A stretch of DNA of 64,000 nucleotides from Rhodocyclaceae bacterium. Its GTDB lineage: Bacteria; Pseudomonadota; Gammaproteobacteria; Burkholderiales; Rhodocyclaceae. Where the stretch lies: positions 1-64,000 of the forward strand of contig RXJP01000016.1 of assembly GCA_003963315.1 (NCBI GenBank), read 5' to 3'. Under the pieces are notes generated by a model. The model had not been told where the DNA came from. It did no database searches and saw only the letters and a list, made by a program, of their open reading frames with translations. Within the stretch, counting starts at the first letter, position 1; every line of letters starts with the position of its first letter. Positions 1 through 64,000 of this stretch are shown here, one piece after another. A program made the position numbers and the translations under genes.

Positions 1-2
1 AC

Positions 3-272
3 GCTTCCCTGGTGGTGTTGCGCCTGTACCGGGATGGCCGCCATCTGGCCCTGGAAATACGGGACAATGGCCGCGGCATTGCCGAGAACGACATCAACAA
101 GCCCCGCTCCTTCGGCCTGCGCGGCATCCGCGAACGCAGCCGCAGCCTGAACGGGGAGTTCCGCGTCGAAGCCAGCGAGCAGGGGGGCACCCACCTGACG
201 CTGACCCTGCCGATCAAGACAGCGACCGTCTCCGCCACCGCGGAGGAGGAACGCCAACGAGGTCTTTTCTAA
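3..272 (+). CDS. Sensor histidine kinase, C-terminal HATPase fragment (5' end outside window)
   Basis: DNGRGI and FGLRGIRERSRSLNGEF motifs of NarX/LiaS-type HATPase_c; frame open to the window edge. Confidence 0.8.
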   Translation, partial: ASLVVLRLYRDGRHLALEIRDNGRGIAENDINKPRSFGLRGIRERSRSLNGEFRVEASEQGGTHLTLTLPIKTATVSATAEEERQRGLF

Positions 273-284
273 AGAATTCCAATC

Positions 285-926
285 ATGGCCGAGAAAATCC
301 ACGTACTGATCGCCGACGACCACGCCATCGTGCGCCAGGGCCTGCGCCAAATCCTGTCCGAAACCGACGACATGGTGGTGGCTGGGGAAGCCGAGGACGG
401 CTCCGACGCCTTGCGCCTGGCCCGGCACCAGCGCTGGGACGTATTCCTGCTGGATGTCTCCATGCCCAACCGCAACGGCATCGACACTCTCAAGCAGCTC
501 AAGAAGGAATTCCCGCGCCAGCCGGTGCTGATGCTCTCCATGCACCCGGAGGAACACTACGCGGTGCGCGCCATCAAGTCCGGCGCGGCAGGCTACCTCA
601 CCAAACAGAGCGCACCGGAGATGCTGGTCACCGCCATCCGCCAGGTGGCGGCAGGCAAACGCTTCATCAGCCCGGTGCTGGCGGAGCAGTTGGCCGCGGC
701 CATTTCCGACGACCATGACAAGCAGCCCCACGAACGGGTCACGGATCGGGAATACCAGGTGCTGGTGCGCATCGCCGCGGGCAAGACCCTGACCCAGATC
801 GCCGAGGAACTCAATCTTTCGGTGAAGACGGTGAGCGAATACCGCAAGCGCCTGCTGGACAAGATGCGCCTGGACAACACCGCCGAATTGATCCGCTATG
901 GCCTGGAACACGGCCTAGTACAATAA
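285..926 (+). CDS. NarL/FixJ family response regulator (REC + LuxR HTH)
   Basis: VLIADDHAIVRQGL REC start, DVFLLDVSMP phospho-acceptor region, C-terminal LuxR HTH (LTQIAEELNLSVKTVSEYRKRLLDKM). Confidence 0.93.
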   Translation: MAEKIHVLIADDHAIVRQGLRQILSETDDMVVAGEAEDGSDALRLARHQRWDVFLLDVSMPNRNGIDTLKQLKKEFPRQPVLMLSMHPEEHYAVRAIKSGAAGYLTKQSAPEMLVTAIRQVAAGKRFISPVLAEQLAAAISDDHDKQPHERVTDREYQVLVRIAAGKTLTQIAEELNLSVKTVSEYRKRLLDKMRLDNTAELIRYGLEHGLVQ

Positions 927-959
927 GCCTCCCCCTGAAGCCCCCACGCCCCATCACGC

Positions 960-2744
960 ATGCCTGATTTCACCCAGCCTTCGGAAATTGCCCGGGAAGT
1001 CCTGGTACGCCTGGCCCAGCGGCGTATGCAGCCGACGCCGGACAAGTACCTGGCCCTGTACCACGAGATTTCCGGCACCCCGCCCACGGAGATATTCCCC
1101 GAACGCGCCCTCAAGGGCCTGACGGCCGCTTTGCCGCGCAACACGCCGGAACAGGCGAAGCTGGCGCGGCAACTGGACCAGGCGGTGGCGGACAAGGATT
1201 GGAACGGCATCAAGCGCGGCATGGAGGACGTGTTCGCCCGCCTCGGCGCGGACCCCCTCAACTGGAGCACGCTGCTCAAGGAAGTCCTGGCGCAGCTGGA
1301 CACCCACAGCGCCGGGCTGACCACCGCGAAAAAACGGGAAAGCCTGGACCATATCCTTTCAGCATCGGCCCAACCCGACCTGCTTTTCCAACGCATGCAA
1401 GGCCTGCTGCGTTCCTGGACCAGCACCCCCGCCGCCGGTGGCGAAGCGCTGATCGACCCGGCTTCCATTGCCCTGCCGCCGGCCGCTGCTGCGCCCCAGG
1501 GTGCCGCTCCCGCCACGCCGGCAAGCCCTTCCGCAAGCACAGACCTGAGCAGCGCCCAGTGGCGGGAATTGATCGCCATGATCCTGGACAAGGCGCTGCC
1601 GCCCTTGCTGGCCGAATCGCCGGAATTGGCCGCGGAAGCCGCCGGACTTTCCAAGGACATCCGCAACCCCGTGGCGGCGGGCAAGCTGGACGAATTTGCC
1701 AACCGGTTGAAGAAATTCATCTACCGCCTGCACTTTGTCGCCGAAGACCAGGCCGAGCTGCGGGCCGCCCTGCTCGGCTTGTTGCGTTTGCTGGTGGAAA
1801 ACATCGACGAGCTGGTGGTGGACGACCAATGGTTGCAGGGGCAGATCGCCATCGTTTCCGACCTGGTGAACCAGCCCCTCAACCTGCGGCGCCTGGACGA
1901 CATGGAGCGCCGCCTGAAGGACTTGATCTTCAAGCAAGGCGCCCTGAAGAAAAACCTCAACGAGGCCCGGGACCGGCTCAAGGCCATGCTTGCCACCTTC
2001 GTGGACCGGCTGGCTGAAATGGGAACCGCCACCGGCGACTACCACGATAAGATCGAGCAATGCGCCACCCGCATCAGCCAATCCAAGGACATCGGCGAAC
2101 TCACCGACGTGCTGGATGAAGTGATGCGGGAAACCCGCAGCGTGCAGATCACCGCCCTGCGTTCCAAGGATGAATTGACGGAAATGCGGCAGCGGGTATC
2201 CGAGGCCGAAAAGGAAGTGGCCCGCCTGCAAAACGAGCTGGCGGAAGCCAGCGACATGGTGCGCCAGGATGCCCTCACCGGCGCCCTCAACCGCAAGGGC
2301 ATGGACGAGGCCCTGGACAAGGAAGTGGCCCGCAGCCAACGCCAGGGCAGCAAGCTGTGCGTCGCCCTGCTGGATATCGACAATTTCAAGAAACTCAACG
2401 ACACCCTAGGCCACGACGCCGGTGATGCCGCGCTGGTCCACCTCACCCAGGTGGTGCGGGATACCATCCGCCCCCAGGACACCCTGGCCCGCTACGGCGG
2501 CGAGGAATTCGTCGTGCTGCTGCCGGACACCATCCTGGAGGAAGGCGTCAACGCCATGGTGCGCGTGCAGCGGGAACTGACACGGAAATTCTTCCTGCAT
2601 AACAACGAAAAACTGCTCATCACCTTCAGTTGCGGCGTCGCCGAACAGCTTCCCGAGGAAGCGCCCAAGGACTGCCTGCAACGGGCCGACCAGGCCATGT
2701 ACCTGGCCAAGCGCTCGGGCAAGAACCGGGTGATGGCGGCTTAA
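960..2744 (+). CDS. GGDEF-domain diguanylate cyclase with long N-terminal region
   Basis: DALTGALNRKGMDEAL ... RYGGEEFVVLLPD active-site motif. Confidence 0.93.
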   Translation: MPDFTQPSEIAREVLVRLAQRRMQPTPDKYLALYHEISGTPPTEIFPERALKGLTAALPRNTPEQAKLARQLDQAVADKDWNGIKRGMEDVFARLGADPLNWSTLLKEVLAQLDTHSAGLTTAKKRESLDHILSASAQPDLLFQRMQGLLRSWTSTPAAGGEALIDPASIALPPAAAAPQGAAPATPASPSASTDLSSAQWRELIAMILDKALPPLLAESPELAAEAAGLSKDIRNPVAAGKLDEFANRLKKFIYRLHFVAEDQAELRAALLGLLRLLVENIDELVVDDQWLQGQIAIVSDLVNQPLNLRRLDDMERRLKDLIFKQGALKKNLNEARDRLKAMLATFVDRLAEMGTATGDYHDKIEQCATRISQSKDIGELTDVLDEVMRETRSVQITALRSKDELTEMRQRVSEAEKEVARLQNELAEASDMVRQDALTGALNRKGMDEALDKEVARSQRQGSKLCVALLDIDNFKKLNDTLGHDAGDAALVHLTQVVRDTIRPQDTLARYGGEEFVVLLPDTILEEGVNAMVRVQRELTRKFFLHNNEKLLITFSCGVAEQLPEEAPKDCLQRADQAMYLAKRSGKNRVMAA

Positions 2745-2750
2745 CGCTGT

Positions 2751-3830
2751 ATGACGACGAAAACATTGTTCGTTACCGGCGGTGCCGGTTTCATCGGTTC
2801 CGCCCTGGTACGGCAACTGATCGCCGAGACCGACTGGCGCATCATCAACATCGACAAGCTCACCTACGCCGGCAACCTGGAATCCCTGGCAACGGTGGCC
2901 GACGATCCCCGCCACATTTTCAGCCGAGCGGATATCTGCGACCGCGCCGCGCTGGATGCCCTGTTCGCCCAGCACCAGCCGGACGGCGTGATGCACCTGG
3001 CGGCGGAATCCCATGTGGACCGCTCCATCCACGGTCCCGGGGATTTCATCCAGACCAATATGGTGGGCACCTTCACCCTGCTGGAAGCGGCCCGTGGCTA
3101 CTGGGGCCAGCTCGACCAGGAGCACCGCCGCAGCTTCCGTTTCCACCATATTTCCACCGATGAAGTGTTCGGCAGCCTGGGGGAAGACGGCGCTTTCAAC
3201 GAAGCCACCGCCTACGATCCGCGCTCGCCCTATTCCGCCTCGAAGGCCGCTTCCGACCACCTGGTGCGGGCCTGGCACCACACCTACGGCCTGCCCGTGG
3301 TGGTGACCAACTGTTCCAACAACTACGGCCCCTACCACTTCCCGGAAAAACTGATCCCGCTGATGATCCTCAACGCCCTCGCCGGCAAGCCCCTGCCCAT
3401 CTACGGCAAGGGTGACAATGTGCGCGACTGGCTGTATGTGGACGACCACGCCCGGGCCCTGCGCACCGTGTTCGAGCAAGGCCGGGTCGGCGAGACCTAT
3501 TGCGTCGGCGGCAATGCGGAACGCACCAATATGCAGGTGGTGGATGCCCTCTGCACCCTGCTGGACGAGTTGGCGCCCCGACAGGATCGCCTCGGCTATG
3601 CGACACAAAAAACCTTCGTCGCCGACCGACCCGGCCACGACAAACGCTACGCCATCGATGCCGGCAAGCTGCGCCGGGAGCTGGGCTGGTCGCCCAGGGA
3701 AAGCTTCGATTCCGGCCTGCGCAAGACCGTGCAGTGGTACCTGACCAACCCGGCATGGGTGGCCCATGTGCAAAGCGGCGAATACCAACAGTGGCTGGAT
3801 CGGCATTACCAACCAGGTGCCACGGCATGA
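2751..3830 (+). CDS. rfbB: dTDP-glucose 4,6-dehydratase
   Basis: [42 protein letters not shown]; first gene of rfbBDAC. Confidence 0.96.
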
Positions 3831-4729
3831 GCGGCCCGAAATTCCTCCTGCTGGGCAAGAACGGCCAACTGGGTTGGGAACTGCAACGGGCCTTGGCGCC
3901 CCTGGGCGATGTGATTGCCTTGGGCCGCGATGAAGCCGACCTGGCCGATACCGACTCCCTCAGCGCCCAGGTGGAAGCCCTGCGTCCGCAAGTGATCGTC
4001 AATGCCGCCGCCTACACCGCGGTGGACAAGGCCGAGGCCGAAGAACCCTTGGCCCAGGCCATCAACGGCGACGCCCCGGCCCATCTGGCCCAGCTTGCCC
4101 ACAAGCTGGGCGCGCGTCTGATCCACTACTCCACCGACTACGTCTTCGCCGGCGACAAGGCCGAGCCCTACACCGAAGCCGACACCCCCGCGCCGCTCTC
4201 CGCCTATGGCCGCAGCAAGCTCGCCGGCGAGCAGGCCGTGCTGGCCGCCAGTCCGCGCAACTTCGTTTTCCGTACCTGCTGGGTCTATGGCCGCCATGGC
4301 GGCAACTTCGTCAAGACCATCCTTCGTTTAGCGAAGGAAAAGGACGCTCTCCGCGTTGTTCACGACCAGGTCGGCGCGCCCACCCCCGCCGCCCTCATCG
4401 CCGACATCACCGCCCAGGTGCTGGGCCAGGTGCTGCGACGGCCGGGGGAAGTGCCCGCTGGCGGCCTCTACCACCTGGCGGCGGGCGGCGAGACCAGTTG
4501 GCACGGCTTCGCCACGGAGATTGTGCGGGAAGCCCGCCGCCTGGGCCTGGAGGCCAAGCTCATGGCGGAAGCCATCGCCGCCATCCCCGCTAGCGGATAT
4601 CCGCTGCCCGCGCCGCGCCCCGCCAACTCGCGGCTGGATTGCGCCAAGCTATCCACGATATTCAATCTGAATCTGCCGCCCTGGCAAACCTTCCTCGCCC
4701 CCATCCTCGCCGACATCCTGACGCCATGA
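3827..4729 (+). CDS. rfbD: dTDP-4-dehydrorhamnose reductase
   Basis: [35 protein letters not shown] overlap with rfbB stop. Confidence 0.95.
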
Positions 4730-5619
4730 CTTCGGACATCCCACGCAAAGGCATCATCCTCGCCGGCGGCGCCGGCACCCGCCTGCATCCCGCCACCCTG
4801 GCGGTGTCCAAGCAGTTGTTACCGGTGTACGACAAGCCGATGATCTACTACCCCCTCAGCACCCTGATGCTGGCGGGTATCCGCGAGGTGCTGTTGATCT
4901 CCACCCCCCAGGACACGCCCCGCTTCCAGCAACTCCTGGGCGACGGCAGCCAGTGGGGCATGAACCTCAGCTACGCGATACAACCCAGCCCCGACGGCCT
5001 GGCCCAGGCCTTCATCATCGGCCGCGACTTCCTTGCCGGCGGCCCTTCCGCCCTGGTGCTGGGGGACAACATCTTCTACGGCCAGGAACTTTCCCTCCAG
5101 CTCATCGACGCCAACCGCAAACAGGATGGCGCCACCGTGTTCGCCTACCCGGTGCAGGATCCGGAACGCTATGGCGTGGTGGAATTCGACACCCGGGCCC
5201 GGGCCGTCAGCATCGAGGAGAAACCGGCCAAGCCCAAGTCGCGCTATGCCGTCACCGGCCTCTATTTTTACGACGCCCAGGTATGCGACATCGCCGCCGG
5301 CCTCCAGCCTTCGCCCCGGGGCGAGCTGGAAATCACCGACGTGAACCGTCGCTACCTGGAACAGGGTAACCTTACCGTACAGATCATGGGCCGCGGCATG
5401 GCCTGGCTGGACACCGGTACCCACGACTCCCTGCTGGAAGCCGGCCAGTTCATCGCCACCCTGGAAAAACGCCAGGGCCTGAAAGTGGCCTGCCCCGAGG
5501 AAATCGCCTGGCGGCGCGGCTGGATCGACGATGCCGCCCTTGATGCCCTCGCCGCCCCCTTGGCCAAGAACGGTTACGGCGCCTATCTGCGCGGCCTGCT
5601 CACGGAAAAGGTGTATTGA
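4726..5619 (+). CDS. rfbA: Glucose-1-phosphate thymidylyltransferase
   Basis: [45 protein letters not shown]; overlaps rfbD stop. Confidence 0.96.
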
Positions 5620-6161
5620 TGAAGCGCATTGCCACCGCCATTCCCGACATCGTCATCCTCGAACCCCGCGTCTTCGGCGACGAACGCGGCTTCTTCTACG
5701 AGAGCTGGAACAAGCGCGCCCTTTCCGAACTGGGCATAGACGCGGACTTCGTCCAGGACAACCATTCCAAGTCCGCCCGCAACGTGTTACGCGGCCTGCA
5801 TTACCAGATTGAACACGCCCAGGGCAAACTGGTGCGTGTCATCGCCGGCGAAGTGTTCGACGTGGCGGTGGACCTGCGCCGCGCTTCCCCCACCTTCAAG
5901 CAGTGGGTGGGCTTCACCCTCTCCGCCGAAAACCGCCACATCGCCTGGATTCCTCCCGGCTTCGCCCACGGCTTCTGCGTCACCTCCGACAGCGCCGAGT
6001 TCCTCTACAAAACCACCGACTATTGGTCGCCCCAGCACGAACGCACCATCGCCTGGAACGACCCCGACCTGGCCATCGACTGGCCCCTGTTCGAGGCCCC
6101 CATCCTGGCCGCCAAGGATCAGCAGGGCATACGCCTAAGGGATGCGGATTATTTTCCGTAA
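5619..6161 (+). CDS. rfbC: dTDP-4-dehydrorhamnose 3,5-epimerase
   Basis: EPRVFGDERGFFYESWN, VQDNHSKSARNVLRGLHYQ. Confidence 0.95.
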   Translation: MKRIATAIPDIVILEPRVFGDERGFFYESWNKRALSELGIDADFVQDNHSKSARNVLRGLHYQIEHAQGKLVRVIAGEVFDVAVDLRRASPTFKQWVGFTLSAENRHIAWIPPGFAHGFCVTSDSAEFLYKTTDYWSPQHERTIAWNDPDLAIDWPLFEAPILAAKDQQGIRLRDADYFP

Positions 6162-6316
6162 ATAGCGACACGCTACTGTCGGAATGCCCTACCGGCAGGC
6201 TCTGCCCGACAATCTCCCTGCTTTTCCCGCATTCCCTTTGGCCTGAAAGGATGTACCTTAACCGCTGACTGAACACGTCAGGCAAGCAGCCGGTCATCCA
6301 CAACGAAAGGGGAGCC

Positions 6317-7423
6317 ATGTCGGAAAAACCCGTGTACCTCACCCGCCCCCACCTCCCACCTTTGGAGGATTTCCTGCCCTATTTGCAGGAGATATGGGAT
6401 AGCCGACAACTGACCAATGGCGGACCGTTCCATCAGAAGTTCGAGCAGGCCCTGGCCGAGTATCTGGGCGTGCCCTACATCTCTCTGTTCGCCAACGGCA
6501 CCCTGGCTTTGATCACCGCCCTGCAAGGCCTGCGCATCACCGGGGAAGTCATCACCACCCCCTACAGCTTCGTCGCCACCACCCACGCCCTGCACTGGAA
6601 CGGTATCAAGCCGGTATTCGCCGACATCCGGGGCGACACCTGCAACCTCGACGAAGAAAAGATCGAAGCTGCCATTACGCCGCAAACCACCGCCATCCTG
6701 CCGGTGCACTGCTACGGCAACCCCTGCGCCGCGGAACGCATCCAAAAGATCGCCGACACCTATGGCCTCAAGGTGATTTACGACGCCGCCCACGCCTTCG
6801 GCGTTACGGAAAACGGTCGTTCCGTCCTCGACTACGGCGACCTATCCATCCTCAGCTTCCACGCCACCAAAACCTTCAATACCTTTGAAGGCGGCGCCAT
6901 CGTCTGTCATGACAGCAAGCTCAAGCAGCGCATCGATTACCTGAAGAACTTCGGCTTCGCCGACGAGACCACGGTGGTCGCCCCCGGCATCAATGGCAAG
7001 ATGAACGAATTCCAGGCAGCCCTCGGGCTATTGCAGTTGCAGCACATCGACAGCGCCATTGCCAAGCGGCAGCAAGTGGATCAACGTTATCGCGAAGCCC
7101 TGCAAGGATTGCCGGGCATCACCTGCCTGCCGATACCTGCCGGAGTACGCCAGAACTACAGCTACTTTCCCATTCTGGTGGATGGCCGTTATCCCCTTAG
7201 CCGGGATGGCCTGTATCAAAAGTTCCGTGACCGGAACATCCTGGTACGGCGCTACTTTTATCCGCTGATCAGCGATTTGACCATGTACCGCAGCCTGCCT
7301 TCCGCAACGCCAGCCAATCTGCCTACGGCGCAAGACATCGCGGCCAAGGTGATGTGCCTGCCCATCTATCCCGACATTGATGAGGCCGACCTGCAAAACA
7401 TCATTGATTGCCTGGTGCGGTAA
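6317..7423 (+). CDS. DegT/DnrJ/EryC1 (AHBA synthase-like) sugar aminotransferase
   Basis: NGTLALITALQGL, VIYDAAHAFGV, SFHATKTFNTFEGGAIV PLP-lysine region. Confidence 0.9.
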   Translation: MSEKPVYLTRPHLPPLEDFLPYLQEIWDSRQLTNGGPFHQKFEQALAEYLGVPYISLFANGTLALITALQGLRITGEVITTPYSFVATTHALHWNGIKPVFADIRGDTCNLDEEKIEAAITPQTTAILPVHCYGNPCAAERIQKIADTYGLKVIYDAAHAFGVTENGRSVLDYGDLSILSFHATKTFNTFEGGAIVCHDSKLKQRIDYLKNFGFADETTVVAPGINGKMNEFQAALGLLQLQHIDSAIAKRQQVDQRYREALQGLPGITCLPIPAGVRQNYSYFPILVDGRYPLSRDGLYQKFRDRNILVRRYFYPLISDLTMYRSLPSATPANLPTAQDIAAKVMCLPIYPDIDEADLQNIIDCLVR

Positions 7424-7474
7424 AGCATCGCCTGCCTCCCAAAAACAAGGCCTTCACGACGCCCAACTGACACC

Positions 7475-8572
7475 ATGGACAACTGCCGCCTGCTCATCTT
7501 CCCCCTCGACCTGGACGATGCCGATCCGGTGATCCGGGTGGCCAAGTCCCTAGGAATAGAAGTCATCGGCGCCAGTTCCGCCATGCCTGACAGCGGTCAG
7601 CGTGGCGTAGACCATTTTCTTCGATTGCCTTTCGTCACCGATCCGGCTTTCGATGCCGCCCTGCAGGAGGTGCTGCACCGCCACCGCATCACGGCGGTTT
7701 TTTCTCCTCACCAGGGCGTCTGGCGCCATCTGGAAAAACTCGCGCAGGCATCGCCGCAGACCTATGGCTATGCCCTGTGCGGACCGGATCCCTTCACCGC
7801 CACGTGGCAGCTGTTTTCCCCCCATGAAAGCTGGGCCGCCACCGTGGGCAAAGGCATGTGGGCGCCGACCCCCGCGGCGCGTCCAGCACTCAGTCCCGCC
7901 AGCTATGCCGCCCTTCACCGACTGTTCATCTCCACACCGGGGCAATGCGACGAAGGCAAGCTCCACGCCCTATGCGACATTGCGAGGTCACTCCCTGTCG
8001 GCGACCTGCTTGAAGTGGGCTGCCTCTATGGCCGTTCCGCCATCGCCTTGGGCTTTCTTGCCGCCCGTCATCGCATCGGCAGCCTGATCTGTGTGGATCC
8101 TTGGGAAACCCTGGCAGTCACGGATCAAGGCGCCCAGGCTGCCCTATTGAACACCGAACTGAAGTCCCTGGACTCCCAGGAAATTTTCCGCATTTTCATT
8201 TCCACCGCCGCCCTGGTGGACAACATCGGCTATATCCGCCATACCTCCGCAGCGGCGCAGGCCATCTACGAAGCCGCCAAAATCCAAGGCAGCCTGTCCA
8301 GTGCCGAACTCGGCAGTATTTCCCTGGCCCCAGCGCTTAGCCTGCTGCACATCGACGGCAATCACCGTTACGATTTCGTGAAGCAGGACGTGGCCATCTG
8401 GAGCCCCTACCTGGCGGAAGGGGGCTGGCTGCTGCTGGACGATTACGTCTGGGCCTTCGGTGACGGCCCCAAGCGGGTGGGCGATGAGTTGCTGGACAGT
8501 CCCTGCTGGGACAACGCCTTCGTCAGCGGAGACACCCTGTTCCTGCGCCGTACCGCCGCCCCGCTGCCGTAA
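7475..8572 (+). CDS. Class I SAM-dependent methyltransferase-like protein with N-terminal extension resembling a pre-ATP-grasp domain
   Basis: C-terminal half: LLEVGCLYGRSAIALGFLA, LICVDPWE, LLHIDGNHRYDFVKQDVAIWSPYLAEGGWLLLDDY; N-terminal ~110 aa Rossmann-like. Confidence 0.65.
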   Translation: MDNCRLLIFPLDLDDADPVIRVAKSLGIEVIGASSAMPDSGQRGVDHFLRLPFVTDPAFDAALQEVLHRHRITAVFSPHQGVWRHLEKLAQASPQTYGYALCGPDPFTATWQLFSPHESWAATVGKGMWAPTPAARPALSPASYAALHRLFISTPGQCDEGKLHALCDIARSLPVGDLLEVGCLYGRSAIALGFLAARHRIGSLICVDPWETLAVTDQGAQAALLNTELKSLDSQEIFRIFISTAALVDNIGYIRHTSAAAQAIYEAAKIQGSLSSAELGSISLAPALSLLHIDGNHRYDFVKQDVAIWSPYLAEGGWLLLDDYVWAFGDGPKRVGDELLDSPCWDNAFVSGDTLFLRRTAAPLP

Positions 8573-8702
8573 GACACCCCGCCGACAAGCGGGAACAAGG
8601 AAACACCGTGCTGTTGCCCCTTTACCCTGCCCGTCAAAATGACGGAATAGGCGCTAAGGTAGGCCGCTGGAAGTTCACCCGACACTGAAACGGACGACAC
8701 TG

Positions 8703-9380
8703 ATGGGCCTTGTGATCTACGGTAACGGCGCGATGGCCAAGGTACTCCACGCCTACGCGGGGAAGACCCGGGAGGTCGTCGGCTTCACGGTGGACCGGCA
8801 TTGCATCGCAGCCGGGGAAACTGCGTTTTGCGGCCTCCCCCTGCTGCCCTTCGACGAAGTCGGCGACCATTTTCCGCCGGACCGCCACAGCATGATCGTT
8901 ATGGTCGGCTTCCTCGACATGAACGCCCTGCGGGCGCAGAAATGCGCCGAGGCCAGGGCAATGGGTTACTCCCTCGGCTCCTATATCCATGAATCGGTGC
9001 TGCGCCACGACGACGTGGCCATCGGCGACAACTGCGTGGTTCTGGACCACGTTTCCCTCCACCCCGGCACCCGGCTCGGCGAGGGCGTATTCATTTCCAG
9101 CAATGTGAACATCGGCCACGATTGCGTGATCGGCGACTACAACTGGATCAATTCCGGCGTCGCCATCGCCGGCCGCACCACGCTGGGCAGCGCTGGTTTT
9201 TGGGGCGTCAATGCCTCGGCCGGGGACAGCCTGAACATCGGCGCGCGCAACTTCATCGGCGCCAACACCCTGGTGGCGCGGCATACCGGGGACGACGAGG
9301 TTTACCTATCGGAACCCGGCGTCAAATTCCGCCTCAAGAGCCAGGCCTTCCTGCGCTTCATCGGCATGGGCGGCGCATGA
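8703..9380 (+). CDS. NeuD/PglD-like sugar O/N-acyltransferase (left-handed beta-helix)
   Basis: N-terminal GNGAMAKVLH; hexapeptide repeats VAIGDNCVVLDHVSLHPGTRLGEGVFISSNVNIGHDCVIGDY. Confidence 0.8.
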   Translation: MGLVIYGNGAMAKVLHAYAGKTREVVGFTVDRHCIAAGETAFCGLPLLPFDEVGDHFPPDRHSMIVMVGFLDMNALRAQKCAEARAMGYSLGSYIHESVLRHDDVAIGDNCVVLDHVSLHPGTRLGEGVFISSNVNIGHDCVIGDYNWINSGVAIAGRTTLGSAGFWGVNASAGDSLNIGARNFIGANTLVARHTGDDEVYLSEPGVKFRLKSQAFLRFIGMGGA

Positions 9381-10930
9381 GCGAGCGCACGCTCTCCGAA
9401 CGCTTCCATCAGGCCGCCGAGGCGACGCCGGACAAGCTCGCCCTCTGCTGCGAAGGGCAGCGCCTCAGTTATGCTGCCCTGGCGCGCATGGCCCGTCGCC
9501 TGGGAGCCGCCATGACAGCGGAAGGCGTCGCTCACGGCGATGCCGTAGCCGTGGTGCTGCCCAATACGCCGGCATTCGTGGCCCTGCTATTGACGGCCGC
9601 CGACCTGGGCCTGACCCTGGTCCCCCTCAGCCCGGCCCTGCCCCCGCCCGCCCTGGCCACAGCCTGCCGTGCCGCACGGGTCAAGCACGTGGTGGGTAGC
9701 CTCGGCGTACTGGAGGAATTAAAAGGCAGCGGATTGCTGCCGCTCGACATCGCCGCCGGCCTCTGGCTCTCGGTGGGCGGCCCCATCCCCGGCGGCCACG
9801 ACTGGACAATCTGCGTGGACGCCGCCCCCGATGCGGCACCCCACTTCGCCGGGCGGAACGAGGACGCCTTCATCCTCACCATGACCTCGGGCTCCACCGG
9901 CGATCCCAAGCCCATCATCCTCACCCAACGCACCAAACTGCAACGAGCGGCAGCGGCCCAGGCCCTGTACGGCGTGAATGCCGACGACATCACCCTGGCC
10001 GCCACACCCCTCTACCATTCCCTGGCGGAACGGCTGGTACTGTTGCCCCTCATCACGGGTGGTACCTCGGTACTGATGGCGCGTTTTTCCCCCAGCGAAT
10101 GGCTGCGCCACGTGGCGGAGGAAGGCGTTACCTTCACCATCGCCGTGTCGTCCCAGCTCAGCCAGATCCTGCCGGCGCTCAAGACGGCGACGACACCAGA
10201 GCACAACCTCGTGGCCAGCCTGCGCTGCCTGGTGTCTTCCTCGGCACGGCTCGACCCGCAGACCAAGGCGGAGTGGCTGGCCCATTTTCATGGCGAGTTC
10301 CACGAGTGCTACGGCGCTTCGGAAATCGCCATCGCCACCAATCTGAGTACGGAAGAAGCCCGTGACAAACTCAAATCGGTGGGCCGCGCTGCGCCGGGGG
10401 TGGACGTGAAGATCCTCGCCGAGAACGGCGCCTGGGCCGATACCGGGGAAGTGGGCGAGATCGTCTGCCGCACGCCCATGCTGTTCGGCGGCTACTACCT
10501 GCGGGACGACCTGACCCGGGCAGCCATGCACGGCGACTACTTCCGCACCGGCGACCTGGGCCGCCTGGATGCGGACGGCTTTCTCTATTTCATGGGCCGC
10601 GCCAAGGAACTCATCATCAGCGGCGGCATCAACGTCTATCCCGCCGATGTGGAGTCGGCCGTAGCCGCAGCGCCGGGCGTGGCGGAGTGCGCCGCCTTCC
10701 CGCTCCACGACGCCGGGCTGGGGGAAGTGGTGGGCGTAGCCCTGGTAGCCCGTGCCGGCGAAGAGGTTAACCTGCGCACGCTGCGCCACCACTGCGCCCG
10801 CACCCTGGCCGACTTCCAGTTGCCGCGCAAATTTTTCGTGCTCCCGCAGTTGCCCCGCAACGGCATGGGCAAAATCATGAAATCCGCCCTGGTGGCGGAG
10901 TTCGGAGGAAATCCCAATGACGCCCCCTGA
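9377..10930 (+). CDS. AMP-dependent acyl-CoA/acyl-ACP synthetase (AMP-ligase)
   Basis: TMTSGSTGDPKPIILTQ, YHECYGASEIAIATN-type core, GRAKELIISGGINVYPADVE; start overlaps preceding stop (ATGA). Confidence 0.9.
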   Translation: MSERTLSERFHQAAEATPDKLALCCEGQRLSYAALARMARRLGAAMTAEGVAHGDAVAVVLPNTPAFVALLLTAADLGLTLVPLSPALPPPALATACRAARVKHVVGSLGVLEELKGSGLLPLDIAAGLWLSVGGPIPGGHDWTICVDAAPDAAPHFAGRNEDAFILTMTSGSTGDPKPIILTQRTKLQRAAAAQALYGVNADDITLAATPLYHSLAERLVLLPLITGGTSVLMARFSPSEWLRHVAEEGVTFTIAVSSQLSQILPALKTATTPEHNLVASLRCLVSSSARLDPQTKAEWLAHFHGEFHECYGASEIAIATNLSTEEARDKLKSVGRAAPGVDVKILAENGAWADTGEVGEIVCRTPMLFGGYYLRDDLTRAAMHGDYFRTGDLGRLDADGFLYFMGRAKELIISGGINVYPADVESAVAAAPGVAECAAFPLHDAGLGEVVGVALVARAGEEVNLRTLRHHCARTLADFQLPRKFFVLPQLPRNGMGKIMKSALVAEFGGNPNDAP

Positions 10931-12095
10931 CCTCGTCCTCAGCCATACCGCCCTCGCCAGCGGCCAACCGCCGCTGCGCCTGGGCTTCATCGGCGGCGCC
11001 CTGGATTCGGCAGTGGGTTACGCCCATCACACGGCTGCCACCATGGACCGCTGCTGGACGGTGGACGCGGGTGCCTTCAGCCTGCACAGCGAACAGAACG
11101 CAGCCACCGCCGCCGCCTACGGCGTGCCGGCATCACGCACCCACAGCGACTGGCGCGCCATGCTCCAGGCGGAACAGGGCAAGCTCGACGCCTTGGTGGT
11201 GCTCACCCCCACCCCGACCCACGCCGAAGTGGTAAGCGCGGCCCTGGGCGCCGGCTATCCGGTGATCTGCGAAAAAGCCCTCGCCACCACCAGCGCCGAA
11301 GCACGCCAGATCGAGGCGGCGCGGAACGCAGCCAAGGGCTTTCTCGCCGTGACCTACAACTACTCCGGCTATCCCATGGTGCGCCAACTGCGGCACATGA
11401 TCCGCGACGGCAAGCTGGGCCGCATCCTCCACTTCCAGGCCGAGATGCCCCAGGAAGGTTTCATCCGCACCGACCCCCAAGGCAACAAGCCCAAGCCCCA
11501 AGCCTGGCGTCTGAAGGACGGCAGCGTGCCCACCATCCACCTGGACCTGGCGGTGCATCTGCACCACCTGATCCACACCCTGACCGGGCTCTCGCCCTTG
11601 GAAGTGGTGGCCGACCAAACCAGCCAGGGCTGGTTCCCCGGCGTGATCGACGACGTCATGTGTCTCGCCCGCTATCAACAGGACGTGCGCGGCCATATCT
11701 GGTTCAGCAAATCCTCCCTCGGCCATCGCAACGGCCTGCGCCTGCGCCTCTACGGCAGTAAGGCGGCGGCGGAATGGTTCCAGATGGCCCCGGAGGAAGT
11801 GCTGATCAGCCACGCCGACGGTCACCGCGAAATCCTCGACCGTGCCGGCGATGCGCCCCTCGCCGCCCAGGCCCGCTACACCCGTTTCAAGGCCGGCCAC
11901 CCGGCCGGCTTCATCGAGGCCTTCGCCAACCTGTATCGCGACATCGCCGGCTGCCTGCGGCAACACCAGCGGGGCGAAGCCTGGCAGACGGAAGACGTCT
12001 ACGATGCCCGCCTCGCCATCGAAGGCCTGACCATGTTGGAAGCCATGGTGAAATCGGCGACAAGCCGGCAATGGGAACCCACCAGTCGCCCCTGA
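10917..12095 (+). CDS. Gfo/Idh/MocA family oxidoreductase
   Basis: NAD-binding N-terminus, VLTPTPTHAEVVSAALGAGYPVICEKALATT motif. Confidence 0.88.
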   Translation: MTPPDLVLSHTALASGQPPLRLGFIGGALDSAVGYAHHTAATMDRCWTVDAGAFSLHSEQNAATAAAYGVPASRTHSDWRAMLQAEQGKLDALVVLTPTPTHAEVVSAALGAGYPVICEKALATTSAEARQIEAARNAAKGFLAVTYNYSGYPMVRQLRHMIRDGKLGRILHFQAEMPQEGFIRTDPQGNKPKPQAWRLKDGSVPTIHLDLAVHLHHLIHTLTGLSPLEVVADQTSQGWFPGVIDDVMCLARYQQDVRGHIWFSKSSLGHRNGLRLRLYGSKAAAEWFQMAPEEVLISHADGHREILDRAGDAPLAAQARYTRFKAGHPAGFIEAFANLYRDIAGCLRQHQRGEAWQTEDVYDARLAIEGLTMLEAMVKSATSRQWEPTSRP

Positions 12096-12175
12096 GCGAG
12101 TGTCGACTCAAGGACGATTTGTGAATCGATGTTCAGACCTAGCGGCGCAGTGAAGGATTTGCCGCAGCGTTTCCC

Positions 12176-13207
12176 CTAGGCGGCGGGGGCCGCTTCAATC
12201 AGGAATTCGTTCGGGGTGCCAAAGGCAATGCCGTTGGCAATGGTCTCCAGGGTAGCGTTGTCGCAGTCGGCACGGAGCAGCCACTCCCTCAAATTCTCCA
12301 AACCCACGCTCAATTCGGGCATGCCAAGCTGATGGCAGCCGTTGAAGGGATTGATCTTGCGGTACTGGAAGTTGCGGTAGTCCCAACACACCTCGTCGCT
12401 GAGCAGAACGTTCATTTCGCAGTCCATCCGGCTGGCCAGGGCCAGGACGACAAAGCCGTTGGCGCCGACCACCACATGACCGGCGGACTCGCAGAAGGGC
12501 ACGGCGATATCCAAGGGCAGATCAATCACCCGGGCGCCGGGAATCGCCAGTTCTTCCGGTTGCAGCATGGCGCCGTATTTATTGATCACCACATCCATGC
12601 CCCGGGCCTGGTAGCACTCGGCCAACTTGCGCCAGAAAAATGCCGGTGCGGGGCGGTTGGTGTTGTTGCCGACGAAGAACACCACGGACTGCTTGAGCTT
12701 GATGCCCAGGCCGAAGGCGATGTCGAGCGCACGGCGGGTGGCGTCTTCGGGAATGCGGGGCGCAACGAATTCGGCCTTCCAGTCCAGCCGCAGCACATAG
12801 CGGTTCATGTCGATGAAATTCAAGCCGGCGCTGCCCAGCGACTCCACCCACAGTTCGTAGAGGCTGCCAATGCGGCCATCGCCGTGCTGGGCTATCCAGG
12901 TGTTGATGGGGAAATCCAGATTGAAGAAATTCGGCGGAATGAAACCCGTGGTGCTGAATTGCCGCATCAGTTCCAGGTCCATGTACACCACCCGGTCGAA
13001 GGTGTTGGGAAAACACTGGGGAATGAAGGCGTGGGATTCGGGGATCACCAGGGTGATGCCATGGCCGTGCTTCTTCAGAAAGGCTTGGGCCAGGCCGCAC
13101 ACCACCACGGTTTCCCCCAGGGAGTTGGGCACCAGAAGAATCCACGTCCGCTTTTCGGGATGCCGGATCTGGGCCAGGAATTGCTCGAGCTGTTCGTGTG
13201 AGACCAT
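12176..13207 (-). CDS. Glycosyltransferase family 9 / heptosyltransferase-like protein
   Basis: WILLVPNSLGETVVVCGLAQAFLKKHG; later VVFFVGNNTNRPAPAFFWRKLAE; weak family resemblance only. Confidence 0.5.
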   Translation of the reverse strand: MVSHEQLEQFLAQIRHPEKRTWILLVPNSLGETVVVCGLAQAFLKKHGHGITLVIPESHAFIPQCFPNTFDRVVYMDLELMRQFSTTGFIPPNFFNLDFPINTWIAQHGDGRIGSLYELWVESLGSAGLNFIDMNRYVLRLDWKAEFVAPRIPEDATRRALDIAFGLGIKLKQSVVFFVGNNTNRPAPAFFWRKLAECYQARGMDVVINKYGAMLQPEELAIPGARVIDLPLDIAVPFCESAGHVVVGANGFVVLALASRMDCEMNVLLSDEVCWDYRNFQYRKINPFNGCHQLGMPELSVGLENLREWLLRADCDNATLETIANGIAFGTPNEFLIEAAPAA

Positions 13208-13209
13208 GG

Positions 13210-14028
13210 TTAGCGTACTTGCGAAAGAGTTTGAAAGTCTGTCATGAACTGATCGATGCTGCGGGCCAGTTCGCCGTTGTTCTGGGCCATGATCCGATCC
13301 CAGGCCTGTTGGTTCTCGGCCTTGGCGGGCATCAGCGGGAAATCCCGGTTGGCCGCCATCCAGCTACGGGGGTTGCCGATGTCGCGATGGTACCGAACGT
13401 TGCAATAGGTGCCCATGCGCCCCAGCAGCCGGGGAATCACCTCGGTGCTGAAATCGATCTGCGTTTTCCCCAGGCCTGCCATCATGTCCAGCACCGGCGG
13501 CTCAACCAGGTATACCGCCGCATTGGCCAAGTTACCCGGCGGCTGGCTCACCTTCTCGTGGAAACCCTGGACGACGCCATCCGCGTCGAGTTCGACGATA
13601 CCGCAGGATCCGGGATCGTCGCTCTCGAACACCATCATGGTCATCTCGACGCCCTTGGCGCGGAGAGCGTGGCAGCGAGCGAAATCGGCCATGTCGAACA
13701 GGGTCAGATTATCGGCGTGGGCCACCAGGCAGGTTTCTTCCCGGAAGAACGCCCGGTTCTCCAGCAAGGTGCCGCCGGTGCCGGCCAGACTTTCTTCATG
13801 CACCACCTTGACCCTGCTCCGCCATGTGCTGGCGTCCAGGTATTGCAGCACCAGCGGCGCCATGTAATGGGTATTGATCAAGACCTCCTCGACCCCGTGG
13901 TCGAGCAGCAGGGCCAGCCAGTAGTCCAGCAGCGGGCGGCCGTGGATGGGCACCAGGCACTTGGGCAGATGGTCGGTCAGCGGCCGCAGGCGCGTGCCGA
14001 GGCCGGCGGCTAGCAGCAGGGCGCGCAC
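13210..14028 (-). CDS. Sugar-1-phosphate nucleotidyltransferase (HddC-like)
   Basis: MRALLLAAGLGTRLRPLTDHLPKCLVPIHGRPLLDYWL. Confidence 0.85.
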   Translation of the reverse strand: MRALLLAAGLGTRLRPLTDHLPKCLVPIHGRPLLDYWLALLLDHGVEEVLINTHYMAPLVLQYLDASTWRSRVKVVHEESLAGTGGTLLENRAFFREETCLVAHADNLTLFDMADFARCHALRAKGVEMTMMVFESDDPGSCGIVELDADGVVQGFHEKVSQPPGNLANAAVYLVEPPVLDMMAGLGKTQIDFSTEVIPRLLGRMGTYCNVRYHRDIGNPRSWMAANRDFPLMPAKAENQQAWDRIMAQNNGELARSIDQFMTDFQTLSQVR

Positions 14029-14037
14029 AGTCTGGCC

Positions 14038-15549
14038 TCAGCTGTAGTCATTGCTTTTATTGACTTCCACCAACAGCTCCGTGGCGGACAGGGGAATATT
14101 GCCGATACGCCCCACTTGGCAGGCAGCGGCGATGGAACCGAGATAGATGCTTTCCCAGATCGGCCGCCCCACCGCCATGGCCAAGGCGGTGCATACCAAC
14201 AGGCAATCGCCGGCGCCGGCGGTGTCCTTGGGTGAAGTGTTCAGGGCAGCCAGACGGTCGGTCAGCCATTCCGCCTGGTTCGGGTCGCCCACATGCAACA
14301 ACAGGCCTTCGGCGCCCAGGGTGATGACGATATTCTGGGCATGGGTCTTCTTGCGCAACGCTTCGGCCAGGACCACCAGGCCATCGTCGTAGTTGCCCAG
14401 GGCGAGGCGGGCCTCACGCTCAGTGGGGGTCAGCAGTGCGGTATGGGTGAAACGGGAGACATCGCCGATTTGCGATGAAGACTGGCTGTCCGCCACCATC
14501 ATGATGCCGCGCCGGGTGCACTCCTGGGTGATCTGGTCCACCAGTTCCTGGGGCAGCGCGCCGTAATTGAAGTCTGAGAAGATCAACAGGTCTGCGTCCC
14601 CCAGCACACGCTTCACGCGCTCCAGGGCTTTCTTTTGCAAGGGCTTGCTCAGCTTGTGCTGACGCAGGTGATTGACCCGCAGCAAGGTCTTGTTGCCGGC
14701 GCGATAGCGTTGCTTGAGGGTGGTGGGGCGGCTGTCGTCCACCAGCAGGCTGGCGGTGACGCCGTATTCCTGCAACTTGTCGGCGGCGTAGCGCCCAACC
14801 TCGTCATCGCCGGTGACGGAGACGAAGCTGACTTTCTGCGCCCCCAGGCCCCGGGCATGGGCGGCGACGATGCCGGCGCCACCGAGGAACTTGTTGGCCA
14901 TGATCGGGGCGACCACGATGGTGGGGTCCTCCTGGGACATGCCCAGGGGGTCGCACTGGATGTACTCGTCCACGATGATGTCGCCGACGACGCAGACCTT
15001 CAGTCCCTGGATTTTCTCCAGTACGCTGCCAAAGCAGCCGACATCGATGCTGTGGTTGGCGATGTAGGCCGATGGCCGGATGATGGAGGAGTGGTTGATC
15101 AGTTCAGATTCTTTACGCAGCAGCTCCAGGGAGGAGAACGTCGTATCGCCGGAGCCGAACAAAACCTGGCCGCCGTAGGCATGCACCGCGTCCAGTTCCG
15201 GCGTAACCGCATGTTCGTGTTCGTTGCCCATCACCACCACAGCGGGCTGTAGGGCCTGGATCAAGTCCTCCGGCGGCGAAGCAAGGACGAAGGCATGGTT
15301 GACCCAGTTGATCGCCGCCACGCCTTCCAAGCGGGCCTGCTCCTTGAGTTGCGCGCTTTTCGCCAGTTCGTCCGAGAGTACGCCCACCACCAGATAATCG
15401 CCGCACTCCGAGGCGAAGCGCAGCAGACGCAAATGCCCGGGGTGAACGATGTTGAAGGTGCCGCTGACAAAGACGATCCGCTTCTTTCCCCGCGCATCGG
15501 AAAGAATGGTTTTTACAATGGCATCGATGTCCTTGTTATACCCGGTCAC
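14038..15549 (-). CDS. HldE/RfaE-like bifunctional protein: N-terminal nucleotidyltransferase + C-terminal PfkB sugar kinase
   Basis: FVSGTFNIVHPGHLRLL (HxGH) at N-terminus; VVGDIIVDEYIQ, GGAGIVAAHARGLG and DTAGAGDCLL PfkB motifs at C-terminus. Confidence 0.85.
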   Translation of the reverse strand: MTGYNKDIDAIVKTILSDARGKKRIVFVSGTFNIVHPGHLRLLRFASECGDYLVVGVLSDELAKSAQLKEQARLEGVAAINWVNHAFVLASPPEDLIQALQPAVVVMGNEHEHAVTPELDAVHAYGGQVLFGSGDTTFSSLELLRKESELINHSSIIRPSAYIANHSIDVGCFGSVLEKIQGLKVCVVGDIIVDEYIQCDPLGMSQEDPTIVVAPIMANKFLGGAGIVAAHARGLGAQKVSFVSVTGDDEVGRYAADKLQEYGVTASLLVDDSRPTTLKQRYRAGNKTLLRVNHLRQHKLSKPLQKKALERVKRVLGDADLLIFSDFNYGALPQELVDQITQECTRRGIMMVADSQSSSQIGDVSRFTHTALLTPTEREARLALGNYDDGLVVLAEALRKKTHAQNIVITLGAEGLLLHVGDPNQAEWLTDRLAALNTSPKDTAGAGDCLLVCTALAMAVGRPIWESIYLGSIAAACQVGRIGNIPLSATELLVEVNKSNDYS

Positions 15550-15570
15550 GGTCTCGCATCCCTTCCTGTT

Positions 15571-16689
15571 CTAATCGTCTGTCGGCGCAGCGGTGCGCAC
15601 CTCCATGCCCTTGTCGATCTCAATCAGGGGCCGGGTGACGCGATGTTGCTCCAGATCATCCAGGGCTTCATTGATCTGGTCCAAGGTGTAGCGTTTGGTG
15701 ATGAGTTTATCCAGGGGTAGCCGGCCCTCCCGATAGAGCTGGGCGAATAAAGGCACATCCCGGTCGGGATCGGCGCTGCCGCCCCAACTCCCCCGGATCT
15801 GTTTACCGCAAATCAGCTCGTAGGGATCGATGGAAATGCGGCTGCCATGTTGGGGATGGGAGGCGAACACGCACACCCCCCCACCACGGCGCACGGCGGC
15901 GAAGGCCTGCTCGATCACGCTGGCCTGGCCGGAGGCTTCCACCGCGTAATCCACCCCGGCGCCGCTGGTCAGCGCCCGGATGGCGGCCACCGGATCGGTG
16001 TCGCGGGCATCAATGACATGGTGGGCGCCGAAGGACTGGGCGAGGGCCAGCTTCTCCTCGGATACATCGACGGCGATGATGCTGGCGCACTGGTACAACA
16101 AGGTCGCCATCAGGGCGCTGAGGCCGATGCCGCCGAGGCCAAAAATGGCGATGGTGCTGCCCGGCCGCGGCTGGAGGTCATGGGTGATGATACCGGCGCC
16201 GGTGGGCACGGCGCAGCCGAACAGCACCGCCACATCCAGGGGCACGCCGGCCGGCAGCTTGACGATACGGTTTTCCGACACCAGGGCGTACTCGTTGAAG
16301 GTGGTCACGCCGCCGGCATTGATGGGCTGGGGCAGGCGGGGGCAGGCGTACTTTGCGCCACCGCCGTCGAGGCCGCTGCCCTTGATCCAGCCCAGGATCA
16401 CCAGCTCCCCCGGCGCCACCTTGGTGACGCCATCACCCACCGCCACCACCCGACCCGATCCTTCGTGGCCCAAGAGATGCGGCAAATAGGGGTCGTCACC
16501 GCGCCGGCCGCGGGCTTCCATCAACTGGCTGTGGCAGACGCCGCTGTAAGCCAACTTCACCAGCACCTGACCTTTGCCGGGCTGGGGATGGGTGACCCCG
16601 GAGAGCAGCGTCAGGGGTTGGCCCAACTGGGTGAGGACGGCGGCTTTAATGGACGTGTCTCCCATCGATGCGGACCCAGGCCCACTCAA
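15571..16689 (-). CDS. Zinc-type medium-chain alcohol dehydrogenase
   Basis: SGVCHSQLMEARG, HLLGHEGSGRVVAVGDGVT, IFGLGGIGLSAL. Confidence 0.88.
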   Translation of the reverse strand: MSGPGSASMGDTSIKAAVLTQLGQPLTLLSGVTHPQPGKGQVLVKLAYSGVCHSQLMEARGRRGDDPYLPHLLGHEGSGRVVAVGDGVTKVAPGELVILGWIKGSGLDGGGAKYACPRLPQPINAGGVTTFNEYALVSENRIVKLPAGVPLDVAVLFGCAVPTGAGIITHDLQPRPGSTIAIFGLGGIGLSALMATLLYQCASIIAVDVSEEKLALAQSFGAHHVIDARDTDPVAAIRALTSGAGVDYAVEASGQASVIEQAFAAVRRGGGVCVFASHPQHGSRISIDPYELICGKQIRGSWGGSADPDRDVPLFAQLYREGRLPLDKLITKRYTLDQINEALDDLEQHRVTRPLIEIDKGMEVRTAAPTDD

Positions 16690-16716
16690 TCAAGCCGGCG
16701 CTACGGCGCCCCGTTT

Positions 16717-18432
16717 TCAATCGGCCAGCTCCGGCCGCATCGACGACAGCGGCTGGGGGCTGAAAGTGCCGTCGCCGTTGGCGGCATAGGCCTGGCGGAA
16801 CAGTACTTCCTGTTCTTCGTCCACCACCACTTCGCAGATCACCGGCCCTTCCGCTTTCAACACCTCACTTACCACGCGCTCAAGGTCGCTGGCGGCATCC
16901 AGCTTGACATAGGGGATGTCGAAGGCATGGGCCAGCTTCTCGATGGAAGGCATGGCCAGGCTCCACTCGGGATGGGTACCGAAATAGCGCCCACCGAGGA
17001 ATTCCTTTTGGGTGTGGCGGATCGCCAGATAACCGTTGTTGTTGACCACGCTGATGACTGCATTGATGTTGTCCTGGCGGATGGTTTGCAGATCCTGGAT
17101 GTTCATCAGGAAACTGCCGTCGCCGATCACGCAGAGGAGCTTGGAGAATGCACCGCTCTTGGCCACGCCTATGGTTTCCGCCAACCCCGTGCCCATGGCC
17201 GAGATGGCGGAAGAACAGATGATGCGGTCGCCCTGTTTCAGCACAGCGGCCTGGAACCCGGCATACAAGGCGGTACCGCCGCCGTCCACCACCAGACACG
17301 TGCCGGCGGGCGCGGATTGGGTCAGGCGACGGACATAGACGTTGGAGTTCGGCCGCGGCCCCACGGGCGGGACGTACCAGTTCATGGCCTTGATCTTGTC
17401 GGCATCGGGCCAGGCCTGGGCGGGCAGATCGGCTGCGGCCAGCACGGCCAAGTAGTCCTTGAGATCGGCCAGCACCTTGAGATCCACGGCAACGTTGAGA
17501 TTGTCCAACTGATCCTGATCGATGTTGACCATGATCTTCTTCGCCTGGGGTGCGTAGCTGTCAAACAAGGTGGTGGTGTGGGGAATCGATAGGTGGGTAC
17601 CCAGGCAGAGCAGCAGGTCCGCCTGGAACACCGCGTGATTGGCGCCCCGCTGCCCGCTCATGCCAATGACGCCCAGGTTGAGCGGCTCGTCCGTGGGGAA
17701 CAGGTCAGCCCCCGTCCAGGTGGTCACATAGGGAATCCGGTGTTGCTCGATAAAGCGCCCCAGGGCATCGCCGCTGCCGGCCAGGCGGACGCCGTAGCCC
17801 AGCACCAACAAGGGCTTCTTCGCCTCTCGCAGCATGGCGATGGATTTCGCCGCGGCGGCCTGGTCGAATTCCGCCTTGTCCGCCACGCTGGGGGCGAGCA
17901 CGGCATCCGGCACGGCAACGTCCTGCCACTGGAAATCGAGGGGCAGATCGATCCACACCGGCCCCGGCCGGCCGGAGCGGGCCACCGTCAAGGCATGGGC
18001 AAACTCGGTGGGGAACTGGTCCTTGTCGGTGACGAACTTCACATATTTGCTTAGGGGCCGTACTACATCGCAGATGTTGACCTCCTGTGTGCCCACCTGG
18101 CGCACCTTGCGGCCATAGGAGGTGTGTTGCGAACGCACCTGGCCGCTGATGAAGAGGCAGGGAATGGAGTCCTGCCAGGCGGCCAGCAGGCCGGTGATGG
18201 CATTGGTGGCGCCGGGGCCCGTGGTCACCACCACGCAGCCCAGGTTTTGCGTCGCCTTGGCATAGGCCACCGCGGCGAGGGCGGCGGATTCCTCATGGTG
18301 GGTATAGGTCACGCCCAGGCCGGCCAGCTCCAGGGAATCGAAAATATGGGCGACGGCGCCCCCTTGCAGTCCAAACACATGGCCGACGCCGTTGGCCTTG
18401 AGTATTTCAGCGATTGAATCGGTCAGTTTCAC
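16717..18432 (-). CDS. ThDP-binding acetolactate synthase-like enzyme
   Basis: THHEESAALAAVAYAKAT, VVTTGPGATNAITGLLAAWQDSIPCLFISGQ, GDGSFLMNIQDLQTIRQDNINAVISVVNNNGY. Confidence 0.9.
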   Translation of the reverse strand: MKLTDSIAEILKANGVGHVFGLQGGAVAHIFDSLELAGLGVTYTHHEESAALAAVAYAKATQNLGCVVVTTGPGATNAITGLLAAWQDSIPCLFISGQVRSQHTSYGRKVRQVGTQEVNICDVVRPLSKYVKFVTDKDQFPTEFAHALTVARSGRPGPVWIDLPLDFQWQDVAVPDAVLAPSVADKAEFDQAAAAKSIAMLREAKKPLLVLGYGVRLAGSGDALGRFIEQHRIPYVTTWTGADLFPTDEPLNLGVIGMSGQRGANHAVFQADLLLCLGTHLSIPHTTTLFDSYAPQAKKIMVNIDQDQLDNLNVAVDLKVLADLKDYLAVLAAADLPAQAWPDADKIKAMNWYVPPVGPRPNSNVYVRRLTQSAPAGTCLVVDGGGTALYAGFQAAVLKQGDRIICSSAISAMGTGLAETIGVAKSGAFSKLLCVIGDGSFLMNIQDLQTIRQDNINAVISVVNNNGYLAIRHTQKEFLGGRYFGTHPEWSLAMPSIEKLAHAFDIPYVKLDAASDLERVVSEVLKAEGPVICEVVVDEEQEVLFRQAYAANGDGTFSPQPLSSMRPELAD

Positions 18433-18485
18433 CTTGATGCGTCCTTAGCGTCCTGCCAGCGATGGATAATGGAATGGCATCGCGC

Positions 18486-19163
18486 TCACTTGCGCCCGAC
18501 ACCGACGGCGAACAGGTAATGGGCCATGGGGTAGTAGCCGGTATGGACCATCTCGTCGTTCATGGAAAAGATGAAGGTGTTGGCGAAATAGCGGTCGGAA
18601 AGTTCTTTCAGGGTCTTGGCGTTCTTCAGGTTGATGTGTTGATGATCGCTACGATGGGTGGCGTACTGGGAGGCGGATTCATTGGGGGTGCCGATGATCA
18701 TGACGCCATCCTTGCTCAGGCAGCTCACCATGTTTTCGACGAAAGGGCGTTCGTAGGCCGGCTCCAGGTGTTCGATCACGTCGATGTTGAAGATCGCGTC
18801 GTATTCGCCCGGGGGCGGTGCGGAGGAAACATCGGCGACATCGAAAGTGACGTTGCCGAGGAAGGCCAGGCGGCGGCGATTGCCGACGATGTTCCTTTCC
18901 TCCCAGTCCACACAGTGGAGCTTGCCCACCTCCTGGGCGACGATGGGGGTACCGAAACCGTCGCCGCAGCCCACCTCCAGAACCCGGGCCTTGCCGGACA
19001 GCATCTTGGCGCAGAACTTATAACGGGCGAGGACGAAGGCCATGTGCTTGGGGTCATGGCGCATGCTGTAAGAAGTCCACGGTCCCAAGGGGATTTCTTC
19101 CGTTTCAAATTGATCGTTGGTGGCCTCAATATGGAGCTTCCAAGCCAGACGGGACTCTTGCAT
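18486..19163 (-). CDS. Class I SAM-dependent methyltransferase
   Basis: ARVLEVGCGDGFGTPIVAQEVG, DAIFNIDVIEHLEP. Confidence 0.85.
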   Translation of the reverse strand: MQESRLAWKLHIEATNDQFETEEIPLGPWTSYSMRHDPKHMAFVLARYKFCAKMLSGKARVLEVGCGDGFGTPIVAQEVGKLHCVDWEERNIVGNRRRLAFLGNVTFDVADVSSAPPPGEYDAIFNIDVIEHLEPAYERPFVENMVSCLSKDGVMIIGTPNESASQYATHRSDHQHINLKNAKTLKELSDRYFANTFIFSMNDEMVHTGYYPMAHYLFAVGVGRK

Positions 19164-19231
19164 AGCGTTTCCTTTAGGTCATTCATGTCGCCAAAAACCG
19201 GCCGCGAAAGTAGTTTCGCGACGCCGGCGCG

Positions 19232-20050
19232 TCAGGTATTCCGGTTCCTTCTCAGCTTGTACATATTCTTGTCCGCCTTCAACTCGGCGGCCAGTTCGTC
19301 ACTGCCCCAGGCATCGTGCACCACCGACAGGTTGCGCCCGCCCACCACATCGCGGCCTTGCCGGCTCGACCATTCCAGGCACTGGTAGATGTCCTCGAAG
19401 GAGGTCCCATTGTCGGCGGAGGAAGCCATGAACTGCTCCACCCGCGCCAGATTGCCTTCCGCCCTCGTCCCGGCCTTCAGGGTCTCGTAGTGGGTCTTGG
19501 TCTTCACGAAGCCGGGGCCGAGGATGAAGATGTTGACGTCGTCGGCTTCGTCGTCAATCAGCTCGCACATCTTGATCAGGCCGATTTTGGCCACGCAATA
19601 AGCGGAATAACAACGGAAGGGGTTGTTGGTGCCTCCCCCCGCCAACAGGGCGATGTTGGCGATTTTCGTGGCGTCCCGCAAGGGGTAGAGGGCGTGTACG
19701 GCGCGGAGCTGGGAAACCATGTTGACGTCTACCGACTGCGCCCAGTCGTCGAAGTCCAGGTCGAAGAAACGGCCAATCGGCTCGCTGGTGCCCACCGAAC
19801 TGAACAGGGTATTCCAGGCATAGCCGCTATCTTCGACAAAGCGGGCCAGGGCGGCAACGTCCTGTTTGTGCGTCAGGTCGCATTGGAACAGGGTGACGCC
19901 GTTCAGGTTTTCCAATTCTTCCCGCGCGGCGAAATCCTTGCGATAAGTGCCCAGCACCTTGGCGCCATCGCGCTGATACAAGCGACAGATGTTCTGGCCA
20001 ATATCGGCGCTGACGCCGAGGATGATGATGGCGGTCATGGTCGGCTCCAT
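19232..20050 (-). CDS. Short-chain dehydrogenase/reductase
   Basis: IIILGVSADIGQNICRLYQRDGAKVLGTYR; YSAYCVAKIGLIKM (YxxxK). Confidence 0.85.
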   Translation of the reverse strand: MEPTMTAIIILGVSADIGQNICRLYQRDGAKVLGTYRKDFAAREELENLNGVTLFQCDLTHKQDVAALARFVEDSGYAWNTLFSSVGTSEPIGRFFDLDFDDWAQSVDVNMVSQLRAVHALYPLRDATKIANIALLAGGGTNNPFRCYSAYCVAKIGLIKMCELIDDEADDVNIFILGPGFVKTKTHYETLKAGTRAEGNLARVEQFMASSADNGTSFEDIYQCLEWSSRQGRDVVGGRNLSVVHDAWGSDELAAELKADKNMYKLRRNRNT

Positions 20051-21219
20051 TACTGAAACAAGGCCAGCAATCGGTCCATGCCCTTCTGGATGTTGGCCGA
20101 AGAGTTGGCGAAACAGAAACGCACATAGCCTTCGCCATGTCGGCCGAAGAAGGAGCCGGGGCAGGCGGTAACGCCCGCCTGTTGCAGGATGTGGTCGGCG
20201 AACTCACGATCCGTCATACCGCTTTTCTTGACGTTGGCGAAGGCATAGAAGGCCCCCTTCGGATACTGGCAGGACACACCGCGAATCTGGTTCAACAGCC
20301 CCACCATCAAGTCCCGCCGCTGCCGGTACTCCTGCATCATCGCCGAGATGGCGGACTGGCTGGCCGTCATGGCCTCGATGGCCGCCGCCTGGATGAAGGG
20401 CGAAACGCAGGAGGTGGTGGTTTCCAGCAGCAGTTGCATCCTGGCCACCAGGTCGGCCGGGGCGGTCATCGCACCGATGCGCCAGCCGGTCATCGCGTAG
20501 GACTTGCTGAAGGAATGGACGATGATCGTCCGCTCTTTGCACTGGTCGTAAACGCTGGGGGAGGCGAACTTGGTGTCGGCATCCTCGTACACCATGCGGC
20601 CATAGACTTCGTCGCTCAGCAGATACAGATCGTACTTCTCGGCGATGTCGTAGATCGCCTTCATCTCCGCCTCGCCCAGCACTGCGCCGGTGGGGTTGTG
20701 GGGCGAGTTGATGAGGATCATGCGGGTCTTGGGCGTGATCGCCTTTTCCAAATCCGCCGGATCGAGCTCAAACTGGTTTTCCTCATACAGCGGCACGCCG
20801 ACGGGGACAATGCCCAGCAGCTTCATGATGGAACGGTAGGAGACGAAACAAGGGTCCACCGTGACCACTTCCTCCCCCGGATTCACGGTGCAGGCCAAAG
20901 CGTAGTAAATCTGCACGTTGCCGCCCTGGGTCACCAGGATCTGGTCATGGCTGGGGCGGAACCCACGGGAGCGCTGGGTGATGTCCGCCGCCGCGCGCTT
21001 GAAGCCCTCGGTGCCGGAAGAGTTGGTGTAGTGGGTGTCGCCCCGGCGCAGGGCTTCGATGCACTTCTCGACGATGTTCGGCGGCGTATCGAAATCCGGG
21101 TCGCCGATTTCGAAGTGGACAATGTCCCGCCCAGCCTGTTCCAGTTGCCGCGCCTGGGACAGGATCTGGAACATCTGCTGTCCCTCGAGGACTTTGCTGG
21201 CTTCGGAAAAGTGTTTCAT
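20050..21219 (-). CDS. Class I PLP-dependent aminotransferase (AspC-like)
   Basis: INSPHNPTGAVL, LSDEVYGRMVY, SFSKSYAMTGWRIG. Confidence 0.92.
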   Translation of the reverse strand: MKHFSEASKVLEGQQMFQILSQARQLEQAGRDIVHFEIGDPDFDTPPNIVEKCIEALRRGDTHYTNSSGTEGFKRAAADITQRSRGFRPSHDQILVTQGGNVQIYYALACTVNPGEEVVTVDPCFVSYRSIMKLLGIVPVGVPLYEENQFELDPADLEKAITPKTRMILINSPHNPTGAVLGEAEMKAIYDIAEKYDLYLLSDEVYGRMVYEDADTKFASPSVYDQCKERTIIVHSFSKSYAMTGWRIGAMTAPADLVARMQLLLETTTSCVSPFIQAAAIEAMTASQSAISAMMQEYRQRRDLMVGLLNQIRGVSCQYPKGAFYAFANVKKSGMTDREFADHILQQAGVTACPGSFFGRHGEGYVRFCFANSSANIQKGMDRLLALFQ

Positions 21220-21247
21220 CTGGGAAATCCGTTTGCTTCGTCAGCGC

Positions 21248-22318
21248 TCAAAACGGACCGGCGAACCAGTCGCCCGGCACGTCATGGGGATGGCTTCTTT
21301 GCCCGGCCAGGGGCGCGGTGTCCACCGGCCGTCCGAGCATGGTGCCGATCCGCCCGGCGACATGCTCGGCGCGGACATGGTAGTGCTCGGTCAGCGCCGG
21401 GCTGGTGGCTTCGGGGAAGTCGGGCATCGCCAGGCGCTGCGGTGCGCAGATCAGGGCATCCCAGCAGCGCTCGGCGATACGCGCCACCACTTCGCCGGAC
21501 ACGGAGCCGGTCAGGTTGCCCGTATCCAGCACCAGCAGACGCCCGGTGCGGCACACGGAGGCCTCGATGGTCGGCCAGTCGATGGGGCGGATGCTGCGCA
21601 GATCGATCAGGTCGCAATGGATGCCCTGGGCGGCCAGATAGTCCGCTGCGTGGATGGCCTCGACGGTCATGTAGGACATGGACACCACGGTGATGTCCTT
21701 GCCCTCCCTCACGGTCTTCGCCTTGCCCAGGGGCAGGCGGTAGTCGCCGGCGGGTACTTCGCCCTTCATGTTGTGCAGCCAGCGGTGTTCCAGAAAGATC
21801 ACCGGATCGGGATCGAAGATTGCCGACAGCAGCAGCCCCTTGGCGTCTTCGGCACTGGCCGGCATCACCACTTTCAGTCCGGGCACATGGGCGAACCAGG
21901 CCTGTAGGTTTTGCGAATGGGTCGGCCCCTGTCCCCAGCCGCGGCCGAGAATCATGCGTACCGTCAGCGGCACGCTGCGTTGCCCGCCGAACATGAAGTG
22001 CCACTTGGCGGCGTTGTTCACCAACTGGTCCATGGACAGCAAGGCGAAATCCAGGCGCTGGTGGGTGATGACGGGGCGCAGGCCATACAGCGCGGCACCG
22101 ATGCCGATGCCGGTCATGGCATTCTCGGCGGTGGGCATGTCGAACAGCCGCTCCGGACCAAATTTTTCCTGCAAGCCAAGGGTGGTGCCAAACACGCCCT
22201 TGGGGTCGGGCACCCCCAAGCCATAACAGATGACGCCGGGGTCGAGGCGCATCGCCTCGCTCAGCGCGGCGTTGATCGCCTGGGCGAAGGTCGTCTGGCT
22301 CATGCCGCCCCCGCCCAT
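21248..22318 (-). CDS. ThDP enzyme beta subunit, 2-oxoacid dehydrogenase E1-beta/transketolase C-like
   Basis: FAQAINAALSEAMRLDPGVICYGLGV, MPTAENAMTGIGIGAALYGLRPVI. Confidence 0.88.
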   Translation of the reverse strand: MGGGGMSQTTFAQAINAALSEAMRLDPGVICYGLGVPDPKGVFGTTLGLQEKFGPERLFDMPTAENAMTGIGIGAALYGLRPVITHQRLDFALLSMDQLVNNAAKWHFMFGGQRSVPLTVRMILGRGWGQGPTHSQNLQAWFAHVPGLKVVMPASAEDAKGLLLSAIFDPDPVIFLEHRWLHNMKGEVPAGDYRLPLGKAKTVREGKDITVVSMSYMTVEAIHAADYLAAQGIHCDLIDLRSIRPIDWPTIEASVCRTGRLLVLDTGNLTGSVSGEVVARIAERCWDALICAPQRLAMPDFPEATSPALTEHYHVRAEHVAGRIGTMLGRPVDTAPLAGQRSHPHDVPGDWFAGPF

Positions 22319-23286
22319 GGATTGGCGTAGAGGTCGGTGTAGGCCGTCTCGGGGGCAGGCCAGGGTGCGGCCTCCGCATCGGCGAAGGCGGCGTCAACTT
22401 CCTGTTTGATGTCGGCGTCCATGCGCGCAACATCATCGGCATTCATGGTGGCATCCGCAAGCAAGGCGGCCTGCAAGCGTTCAACGGGGTCTTTTGCTTT
22501 CCAGGCCAGGTATTCGGCCTCGGTCCGATAGCCGATGTCATTGTCGAAGTTGGGCCCGCAATGCTCCAGCCAGCGGTAGGTGGAAAACTCCAGGAACCTG
22601 GGGCCGCCGCCGGCGCGAATCTCGGCCAGGGCCTTGCTGATTTTTTCGTAGGCCGAGACGGCATCATTGCCGTCGCCACGATCCACGGTGATACCGAGTC
22701 CGGCCACCAGGGAAGCAATATCCCGTCCCGGGGCTTGTCGGACCTGCAACGGGGAATAGACGGAGTAGAGATTGTTCTCGCACAGGAACAGGACAGGCAA
22801 CTGTTTCAGCGCGGCAAAGTTGGCGGACTCGAAAAATGCGCCGGTCTCCAGCACCGCGTCGCCGTGGAAGATGCAGCTAACCTGGCTGCTACCCTTGAGC
22901 TTCATGCCATAGGCCAACCCCACACCCACCGGCACAGTGCCGCCAACAATGGCCGTGCTGCCCATGAACCCCACCGACTCGTCAATCAGGTGCATGGAGC
23001 CGCCCTTGCCTTGACAGCACCCTGTGGCCTTGCCGTAAATCTCCGCCAGCATCGCCTTGAGGTTGCCGCCCTTGCCCAGATAGTGGGCGTGGGCGCGATG
23101 GCCGCTCACCGCCTTGTCGTCCTGGCGCAGCGCCAGGCCCGCCGCCGCGGCAACGCCTTCTTGTCCCACGGACAAATGGGTGGGACAACGCATTTTGCCT
23201 TCGGGGTAACGCCGGGCGATCTCTGCCTCGACGAAGCGGATACGCTTCATCTGGTTGAGCAGCGCCTTGGCGGTGTTTGGGTTCAC
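22300..23286 (-). CDS. ThDP enzyme alpha subunit, 2-oxoacid dehydrogenase E1-alpha-like
   Basis: THLSVGQEGVAAAAGLALRQDD, SGHRAHAHYLGKGG, KGGSMHLIDESVGFMGSTAIVGGTVPVGVG; GTGA overlap with upstream stop sets start at 23286. Confidence 0.88.
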   Translation of the reverse strand: MNPNTAKALLNQMKRIRFVEAEIARRYPEGKMRCPTHLSVGQEGVAAAAGLALRQDDKAVSGHRAHAHYLGKGGNLKAMLAEIYGKATGCCQGKGGSMHLIDESVGFMGSTAIVGGTVPVGVGLAYGMKLKGSSQVSCIFHGDAVLETGAFFESANFAALKQLPVLFLCENNLYSVYSPLQVRQAPGRDIASLVAGLGITVDRGDGNDAVSAYEKISKALAEIRAGGGPRFLEFSTYRWLEHCGPNFDNDIGYRTEAEYLAWKAKDPVERLQAALLADATMNADDVARMDADIKQEVDAAFADAEAAPWPAPETAYTDLYANPWAGAA

Positions 23287-23942
23287 GGCACGAACCAGAA
23301 ATAGTCGCCGCTGTAGCCGGCTTCGGCGAACAGGTCGAGCCACTCGTCCACAGAGAGGATGGTCTTTGCCGTCAGGTTCCAAGCAAACATGGCTTCCTTC
23401 TCTTCCTCGTTGCGATAGGCATCCACGGTGATGAAGCTGTGCTTGCGGCTCACGCGCTCGATCTCGCGCAGGGCACGGATAAGCTCGGCCCGCTCCAGGT
23501 TGTGGATGGTATTGATGGACACCACCAGATCGAAGGACTTGTCGGCGAAGGGCAGCTCTCGGGCATCGGCCTGCTGTATGTGGGGCCGCATGTCTTCGAT
23601 GCCGTTGTCCACCGCATATTGGCTGATGTCGACGCCCTTTACGGTGATGCCCGGAATCAGGCGGGCGAAATCGTGAAGCATGAAGCCCTTGGCGCAGCCC
23701 ACATCCAACAGGGAATGGGCGTTGGTCAGGCCGTAGAACTGCTGGAAGGTGGGCACCACCGGCTGCCAGAAGCGTTCATGGTAGGAAAACCCGCCATAAC
23801 CGGTACGGCGCTCGCCGTCAAAAAAATCCTTGCCGAACTGACGAGCGACGGCGCGATCCTCCTCGCTCTTCTCCGCACCCCGTTGCTTCACATCACGCTT
23901 GGTCTTGGGGTAGTTCACCAGCAAATCAATTTCACGTCCCAT
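23283..23942 (-). CDS. Class I SAM-dependent methyltransferase
   Basis: SLLDVGCAKGFMLHDFARL, FDLVVSINTIHNLER; start chosen at MGREIDLLVNYPK. Confidence 0.82.
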   Translation of the reverse strand: MGREIDLLVNYPKTKRDVKQRGAEKSEEDRAVARQFGKDFFDGERRTGYGGFSYHERFWQPVVPTFQQFYGLTNAHSLLDVGCAKGFMLHDFARLIPGITVKGVDISQYAVDNGIEDMRPHIQQADARELPFADKSFDLVVSINTIHNLERAELIRALREIERVSRKHSFITVDAYRNEEEKEAMFAWNLTAKTILSVDEWLDLFAEAGYSGDYFWFVP

Positions 23943-23965
23943 TTCACCTTCCCTCGCCGTTCTTC

Positions 23966-24952
23966 TCAGGCCTTGTGCTGATAGTCCAGGGGTTGCTGGC
24001 TGAGCACTGCAAAATTCTTCCTCACCCAATCTATGCACTCATCCAGCCCCTGATCCAGGCCGATGGCGTCCTGCCACGCCAACTCGCTTCTCAGTTTGCT
24101 GCTGTCCAAGTGATAGGCAGAGTCCTTGCCCAGGCGCTCGCCCACCACTTCCACATGCTTGGCAAAGTCCACGCCCAGCTTCGCGCATATCTTTTCCACC
24201 AATTCCCGAATGGAAATCACGTCGTGGGTGGCGATGTGATAGGTGTCGCCATTTTGGCCCTGGTGCATGATCTTCCAGGTGGCATCCGACACATCGCGAA
24301 TATGAATGAAGGAACGGGTCGACACGCCGCCGCCATGGAGTTGCAGCTTGCGCCCCATGAGGATGAACAGGATCGTCCGCGGGATGATGCGATACAACTG
24401 CTGGCCAGGGCCGTACACGTTGGCGGCACGGGTGCTGACCACGGGGAAGCCATAGGTTGCATGGAACGTGCGCAGACTCAAATCCGCCGCCGCCCGCGAA
24501 ACCGCATAGGGCGTGGAGGGATTGAAAGGATGGTCTTCCGTCACGAAACCGGAGCAACTGCCGTAAACCTCCGGCGTGGTGACATGGACGTAGCGCTTGA
24601 GGAAATCACACTTGCGCAACGCATCGTGGAAGTTGATCGTGGCCACCACATTGGTCATGAACCAGTCGCCCGGGCGCTGCCAGCTCTCTCCCACCATGCT
24701 TTGGGCGGCAAAGTTCACCACGTAGTCGGGGCAGACACCGTGGGCAAGGTCCATGATGCTACCTAGATCCCGATTCAGGTCCAGTTGATGGAATTCGAAA
24801 TTGTCATGCCGATGCCACGCATAGGGCAGCAACTCCGGGATCGGCTCGGGAGAGCGGCTGATGCCCACCACCCGGGCGCCCTTGCCGAGAGCGAAATCGA
24901 CAAAGCTCGCACCGGAAAAGGAATTGCTGCCAACCGCCAAAATGGTTTCCAC
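23966..24952 (-). CDS. GDP-mannose 4,6-dehydratase-like NAD-dependent epimerase/dehydratase
   Basis: GSNSFSGASFVDFALGKGARVVGISRS, NFAAQSMVGESWQRPGDWFMTN, TPYAVSRAAADLSLRTF. Confidence 0.87.
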   Translation of the reverse strand: METILAVGSNSFSGASFVDFALGKGARVVGISRSPEPIPELLPYAWHRHDNFEFHQLDLNRDLGSIMDLAHGVCPDYVVNFAAQSMVGESWQRPGDWFMTNVVATINFHDALRKCDFLKRYVHVTTPEVYGSCSGFVTEDHPFNPSTPYAVSRAAADLSLRTFHATYGFPVVSTRAANVYGPGQQLYRIIPRTILFILMGRKLQLHGGGVSTRSFIHIRDVSDATWKIMHQGQNGDTYHIATHDVISIRELVEKICAKLGVDFAKHVEVVGERLGKDSAYHLDSSKLRSELAWQDAIGLDQGLDECIDWVRKNFAVLSQQPLDYQHKA

Positions 24953-24953
24953 G

Positions 24954-25526
24954 CTACCCCTCCTGACGCTGCTCGTAAAGCCACTGCATCAACATGTGGC
25001 CGACGATGACCTGCATATCCTCGGCGATCTGCATGTCGCCCACCGGGAAGTGGATGGCGTTATCGACAAGGGCCCGACACTGCCCGCCTTCGTAACCCAG
25101 GATGGCGTGGGTTTTGATTCCCATCGTCTTGGCCTGATGGATCGCGTTAACGATGTTCGCCGAATTGCCGCTGCCGGACAGGACGATCAGCAAGTCGCCG
25201 TGATTGCCCTGCACCGCCAGTTGTTCGCTATAGATTCTGTCGTAGCCCAAATCATTGGCCAGGCAGGTCAGGACGGCCGGATTGGCTGGCAGGGCCAAGG
25301 CCTTGATGCCGCGACCGGTGCGTTTGGCAACCCCATAAACAAAGTCGTTTGCCAAATGCATGGCATTCCCCGCGCTGCCGCCGTTACCGCACAGGAAAAC
25401 CTGTCCGCCCCCACGCCACACGGCTAGCATGTCCCGGGCAAGCACGGTTACGCCTTGCCAATCGCTCGAGGCCAAGACGGCGCCGAGCTTTTCCGCATAT
25501 TTTGAAAAAAAATCCTCTAAGGCCAT
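24954..25526 (-). CDS. SIS-domain phosphosugar isomerase (GmhA-like)
   Basis: VFLCGNGGSAGNAMHLANDFVYGVAK; LIVLSGSGNSANIVNAI. Confidence 0.85.
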   Translation of the reverse strand: MALEDFFSKYAEKLGAVLASSDWQGVTVLARDMLAVWRGGGQVFLCGNGGSAGNAMHLANDFVYGVAKRTGRGIKALALPANPAVLTCLANDLGYDRIYSEQLAVQGNHGDLLIVLSGSGNSANIVNAIHQAKTMGIKTHAILGYEGGQCRALVDNAIHFPVGDMQIAEDMQVIVGHMLMQWLYEQRQEG

Positions 25527-25607
25527 AGAAGCACTCAATCTCTCTTGATCAACTCCCAACCTCGGGAACCACCTCGGATACGCCCCGCCCGAAGCGAAAG
25601 GGGCTGC

Positions 25608-26546
25608 TCAGGCCAGGCTGTTCTTCTGCATCCATTTGAGGTTGTGGTAACGATCCTCATCACGGAAATCCCCTTGGCGGAATTTCTCCACGAGCTCACG
25701 GATTGCGGTGTCGACATTCTTGCGGGGGAAAAACCCGGTGGCCAGCAACTTGTCGGAATTGACCCGATAGGACCGGGGATCATTGGATTCGGTAACAACG
25801 ATTTCTGCCGGCACATGCCGGGTCACCATTTCAGCGATTTCCAGAATGGAGAGGTTCTCGAAACCGGCGTTATAAATACCCGTCGCTTCGGGGTGGTCGA
25901 TCAGGTGCAGGTAAACGTCGGTAATGTCATCGATATGAATGTTCGGTCGAATTTGCTTTCCGCCGAATACCGTGACCCGGCCCTTGGTCAAGGCTTGCAC
26001 TGTCAACATATTCACCGACACATCCAAACGAAGGCGCGGCGAATAACCACAGACTGTTGCGGGACGGACTATTTGCACCGCCATGTCGTCCTGGTAGCTG
26101 AGGAGCACCCGCTCCGCCACCATCTTCGTTTTGTTGTATTCCGAGATGGGCTCGAGCTCCAACTCTTCCACCACCTGCAACTCTTCCTTGACCCCATACA
26201 CGCTGCCGGACGACGCATAGATGAATCGTTTCACGCCGCAGCGCTTGGCCCGGTCGGCCAACTGCATGGTAGCCAGCGCGCTGGTCTCCCATGTGAGCTT
26301 CGGATTGAGGTCGCCACAGGGGTCATTGGCGATTGATGACAGATGGACGATGCAATCGATACTGTCCAGGGGAACTGTGTGGATATCCCTCACGTCGCCC
26401 TGGATCACGACAAGGTTTCCATGGGGCTGGAGATAGTTGCCGAACCACTGCGTATCAAAGGCCACCACTTGATAGCCGCGATCCAATAATTTCGGGATGA
26501 GCACATGGCCTTTGTATCCGCATCCCCCGGTCACCAACACCTTCAT
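25608..26546 (-). CDS. NAD-dependent epimerase/dehydratase
   Basis: MKVLVTGGCGYKGHVLIPKLLDRGYQVVAFD, IYASSGSVYGVKEEL, YNKTKMVAERVLL. Confidence 0.88.
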   Translation of the reverse strand: MKVLVTGGCGYKGHVLIPKLLDRGYQVVAFDTQWFGNYLQPHGNLVVIQGDVRDIHTVPLDSIDCIVHLSSIANDPCGDLNPKLTWETSALATMQLADRAKRCGVKRFIYASSGSVYGVKEELQVVEELELEPISEYNKTKMVAERVLLSYQDDMAVQIVRPATVCGYSPRLRLDVSVNMLTVQALTKGRVTVFGGKQIRPNIHIDDITDVYLHLIDHPEATGIYNAGFENLSILEIAEMVTRHVPAEIVVTESNDPRSYRVNSDKLLATGFFPRKNVDTAIRELVEKFRQGDFRDEDRYHNLKWMQKNSLA

Positions 26547-26933
26547 CGCCTTACTCCACATGGACATTCGGGCACACGTGACCCGGATTTGGCTTACCGC
26601 CCTCAACCGGGCCCTGTCTCAACGTTCTACCCTTCGGGGATCGCAAAACCTTATATAGGGCTTTGTGATTTAACCATGGCGTTCTCATTGCCCGGCCTGA
26701 TGAAATCGGGGCAATTCCCCCTGTTTTCCCCGGCCAACCCCGATAAAGAGGTGCAAAATGCCGGGGGTTCCCTACTTTCCAGCGATGGGCTGGGGATTTA
26801 GCGAAGCGCGAACAACTGTTAACAACGGCGCAGACCAGGGTTTCTTGACTACCGTCCGTTTATATTCAGGCAATTGATTAATCGCGCCCCCGATGCCCCT
26901 TGAGGTCATTCAAAGAACAAAGTCTTTGCGTGC

Positions 26934-26960
26934 TAAAGATAGGCCTATATTTGCCGCTAT
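26934..26960 (+). promoter_or_regulatory. Sigma28 (FliA)-type promoter upstream of the acyl carrier protein gene
   Basis: TAAAGATA-N11-GCCGCTAT versus consensus TAAAGTTT-N11-GCCGATAA (6/8 and 6/8, exact spacer); ~20 nt before ATG. Confidence 0.6.
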
Positions 26961-26980
26961 AACATGACGAGCCCTATCTT

Positions 26981-27241
26981 ATGAACGATGCCATCCTCAC
27001 CTTTGTCCTTCGCCGCATTCAAAAAAATGGCGCCATCCCCGAGGCGGTCTCCATCCTGGACTTCGATTACCGGGGAGCGGGTTTCGTGGACTCCATCGGC
27101 ATCATGAAATTCGTGTTGGATATTGAAGCCGAATTCGGCATCGAAATCTCCGATGCCGACATGGAGGATCGTGCGTTCAGTACGGTCGGCGGCCTTGTTT
27201 CCATCATTGAACGGCGTTTGCAGCAACGCCGTCCTGGATAG
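26981..27241 (+). CDS. Acyl carrier protein
   Basis: 86 aa, GFVDSIGIMKFVLDIEAEFGIEISDADM with the DS(I/L) phosphopantetheine serine motif. Confidence 0.88.
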   Translation: MNDAILTFVLRRIQKNGAIPEAVSILDFDYRGAGFVDSIGIMKFVLDIEAEFGIEISDADMEDRAFSTVGGLVSIIERRLQQRRPG

Positions 27242-27255
27242 CGCCTCCACCGAAC

Positions 27256-28356
27256 ATGGCTGAGAAAACCATGGACCGGCTCATCCTGGGCAATCCCGAT
27301 CAAGCTCAACACGATGAAGAGGCCCTTCGTTTCATCGACGCTTTTCTCTCCTCGAACAAGCAACCCCGCTATGTCCTGGGGCGTAATGCATACGCCGGTG
27401 CAGTGGCCCATTTGGTGCCTATCACGGGTTTCATTGATGACTATACGGACCAGAAAGAGCATTCTGGGCTGCCCATCGTCAAAAGTGCCGCGGTGCCCGC
27501 CGATGCGTTGGTACTGAGCGCCTCAAGCCTGCGCCCACTGACGGCTTTACGCCAATTGCAAGCAAGGCACCTGCGATGTCTGGATTACTTCGCCTTCCGT
27601 AGATTATCCGGCTTGCCGCTGCCTCAGCTTATGTTCAACGATGGATTTGCCGAGGACTTCGCAGCCCACCAACAGGAATACGCCTGGATTTATGATCGCT
27701 TGGCGGATGACACCTCCAAGTTGGCCTTTAGGAAGCTGCTGAGTTTCCGCGTCACCCAGGACATCGTCCATCTCGACGGCTTCACCAGCCGGGAGGACCA
27801 ACAATATTTTGAAGACTTCCTAGGCCTGCGACCCGAAGCGGAAACATTCATCGACGTGGGCGGCTACGATGGCTATACGAGTGCGGAGTTCATCCGCCAT
27901 TGCCCCCAGTACAGCAGCGTCCATGTTTTTGAGCCGGAGCCCGCCAACTATCAGGCCTGCCGGAAAAAGCTGGAAAGCCATGCCAATGTCCATATCCATA
28001 ATGTCGGCCTATCCGATCAATGCGGGCAAGTTCGGCTCAATCCCCATGGGTCCGCGTCCAAATTATCTGATGAAGGATCGGTGTCCATCCAGCTCAATCG
28101 ATTGGACGATCTTACCGATGAAATAGGCATCCCCAGCTTCATCAAGGTCGATGTAGAAGGCGAGGAAACGGCGGTCATCGCAGGGGCCACGGCGACAATT
28201 GCGCGCCATCACCCGCGCCTCGCAATCTGCGTCTACCACACCCCGTCAGACTTCTGGAAAATCCCTCGACGAATACTCAGCCTGCACGATGGCTATCGCA
28301 TCCATCTACGGCACTATACCGAGTCCATTTACGAGACCGTAATGTTCTTCAGTTGA
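27256..28356 (+). CDS. FkbM family methyltransferase
   Basis: FIDVGGYDGYTSAEFIRHCP, VHVFEPEPANYQACRKKL, PSFIKVDVEGEETAVIAGA. Confidence 0.92.
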   Translation: MAEKTMDRLILGNPDQAQHDEEALRFIDAFLSSNKQPRYVLGRNAYAGAVAHLVPITGFIDDYTDQKEHSGLPIVKSAAVPADALVLSASSLRPLTALRQLQARHLRCLDYFAFRRLSGLPLPQLMFNDGFAEDFAAHQQEYAWIYDRLADDTSKLAFRKLLSFRVTQDIVHLDGFTSREDQQYFEDFLGLRPEAETFIDVGGYDGYTSAEFIRHCPQYSSVHVFEPEPANYQACRKKLESHANVHIHNVGLSDQCGQVRLNPHGSASKLSDEGSVSIQLNRLDDLTDEIGIPSFIKVDVEGEETAVIAGATATIARHHPRLAICVYHTPSDFWKIPRRILSLHDGYRIHLRHYTESIYETVMFFS

Positions 28357-28394
28357 TGTTCGCGAACACCGCATGAGCAGCGTACCGTCGCCCA

Positions 28395-30947
28395 TCATGC
28401 CGGGGGCCGTGTGCCAATAGCCACCAGGGCATCGCCAAGTTCCCCCACGACCAACCCATCCCACTCCGCCTTAACTTCGGCCAGACGCTGACGAATCCGC
28501 GCCCCGATGGCGCGCTTCTTCTCCGGGTTCCGTGCCAAGTCGATAGCGATGGAGACATACTCCTCCGGGGTCTTGGCTACCGTATCCATAACGCCGAATG
28601 CCTCATACCATCCCCCCACCGAACGGGAACGGAAATACTGCATGGGCATCGTTACCACGGGTATCCCCAGGCTATTCGCCAAAAACCCCGTGGTACCGGC
28701 GCCAAAATGGAAAGGGTCCAGCAAAATATCCGCATGGAACAGCATGGACCTGAACTCGGGGCCACTCAGCCAATTTGAAAAACGGATCCTGTCGCGCAGC
28801 GAAACATCGGGAATGGTCTTCTTGAATCGTTGCAGCAGCAGCTCGTGCCAGGAAGAATTAATATCGTCCTTGAACAGGACGATTTCTCCTTCGGGGTCGG
28901 CTTCCAGAAGCCTGGCCATGATCCCGTCGAAGTCCGGATGCAGTTTCTGCAACTTCATGGGCACCACATAGGCCCGCTTGTTACTCAGGCCCACAGCATG
29001 TCGGGCGAGCACAACACCCAGTTCCTCAGGGGGCGGCAGAAAAAGGCCGCCGTGCTTCAATCGCACCAGCTTCTCACTATAGTGTTCCTCCGCGCCTGCA
29101 ACCTCTCCCGGACTGTCCCAGGTGAATCGATAGTCGACGGTGGAAATGCCCGATGTATCCGGATGGCCATTGAAGCAGCACTGCGCCGGTGCCAAGCGGA
29201 AGTGGGCAAGAAAATTCCCGAAGGAATACATTCCCAGGTCAGCATAGATGATGACGTCGAAGCTCAGCTCGGCGATGGCGTCACGCACCGCCAATAGATC
29301 CGTATCCGGCATTGATAAATAATGGGCGATCCCATTAATCAGGTCCAAATGCATGGGATCGGTGACTTTCCCCCCGCCCAAGGACACAACGCTGATCTCC
29401 AGGTCCTCCCGCGCAGCCAAGGCTTTGATGATGGGGTTGTAAGCCACACCAACCGAGTGGCTGAACAGGAATTTCGAGACGAAGGCCACCCTCAAGCGCT
29501 TGCCTCGTGCGGGTTTTTCGGCCAGCCGGGGATTAATCCAATTCAACTCAGGGCAGGCATGGCGCAACACTCGGGAATATTTGCTCAAAATATCCCGATC
29601 ATTCATGCCATGGAAGGCCAGATAGAAACCGGTTTCCACCAGCAGCCGTAGGTCCAAAACACCGACCTTCCCCCCTTCTTCGGCGGCCAATGCATCCAGG
29701 GATTGTTCTATCCGGGCACGGGACGCCAGGATGTCCTGCCTATCCCCCATGATGGGCGGCTGCAACATGGCGGACAGGATGCGAATGACCGTATTGCCGC
29801 TGACTTCATACGCCCGTTTGTAGAGATCGAGCGCTTCATCCTGTCGCCCGGCATCCGCCTCAAGCACTGCAAGCTGAATGAGCGAATCGAGGTTTGTCGG
29901 CTCGACTGCCAAGCCCTCCCGCTCCAACGCCATGGCAATGTCCGGCTGTTTCCTGTCCAGGTATACCTTGGCCAGATGATGATAGGGTTTGGCATCATCT
30001 GGTTTGAGTGCAATGGCAGCCCTCAGATAGGACTCGGCTTCCTCCACTCGCCCTACCGCCCCCATGGTTGCACCGAGATTGGCCAGAAACTCCGGCCGGC
30101 TCCCGTCGATTTCCGCTGCCTTGCGGAAGCAGAACTCCGCTTCGCCGAACATGTTGTTGCTGAAATAAAGAAAGCCGATGTCGTTGTAAGCGCCTGCGTG
30201 GTTGGGATCCAGTTCCAGCGTCTTTTCGTAATAAGCCAGGGCATCCGCCGGCCGCCCCGCACGCCCCATCAGCGCCGCAATATTGAAGGACCTCCTGGTC
30301 GAGGGTTCCAGCTCAAAATTTTCCTGGTAGCACTGAATCGCATCCTCCAGGCGCCCTGGCCTATTGGCCAGCAAAGCGGCCAAATTGTCCCGAAGCAACA
30401 TCGCCTTGGGCGAAAGGGAGATGGCCCGCCGAAAAACGGCTTCTGATTCGTCCGCATTTCCCAGCAGGCGGAGCACGTGGCCCAGATTGTTGGCTGCGTC
30501 CACATCCCCAGGGGCCAAATCCAAGGTGGCGCGATAGGATTGTTCGGCCTCACCATAGGCTTGAAGACCTTCCTGCGCCAAACCCAATTGGAAATACCCC
30601 CGAGGATCCGCAGGACGGGTTTCAATGTATTTCCGTAACGTAACCACCGCGTCCGCACATCTATTGGAGCGTCGCAGACTTTCCCCCAGCATCAGGGGAA
30701 TCTCAGGGTCCTTGCTCAGGCTGAGCGCAGCAGAGAAATGCTTCACGGCCGTTTCGGGATCGTCCAGCAGGATGGAAATCGCTCCCATCAGGGTATGGGC
30801 CTGCCAATTGGCCGGGTCGTTGCGAAGCGCAGCTTCCACCTCCCCCCTGGCAACCTGGTAACGGCCATGGTTGTAATGGTTGGCGGCCGCCTTCAACCGC
30901 TCCAACGATGCCCTCTGTTTAATTTTTGAACTGCCTGTCGCGGCCAT
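28395..30947 (-). CDS. TPR-repeat protein with C-terminal SPINDLY/OGT-like (GT41) glycosyltransferase domain
   Basis: ~10 TPR units (e.g. AYNDIGFLYFSNNMFGEAEFCFRKAAEID) followed by YADLGMYSFGNFLAHFRLAPAQCCFNGHPDTSGISTVDY and LDPFHFGAGTTGFLANSLGIPVVT. Confidence 0.9.
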   Translation of the reverse strand: MAATGSSKIKQRASLERLKAAANHYNHGRYQVARGEVEAALRNDPANWQAHTLMGAISILLDDPETAVKHFSAALSLSKDPEIPLMLGESLRRSNRCADAVVTLRKYIETRPADPRGYFQLGLAQEGLQAYGEAEQSYRATLDLAPGDVDAANNLGHVLRLLGNADESEAVFRRAISLSPKAMLLRDNLAALLANRPGRLEDAIQCYQENFELEPSTRRSFNIAALMGRAGRPADALAYYEKTLELDPNHAGAYNDIGFLYFSNNMFGEAEFCFRKAAEIDGSRPEFLANLGATMGAVGRVEEAESYLRAAIALKPDDAKPYHHLAKVYLDRKQPDIAMALEREGLAVEPTNLDSLIQLAVLEADAGRQDEALDLYKRAYEVSGNTVIRILSAMLQPPIMGDRQDILASRARIEQSLDALAAEEGGKVGVLDLRLLVETGFYLAFHGMNDRDILSKYSRVLRHACPELNWINPRLAEKPARGKRLRVAFVSKFLFSHSVGVAYNPIIKALAAREDLEISVVSLGGGKVTDPMHLDLINGIAHYLSMPDTDLLAVRDAIAELSFDVIIYADLGMYSFGNFLAHFRLAPAQCCFNGHPDTSGISTVDYRFTWDSPGEVAGAEEHYSEKLVRLKHGGLFLPPPEELGVVLARHAVGLSNKRAYVVPMKLQKLHPDFDGIMARLLEADPEGEIVLFKDDINSSWHELLLQRFKKTIPDVSLRDRIRFSNWLSGPEFRSMLFHADILLDPFHFGAGTTGFLANSLGIPVVTMPMQYFRSRSVGGWYEAFGVMDTVAKTPEEYVSIAIDLARNPEKKRAIGARIRQRLAEVKAEWDGLVVGELGDALVAIGTRPPA

Positions 30948-31018
30948 GAATCCATTCCGATCAATAAGTTACCTCCGACCTTACCATCCGAAGAAGCCCG
31001 ACTTCCTGCGAAACATGG

Positions 31019-31034
31019 GGCCAATCTCCCGCCA
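31019..31034 (-). promoter_or_regulatory. Candidate sigma54 promoter for the GT41 gene
   Basis: TGGCGGGAGATTGGCC on minus strand: GG-N10-GC present, 8/12 to consensus TGGCACGNNNNTTGCW. Confidence 0.3.
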
Positions 31035-31069
31035 GTTTCCAGACCCACAGGAAGGATGTCGAAAATGCC

Positions 31070-31096
31070 TAAAGTTTCCCGCCAGGGGGCCGATAA
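31070..31096 (+). promoter_or_regulatory. Sigma28 (FliA) promoter of first flagellin
   Basis: TAAAGTTT-CCCGCCAGGGG-GCCGATAA: exact match to the enterobacterial consensus with N11 spacer. Confidence 0.92.
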
Positions 31097-31193
31097 ATGC
31101 CCTGTAGGCGGTTTTGACCGCCAATGGAAACCGTCGGATCAATGCTCAGCCATGGGTGGCCGATGTGGATAACCCTCTGAAAGGAGAAGGAAA

Positions 31194-34100
31194 ATGGCAC
31201 AGGTAATTAATACAAACGTCACCTCCCTGAACGCCCAGCGCAACCTCAACACATCGCAGATGTCCCTGCAAACAGCGCTGCAACGTTTGTCTTCCGGCCT
31301 CCGCATCAACAGCGCCAAGGACGACGCCGCTGGTCTCGCCATTTCCGACCGCATGACTTCCCAGATCCGCGGCTTGAACCAAGCCGTGCGGAACGCCAAT
31401 GACGGTATCTCCCTGGCCCAAACCGCCGACTCCGCCATGAGCAACGTCGGCGACATTCTGCAGCGTATGCGCGAACTGGCCATTCAGTCCGCCAACGCCA
31501 CCAACTCCGATTCCGACCGTACCTCCATCCAGTCTGAAGTTTCCCAGCTCAAGCAGGAACTGACCCGGATCGCCAACACCACCACCTTCAACGGCCAGAA
31601 GATCCTCAACGGCTCCCAACAGAACATCTCCTTCCAGGTGGGTGCTGAAGCCAACCAAACCATCGGCATCTCCATCGGCGACTCCCGCTCCACTTCCATT
31701 GGTAACAATGTGGTGTTCGCCAGCAACGCCGCAAAATCCAGCTCCTACAACCGTTTCACCACCGATGGCGTGGCTGTGGGCAAGGCCCAGACGGCGACCA
31801 ACACGCTGTCCACGATGACCAACGGTTATTCTGCCCAGACCCTGAAGATCACCGACGCCTCCGGCGCTTCCATCGAAAACGGCAAAATCGGCGTACTGGC
31901 CAATGACCAAGCCAGCGACGTTGCCGCCCGCCTGAACCGTCTGCAAGGCGTGGAAGCTACCGCCAACAACGTGGCCACCATTTCCAGCTGGACCAATACC
32001 AGCGGCACTGCCGGTAACTCCGTCACTTTCAAGATCAGCTCCGGCTCCACCACCCAAACCCTGACCCTGTCCGGCGTGGATGAAACCAGTAGCCAGACCG
32101 ACGTCTTCAATGCCCTGAAGAGCGCTGTTAACAGCAACGCCGCCTTGCAGGCCGCAGGCGTGACCGCCGGACTCGACTCCAGCAGCAACCTGTCCATCCG
32201 CAACAGCACCGGCGCCGACCTGGGCATCCAACTGACCACGGTCAACGCCGGCAACACGGTTGCGGTCAAGGGCTTCGATACCAATTCGACCTCCGTCACC
32301 CTCACCGGCAACGGCACCAACGCCACCAAGGTCGGCGGTCAGCTCAACATCAAACTTGCCAACGGCTACAACATCCAGTCCTCCGTGGCCGGCACCACAG
32401 GTAACACCGGCTTCTTCAAGGTCGCCGCCAACACCAACGTCAGCGCCGCGGAAAGCAACGTCGGTATCGACAATGTGGTGACGGGTCAAGACACCGCCAC
32501 CAACCGCGTCAACAGCGCCGGCCTGATCATCGGTCAAGCTCAAACTGCAAGCGCCAACGCGGTCAACAACGGCATCGCCGCCCAGACCATCAAGGTCAAG
32601 GACGCTGCTGGCAACGTGGTTGGCAACAGCTCCGGCATCTCCGTGTCAGGCAATGCCACCGTCAAGACCATCGTTGGTCAGTTGAACGGCCTGGATGGCG
32701 TCACCGCCACCGGCTCCGCCCAAGCCACGATCTCCAAGTTCACCGGCGACGGCTCCACCAACGCCGTGACCCTGTCGGTCAACGGCACGGCCCTGACGAT
32801 CTCCGGCGTGGATGGCACCAACACCGCCTCGGAAGTCTCCGCTGCCATCCGTGATGCGGTCAATCAGAACTCCACCCTGAAGGATGCCGGCTTCTCCGCC
32901 ACCCTGAACGCCACCGGCGATGTGGTGATCAAGAACAACACCGGCGACGACATCAAGTTCGTCTTCGGCGGCTCTACTTCCACCGCCTCCGTCACGGGTA
33001 CCGACGCCGCCTCAACCGCTGCCAGCATCACCACCACCAACGTGAACACCACGGTCAGCGGCAGTTTCACCGTCGCCCTGAAGGACGGCTACACCATCGA
33101 GTCCAGCGTGTCCGGCAAGACCGCGGCCGCCGGCGGCCTGTTCGACACCACCGCCAACGCCAAGGCCGCAAACGCCATCACCGCGGTGAACTACGGCAAC
33201 TCCGTCGCCGCCCAGACCCTGACCATCACCGGCGCCGCCGGCAGCGCCAGCGTCAATGTGCTGAAAGACGACGACGCTGCCACCATCGCAGCCCGGGTCA
33301 ACGGCGCCTCCTCCAGCACCGGCGTGTCCGCTTCTGCCACTACCCAGGCCAAGCTCTCCGGCATCAGCGCTGCTGGTACCGTGAGCTTCACCCTGTTCGG
33401 CAGCAACACCTCCGGCGTGAATGTCAGCGCAGCCGTCACCGGCAGCGGTAGCCTGGCCGATCTTTCCACCCTGGCCAGCGCCATCAACGCAAAGGCAGCC
33501 AGCACCGGCATCAGCGCCACCCTGGCGGACAACAACTCTTCCATCGTCCTGAGTCAGGCCGACGGCAAGAACATCACCATCGCCGACTTCACCCACAGCG
33601 CCGGCAGCGCACCGACCGCCAGCAACATCTCCGGCGCCGATGCTTCCCTCCAGGTGACCGCACTGTCCACCAAGGTGGATAGCTCCGGCAACGTGACTTC
33701 CTCCGCCACCAACACCACCACCCTGCACTTCGGTGGCACCACCAACAAGGGCGAGGATTCCACCACGGTTGGCGGTACTGTGAGCTTCTCCGCAGCGACT
33801 GCCTTCGACGTGAAGTCCAGCATCGGCGGCGGCACTGTGGATCTCAACGGCGGCAACACCTCTCTGTTCTCCGCCAGCGCCGGCTCCACCAACGCCAGCT
33901 CCTTCTCCAGCATCAACGGTGTGGATGTGAGCTCTGTCACTGGCGCCAACAACGCCATCTCGGTGATCGACGCTGCCCTGTCCCAGGTGAACAGCATCCG
34001 CAGCCAACTGGGTGCCGTGCAGAACCGTATCCAAACCACGGTATCCAACCTGTCTGCTGGCGCGGAGAACATCACTGCCGCCCGTAGCCGGATTCAAGAT

Positions 34101-34220
34101 GCCGACTTCGCCCAAGAAACCGCCAATCTGACCCGTTCGCAGATCCTGCAACAGGCCGGCGTGGCGATGCTCTCCCAAGCCAACCAGCTGCCCCAGTTGG
34201 TGCTGTCCCTCCTGAAGTAA
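31194..34220 (+). CDS. fliC: Flagellin (1008 aa, expanded central region)
   Basis: [54 protein letters not shown] and C-terminal [46 protein letters not shown]. Confidence 0.97.
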
Positions 34221-34296
34221 TTGGAGCGGGGGGAAGCCTGATGTCTCGATAAGAGATGCCGGGCTTCCCGGACAGACAAGGTGAAGGAGATTTGAT

Positions 34297-34680
34297 ATGA
34301 CCATGCAGATACCAACGACAGTGTCGGGAGATGCCCTAGCGGCCCTCTCCGTCGCAGCCGGCGGAGCTGTGATTCGGCCCGTATCGGTCCCGACCTTGCC
34401 GGCCCAGGCGCAACCCGCCGCGGCCGCAGACACTCAGGCGGCGCAGTCTCCGACCAGTGCTGCACAGCTTCAAAAGGCCATTGAGGAAGTCAAGAAGGTC
34501 ACCCAGCCTGTTGCCCAGAACCTCCAGTTCTCGGTGGACAAGGAAACCGGCAACACGGTGATCCGCGTGGTGGATGAAAGTACCCAAGAACTCATCCGCC
34601 AGATTCCCTCCCAGGAATTCCTGGATATGGTGAAGTCGCTAGACAACTTGGCCGGACTGTTGTTCAAACAGAAGGCCTGA
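34297..34680 (+). CDS. flaG: Flagellar protein FlaG
   Basis: LQFSVDKETGNTVIRVVDESTQELIRQIPSQEFLDM. Confidence 0.93.
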   Translation: MTMQIPTTVSGDALAALSVAAGGAVIRPVSVPTLPAQAQPAAAADTQAAQSPTSAAQLQKAIEEVKKVTQPVAQNLQFSVDKETGNTVIRVVDESTQELIRQIPSQEFLDMVKSLDNLAGLLFKQKA

Positions 34681-34695
34681 GCACCATGAAGTCCT

Positions 34696-34738
34696 AGCCC
34701 CGGGCGTTCCGTGAAGGAGCGCCCGGGGCTATTTTTTT
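34696..34738 (+). terminator. Rho-independent terminator after flaG
   Basis: AGCCCCGGGCG ... CGCCCGGGGCT followed by ATTTTTTT. Confidence 0.92.
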
Positions 34739-34860
34739 GGCTAAAAATTGCCGCCCCTATACCATTGCATCGGCAATTCTTGCCTGTACCTGGCAACAAA
34801 ATCCCTGCAAACCAGGGAAAACAAGCCCCTTCTCCCGCCATTTCCCCTATCCGACCCTAG

Positions 34861-34878
34861 TTGGCACGACGGCTGCTA
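34861..34878 (+). promoter_or_regulatory. Sigma54 promoter of second flagellin
   Basis: TTGGCACGACGGCTGCTA: GG-N10-GC, near-consensus TGGCACG and CTGCT. Confidence 0.8.
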
Positions 34879-34988
34879 TTGAAGCGTCGTAGTCCAACTT
34901 AATCGCTCCGTCATCGCCTGGAATAAAGCATCTTGGGCGGCGGGGAGGACAGCCCACCGGCTCAGGAACGAACGGAAGGAGAAGGATC

Positions 34989-37900
34989 GTGCCCCAAGTA
35001 ATTAATACGAATATTGCTTCGCTGAATTCGCAGCGAAACCTCAATAACTCGCAGATGTCCCTGCAAACGGCCCTGCAACGCCTCTCCTCCGGCCTCCGCA
35101 TCAACAGCGCCAAGGACGACGCCGCCGGCCTCGCCATTTCCGACCGCATGAGCTCCCAAATCCGCGGCCTGAACCAAGCGGTGCGGAACGCCAATGACGG
35201 CATCTCTTTATCGCAAACAGCGGAAGGTGCCCTGGGCGAAGTCAGCAATATCCTGCAACGGATGCGGGAATTGTCGATCCAATCCGCCAACGCCACCAAC
35301 TCCGATTCCGACCGGGCTTCGATCCAATCGGAAGTTTCCCAGCTCAAGCAGGAACTGACCCGGATCGCCAATAACACGACCTTCAACGGCCAGAAGATCC
35401 TCAACGGCTCGCAACAGAACATCTCCTTCCAGGTGGGCGCCGAGGCCAACCAGACCATCGGCATCTCCATCGGCGACGCCCGTTCCACCGCCGTGGGCAA
35501 CAATGTGGTGTTCGCCAACCACACCGCCACCTCCACCTTCTACAACCGCTTCGCCACCGATGGCGCCCTCACCGGCAAAGCCACATCAGGCACCAGCAAC
35601 GGCTACCAAGCCCAGACCCTGTCCATCCGCGATGCCACCGGTAACGTGATCGAGAGCGGGGCCGTGGGCGTCAATGCCAACGACCAGGCCAGCGACATCG
35701 CCACGCGCTTGAACCGCCTGCAAGGGGTCACGGCGTCGGCCTACAACCAGATCAAGCTGTCCAACTGGGGCGGCGCCGCCGGTACTGCCGGCAATGCATT
35801 GACCCTTACGCTGGGCTCCGGGTCAGTCTCCCAGGCCCTGACGCTGAACGGCGTCGACGAAACCAGCAGCCAGTCCGCCGTGTTTACGGCGATGCAGAAT
35901 GCCATCAACAACAACGCCTCCCTGCAATCCGTCGGCGTTACCGCCGGCCTGGACGCCAGCGGCAACCTGGTGGTGCGTAATAACAGCGGCGCCGACATGA
36001 GCGTGTCCCTCACCGCCGTCGCCGCCAAAACCTTGAGCCTCTACGGCAGCGACACCGCCAACACGGCAGTGACCGTCACCGGCGCCGCCTCCCCTACCGC
36101 AGCGACGGTGGGCGGCCAGATCAGCATCAATATGGCCGACGGCTACACCATCGAATCCAGCGCAGCCAAAGCCAACAGCCTGTTCAACCTGTCGGCCAAC
36201 ACGGCCCAGAGCGCCGCCGAAACCCACATCGGGATCGCCGATGTGGTAGACGGCAACGATACGGCCCACCGCTTCAACGGTTCCGGCCTGATTCTGGGCC
36301 AGCCCCAGACCATCGCCGCTGCCCCGCCCAACAACGGTATCGCGGCGCAGACCATCAAGATCAAGGACGCCTCCGGCAATGTGGTCGGCAGCAGCTCCGG
36401 TATCTCCGTGGCGGGCAATGCCGATGTGAAAACCATCGTCGGCCAGCTCAACGCCGTCGCTGGCGTCACCGCCTCGGGCTCCAACCAGGTGACGCTGTCC
36501 GGTTGGTCCAACAGCTCGGGCCTCGCCACCGACACCATCACCCTCAAGGTCACCACGGGGGGTTCCGCCCAATCCCTGGCCTTGTCCGGCGTAGATGCCA
36601 CCAGCTCGGCGGACGCGGTTTACGCAGCCATCCGGGATGCGGTGAACCAGAACACTTCCCTCACCGGTGCCGGTTACTCGGCGGGCCGCGACGCCTCGGG
36701 CAACGTGGTCATCAAGAACAACACCGGCGAAGACATCAAGCTCGAACTCAACCTCACGGGTAACGCCGCCAGCCTCAAGGTCACCGGCACCGACGCTGCG
36801 GCAACCGCCGTTACCCTGACCACCGGCGGCGCTACCGATTCCACTACCATCAGCGGCCAATTCACCGTCGCGGTGCCCGATGGCTACACCATCGAGTCCA
36901 CCGCCTCAGGCACCACCGCTGCCGGTGGCGGCCTGTTCAACGTGGGCGCCAACGCCAAGGCCGCAGCCGCCGTGACCAGCGTGAATTACGGCAATACGGT
37001 GGCGGCGCAGACCCTCAACGTCAGCGGTCCCACCGGCAAGGCGGACATCACCATCAGTCGCGACGACACCGCCGCCACCATCGCAGCGCGGGTCAATGCC
37101 CAGACATCCACCACCGGCGTCTCCGCGTCTGCCCGGACCCAGGCCAAGCTCTCGGGCATCAGCGCCGCCGGCACGGTCAGCTTCCAGATACTTGGCACCA
37201 ACACGTCCCCGGTCACCATTGCCGCCGCAGTCACCGGTACCGGCGGTATGGCCGACATGTCGGCCCTGGCCAACGCCATCAACCAAAAAGCGGAGACCAC
37301 CGGGGTGCGCGCCTCCCTGGCGGACAACAACGCCACCATCCTGCTGACCCAGGACAGCGGCGCCAATATCGTCATCTCCAACTTCAGCCATAGCGCAGCT
37401 TCCGCGCCCACCGCCACCAACATCAGCGGCAGCGATGCCACCCTGACGGTGACGGCCATGTCCAGCCAAGTGGATGCCACCGGCGCCATCACCACCACCG
37501 CCACCACCGCCACCATGCTTCACGCCGGCGGCGTGGCCACCGCCGGTGAGGACTCCACCACCGTGGGCGGCACCTTGTCCTTCAGCGCTTCCGGCGCCTT
37601 CGACGTCAGTTCCAGTATCAGCGGCAACGCCGTGGGCCTGACCGGGGGGAATACTTCTCTGTTCTCCAGCGATGCCAACGTCGCCAACTCCAGCGCCCTA
37701 TCCAGCATCAACGGCGTGGATGTGAGCACGGTGGATGGCGCCAATAACGCGATTTCGGTGATCGATGCCGCCTTGACCCAGATCAACGGGATCCGCAGCG
37801 CCCTGGGTGCTGTGCAAAACCGGATGCAATCCACGATTTCCAACCTATCGGCCGGCGCAGAAAATGTGACCGCCGCCCGCAGCCGGATCATGGATGCCGA

Positions 37901-38015
37901 TTTCGCCCAGGAAACCGCCAACCTGACCCGGGGCCAGATCCTGCAACAGGCTGGGGTGGCCATGCTGGCCCAGGCCAACCAGTTGCCCCAACTGGTCCTG
38001 TCCCTGCTCAAATAA
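34989..38015 (+). CDS. fliC: Flagellin (1008 aa, second paralog; GTG start)
   Basis: [51 protein letters not shown]; canonical C-terminus ending [11 protein letters not shown]. Confidence 0.97.
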
Positions 38016-38032
38016 GCCCGGAGCAGGCCAAC

Positions 38033-38063
38033 GGGTGGGCGAAGGTGAAAACCTCGTCCACCC
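38033..38063 (+). terminator. Imperfect hairpin after second flagellin, possible terminator
   Basis: GGGTGGGCGAAGG...CCTCGTCCACCC with mismatches; weak T tract. Confidence 0.35.
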
Positions 38064-38076
38064 GAGTCGTTTGGGC

Positions 38077-38103
38077 TTCAGTTTTCTCTATTAATGTCGT
38101 AAG
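38077..38103 (+). promoter_or_regulatory. Degenerate sigma28-like promoter upstream of fliD
   Basis: TTCAGTTT-N11-GTCGTAAG; exact spacer but only 6/8 and about 4/8 matches. Confidence 0.3.
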
Positions 38104-38141
38104 TTGAAGAACCAGCGAGCGGCAAAAGCAGGATTTCAACC

Positions 38142-39983
38142 ATGGCCACCACAACGTCTTCCTTAAGTTCCGCATCCGGATTATCGGGGTCGGGCACGCT
38201 TTCGTCGGCCGGCCTGGGTTCGGGATTGGACGTTAACGGCATCGTCAGCAAGCTGATGGCGATTGAGCGGCAGCCAATCGATAAGATTGACACGCAAACG
38301 GGTGTAGTCCAGGCCGAAATCACCGCCTACGGCTCCCTGAAAAGCGCCCTCTCCACCTTCCAGACGTCTATCCAGTCGCTGACCAACGCGAGCACCTATT
38401 CCGCCACCAAGGCGACCGCGTCGGATAGCACCCAATTCACCGTCACCTCTGACAGCACCGCCGGGGTCGGCAACTACTCCATCCAGGTGCAGAAGCTGGC
38501 CAAGGCCGAGAAGCTGCAATCCGCCGCCTTCTCCAGCGCCACCGACAGCGTGGGCACGGGTACCCTGACCTTCGACTTCGGCACTTACACCACAGACAGT
38601 AGCGGTAATACCAGCTTCGCCCTGAACACCAACAAGAAGCAGGTGTCCGTCGCCATCCCGTCCGGTTCCGACTCACTAACGGCCATCGCCAGCGCCATCA
38701 ATAACGCCAAGGCCGGCATCAGCGCCACGGTGCTCAATGACGGCACCAGCAGCTATCTGTCCTTCTCCCCCACCGACCCGGGTAACGCCAACGCCCTGCG
38801 GGTTTCGGTGAGCGACGCCGACGGCAACAACAGCGATGCAGCCGGTCTGTCGCGCCTCGCTTTCGACAAGAGCACGGGGTTGGTCCAGGGCAGCGTGGAT
38901 TTCACGTCGGCATCGGTCAACATCGCCGCCGCCAGCAGCAACAATAAATTCACCCTGGCATTGGATGGTGGAGCCTCGGTGAACGTCACCCTGGCCGACG
39001 GCACCTACAACAAGACCACCATCGTCGCCGCCCTGCAAAGCGCCGTGGATGGCGCCCTAGGCAGCAACAAGGCCACCGTGTCGCTCAACGCCAGCAACAA
39101 TCTGGTCATCGCCTCCAAAACCACCAGCGGCTTTGCCGGTATTACCTTAGGGCAATATCCGGGCAATACCGGTGTAACCGCCTTGTTTGGTAATGGCGGC
39201 ACCTCGGTGTCGGCGACCAATCGCATGACGGAATCTGTGGCGCCCCAGGATGCCAAGCTGTTGATCGACGGCGTCACCGTGACCAAGTCCTCCAACGTCA
39301 TTACCGACGCCATCCAGGGCATGACCCTGAACCTGACTGCGGAAGGCACGTCGGCCACCACCGTCGCCGTCACCAGCGACTCATCGGCGCTCAGCAGCGC
39401 CATGGACAGCCTGGTGAAGAACTACAACTCCCTGGCGAGCCAGTTCAAGACCCTGATGTCCTACGATGCCACCACCGGGGCCACCGGAGCCTTGCAAGGC
39501 GAGGGTACGGTGCGGTCGATCCAGCAGCAGATCTCTTCCATGTTGCAGACGGTATCCAAGGGTCTGGGGGTCTCCAGCCTTTCCCAACTGGGCGTTTCTT
39601 TCCAGCGCGACGGCACCCTCGCCTTCAATAGCGACAAGCTGCAGACCGCGCTGACCGACCCCACCAAGAACCTCAAGACCTTCTTCATCGGCACGGATGG
39701 CAACAGCGGCTTCGCTTCCCGCCTGGACGATGCCCTGAATTCCATCCTCGGCGCGGGCGGCATGCTTTCCGCCCGTACCGACGGACTCAATGAACAACTC
39801 ACCAACTACGCCAAACAAAAGGCGGATTTGGAAACACGCATGACGGCCATCGAGGCCCGCTACCGGAAACAGTATTCCGACCTGGATACGCTGATTGCGA
39901 GCATGAACTCGACGTCCACCTATCTCACCCAACAACTGGCCAACCTGCCCACCATCGGCAGTACCACCAAGAGCAGCGGATAA
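38142..39983 (+). CDS. fliD: Flagellar hook-associated protein 2 (filament cap)
   Basis: GLGSGLDVNGIVSKLMAIERQPID N-terminus; C-terminal coiled coil KADLETRMTAIEARYRKQYSDLDTLIASMNSTSTYLTQQLANL. Confidence 0.95.
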   Translation: MATTTSSLSSASGLSGSGTLSSAGLGSGLDVNGIVSKLMAIERQPIDKIDTQTGVVQAEITAYGSLKSALSTFQTSIQSLTNASTYSATKATASDSTQFTVTSDSTAGVGNYSIQVQKLAKAEKLQSAAFSSATDSVGTGTLTFDFGTYTTDSSGNTSFALNTNKKQVSVAIPSGSDSLTAIASAINNAKAGISATVLNDGTSSYLSFSPTDPGNANALRVSVSDADGNNSDAAGLSRLAFDKSTGLVQGSVDFTSASVNIAAASSNNKFTLALDGGASVNVTLADGTYNKTTIVAALQSAVDGALGSNKATVSLNASNNLVIASKTTSGFAGITLGQYPGNTGVTALFGNGGTSVSATNRMTESVAPQDAKLLIDGVTVTKSSNVITDAIQGMTLNLTAEGTSATTVAVTSDSSALSSAMDSLVKNYNSLASQFKTLMSYDATTGATGALQGEGTVRSIQQQISSMLQTVSKGLGVSSLSQLGVSFQRDGTLAFNSDKLQTALTDPTKNLKTFFIGTDGNSGFASRLDDALNSILGAGGMLSARTDGLNEQLTNYAKQKADLETRMTAIEARYRKQYSDLDTLIASMNSTSTYLTQQLANLPTIGSTTKSSG

Positions 39984-39994
39984 AGGAGCAGGCA

Positions 39995-40420
39995 ATGTTT
40001 GGCGTAATGAACAATCCGGCGGGCGCCTACCGCAAAGCAGGTGTGGAAACCAAGGTGGAAACGGCAACCCCCCACGAATTGGTCATCATGCTCTACGAAG
40101 GCGCATTGACAGCCATCATGGCCGCCGGTGTGCAGATCCAGGAGCAGAAGATCACGGAGAAGGGCCAATCCATCGGTCGCGCCATCGACATCATCGACGG
40201 CGGCCTCAAGGCCTGTCTCGACTACCAGGCGGGCGGGGAAATCGCCGAACGCCTGGGCGCGTTGTACGAATACATGTGCAACCGCCTGCTCCACGCCAAC
40301 TTGCATAACGACCTGGCCGCCCTGGACGAAGTCGCCAAGCTGCTGCGGGAGCTCAAGGGCGCCTGGGAGGAAATAGCCGCCGATCCCGCCGTAGTTTCCC
40401 GCAACAAGGCCGTGGCGTGA
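39995..40420 (+). CDS. fliS: Flagellar export chaperone FliS
   Basis: AYRKAGVETKVETATPHELVIMLYEGAL. Confidence 0.95.
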   Translation: MFGVMNNPAGAYRKAGVETKVETATPHELVIMLYEGALTAIMAAGVQIQEQKITEKGQSIGRAIDIIDGGLKACLDYQAGGEIAERLGALYEYMCNRLLHANLHNDLAALDEVAKLLRELKGAWEEIAADPAVVSRNKAVA

Positions 40421-40761
40421 GCATTAAGATGACTCCGATGCCCAACCAGATCGAAATCTACGAAGACATGACCGCCCTTTCCGCCCGCATGGTGGAAGCA
40501 GCGCGGGCCCAGGACTGGGATCAGCTGGTCAGTCTGGAGAAATCGGTATCCCGGCTGCGCAACTCCCTGGGAGCGGACGACGACAACAGCCGTCTTTCGC
40601 CAGGGGAAATCGAACGCAAATACGTCCTCATCCAGCGCATTCTCGAAGACGATGCGGAAGTCCGTCGTCATACGGAACCCTGGATGGAACATGTCCGGCA
40701 ATTCCTCGGCAACAATAACCAACGGCGGCGGGTCGAACGCGCTTACGGCGCGGGCGCCTGA
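40417..40761 (+). CDS. fliT: FliT-like flagellar protein
   Basis: Small helical protein immediately after fliS (overlapping GTGA); position plus weak similarity. Confidence 0.65.
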   Translation: MSIKMTPMPNQIEIYEDMTALSARMVEAARAQDWDQLVSLEKSVSRLRNSLGADDDNSRLSPGEIERKYVLIQRILEDDAEVRRHTEPWMEHVRQFLGNNNQRRRVERAYGAGA

Positions 40762-40845
40762 TCCGCCCTAGCGGTGCCCGTCCCATGGCCACCGCTGTTG
40801 CCTGCCGGCAATCCTTATCCATTCCCCTGACGGGAGGCCGTTAAC

Positions 40846-42033
40846 ATGGCCCTGATCCCCACCGATGTGGGCGTCAACCTGCGCACCCAGGTGGACACGC
40901 CCCTGCGGGCCACCTCTGCAATACCCGAAATTCCGGCCGACCTGCCCGATCTGCGGCCCGGCCAGTTGTTTTCTGCCCGCATCCAGGATGTCCTTCCCGA
41001 AAACACCTACAAGGCCCTGGTCGCCGGCAAGAGCATCACCCTGTCCCTGCCCGCCGGCGCGAAAGCGGGCGATACCCTTGAGCTGGTGGTGGTGGACAAG
41101 ACGCCACGCATGGTCACGGCCCGCCTCGCCGATCCCGGCATCCTGGCGGAAGGTGGGGAACAGGCCTATCCCCACGCCACGTTCAGTCCGGCGGCGCAGA
41201 TGATCGGCCGGCTGCTGCCGGCCCAAGGCGAAAGCGCCCAGCCGGCCCTGCTCAACAAGGGGCAGCCCCTGCTGGCGACGGCGCCGGCCCCTGGGGAAAA
41301 CATCGCCGAACAACTGGCCCCGCAACTGGGGAAGGCGGTGAGTCAAAGCGGCCTGTTCTACGAAGCCCACCAGGCCAAATGGGTGGCCGGGCAGCTTCCC
41401 ACCCAGTCGCTGCTGGCAGAACCGCAGAACCGTCTGCTCCAGGCAAACGGTTCCGACCAATCCCCGCAATCCGCTACCAGGGAAAATCCGATCCCAACCA
41501 ACCTGCCCCACCCGCCCGGCATAGAAAAAACCGTTGAGCCATCGGCCCCGGGGCTCAAGGACGTCGCGACAAGCGCGAACATGCAGTCCTCCCCCAATAC
41601 CCAGAGCAGCACCGCGGCGGACAATGCGGCGCGAACGCCGCAGCCCCAAGTGGTACCGGAGGAACTGCGCCATCTGGTACAACAACAACTCGATACCGCC
41701 GCCACCCAGCGCATGGCCTGGCACGGCGAGGTATGGCCCCAGCAGGCCATGGATTGGGAAATCCAGCGGGATGCGCCCCAGCGTTACAACGGCGAGGAGG
41801 AAGCCGCGGACACCTGTACCACCCGTCTGGCCCTGACCATGCCCAAACTGGGCCGCGTCGAGGCCACCCTGGAGCTGCGCAGCAAAGGCATCCACGTCGG
41901 CATCAAGGCCCCCGCAGAGGAAAGCGCAGCGGAATTGCAGCAGGGCCTGAGCCGGTTGGCGGGCGCGCTGGAAGCCGCCGGGGTCGCCCCCTTGTCCCTG
42001 CGGGTCTGGCAATCGGAACCGGGCAATGAGTAG
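40846..42033 (+). CDS. FliK C-terminal-like (hook-length control) domain protein
   Basis: C-terminal LALTMPKLGRVEATLELRSKGIHVGIKAPAEESAAELQQGLSRLAGALEAAGV. Confidence 0.75.
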   Translation: MALIPTDVGVNLRTQVDTPLRATSAIPEIPADLPDLRPGQLFSARIQDVLPENTYKALVAGKSITLSLPAGAKAGDTLELVVVDKTPRMVTARLADPGILAEGGEQAYPHATFSPAAQMIGRLLPAQGESAQPALLNKGQPLLATAPAPGENIAEQLAPQLGKAVSQSGLFYEAHQAKWVAGQLPTQSLLAEPQNRLLQANGSDQSPQSATRENPIPTNLPHPPGIEKTVEPSAPGLKDVATSANMQSSPNTQSSTAADNAARTPQPQVVPEELRHLVQQQLDTAATQRMAWHGEVWPQQAMDWEIQRDAPQRYNGEEEAADTCTTRLALTMPKLGRVEATLELRSKGIHVGIKAPAEESAAELQQGLSRLAGALEAAGVAPLSLRVWQSEPGNE

Positions 42034-42343
42034 TACCCCGTTCCCCGATGAACGGGCCCTCGCCGTCGCCCTGGCCTACGCTCCGGGCGACGCCGCCCCC
42101 AAGGTGGTGGCCAAGGGCCGCGGCCTGATCGCCGAGGAAATCATCCATCGCGCCCGGGAGCACGGCATCTATGTCCACGAGTCCCCCGAACTGGTCACCC
42201 TGCTGCAACAGGTGGACCTGGATGACAAGATTCCCCCCCAGCTCTACGTGGCTGTGGCCGAATTACTGGCTTGGTTGTACCGCCTGGAACAAGGCCAGGA
42301 AACGCCGCCGCCCGCGCTCCAGCTTCCCGACAAGTTGGGCTAA
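42026..42343 (+). CDS. FlhB C-terminal domain-like export protein (FlhX-type)
   Basis: ALAYAPGDAAPKVVAKGRGLIAEEIIHRAREHGIYVHESPELVTLLQQVDLDDKIPPQLYVAVAELLAWLYRL. Confidence 0.88.
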   Translation: MSSTPFPDERALAVALAYAPGDAAPKVVAKGRGLIAEEIIHRAREHGIYVHESPELVTLLQQVDLDDKIPPQLYVAVAELLAWLYRLEQGQETPPPALQLPDKLG

Positions 42344-42370
42344 ACTGCGTTTCCGATTGGTGAAACAGGC

Positions 42371-43177
42371 ATGAGCGAGACACCCTCCCCCGCAGGCGCA
42401 GAACCAGAAACTGAGCCGGATAAAAAGAACAGCGCCCTGCTGGAGCCGTCCGACTACAACCAGTTCCTGCTCCACTCCCGCACCGAAATTCTCGCGGTGT
42501 TGCGTTCCCTGGGTGAGCATGTTTCCCAGATCACCATTTTTTTCAATGAAGGCAAGGACCTGTTGTTGACGTCCCTGATCAGCGCGGACAACGACGGCCT
42601 GATGTTCGACTTCGGCGCCAGCGCGGAAATGAATCGCAAGGCCCAGGAAGTGGACAAGCTGTTCTGCATCGCCTCCCTGGACAAGGTCAAGATCCAATTC
42701 ATCCTCCGCGGATTGACCCGCGTCGAATACCAGGGCCGCCCGGCCTTCCGCGCCGAATTGCCGGACACCGTATTGCGCCTGCAACGGCGCGAGTATTACC
42801 GGTTGACCATGCCGGTGACCCGCCCGCTCAATTGCATGATTCCCTTGCCGGATAAGGATGGGCAGGCCGACTCCATTACCGTCCATGTGGTGGATATCAG
42901 CGGTGGCGGTGCAGCGCTGGTGGCGCCGCCGGATTACATCCCCTTCGAAACGGATAGTGAATTCACCAACTGCCGCATTGATTTGCCCGAGATCGGCACC
43001 GTGGTGGCCACCCTCCGGGTGAAAAGCGTCTTCGAGATCACCTTGCGCAGCGGCACCGTGCTCAAGCGTTCCGGCTGCGAATTCGTCAAGATGCCCGGCC
43101 CCATGCAGACCCTGATCCAACGTTACATCATCAAGGTGGAACGGGAGCGCAAAGCCCGGGAATCCGGCCTGGCCTGA
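42371..43177 (+). CDS. ycgR: Flagellar brake protein YcgR (YcgR-N + PilZ)
   Basis: RREYYRLTMPVTRPLNCMIP (RxxxR) and VVDISGGGAALVAP (D/NxSxxG) PilZ motifs. Confidence 0.85.
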   Translation: MSETPSPAGAEPETEPDKKNSALLEPSDYNQFLLHSRTEILAVLRSLGEHVSQITIFFNEGKDLLLTSLISADNDGLMFDFGASAEMNRKAQEVDKLFCIASLDKVKIQFILRGLTRVEYQGRPAFRAELPDTVLRLQRREYYRLTMPVTRPLNCMIPLPDKDGQADSITVHVVDISGGGAALVAPPDYIPFETDSEFTNCRIDLPEIGTVVATLRVKSVFEITLRSGTVLKRSGCEFVKMPGPMQTLIQRYIIKVERERKARESGLA

Positions 43178-43204
43178 GGGCTGTCTGTCAGATTCTGCGG
43201 CGTT

Positions 43205-43234
43205 TTCCCGCCAAGCGCCTTAAAATGGCGGGAA
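43205..43234. repeat. Inverted repeat upstream of parE
   Basis: TTCCCGCCA ... TGGCGGGAA perfect 9-bp arms, 12-nt loop. Confidence 0.6.
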
Positions 43235-43237
43235 TAA

Positions 43238-45273
<2,036 letters not shown>

Positions 45274-45274
<1 letters not shown>

Positions 45275-47619
45275 TGAGCACCGACCACAACACTCCCGAC
45301 TTCTTCGCCCTCGGCGACCCACCCCCGCCGCCTGCACCGCCTTCCTTTGGGGACGGCATGGGCGACGGCACCTCCCTGCCCCTCAACGCCTACGCCGAGC
45401 GGGCCTACCTGGCCTATGCCATGAGCGTGGTGAAGAGCCGGGCGCTGCCCCAGGTGGAAGACGGCCTCAAGCCCGTGCAGCGGCGCATCCTCCACGCCAT
45501 GAACGAGATGCGCCTGTCCGCCACGGCCAAGCACGTCAAGTCCGCCCGGGTGGTGGGCGATGTGATCGGCAAGTACCACCCCCACGGCGATTCCAGCGTC
45601 TATGACGCCATGGTGCGGGTGGCCCAGGATTTCAGCTTGCGCTATCCCTTGGTGGACGGCCAGGGCAACTTCGGCTCCCGGGACGGCGACGGCGCGGCGG
45701 CCATGCGGTACACCGAATGCCGCCTCACCCCCATTGCCGAACTGCTGCTGTCCGAGATCGACCGGGGCACAGTGGAGTTCGTGCCCAATTACGACGGCGC
45801 CTTCACAGAGCCGCAATTGATGCCCGCCCGCTTGCCCTTTGTGCTGCTCAACGGCGCTTCTGGCATTGCCGTGGGCATGGCCACGGAAATCCCCCCCCAC
45901 AACCTGCGGGAAGTGGCCGAGGCGGCGCGGCACGTCATCAAGCACCCCAACGCTAGCCTGGAAGAAGTGCTCCAGCTTCTGCCGGGACCGGATTTTCCCG
46001 GCGGTGGCCAGATCATCTCCACCCAGTCCGACATCCGCGACGCCTACGCCTCCGGGCGCGGCAGCCTGCGCATGCGCGCCCGCTGGCGGGTGGAAGACCT
46101 GGCCCGCGGCCAATGGCGCATCATCGTGGAAGAACTGCCCCATGGCGTCTCCACCGCCCAGGTGCTGTCGGAAATCGAGTCCCTCACCAATCCGCAGCCC
46201 AAGGTGGGGAAGAAGGACGTCTCCCAGGAGCAGAAGAACCTCAAGCAGGTGGTGCTGGGGGTGCTCGAATCGGTGCGGGACGAGTCCAACGAAAAAGCGC
46301 CGGTGCGCATCGTGTTGGAACCCCGCTCTTCCCGCATCACCCAGGACGAATTCATGGCCGTGCTGCTGGCCCACACCAGCCTGGAAGCCAGCGTTTCCCT
46401 CAACCTGACCATGATCGGCCGGGATGGCCGTCCCCAGCAGAAGAACCTGGTGCAGGTGCTGCGGGAATGGGGCGAGTTCCGCATCGTCACCGTGGAACGG
46501 CGCAGCCGCCACCGACTGGAAGAAGTGGAGCGCCGCATCCATATCCTGGAAGGCCGCATGACCGTCTTCCTCAAGATCGAAGAAGTCATCAAGGTCATCC
46601 GCAATTCCGAAGAACCCAAGCTGGACCTGATTTGGAAGTTCCACCTCACCGACATCCAGGCCGAGGACATCCTGGAAATCCGCCTGCGCCAACTGGCCCG
46701 GTTGGAAGGCATCAAGATCGAACAGGAGCTGGGCAACCTGCGGGAGGAACAGGGCAACCTCAACACGCTACTGGATTCCCGTACTGAATTGACCAAGCTG
46801 GTGCTGAAGGAAATCGCCGACGATGCCAAGAAGTTCGGTGACGATCGCCGCACCCTGCTGGAAACCGTGGCCCCCATCAGCGTCGCGGAGGTGGCGGTGC
46901 CCGACGAACCGGTGACGGTGATCGTCTCCAAGAACGGCTGGGTACGCGCCCGCCAGGGCCACGGCATCGTGCCCGACACCATCAGCTACAAGGCCGGCGA
47001 CTTCGGCTGGGTGGTGGCGGAATCCCGCACCATATGGCCCCTGGTGCTGATCGATACGAATGGCCGCGCCTACAGCGTCAAGGTTTCCGACCTGCCCGGT
47101 GGTCGTGGCGACGGCGTGCCCCTGGCCACCCTGATCGACTTGCAGGAGGGCGGCAAGATCGCCCAGGCCGTCAGCGCCGACCCGGAAAGCAAATTCCTCT
47201 TTGCCGGCAGCGGCGGCTACGGCTTCGTCGCCAAGCTCGCCGACCTGGTGGGCCGCAACAAGGCGGGCAAGGCCTTCCTCACTCTGGACAAGGGCGAGCA
47301 ACCCTTGGCTCCCGCGCCAGTGAAGGGCGCCACCCTCAACGCCATCTCCGCCGAAGGCCGATTGCTGCTCTTCCCCCTGGCCGACATGCCGGAAATGAGC
47401 AAAGGCCGCGGCAACAAGATCATGGAATTGGATGCCAAGGACGAACTGGCGGCGGTCTGCGTCAACTACGGCAACAGCCTCACCATCGAAGGCACCGGTC
47501 GGGGCGGCAAATCCGCCACCGCCGTGGTGGAGGGACGGGATTTGGAAGCCTTCCGCGGCCAACGGGCCCGCAAAGGCCATCTGGCCCCGATCAAGATCAA
47601 GCCTACCGGGCTGGCCTGA
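45274..47619 (+). CDS. parC: DNA topoisomerase IV subunit A
   Basis: [46 protein letters not shown]. Confidence 0.96.
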
Positions 47620-47645
47620 AGCAAGGCTGATCCATCGTCAGGTTG

Positions 47646-47681
47646 AAAGCATTGGGGCCGCTATTGCGGCCCCAATGCTTT
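47646..47681. terminator. Bidirectional terminator between convergent parC and cyclase genes
   Basis: AAAGCATTGGGGCCGC-TATT-GCGGCCCCAATGCTTT, perfect 16-bp stem. Confidence 0.9.
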
Positions 47682-47702
47682 ATCAACACAGGGCATACCC
47701 GT

Positions 47703-49007
47703 TCAGTACAAACCGGCCCGCAGCAGGAAATGCCCCAGGTGCAGGTCGCTCTTGGTGGTGTGGTTGATCTGCCAATCCACCAGCAGCAACTGGATACGGA
47801 ACAGCAGGTAGAGGCGATCTTTGCCCAGCTCGGCGACTTCCCGCTTGAAGCTTTCCAGGGATTGCAGGAAAGTTTGGTGCTGGCGCACATGCTCGTCGCG
47901 GAAAGGGTAGTTGTAACGCCCCATCAGGTTCTCTTCGGTATCGAAATGCTGACGGATGAAGACGACCAATGCCTCCAGGGTGGACGCCGCCCGGTCATCG
48001 CCCCGTCCCACCTGCTCCGACAAATCGCCGATGCGGGTGAGCATCTCCCGATGCTGGGCGTCGAACTCGCCAATCAGGACCGAGTATTCGTCGCGCCAGC
48101 CGATCTCCCGCACCGACTCGCCGGCATGTTCCAGCAGGCCACTGCGCTCCGCTTCCACGGCACGATCCAGGTAACTGCGGGCGGCCTTGTCGTCGGGCGC
48201 CACACGCAGGCACTCTTCCAACAAGGGACGGGCCTTCTCGGGATGGCCCATGTGGAAATAGGCTAGGGCCTCCTCGAAGAGACGGCAGGTCTGCTTCTTC
48301 GCCACCCAGAGCGGCTCGGGATCGGCATCGAAAATTTCGTACACCGATTGGGCCTGATACCGCCCCTTGACCCGCAAGCGGTCGAGGAAACGGATCGAGT
48401 AGGCCTCCTTGTTCTGCAAGGAGTGGAAGGTGTGCTCGCTGATGATGAGGGGCGTGCCGTAGTTCTTGGTCAGCCCCTCCAGGCGCGACGCCAGGTTCAC
48501 CGCATCGCCGATCACTGTGCTGTCCATGCGGTTGTGGCCGCCCACTGTGCCCATCATCACCAGCCCGGTATTGATGCCGATGCCAATGCGGATGGGCACG
48601 TAGCCCGCCCGGGCGCGGCCCGTGTTGTACACCACAAGCTGGCGCAGCATATCGACGCCGGCCTTGACGCCGTCGTCGGCATTGCCGGGGAACAGGGCCA
48701 TGATGCCGTCGCCGATGTACTTGTCCACGATGCCGGCATTGCGGGCCACCATCGGTTCCATGGTGGACAGGTAGGAATTGATGAAACGGAAGTTCTCGGC
48801 GGGGAGGATGGATTCCGACAGGGTGGTGAAATCGCGGATGTCGGAAAAGAGCAGGGTCAGCTCCTTTTCCACATGATCGCCCAGTTGTACTTCGACGATG
48901 CTGGGGCGGCCCATGAGCTCAAGAAATTGATGGGGCACGAAGCGGTCATAGGCGGCTTCGGTGTCCGTTTTCTGCGAAGGAGCAGTCAGGGGCTGGTCGG
49001 CGCTCAT
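47703..49007 (-). CDS. Class III adenylate/guanylate cyclase fused to C-terminal bacteriohemerythrin
   Basis: LLFSDIRDFTTLSES, DKYIGDGIMALFPG, VIGDAVNLASRLEG; C-terminal DAQHREML...HFDTEENLM...HVRQHQ...NHTTKSDLHLG. Confidence 0.92.
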   Translation of the reverse strand: MSADQPLTAPSQKTDTEAAYDRFVPHQFLELMGRPSIVEVQLGDHVEKELTLLFSDIRDFTTLSESILPAENFRFINSYLSTMEPMVARNAGIVDKYIGDGIMALFPGNADDGVKAGVDMLRQLVVYNTGRARAGYVPIRIGIGINTGLVMMGTVGGHNRMDSTVIGDAVNLASRLEGLTKNYGTPLIISEHTFHSLQNKEAYSIRFLDRLRVKGRYQAQSVYEIFDADPEPLWVAKKQTCRLFEEALAYFHMGHPEKARPLLEECLRVAPDDKAARSYLDRAVEAERSGLLEHAGESVREIGWRDEYSVLIGEFDAQHREMLTRIGDLSEQVGRGDDRAASTLEALVVFIRQHFDTEENLMGRYNYPFRDEHVRQHQTFLQSLESFKREVAELGKDRLYLLFRIQLLLVDWQINHTTKSDLHLGHFLLRAGLY

Positions 49008-49026
49008 CGGCCCAGTATAAACGCAA

Positions 49027-49046
49027 AGCCCCGGGGGACCGGGGCT
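49027..49046 (-). terminator. Hairpin terminator after fliE
   Basis: Minus strand AGCCCCGG-TCCC-CCGGGGCT followed by TTGCGTTT. Confidence 0.6.
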
Positions 49047-49071
49047 CGAGGGGCGTTGGGGAGGAACGGGG

Positions 49072-49416
49072 TCACACCTGCATGTTCATGATGTCGTTGT
49101 AGGCAGTGACCAATTTGTTGCGCACCTGCACCATCTGCTGGAAGGACAGGTTGGCCTTTTGCAGGTTCACCATCACGTCCTGGAGATTGACATTGCTCTG
49201 GCCCGAGGCGAAATCCTCGGTCATGGTCTTGGCGCTTTGCTGGGCCTGGTTCACCTGCTCCAGGGTGGATTGCAACACCTTGGAAAAATCCGTCCCGCCG
49301 GCTTCCGCCGTTTGACCCGCAGGCTTGCCCTGGGCCACGGCGGACGCGGCTTTCAGCTCGGCAAGCATGGATTCGATGTTGCGGGTATCAATGGACATGG
49401 TGGTCGATGCCTTCAC
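49072..49416 (-). CDS. fliE: Flagellar hook-basal body complex protein FliE
   Basis: VNLQDVMVNLQKANLSFQQMVQVRNKLVTAYNDIMNMQV C-terminus. Confidence 0.95.
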   Translation of the reverse strand: MKASTTMSIDTRNIESMLAELKAASAVAQGKPAGQTAEAGGTDFSKVLQSTLEQVNQAQQSAKTMTEDFASGQSNVNLQDVMVNLQKANLSFQQMVQVRNKLVTAYNDIMNMQV

Positions 49417-49446
49417 GGCGGCAAAAATTGTCGTCCTGATTCTATG

Positions 49447-49462
49447 AGCAAAGCCTGTGCCT
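49447..49462 (-). promoter_or_regulatory. Sigma54 promoter of fliE
   Basis: AGGCACAGGCTTTGCT on minus strand: GG-N10-GC. Confidence 0.7.
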
Positions 49463-49473
49463 GGGAAGCCCGC

Positions 49474-50880
49474 CTATTCTTCACCGGTGGCATGGCCTTC
49501 ATCCCGGTACTGGGCCAGTTTGTAACGCAAGGTCCGTTCCGAGATACCGAGCAGCTCCACCGCCTTTTTGCGGGAGCCGCCGACCTTGGCCAGGGTGTCC
49601 AGGATATGCTGCCGTTCGAGGTCCTTCATATTGGTGGAAGCCGCACCACCACTGGGCACGGCGGCGGGCAGGGGCGACGATGCCATGGTCGGGTACGCGG
49701 GAGTCCCAGCCGGGGCTGGCGCTTGGGACAGGGTCGGCATGGCCCCCGGTGCTAATAGCAGATGGTCGGCATCCACCGTATCGCCGGACGCCAGGATCAT
49801 GGCCCGCTGCATGGTGTTTTCCAGTTCCCGCACATTGCCCGGCCAGGGGTGGGCGGCAATTATTGCCGCTGCCGCCGGGCTGAGGCGCATACGCCGTCCT
49901 TCCCGGGCGCCCTGGCGGATCAGGAAATGGCCGGCCAGGGGCACCAGGTCGCCGGGGCGTTCCCGCAGGGAGGGAATATGCAAGGGAAAGACGTTGATGC
50001 GGTAGAACAAATCCTCACGGAAGCGGCCCGCTTTCACTTCTTCCGCCATATTGCGGTTGGAGGTGGCCAGCACCCGGATGTCTACCGGGATCGGCTTGCG
50101 CCCGCCGACCCGCTCCACTTCCCGTTCCTGTAGGACCCGCAGCAGCTTGGCCTGCAATCCCAGGGGCATTTCTGAAATTTCATCCAGCAGCAAGGTACCG
50201 CCGTGGGCCTGTTCGAACTTGCCGGCCTGGGACCCCTGGGCGCCGGTGAAGGCGCCTTTCTCGTGGCCGAACAGGGTAGCTTCCAGCAGATTGTCGGGAA
50301 TCGCCGCGCAGTTGATGGCGACGAAGGGCCCCTGGGCACGGCCGGATTGTTCGTGGATGTAGCGGGCGAACACTTCCTTGCCGACACCGGATTCGCCGGT
50401 GAGCAACACGGTGGCTTCGCTGCGCGCGACCCGGGCAGCCAACAGCAGCACCTGGCGGGTGGCGGGGTCCTCCGCCACCAGGTCTTCCGACACCGGCGCG
50501 GTGGCGTAGCGTTCGATCTGGGCCAGCAGGTCCTTGGGCTCGAAAGGCTTGAGCATGAAGTCGCAGGCGCCGCCGCGCATGGCGGCCACGGCCTTGTCCA
50601 CATCGCCGAAGGCGGTCATCAGCAGCACCGGCAGACCCGGCTTGCGGACGCGCAGCTCGGCCAGCAGTTGCAGACCGTCCATGGGATCCATACGCAGGTC
50701 GGAAACCACCATGTGGAACTCCCGTCCCGCCGCCACCAGGGACAGGGCCGCGGGGCCACTGGCGGCGCCGGTGACTTGATGGCCGGCAGCCTCCAGGGTG
50801 ATGCACAGGGCATCACGCAGGGCTTCGTCGTCCTCGACCACGAGGATTTGCAGTGTCTTTTTGCTCATCGGCTTATTCAA
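49474..50880 (-). CDS. flrC: Sigma54-dependent flagellar response regulator
   Basis: REC domain; LLTGESGVGKEVFARYIHEQSGR, ATLFGHEKGAFTGAQ (GAFTGA) and Fis-type HTH. Confidence 0.9.
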   Translation of the reverse strand: MNKPMSKKTLQILVVEDDEALRDALCITLEAAGHQVTGAASGPAALSLVAAGREFHMVVSDLRMDPMDGLQLLAELRVRKPGLPVLLMTAFGDVDKAVAAMRGGACDFMLKPFEPKDLLAQIERYATAPVSEDLVAEDPATRQVLLLAARVARSEATVLLTGESGVGKEVFARYIHEQSGRAQGPFVAINCAAIPDNLLEATLFGHEKGAFTGAQGSQAGKFEQAHGGTLLLDEISEMPLGLQAKLLRVLQEREVERVGGRKPIPVDIRVLATSNRNMAEEVKAGRFREDLFYRINVFPLHIPSLRERPGDLVPLAGHFLIRQGAREGRRMRLSPAAAAIIAAHPWPGNVRELENTMQRAMILASGDTVDADHLLLAPGAMPTLSQAPAPAGTPAYPTMASSPLPAAVPSGGAASTNMKDLERQHILDTLAKVGGSRKKAVELLGISERTLRYKLAQYRDEGHATGEE

Positions 50881-50955
50881 TCACGAGCGGCCCGCAAGAC
50901 AGGCCGGAATACAGGCAGAAAATCCCGTTGAACCCGTTCGGAGCCCCGTTGCGCC

Positions 50956-52131
50956 TCATTGGGCAGGGACAGACGCCGTCTGACGGGCGATGCTGAAAAC
51001 GAACTCCGTGCCCGCGCCGGGCGTGGAATTCACCTCGATGCCGCCGCCATGGGCCCTGGCCACGCCCCGGGCGATGGCCAGCCCCAGCCCCGTGCCTTCC
51101 GCCCGGGTGGTGAAGAAGGGCTCGAACAGGCGGGCCACCACGGCGGCATCCATACCCTTGCCGTTGTCCCGGATCAGGAATTCAATGGACTCGGGGCGGA
51201 CCCGGGCGGTGAAATCCACCTGCCCCTCCTCGACCACCGCATGGAGCGCGTTTTCCAGCAGGTTTTGCAAGGCCCCCGCCAGCTCCTTGCGATTGCCCGT
51301 GAGCAGGGTATCCCCCGCCTCGTCGTGGACGCTGAAAACCACCTGTCGCGCCCGGGCCAGGGGCTCGATGGTATGCACCACCTCCTGCAACAGCTCGGCC
51401 ACCGGAATCGACTCGCGGCCCAAGGCCTCGCCTCGCGCAAACAGCAGCATGTCCTGGATCAGATGCTCCAGGGCCTTGAGTCGGCCCACCGTCTTTTGCG
51501 CGATGGAGGCGCGGCTGGCCGGCGGCAGATCCGGGTTTTCCAGATTGCCGGCATAGAGCAGCGCCGCCGCCAGGGGCGTGCGCAACTGGTGCGCCACCTG
51601 GGCCGCCATCTCGCCCATGGCCGCCAAGCGCTCATGGCGTTCCGACTGGGTTTTGAGGCGATGGGCCTCGGTGATGTCGTGCACCAGCACGATACGGCCG
51701 CCGGCGGAATCCAATGCGCTATCGGTCAATGCCAGGCGTCGCAATTGTCCCGCGTCGGCGATGTATTCCCCCGGCACGTCGGCCGCGGTCAGCCGGGATT
51801 GCTCAACGCCTTGCCAAGTGGCTCCGGTCAAACCATTTCCCAACAGACGTTCCGCCGCAGGATTTACCTGTACGATGCGCCCCCCGGCATCCAGCACCAC
51901 CACCCCCGCCGGCAGGGCATCCTGCAACAACGTCATGCGTTCGGTGAGGGCCTCTACCTGGCCCTGCAATTGGGTATAGGCATGGGACAGTTCGTCCGAC
52001 ACCTTGTTGAACAGGCGAAACGCCTCCGCCAAGCGAACCGCCTCTGCGGCATTGACGGGGGTGGGATCGGCAACGATTGTGGCATCGCCTGGAGCGGCGT
52101 CGACCGGCGTGTCGGTAGGGGATGGACTCAT
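50956..52131 (-). CDS. flrB: Flagellar two-component sensor kinase (PAS + HisKA + HATPase)
   Basis: MGEMAAQVAHQLRTPLAAALLYAGNL H-box; FLIRDNGKGMDAAVVARLFEPFFTTRAEGTGLGLAI; upstream of flrC. Confidence 0.88.
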   Translation of the reverse strand: MSPSPTDTPVDAAPGDATIVADPTPVNAAEAVRLAEAFRLFNKVSDELSHAYTQLQGQVEALTERMTLLQDALPAGVVVLDAGGRIVQVNPAAERLLGNGLTGATWQGVEQSRLTAADVPGEYIADAGQLRRLALTDSALDSAGGRIVLVHDITEAHRLKTQSERHERLAAMGEMAAQVAHQLRTPLAAALLYAGNLENPDLPPASRASIAQKTVGRLKALEHLIQDMLLFARGEALGRESIPVAELLQEVVHTIEPLARARQVVFSVHDEAGDTLLTGNRKELAGALQNLLENALHAVVEEGQVDFTARVRPESIEFLIRDNGKGMDAAVVARLFEPFFTTRAEGTGLGLAIARGVARAHGGGIEVNSTPGAGTEFVFSIARQTASVPAQ

Positions 52132-52223
52132 AACGATTGATGATGGCAGATTCCCCGGGGAGGAACAACCGCGCATCCTACCCGGGGGCATCCGAAAAGG
52201 CGGCAAATATTGCCGCTGTTTAC

Positions 52224-52240
52224 GGGAACCGCCCTTGCTT
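52224..52240 (+). promoter_or_regulatory. Sigma54 promoter of fliF operon
   Basis: GGGAACCGCCCTTGCTT: GG-N10-GC with TTGCTT. Confidence 0.6.
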
Positions 52241-52318
52241 CTGGGACTGACAATCGCCACGGGCCGAAATCGTTCTTAAATTTCACAGCCCTACACCATT
52301 TTCTTCGACTGGAACTGA

Positions 52319-53962
52319 ATGTCTAACGCAGCCCAAGCCACGGCCGGATTCCCGCTGACACTGGACGCATTCAATCGCCTGCCCGTCCGTTTCAAGATGG
52401 CGGCAGCGGTGGGTGTCGCCGTGGCAGTGGCAGTGATCATCGGCACTTGGCTATGGGCCAAGCAACCGGACTACACGGTGCTGTTCTCCAATCTGTCGGA
52501 CAAGGACGGCGGCGAGATCGTCGCGGTGCTCCAGCAACAGAACGTCCCCTACCAGTATTCCGATACCGGCAGCGCCATCCTGGTGCCCTCCAGCCAGGTG
52601 CACGACGTCCGCCTCAAGTTGGCCTCCCAGGGGCTGCCCAAGGGCGGCATGGTGGGCTTCGAGGTGATGGAAAACCAGAAGATGGGGGCCAGCCAGTTCC
52701 TCGAACAGATCAACTACCAGCGCGCCCTGGAAGGCGAACTGGCGCGCACCATCTCCACCATCGGCTCGGTCAAGGGCGCCCGGGTACACCTGGCCCTCCC
52801 CAAACAGACTTCCTTCCTGCGTGACGAACAAAAACCCACCGCTTCGGTCCTGCTCAACCTGCAACCCGGCCGCACCCTGGAAGGGGCGCAGATCGCCGGC
52901 ATCGTGCACCTGGTGTCCTCCAGCGTGCCGGAACTGAATCCGGCCAACGTCAGCCTGGTGGACCAGGAAGGCAACCTGATCACCCAGAAAAACGATCCCC
53001 TCCACACCGCCGGCCTCGACCCCTCCCAGATCAAGTACGTGCGGGAGATCGAGGACAATTACGCCAAACGCGTCGAGGACATCATTGCCCCCATCGTCGG
53101 CAACAGCAACGTGAAAGCGCAGGTCACCGCCGACGTGGACTTCTCCCAGGTCGAACAGGTGGCGGAAACCTACCGTCCCAATCCGAATCCCGACACCGCC
53201 ATCCGCAGCCAGCAGATCAACGAAGCCGGCACCGCCAACCCGCCGGCGGCCGGCGTTCCCGGCGCCCTCAGCAACCAGCCGCCAGTCCCGGCCATCGCCC
53301 CCCTCACCACCCCGCCGGCGCCGGGCACACCGGGAGCCGCACAGGGCGCAACGGGAACGATAGGTAGCAGCGCCAGCAATACGCCCACCAACTTCACCAA
53401 GAACGCCACCATCAACTACGAGGTGGACAAGACCGTGAAGCACACCAAGGGCGTCCCTGGCGTCATTCGCCGCCTGTCGGTAGCGGTGCTGGTGAATCAG
53501 AAGAAGGACCCGACCAAACCCAAGCCCTCCCCGCTCACCGACGCCGAGATCAAGCAGATCACCGCCCTGGCGAGGGAAGCCGTGGGCTTCAACCAGGACC
53601 GGGGCGATTCCCTCAATGTCGCCAATGCGGCCTTCACCCCGGACGACCGGGCGCTGCCCCAGACACCCCTCTGGAAAGATCCTTTCCTGCTGGCTACGCT
53701 GAAGGAAGTGGGCCGCTATATCGCCCTCATTGTCGTTGCCTGGCTGGTGTGGACCAAACTATTGCAACCCCTGTTCAAGAAGCTGGCTGAAATCCCCAAA
53801 CCCAGGCCCCATGAAATCGAACAACAGGAAGAACTGGACGAATCCGGCCACATCATTCCCACCTTCGACGCCAAAGTGGAAGAAGCCAAGGAAGTCGCGA
53901 AACAGGATCCCAAGATGGTGGCCAATATGATCAAGGAGTGGGTTGGTGGCGAACCCCGATGA
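52319..53962 (+). CDS. fliF: Flagellar MS-ring protein
   Basis: YTVLFSNLSDKDGGEIVAVLQQQNVPY; SVKGARVHLALPKQTSFLRDEQKPTASV. Confidence 0.96.
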   Translation: MSNAAQATAGFPLTLDAFNRLPVRFKMAAAVGVAVAVAVIIGTWLWAKQPDYTVLFSNLSDKDGGEIVAVLQQQNVPYQYSDTGSAILVPSSQVHDVRLKLASQGLPKGGMVGFEVMENQKMGASQFLEQINYQRALEGELARTISTIGSVKGARVHLALPKQTSFLRDEQKPTASVLLNLQPGRTLEGAQIAGIVHLVSSSVPELNPANVSLVDQEGNLITQKNDPLHTAGLDPSQIKYVREIEDNYAKRVEDIIAPIVGNSNVKAQVTADVDFSQVEQVAETYRPNPNPDTAIRSQQINEAGTANPPAAGVPGALSNQPPVPAIAPLTTPPAPGTPGAAQGATGTIGSSASNTPTNFTKNATINYEVDKTVKHTKGVPGVIRRLSVAVLVNQKKDPTKPKPSPLTDAEIKQITALAREAVGFNQDRGDSLNVANAAFTPDDRALPQTPLWKDPFLLATLKEVGRYIALIVVAWLVWTKLLQPLFKKLAEIPKPRPHEIEQQEELDESGHIIPTFDAKVEEAKEVAKQDPKMVANMIKEWVGGEPR

Positions 53963-54947
53963 CGGCATCGAAAAAAGCGCCATCCTGCTCCTGACCCTGG
54001 GGGAGGACGAGGCGGCGGAAGTGCTGAAGAATCTGAGCCCGAAAGAGGTCCAGAAGCTGGGGCACGCCATGGCCGCGCTGAAGCAGGTGCCGCGGGAAAA
54101 GGTGGAGGAAGTCATCGACGAATTCCACAACCGGGTGGCCCAGGGAGCGCCGGTTTCCATCGATGAAAACGCCATCAAGGCCATGTTGACCAAGGCCCTG
54201 GGGGACGACAAGGCGGCCAACCTGATTTCCCGCATCCTGCAAGGCGGCGACACCGCCGGCATCGAAAGCCTGAAATGGATGGACGCGCCCACGGTGGCGG
54301 ACCTGATCAAGAACGAACACCCCCAGATCATCGCCACCATCCTGGTGCACCTGGACTACGACCATTCCGGCGAAATCCTCAAGCACTTCAGCGAACGCCT
54401 GCGCAACGATGTGCTGCTGCGCATCGCCACCCTGGACGGCGTGCAGCCGGTGGCGCTGCGGGAACTCAACGACGCCCTCACCCGGCTCATGGCCGGTGCC
54501 TCCACCAACGTCAAGAAGGCCGCCATGGGCGGGGTGCGCCATGCCGCGGAAATCCTCAACTTCGTCGGCCAGCAGGCGGAAACCGGCATCCTCGACAATG
54601 TGCGGGAATACGACCCGGACCTGGCCCAGAAGATCCTCGACGAAATGTTCGTCTTCGAAAACCTGATGGACGTGGACGACCGCGGCATCCAGCTCTTGCT
54701 GCGGGAAATCCAATCCGACTCCCTCATCCTCGCCCTCAAGGGCGCGCCGCCGGAACTGCGGGAAAAGATTTTCAAGAACATGTCCCAGCGGGCCGCCGAA
54801 ATGCTGCGGGAAGACCTGGAATCCAAGGGCCCCGTGCGCCTTTCCGAAGTGGAAGCCGAGCAGAAGGAGATCCTCAAGATCGCCCGCCGACTGGCCGACG
54901 AAGGCCAGATCCAGCTGGGCGGCGGCGGCGAAGACCAGATGGTCTAA
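53943..54947 (+). CDS. fliG: Flagellar motor switch protein FliG
   Basis: EHPQIIATILVHLDYDHSGEIL, MFVFENLMDVDDRGIQLLLREI; overlaps fliF. Confidence 0.96.
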   Translation: MVANPDDGIEKSAILLLTLGEDEAAEVLKNLSPKEVQKLGHAMAALKQVPREKVEEVIDEFHNRVAQGAPVSIDENAIKAMLTKALGDDKAANLISRILQGGDTAGIESLKWMDAPTVADLIKNEHPQIIATILVHLDYDHSGEILKHFSERLRNDVLLRIATLDGVQPVALRELNDALTRLMAGASTNVKKAAMGGVRHAAEILNFVGQQAETGILDNVREYDPDLAQKILDEMFVFENLMDVDDRGIQLLLREIQSDSLILALKGAPPELREKIFKNMSQRAAEMLREDLESKGPVRLSEVEAEQKEILKIARRLADEGQIQLGGGGEDQMV

Positions 54948-54953
54948 GCGGCG

Positions 54954-55709
54954 ATGGAAGAAAAAAACAACCTCACCGCCTGGGAACGCTGGGAACTGGC
55001 CAGCCTGGAAGAGGGGGCCCCGCCCAAACCTCATCCCTTGCGTGCCAAGGTCGCCAAGGAAGAAATCCCGCCGCCACCCGAGATTCAACTTCCGACGGCG
55101 GAGGAAATCGAGCAAATCCACCGCCAGGCCCACGATGCCGGATACCAGGAGGGTTTCCAGGCCGGGCGTCAGGCGGGCCTGGACGCCGGTCAGCGGGAAG
55201 GCAAGGCGCAGGGCGAGCAGGCCGCGCAGCAATTGCTGGCCACGGCGGCCAAGCTCGACGCGGCCCTGGCCGGCCTCGACCAGGCGGTCACCGACGAACT
55301 CGCCGCCCTGGCCCTGGAAATCGCCCGGGAAGTGCTGCGGCAAACCTTGGCATTGCAGCCTGAAACGGTGGTGGGCGTGGTACGGGATGCCCTCACCCAT
55401 TTGCCCCACCAACACGCCAACATCTACCTGCATCCGGACGACGCCGCCCTGGTGCGCAGCTATGCCGGAGACCAATTGAGCCATGCCGGCCACCGCATCC
55501 ACGAAGACGATCGACTGCAACGCAACGACGTCCTGATCGAAGCCAGCGGCGCCCAAGTGGATGCCAAGCTGGCCAGTCGTTGGCGGCGGGTGGTGGAAAC
55601 CCTGGGCCAGCAGGTGGCCTGGGACGGCACCCCGCCGATCCGCAAGGAAGAACCCGCGCCGGCTGCGGAAGATTCTCCTGCGGTAGACGAACCACCGCCG
55701 CTATCATGA
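54954..55709 (+). CDS. fliH: Flagellar assembly protein FliH
   Basis: [30 protein letters not shown] repeats; between fliG and fliI. Confidence 0.92.
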
Positions 55710-55713
55710 CCAT

Positions 55714-55775
55714 TGGCATCCCCACGGGGATTCGAACCCTGGCCTCTCCCGTATCGGACGGACAACCGCTCCGCC
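55714..55775 (-). other. tRNA 3'-end-like sequence (no matching 5' acceptor strand), possible remnant
   Basis: Minus strand ...CAGGG-TTCGAAT-CCCCG-TGGGGAT-G-CCA: T-arm geometry (4/5 bp, canonical TTCGAAT loop), 7-nt acceptor strand, discriminator and CCA; no ATCCCCA 5' partner found. Confidence 0.5.
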
Positions 55776-55776
55776 T

Positions 55777-57177
55777 ATGAACCCCGCCGCCCTTCGCGCC
55801 TATTTGCAGGAATGCCGCGAGCATGTGGCCCATGCCGTGCCGATACAGGTGGCCGGCCGGTTGACCCGCATCAACGGCTTGGTCATGGAAGCCTCCGGCC
55901 TGCGCCTGCCCTTGGGTTCCGGCTGCCAGGTGCAGGCGCCGGGCATCGGCACGGTGGAAGCCGAGGTGGTGGGCTTCAACGGCGAACGCCTGTTCATGAT
56001 GCCCACCGAAGACGTCTACGGCCTTTCGCCGGGCGCCCTGGTGACCCCCCAGGAGCCGCCCCTGCAACCGCCCCAGGTGGGCCACAGCACCCCGCCGCAA
56101 CGGCGCAACCATGACCGCGCCAAGCATCTGCCGGTGGGAGAGAAGCTCCTCGGCCGGGTGGTGGACGGCAATGGCCGTCCCCTGGACGATCTCGGCTCCC
56201 TCGGCACCCGGGATTCCCGTTCCCTGGCCAGCCGTCCCCTCAATCCCCTGCAGCGGGAGCCGATCCGGCACACCATGGACGTGGGCATCCGCGCCATCAA
56301 CGGCCTGCTCAGCGTGGGCCGGGGGCAGCGCTTGGGCCTGTTCGCCGGTTCCGGCGTGGGCAAGAGCGTACTGCTGGGCATGATGGCGCGCTATACGGAA
56401 GCCGAAGTCATCGTCGTCGGCCTGATTGGCGAACGGGGACGCGAAGTCAAGGAATTCATCGAGCATAACCTGGGGCCGGAGGGCCTCGCCCGCTCCGTGG
56501 TGGTGGCCGCGCCAGCCGATGTCAGTCCCCTGATGCGGCTCCAGGGCGCCTCCTACGCCACCGCCATCGCCGAGCATTTCCGCGATCAGGGCAAGCAGGT
56601 GCTGCTGATCATGGACTCCCTCACCCGCTATGCCATGGCCCAACGGGAAATCGCCCTGGCCATCGGCGAACCGCCGGTGACCCGGGGCTACCCGCCCTCC
56701 GTCTTCGCCCGCCTGCCGGCCCTGGTGGAGCGGGCCGGCAACGGCCCTGCCGGCGGCGGCTCGATCACTGCCTTCTACACGGTGCTGTCGGAGGGGGACG
56801 ACCAGCAGGATCCCATCGCCGACGCCGCCCGCGCCATCCTCGACGGCCACTTCGTGCTCAACCGCAGCCTGGCCGATGCCGGCCACTATCCCGCCATCGA
56901 CATCGAACAATCCATTTCCCGGGTCATGACCAACATCATCCCGCCGGAACACCTGGAACTGGTGCGCCAGTTCAAACAGCTCTATTCCCGTTACCAGCGG
57001 GCGCGGGACCTGTTGGCGGTGGGCGCCTATGCCCCCGGCGCCGACCCCTTGCTCGATCTGGCCATCAAGCTCTATCCCCGCCTGGAAGGATTCCTGCAAC
57101 AGCGCATCACGGAGCGGGCCGACTATTTGACGAGCTTGCAGGAACTCGGCAATGTCTTCGCCTCCGTAAGCGCCTAG
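55777..57177 (+). CDS. fliI: Flagellum-specific ATP synthase FliI
   Basis: [42 protein letters not shown] Walker A. Confidence 0.96.
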
Positions 57178-57236
57178 GGTATGCGACTATGGGAAAACGC
57201 CTTCCACCGCCCTTCGCCGCAGACTAGACTGTTCTC

Positions 57237-57683
57237 ATGAGCAAGAAATTCCCCCTGCAAACCCTGCTCGACCTGTCCCAAACACGGCTGGACGATGCCG
57301 CCCGCCTGCTAGGACAACTGATGGCCAATGAAAAAGAGGCCACCCAGCGCCTGGATCTCCTGATCCAGTACCGCAGCGAATATCACGAGCGTTTTCTGGC
57401 CAGCGCCCGCAACGGCGTCAGCCAGGAGCAATGGCGGAATTTCCAGGGTTTCCTGGCAAGGCTGGACACCGCCGTGGGACAAGCCCAGGAAGCGGTGAGG
57501 CAGTCCAAGCATCACACCGCCAACGGCCAGCAGCACTGGCTGACGAAACGGGGCGAAGTGAAGGCCTACGACACCTTGGCCGAACGTTTCCAGCAACGGC
57601 AGCACTATGCCGAACAACGGCGGGAACAGAAGGCGCTGGACGAACACACTTCCCGCCGTTTCCACCAGGACAGGGATGGCTGA
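57237..57683 (+). CDS. fliJ: Flagellar export protein FliJ
   Basis: ~148-aa coiled-coil protein directly after fliI; KFPLQTLLDLSQTRLDDAARLLG. Confidence 0.9.
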   Translation: MSKKFPLQTLLDLSQTRLDDAARLLGQLMANEKEATQRLDLLIQYRSEYHERFLASARNGVSQEQWRNFQGFLARLDTAVGQAQEAVRQSKHHTANGQQHWLTKRGEVKAYDTLAERFQQRQHYAEQRREQKALDEHTSRRFHQDRDG

Positions 57684-57705
57684 TCGGCTGAGCGGGGAAG
57701 TCCGA

Positions 57706-57721
57706 TGGCACAGGGCTTGCT
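57706..57721 (+). promoter_or_regulatory. Sigma54 promoter of the fliKLMNOPQR operon
   Basis: TGGCACAGGGCTTGCT, 11/12 match to TGGCACGNNNNTTGCW, GG-N10-GC. Confidence 0.85.
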
Positions 57722-57760
57722 CAAGGATGGGATCAAACACCTTGATCAAGGATTGTCGCC

Positions 57761-58924
57761 ATGCCGGAAATCGCCGCCGCCCCGAGTCCCGTTGTTGCCA
57801 GCCTGAACGCTAACGCCAGCAGCGCAACCAACGCCAACGGCGTTGCCCCCGGGACTTCCGCCACGGACAACAATGGCAACAGCTCGGCAGCAGACCCTTT
57901 TGCCGCGATGCTGCAAAAACTCATCAAGGCGCAGGGCAAGGGTACCGATGCCACTGACCTGGACAGTGCCAAGCTCGCGCTGATGCTGGAAAGCCAGCCG
58001 GACAAGGCCGTGGCAGGCCAAGACGGCGCCAGCGCCGGGGATGCGATGGCGAATCTGATGCTGATGCTCCAATCCCAGATGCAAGGGCAACAGGCCATCC
58101 AGAACGTGGCGGCAGCCAGCCAGGGCGACAGCCACGACGAAGGCAAAGACAAGAAAAAAGACACGGCGGAAAGCGATGCCCCGGCCCTCGACACCAACTC
58201 GGTTCTGGCAGCCCTAACCGCCCCCGTCGTTGCCACACCCGGTAATGCCAAGGCGGATACAGGACACGAAAATACCGTGAGCGACGGCAAAACGGGGCAC
58301 TCCCTTGCCACGGAAGCGGCAATTCTTGCCCGCGGCGAGGATGCCGGCAGCACAACGGGCGCCAAGGCCGCAAAGGAAGGTGAAGAAACCTTCCAGAACC
58401 TGTTGGATACCGCCCGGGACGTACGGCACCAGGGCCAAGCCAACAACGTTCCCATTGCCAGCCAGGTAGCCCGCCAGGAAAACCGCATCGAAACCCCCGT
58501 CGGCCACCAGAACTGGAGCCAGGAGGTCGGTGACAAACTGGCCTGGATGGTAGGCAAACAGGAAAGCAAGGTGGAACTGGTGCTCAACCCGCCCCAGATG
58601 GGCCGCATCGAGGTTTCCATCACCATGAACGGCGACCAGGCCAACGCCACCTTCGGCTCCGCCAATCCCGCCGTGCGGGAGGCCCTTGAAAGCGCGCTGC
58701 CCCGGCTGCGGGAAGTGCTGGCCGATGCGGGCGTGCGCCTCGATCAAGCACAGGTGGGGGGCGACAGCCGCGGCGATTCGCCGCAAAACCAAGAAAGACG
58801 CGATAATCCGGGCCACAACAATAAGGTTGTAAGCGGCGAATTCGTTCCCGGCCTGACGCCTGCGTCCTCCTCGTCCGGACAGTGGATACAAAGGGGCAAC
58901 GGCATGGTGGATACATTCGCCTGA
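57761..58924 (+). CDS. fliK: Flagellar hook-length control protein FliK
   Basis: C-terminal VELVLNPPQMGRIEVSITMNGDQANATFGSANPAVREALESALPRLREVLADAGVRL. Confidence 0.93.
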   Translation: MPEIAAAPSPVVASLNANASSATNANGVAPGTSATDNNGNSSAADPFAAMLQKLIKAQGKGTDATDLDSAKLALMLESQPDKAVAGQDGASAGDAMANLMLMLQSQMQGQQAIQNVAAASQGDSHDEGKDKKKDTAESDAPALDTNSVLAALTAPVVATPGNAKADTGHENTVSDGKTGHSLATEAAILARGEDAGSTTGAKAAKEGEETFQNLLDTARDVRHQGQANNVPIASQVARQENRIETPVGHQNWSQEVGDKLAWMVGKQESKVELVLNPPQMGRIEVSITMNGDQANATFGSANPAVREALESALPRLREVLADAGVRLDQAQVGGDSRGDSPQNQERRDNPGHNNKVVSGEFVPGLTPASSSSGQWIQRGNGMVDTFA

Positions 58925-58958
58925 TTGAAAAACACTCAGGCTGCGGAGGTTGATTGGC

Positions 58959-59504
58959 ATGGCTGAAGCCACCGAACAAGAAGCACCCAAAAAGAAAAAG
59001 GGCAAGCTGCTGCTCTTCATCATCATCGGCGTCCTGGTTGTCGTTCTGGGCGGCGGTGCGGCGGCCTTTCTGTTGTTGAAGAAGGCCCCCGTCGAAGACG
59101 GCGAGGACGGCGAGACCACCCACGCCAAGGTCGACAAGAAAAAGGCCCACGACCAGGCGCCGCCGGCTTACGTCAAGCTGGATACGTTCACCAGCAACCT
59201 GGCCCCCGAGAATCCCGGCGATCAACAAGCTGCCCAGTACATCCAGGTGGTGGTGGAACTGAAGGTGGCGGATCCTCACGAGGGCGACGCCCTCAAACCC
59301 TATACGCCGGAAGTCCGCAATGCCATCCTGCGCCTGCTATCCAGCCGCAAGCCCTCGCAACTGGCCCCCACCGAAGGCAAGGACGCGTTGGCGACCGATA
59401 TCCGCAATGCGGTGAACTCCATCATCAACCCGCCCAAGAAAGGCGAACCCGCACCGGAAGAGCCGGTGCAGGCGGTGCTTTTCAGCAGCTTCATCATCCA
59501 ATAG
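58959..59504 (+). CDS. fliL: Flagellar basal body protein FliL
   Basis: N-terminal TM LLLFIIIGVLVVVLGGGAAAFLLL; YVKLDTFTSNL; between fliK and fliM. Confidence 0.93.
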   Translation: MAEATEQEAPKKKKGKLLLFIIIGVLVVVLGGGAAAFLLLKKAPVEDGEDGETTHAKVDKKKAHDQAPPAYVKLDTFTSNLAPENPGDQQAAQYIQVVVELKVADPHEGDALKPYTPEVRNAILRLLSSRKPSQLAPTEGKDALATDIRNAVNSIINPPKKGEPAPEEPVQAVLFSSFIIQ

Positions 59505-59516
59505 CCAGGCGCCGCG

Positions 59517-60494
59517 ATGAGCCAGGACTTTCTCTCCCAGGAAGAAGTTGACGCCCTGCTCAAGGGCGTCACCGGGGAAGAGGACGCCCCCGCTGCCGAA
59601 GAGGAAACGGGCGGTGTCAAGCCCTATGAGCTCGGCCGCCAGGAGCGCATCGTCCGCGGGCGCATGCCCACCCTGGAACTCATCAACGAACGTTTCGCCC
59701 GCTATCTGCGCATCGGCCTGTTCAACTACATGCACCGCAGCACGGAAATTTCCGTGGGGCCGATCCGGGTCCAGAAATACAGCGAGTTCGTACGCAACCT
59801 GGTGGTGCCCACCAATCTCAACCTGATCCAGCTCAAACCCCTGCGCGGCACCGGCCTGGTGGTGTTCGATCCCAGCCTGGTGTTCCTGGTGGTGGACAAC
59901 ATGTTCGGCGGCGACGGCCGCTTCCATACCCGGGTCGAAGGCCGCGATTTCACGCCCACCGAGCAGCGCATCATCCAGGGCATGCTCAATGTCGTGTTCA
60001 GCGAATACGAGAAAGCCTGGAAGCCGGTGTTCGAGGTCAAGTTCGAGTACATGCGCTCGGAAATGAACACCCAGTTCGCCAACATCGCCACCCCGTCCGA
60101 AATCGTGGTGGCGATCACCTTCACCATCGAGCTGTCGGGCAACTCCGCGGAAATGCACCTGTGCCTGCCCTACTCCATGGTGGAGCCGATCCGCGACGTG
60201 CTTTACAGCACCATGCACAGCGAACAGGCGGCCTCCGACAAGCGCTGGACCTCCATGCTGACCCAGCAATTGCAGACGGCGGATGTGGAACTGGTGGCCA
60301 TGCTGGGAGGTTCCACCATCACCCTGCGCGACATCATCGGCATGAAGGTAGGCGACGTGGTGCCCATCACCGTGGGGGAAACCATCCAGGCCCAGGTGGA
60401 CAACGTACCGGTGATGAATTGCACGTACGGTATCCGCAATGGCATGTATGCCCTGCGTATCGAACAGTTCACCGCCGCCAAGGATGCGGAATAA
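59517..60494 (+). CDS. fliM: Flagellar motor switch protein FliM
   Basis: LSQEEVDALLKG N-terminus; RYLRIGLFNYMHRSTEISVGPIRVQKYSEF. Confidence 0.96.
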   Translation: MSQDFLSQEEVDALLKGVTGEEDAPAAEEETGGVKPYELGRQERIVRGRMPTLELINERFARYLRIGLFNYMHRSTEISVGPIRVQKYSEFVRNLVVPTNLNLIQLKPLRGTGLVVFDPSLVFLVVDNMFGGDGRFHTRVEGRDFTPTEQRIIQGMLNVVFSEYEKAWKPVFEVKFEYMRSEMNTQFANIATPSEIVVAITFTIELSGNSAEMHLCLPYSMVEPIRDVLYSTMHSEQAASDKRWTSMLTQQLQTADVELVAMLGGSTITLRDIIGMKVGDVVPITVGETIQAQVDNVPVMNCTYGIRNGMYALRIEQFTAAKDAE

Positions 60495-60509
60495 ATTCAG
60501 GAGCAGGAT

Positions 60510-60914
60510 ATGAGCGAACCCGGACAAGAAGAGCAGATTTCCGAGGACGATTGGGCCGCCGCCATGGGCGAACAGGCGACGGCGGAAGCCGCCGCGGCCA
60601 GCCCGGCGGTGTTCGAGGAATTGGGCGGCGGCGCGGACAAGAATCCGGTGCCCCAGGATTTCGACATGATCCTCGACATCCCGGTGAACCTGGCCGTGGA
60701 GCTGGGGCGCACCCGCATCGCCATCCGCAACCTGCTGCAACTGGCCCACGGTTCGGTGGTGGAACTGGACGGTTTGGCCGGCGAACCCCTCAACGTGCTG
60801 GTGAACGGCACCCTGATCGCCCAGGGTGAAGTAGTCGTGGTCAATGACAAGTTCGGTATCCGCCTGACAGACATCATCACGCCCTCGGAGCGGATGAAAA
60901 AAATCAACCGCTGA
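60510..60914 (+). CDS. fliN: Flagellar motor switch protein FliN
   Basis: ILDIPVNLAVELGRTRIAIRNLLQLAHGSVVELDGLAGEPLNVLVNGTLIAQGEVVVVNDKFGIRLTDI. Confidence 0.96.
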   Translation: MSEPGQEEQISEDDWAAAMGEQATAEAAAASPAVFEELGGGADKNPVPQDFDMILDIPVNLAVELGRTRIAIRNLLQLAHGSVVELDGLAGEPLNVLVNGTLIAQGEVVVVNDKFGIRLTDIITPSERMKKINR

Positions 60915-60936
60915 GCCTCAGCAACGATTCGAACGG

Positions 60937-60957
60937 CCCCGGCAAATTCTGCCGGGG
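60937..60957 (+). repeat. Hairpin after fliN
   Basis: CCCCGGCA-AATTC-TGCCGGGG; no immediate T tract. Confidence 0.5.
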
Positions 60958-61045
60958 AATTGGGTTTACTTTTTGCTGTTGCTCCCGGGATCGTGCGACC
61001 GGCAGCGTTCTATCCTTGGCCCGATACCTTCCGGTACGGTCGTCC

Positions 61046-61528
61046 ATGTCTCCACAGCCCCCATCCCATACCATTCCCTGTCCCGCGGTTGCCTGGCCGA
61101 CGGGATTGCTAGCCCTCTTCGCTCCGGGGCTGGCCTTGGCCCAACAGGAACCGGCGGGCGCCAGCCCCGACCTGGGGGCCAGCCTGGCGCAATTGGGCGT
61201 CGGCTTCGCGCTGGTAGTGGCCCTGCTGTTCGGCTGCCTCTGGCTGCTCAAACGCATCACATCCCCCCAAGGACGCAGCACAGGACTGATGAAGGTCGTG
61301 TCCTCCCTGGCCATCGGCCCCCGCGAACGGGTGGTGCTGATGGAAGTCGGCGACCAGTGGTTGTTGGTGGGTGTCGGTCCCGGCCATATCAGCAAGCTGG
61401 GAGAAATACCGCGCCAGGCCTTGCCTGATTCCCCCGCAAACCCTGCGCCGGAATTTTCCGCCTGGCTGAAACGGGCCATGGAACATCGTCTCGGCAAGGC
61501 CGGGGACAAGGGGAATGCGGCCTCATGA
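61046..61528 (+). CDS. fliO: Flagellar biosynthesis protein FliO
   Basis: LGVGFALVVALLFGCLWLLKRITSPQ TM; LAIGPRERVVLMEVGDQWLLVGVGPGHISKL. Confidence 0.9.
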   Translation: MSPQPPSHTIPCPAVAWPTGLLALFAPGLALAQQEPAGASPDLGASLAQLGVGFALVVALLFGCLWLLKRITSPQGRSTGLMKVVSSLAIGPRERVVLMEVGDQWLLVGVGPGHISKLGEIPRQALPDSPANPAPEFSAWLKRAMEHRLGKAGDKGNAAS

Positions 61529-62262
61529 AACGCATCTACGCCCTGCTGCCCCTGCTGCTGCTTGCCGTGCCGCATTTGGCCCTGGCCCAGACCATGCCGG
61601 CGCTGACCAGCACCCCGGCCGCAGGGGGCGGCACCCAGTGGTCCCTCTCCATCCAGACCCTGCTGCTGCTCACCAGCCTGACCTTCCTGCCGGCCATCCT
61701 GCTGATGATGACCAGCTTCACCCGCATCGTCATCGTTCTCTCCTTGCTGCGCCACGCCCTGGGCACCCAGACGGCACCCTCCAACCAGATTGTCGTCGGC
61801 CTGTCCCTATTCCTCACCTTCTTCGTCATGTCGCCAGTGGCGGACAAGATCTATACGGACGCTTATCTGCCCCTGGCGGAAAACAAGATCAGCTTTCCCG
61901 AGGCCCTGGATCGCGGCGCCGTGCCCTTGCGCACCTTCATGATCAAGCAGACCCGGCAAACCGACTTGGCGCTGTTCACCAAGATCGCCAAGCAACCCAA
62001 ACCCGCCACGGTGAACGATGTGCCGATGCGGGTGCTGATCCCGGCCTTCGTTACCTCGGAGCTGAAGACAGCCTTCCAGATCGGCTTCATCGTCTTCATT
62101 CCCTTCCTCATCATCGACATGGTGGTGGCCTCGGTGCTGATGTCCATGGGCATGATGATGATGTCCCCGGTGATCGTGGCGCTGCCCTTCAAGCTGATGC
62201 TGTTCGTGCTGGTGGACGGATGGAATTTGTTGATCGCCTCTCTGGTCCAGAGCTTCGGGTGA
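61525..62262 (+). CDS. fliP: Flagellar export protein FliP
   Basis: LTFLPAILLMMTSFTRIVIVLSLLRHALGTQTAPSNQIVVGLSLFLTFFVM. Confidence 0.97.
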   Translation: MKRIYALLPLLLLAVPHLALAQTMPALTSTPAAGGGTQWSLSIQTLLLLTSLTFLPAILLMMTSFTRIVIVLSLLRHALGTQTAPSNQIVVGLSLFLTFFVMSPVADKIYTDAYLPLAENKISFPEALDRGAVPLRTFMIKQTRQTDLALFTKIAKQPKPATVNDVPMRVLIPAFVTSELKTAFQIGFIVFIPFLIIDMVVASVLMSMGMMMMSPVIVALPFKLMLFVLVDGWNLLIASLVQSFG

Positions 62263-62266
62263 CCCC

Positions 62267-62536
62267 ATGACTCCCACTACCGTCATCGACATCGGCCGCC
62301 ACGCCGTGGAAATCACCCTGCTGATTTCCGCACCGCTGTTCATCGCTGCCCTGGTCACCGGCCTCATCATCAGCATCTTCCAGGCGGCTACCCAGATCAA
62401 CGAATCCACCCTGTCCTTCGTGCCCAAGTTGATTGTGGTCTTCGTCACCCTTTTGCTGGCCGGCCCCTGGATGATCACGGTACTGACGGACTACATCCGC
62501 CGCCTCTACGAAGCCATTCCCAGCCTCATCGGCTAA
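62267..62536 (+). CDS. fliQ: Flagellar export protein FliQ
   Basis: 89 aa; GLIISIFQAATQINESTLSFVPKLIVVF. Confidence 0.96.
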   Translation: MTPTTVIDIGRHAVEITLLISAPLFIAALVTGLIISIFQAATQINESTLSFVPKLIVVFVTLLLAGPWMITVLTDYIRRLYEAIPSLIG

Positions 62537-62703
62537 AGCCCGGATATTCCACCAGACCGGCCCGTATACGTCGACATGCCGCAGCCAATGAGGAATGAGA
62601 TGATTTCACCGGCCATCAGACTTGTGCCACCGGCCTTCGCGGTTGCTGGCGGCCGATACGCGGCGCCTTCACGCCACGATCCGGTGGAATATCCGGGCTA
62701 GCC

Positions 62704-63513
62704 ATGATCAGCATCAGCTCCGCTCAGCTCAACGCCTGGATCGCGCTGTTCATATTCCCCTTGGCCCGCATCATGGCGCTGCTGGCCACGGCGCCCATTT
62801 TCAGCAACGCCACCCTGCCCCACCGCAGCCGCATCATCCTCGGTCTGGTGATCGCCTATGCCCTGGCGCCGGTGCTGCCGCCCATGCCCGCCGTACCGGC
62901 CGGGTCCTGGGTGGGCCTGGCCATCCTGGCGGAGCAGGTCCTGATCGGGCTCATCATGGGCATGACCCTGCGCATCATCTTCGCCGCCATCGACTTGGCG
63001 GGAGAACTGATCGGCCTCCAGATGGGCCTGTCCTTCGCGGTGTTCTACGATCCGCAAAGCAGCGGCCAGACGCCGGTGGTGACGGAATTCCTCACCCTCT
63101 TCGCGTCGCTGATCTTTTTGGCCATGGATGGGCACCTGATGTCCCTCGCCGCCCTGGCGGAAAGCTTCCAGATGTTGCCGGTCACCCTTGAACCGTTTTC
63201 CGTCAAGGGTATCGCCGCCTTGCTATCCAAGGCCGGCGCATTGTTTTCCGCAGGGATCATGCTGTCCCTGCCCCTGGTCGCAGCCCTGCTCATCGCCAAC
63301 CTGGCGCTGGGGGTGCTCACCCGCATGGCGCCGACATTGAACTTGTTCGCCATCGGCTTTCCGGTGACCCTGGCGGCAGGCTTCCTGGTGCTGCTGCTGT
63401 CCCTGCCTTACATGGCCGCCGCCCTGGAACGATTCTATGGCGAGGGATTCAATGCCCTGGAAATCGTGCTGCGGGCCTCAATGCCAAAGCCCGGAAACCT
63501 GGGGCCGCAATAG
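62704..63513 (+). CDS. fliR: Flagellar export protein FliR
   Basis: ALFIFPLARIMALLATAPIFSNATLPHRSRIILGLVIAYALAP. Confidence 0.95.
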   Translation: MISISSAQLNAWIALFIFPLARIMALLATAPIFSNATLPHRSRIILGLVIAYALAPVLPPMPAVPAGSWVGLAILAEQVLIGLIMGMTLRIIFAAIDLAGELIGLQMGLSFAVFYDPQSSGQTPVVTEFLTLFASLIFLAMDGHLMSLAALAESFQMLPVTLEPFSVKGIAALLSKAGALFSAGIMLSLPLVAALLIANLALGVLTRMAPTLNLFAIGFPVTLAAGFLVLLLSLPYMAAALERFYGEGFNALEIVLRASMPKPGNLGPQ

Positions 63514-63521
63514 ACAGAAGA

Positions 63522-64000
63522 TCAACCGCCCGCCGGTTTCCCCTGGGGGGTGCCCGCCAGGCCGGTCAGCACGATCACGCCCTCTGAAGTGCGCTGCGAG
63601 CCGATGGCGTTGGATTCCAGGCCTTCGCTGTATTCCAATATCTTGAAATCCGAAAACCCCCCGGCATTGGCCAATTCCTTGGCCCGCCGGTTGAACACCA
63701 CGCGCGCCTCGCCGGCGCCGCCGGCGTAATAGCGCTTCATCTTGAGGGACAGCATGTAGTGGTTGTCCGCGAACTTGGCTTCCCGGATTTGCCAATTGGG
63801 CGCCAGGGGATCCACCACGTAATAGGCGATGGCGCCCACACCGCCCCAGTACAAAAGTTTTTCCAGGCTTACGGTGTAGGTGGGTGTCAGGGCGATATTC
63901 GTGGCCGGCACGATGGCGCCGCCCTTGGGGTAGGTTCCCGCTGCATTGGTGGAGCTGGTGAGGCTTCCCAGACTTTCGCAACCGGCCAGCAGCGCGGCAC
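63522..64000 (-). CDS. Hypothetical lipoprotein (5' end outside window)
   Basis: Frame stays open to the window edge; upstream translation AALLAGCESLGSLTSS contains a lipobox (LLAGC). Confidence 0.6.
   Translation of the reverse strand, partial: AALLAGCESLGSLTSSTNAAGTYPKGGAIVPATNIALTPTYTVSLEKLLYWGGVGAIAYYVVDPLAPNWQIREAKFADNHYMLSLKMKRYYAGGAGEARVVFNRRAKELANAGGFSDFKILEYSEGLESNAIGSQRTSEGVIVLTGLAGTPQGKPAGG

Follow-up and report, generated by a model that had tools for sequence, protein, structure and literature searches.

The divided glycan cassette and its flagellar surroundings

The window, by which we mean the whole 64-kb stretch of DNA analysed here, belongs to a 3.77-Mb draft genome and holds an acyl carrier protein (ACP) gene followed by a gene for an FkbM-family methyltransferase (Table 1). 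These are the two families that the earlier note had named, and profile matches agree on both (PF00550 for ACP; PF05050 and TIGR01444 for FkbM). The ATG of the ACP gene at 26981 is backed by alignment with three orthologous ACPs, and the end of the pair lies 2.8 kb from the flagellin gene fliC1.

Based on relatives of FkbM in named genomes, the two genes close a conserved cassette with the order aminotransferase, NeuD/VioB-type acyltransferase, AMP-ligase, Gfo/Idh, ACP and FkbM. In the window this cassette comes in two pieces, 6317-12095 and 26981-28356, with 14.4 kb of opposite-strand glycan genes between them. Insertion of the opposite-strand cluster would explain the split most simply, although this history is unproven. 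The aminotransferase and acyltransferase assignments are family-level matches that do not reach equivalog cut-offs.

Table 1 Genes and promoter-like sites of the window
Feature	Position	Strand	Evidence or remark
rmlB, rmlD, rmlA, rmlC (dTDP-4-keto-6-deoxyglucose and rhamnose supply)	2751-6161	+	profiles for rmlB, rmlA and rmlC, sequence for rmlD
Weak FliA-like site, 11.6 bits, inside the 3′ end of rmlC	6136-6162	+	181 nt before the aminotransferase gene at 6317
DegT/VioA-type sugar aminotransferase, first gene of the cassette	6317-7423	+	family match
Methyltransf_24 domain protein	7475-8572	+	domain match
NeuD/PglB/VioB-type sugar acyltransferase	8703-9380	+	TIGR03570, below cut-off
AMP-forming acyl ligase	9377-10930	+	family match
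Gfo/Idh/MocA oxidoreductase	10917-12095	+	immediately 5′ of ACP in three relatives
Opposite-strand glycan gene cluster between the cassette halves	12176-26606	-	gene content
Divergent intergenic region before ACP-FkbM	26607-26980		no sigma-70-type match beating shuffles
FliA (sigma-28)-like promoter match TAAAGATA-N11-GCCGCTAT	26934-26960	+	sequence, matrices
ACP, 86 aa, invariant Asp37-Ser38 attachment site	26981-27241	+	PF00550 (5e-6), ortholog alignment
FkbM-family methyltransferase, 366 aa, extra N-terminal region of ~190 aa	27256-28356	+	PF05050; TIGR01444 above cut-off
TPR protein with C-terminal GT41-like glycosyltransferase	28395-30947	-	convergent to FkbM, adjoins fliC1; same convergent layout in L164
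Perfect FliA promoter TAAAGTTT-N11-GCCGATAA of fliC1, 16/16	31070-31096	+	internal yardstick
Flagellin gene fliC1, 1008 aa	31194-34220	+	PF00669
Sigma-54-type promoter TGGCACG-N4-CTGCT of fliC2	34862-34877	+	conserved in G029
Flagellin gene fliC2, 1008 aa	34989-38015	+	PF00669
Weak FliA-like site of fliD	38077-38103	+	similar site before fliD in G029

The cassette is unbroken in Janthinobacterium lividum PAMC 25724 (L180) and Oxalobacteraceae UBA8502 (L164). Both have the gene set from aminotransferase to FkbM and the TPR glycosyltransferase in common with the window, but they differ from it in the unbroken run, in an ACP gene within ~50 nt of Gfo/Idh and in having no FliA site before ACP. The same absence holds for the distant orthologous cassettes, but ACP is operon-internal there. 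In J. lividum the cassette leads to the TPR glycosyltransferase and, nearby, flagellin; FkbM and the TPR-GT41 gene are convergent in the Oxalobacteraceae genome, as they are in the window. Halobeggiatoa has the same order from acyltransferase to ACP, then one extra gene before FkbM. A FliA-like site of 15.3 bits before its ACP gene (L158) was dismissed, because the DNA is AT-rich and similar sites are numerous within that 17 kb.

Flagellin lies inside the examined flanks of three loci (L157, L165 and L180); apart from J. lividum, a Hydrogenophilales and a Methylococcaceae genome have it near FkbM. The earlier note had linked the glycan region to motility, and gene order backs this link independently of any promoter. 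Orthologs of ACP-FkbM are absent from same-family genomes, and a relative with flagellins 89% identical (G029) is without the pair.

The genome has one clear FliA gene, on the same contig as the window (C149:81824-82483; 274 bits compared to a 190-bit cut-off, TIGR02479). Besides the perfect promoter of fliC1, a strong FliA site, TAAAGTTT-N11-GCCGTTAA, precedes flgM. Different sigma factors appear to drive the two 1008-aa flagellin genes, sigma-28 for fliC1 and sigma-54 for fliC2 (TGGCACGACGGCTGCT), and the same split is found in the relative G029 (L251). Weak sites of 12-18 bits at fliD and flgA recur at comparable positions in G029, so weakness is in itself compatible with function. The one between flgB and flgA (L064 14797-14823; 17.9 bits), similarly placed in G029, may feed flgAMN.

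Further FliA sites lie elsewhere in the genome. A strong one of 26.9 bits (L067 4867-4841, minus strand; C12:21840-21866) precedes a type IV pilin-like gene by 77 nt, which suggests a pilus gene under sigma-28 control. Another of 24.9 bits (L068 4456-4430, minus strand; C14:20429-20455) precedes a 47-codon ORF upstream of nifB. The flagellar region also encodes a protein combining a guanylate/adenylate cyclase domain, TPRs and a hemerythrin domain (47703-49007).

A sigma-28-like site upstream of the ACP gene

The gene ending at 26606 on the minus strand is divergent, so ACP-FkbM cannot receive read-through from upstream and must have its own promoter in 26607-26980. The motif that the earlier note had reported about 20 nt before ACP is present there. 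Its -35, TAAAGATA, occupies 26934-26941 and its -10, GCCGCTAT, occupies 26953-26960, with a spacer of exactly 11 nt (GGCCTATATTT) between them and 20 nt from the end of the -10 to the ACP ATG. The note had further called the sigma28 spacer exact. The word fits the spacer only, whose 11 nt are also the commonest spacing among lineage sites; of the 16 letters 12 agree with TAAAGTTT-N11-GCCGATAA, and the -10 core reads CGC rather than the sigma-28 core CG[A/T].

The -35 keeps its TAAAG core intact, and the octamer equals that of E. coli aer (TAAAGATA-n11-GCCGACAT), which is proven to be FliA-dependent (PMC2859248). The likeness to aer extends to the 11-nt spacer, a weak -10 and a non-structural, motility-related gene. 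The two differ in the core, which is CGA in aer and CGC in the window, and in activation, since CRP rescues aer whereas no activator site was recognised in the window.

Two small elements flank the site. A perfect palindrome, CAAAG-T-CTTTG (26918-26928), sits six bases 5′ of the supposed -35 and may be an operator or chance. A six-codon ORF (ATGACGAGCCCTATCTTATGA; 26964-26984) has an ATGA overlap with the ACP start, and the two may be translationally coupled if transcription begins upstream of 26964.

By plain letter count the candidate is at chance frequency. Two sites in the window match at least 12 of 16 letters, one being the perfect fliC site, compared to 1.05 expected; across the whole genome the 3-mismatch class numbers 172 sites versus 209 for a reversed control pattern. 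We rejected this count as a sole criterion: it treats variable and essential positions alike, and the conserved weak flagellar sites of fliD and flgA would fail it. Letter counting is a poor yardstick because constraint differs greatly between positions.

Two matrices were used instead. The lineage matrix is based on 45 sites upstream of flgM and fliC from relatives, including fliC1 and flgM of this genome, which give the motif TAAAGTTT-N11-GCCG[AT]TAA. With 15.2 bits, the candidate stands far below the fliC1 and flgM sites on the same contig (29.5 and 30.3 bits; 15 vs ~30) and also under 17.9, the leave-one-out minimum of true fliC/flgM sites. The E. coli matrix is based on 25 of the stronger sites among 52 FliA sites found by ChIP (PMC4183435), and scores the candidate at 18.8 compared to 20.3 for aer.

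We scanned 230 nt before each of 1052 starts in 1.28 Mb, a third of the genome that includes the whole window; genes were called by a simple codon model and are approximate. The sample is enriched for the flagellar contig and includes the small loci L067 and L068, which were picked for FliA matches, the genes behind those matches not being counted. By the lineage matrix the ACP upstream ranks 4th of 1052. The order is flgM, fliC, flgA, ACP, a lipoprotein-like ORF, a carbonic anhydrase-like protein, fliD, flgK, the aminotransferase at 6317, mraZ and flgL, and beyond these 11 none reaches 10.5 bits. At 15 bits or more there are three flagellar genes and ACP, with none of the 1044 non-flagellar, non-cassette upstreams; two of these 1044 reach at least 11.5 bits. 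The ranked motif scan that the earlier note had proposed as a check, carried out here on a third of the genome, favours FliA control, with none of the 1044 others reaching 15 bits; by letter count alone, such sites occur at random frequency.

The E. coli matrix also places the candidate 4th among all sites of a 520-kb sample. By the lineage matrix, the chance of an equal or better site in the last 127 nt of the shuffled intergenic region is ~0.0008. The pattern TAAAGNT-N12-GCCGNTA, derived post hoc from the candidate, occurs exactly four times genome-wide, at the candidate, fliC1, flgM and the type IV pilin-like gene.

Possible competing promoters and the broken core

One weakness of the candidate is its -10 core. 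C at the third core base is found in none of the 45 lineage sites, none of the 25 stronger E. coli sites and one of the 52 E. coli sites overall. This single case, cvrA, has a weak peak and no significant expression change. Sigma-28 promoters lose their activity when the CGA motif is mutated (PMC2859248). The predicted 5′ UTR would be ~14 nt, with a start 6-7 nt after the -10, and the Shine-Dalgarno sequence is weak; the fliC1 and flgM sites lie at a greater distance from their start codons than the candidate does.

Other promoters were sought over 26607-26990. A strict sigma-70 scan gave no match there, and the best score of a relaxed scan, made with an approximate matrix, was 9.6 compared to a shuffled mean of 10.8. 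A sigma-54 scan of the same interval found nothing convincing. Rfam and tRNA scans of the whole window returned no matches. Within the intergenic region no promoter match is better than the candidate, which ranks with genuine flagellar promoters and precedes a unit of fitting function.

A chance resemblance is nevertheless a substantial possibility, if one we lean against. The housekeeping RNA polymerase, alone or with an activator, would then transcribe ACP-FkbM, the unrecognised promoter lying in AT-rich DNA at 26900-26980, with a possible -10 such as TATAAC (26958-26963), which overlaps the supposed sigma-28 -10, or TATATT (26946-26951). Such a promoter does not emerge from the scans, where nothing of sigma-70 type beats the shuffles by the approximate matrix, and a chance site would hardly combine such a rank, position and gene function. 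In favour of this explanation are the chance-level letter count, the broken essential core and the ~0.8 equally good lineage-matrix sites expected per 520 kb at any position.

The overlap of GCCGCTAT with the sigma-70-like TATAAC also allows for two promoters on the same DNA, in which a weak FliA site would add a small flagellar boost to constant housekeeping transcription. Dual control is known for flagellar units, for example E. coli flgKL and fliDST. The -35 partner available to TATAAC is poor (TAAAGA, 18-nt spacer), and we regard this arrangement as improbable.

Use of the site by FliA for part of a flagellin-glycan pathway is plausible and unproven, and we give it about an even chance. 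The earlier claim of FliA control gains from the upstream rank and the aer-like -35 and spacer; it loses from the CGC core, the gap in bits to fliC and flgM, and the letter count. With a wrong base in the core of the match, sigma-28 control stays at about even odds.

A probable flagellin-glycan pathway, possibly timed by FliA

ACP and FkbM probably contribute to a modified sugar on the flagellar filament, as the last two genes of what would be a conserved flagellin-glycan cassette. Both the enzymatic steps and flagellin as the target are our inference. RmlA/RmlB would supply dTDP-4-keto-6-deoxyglucose, from which the DegT/VioA-type aminotransferase would form a 4-amino sugar; AMP-ligase, ACP and the NeuD/VioB-type acyltransferase would acylate this sugar; and FkbM would methylate the acylated product. 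Cut off from the other cassette genes by the opposite-strand glycan cluster, ACP-FkbM needs a promoter of its own. The aer-like sigma-28 site may provide it, starting transcription at ~26966-26968 after FliA release at hook completion, in step with fliC1.

Comparable systems exist. Two islands, for viosamine in P. syringae and for flagellin glycosylation in P. aeruginosa PAK, place an N-acylated, O-methylated amino sugar on flagellin (PMC3927599). Common to these and the window are an aminotransferase, a VioB-type acyltransferase, ACP and a methyltransferase acting on a dTDP sugar, together with rhamnose genes; the PAK island lies beside flagellin, and the window cassette is likewise near it. 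Unlike the islands, the window has an AMP-ligase and Gfo/Idh, an FkbM with an extra N-terminal region and a split cassette. In C. difficile, flagellin glycosylation genes adjoining fliC depend on the sigma-28 factor SigD (PMC3865298), but read-through from the fliC promoter is thought likely there, whereas a separate promoter is proposed in the window. Sigma-28-dependent flagellin-glycan genes are thus of a known kind, of which ACP-FkbM would be a new and unproven member.

The other half of the cassette also has a candidate. The 6136-6162 site is among the top nine upstreams by the lineage matrix and scores only 6.6 by the E. coli matrix. As a FliA promoter it is only suggestive, because of this poor score and its position within the rmlC coding sequence. 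A broader scheme, which we consider unlikely, would have a FliA promoter on each half of the broken cassette (26934 and 6136). Acylation and methylation would then be timed with fliC1, fliC2 would come earlier through sigma-54, and decoration would differ between early and late filament.

The cassette definition (aminotransferase, acyltransferase, AMP-ligase, Gfo/Idh, ACP and FkbM near flagellin) helps annotation even if FliA dependence fails. If FliA does use the site, the sugar-modifying enzymes would be made only while filament subunits are exported. The locus would offer an example of a broken operon gaining a motility promoter and, for a betaproteobacterial-type lineage, would tie glycan chemistry to the flagellar sigma factor in a directly testable way.
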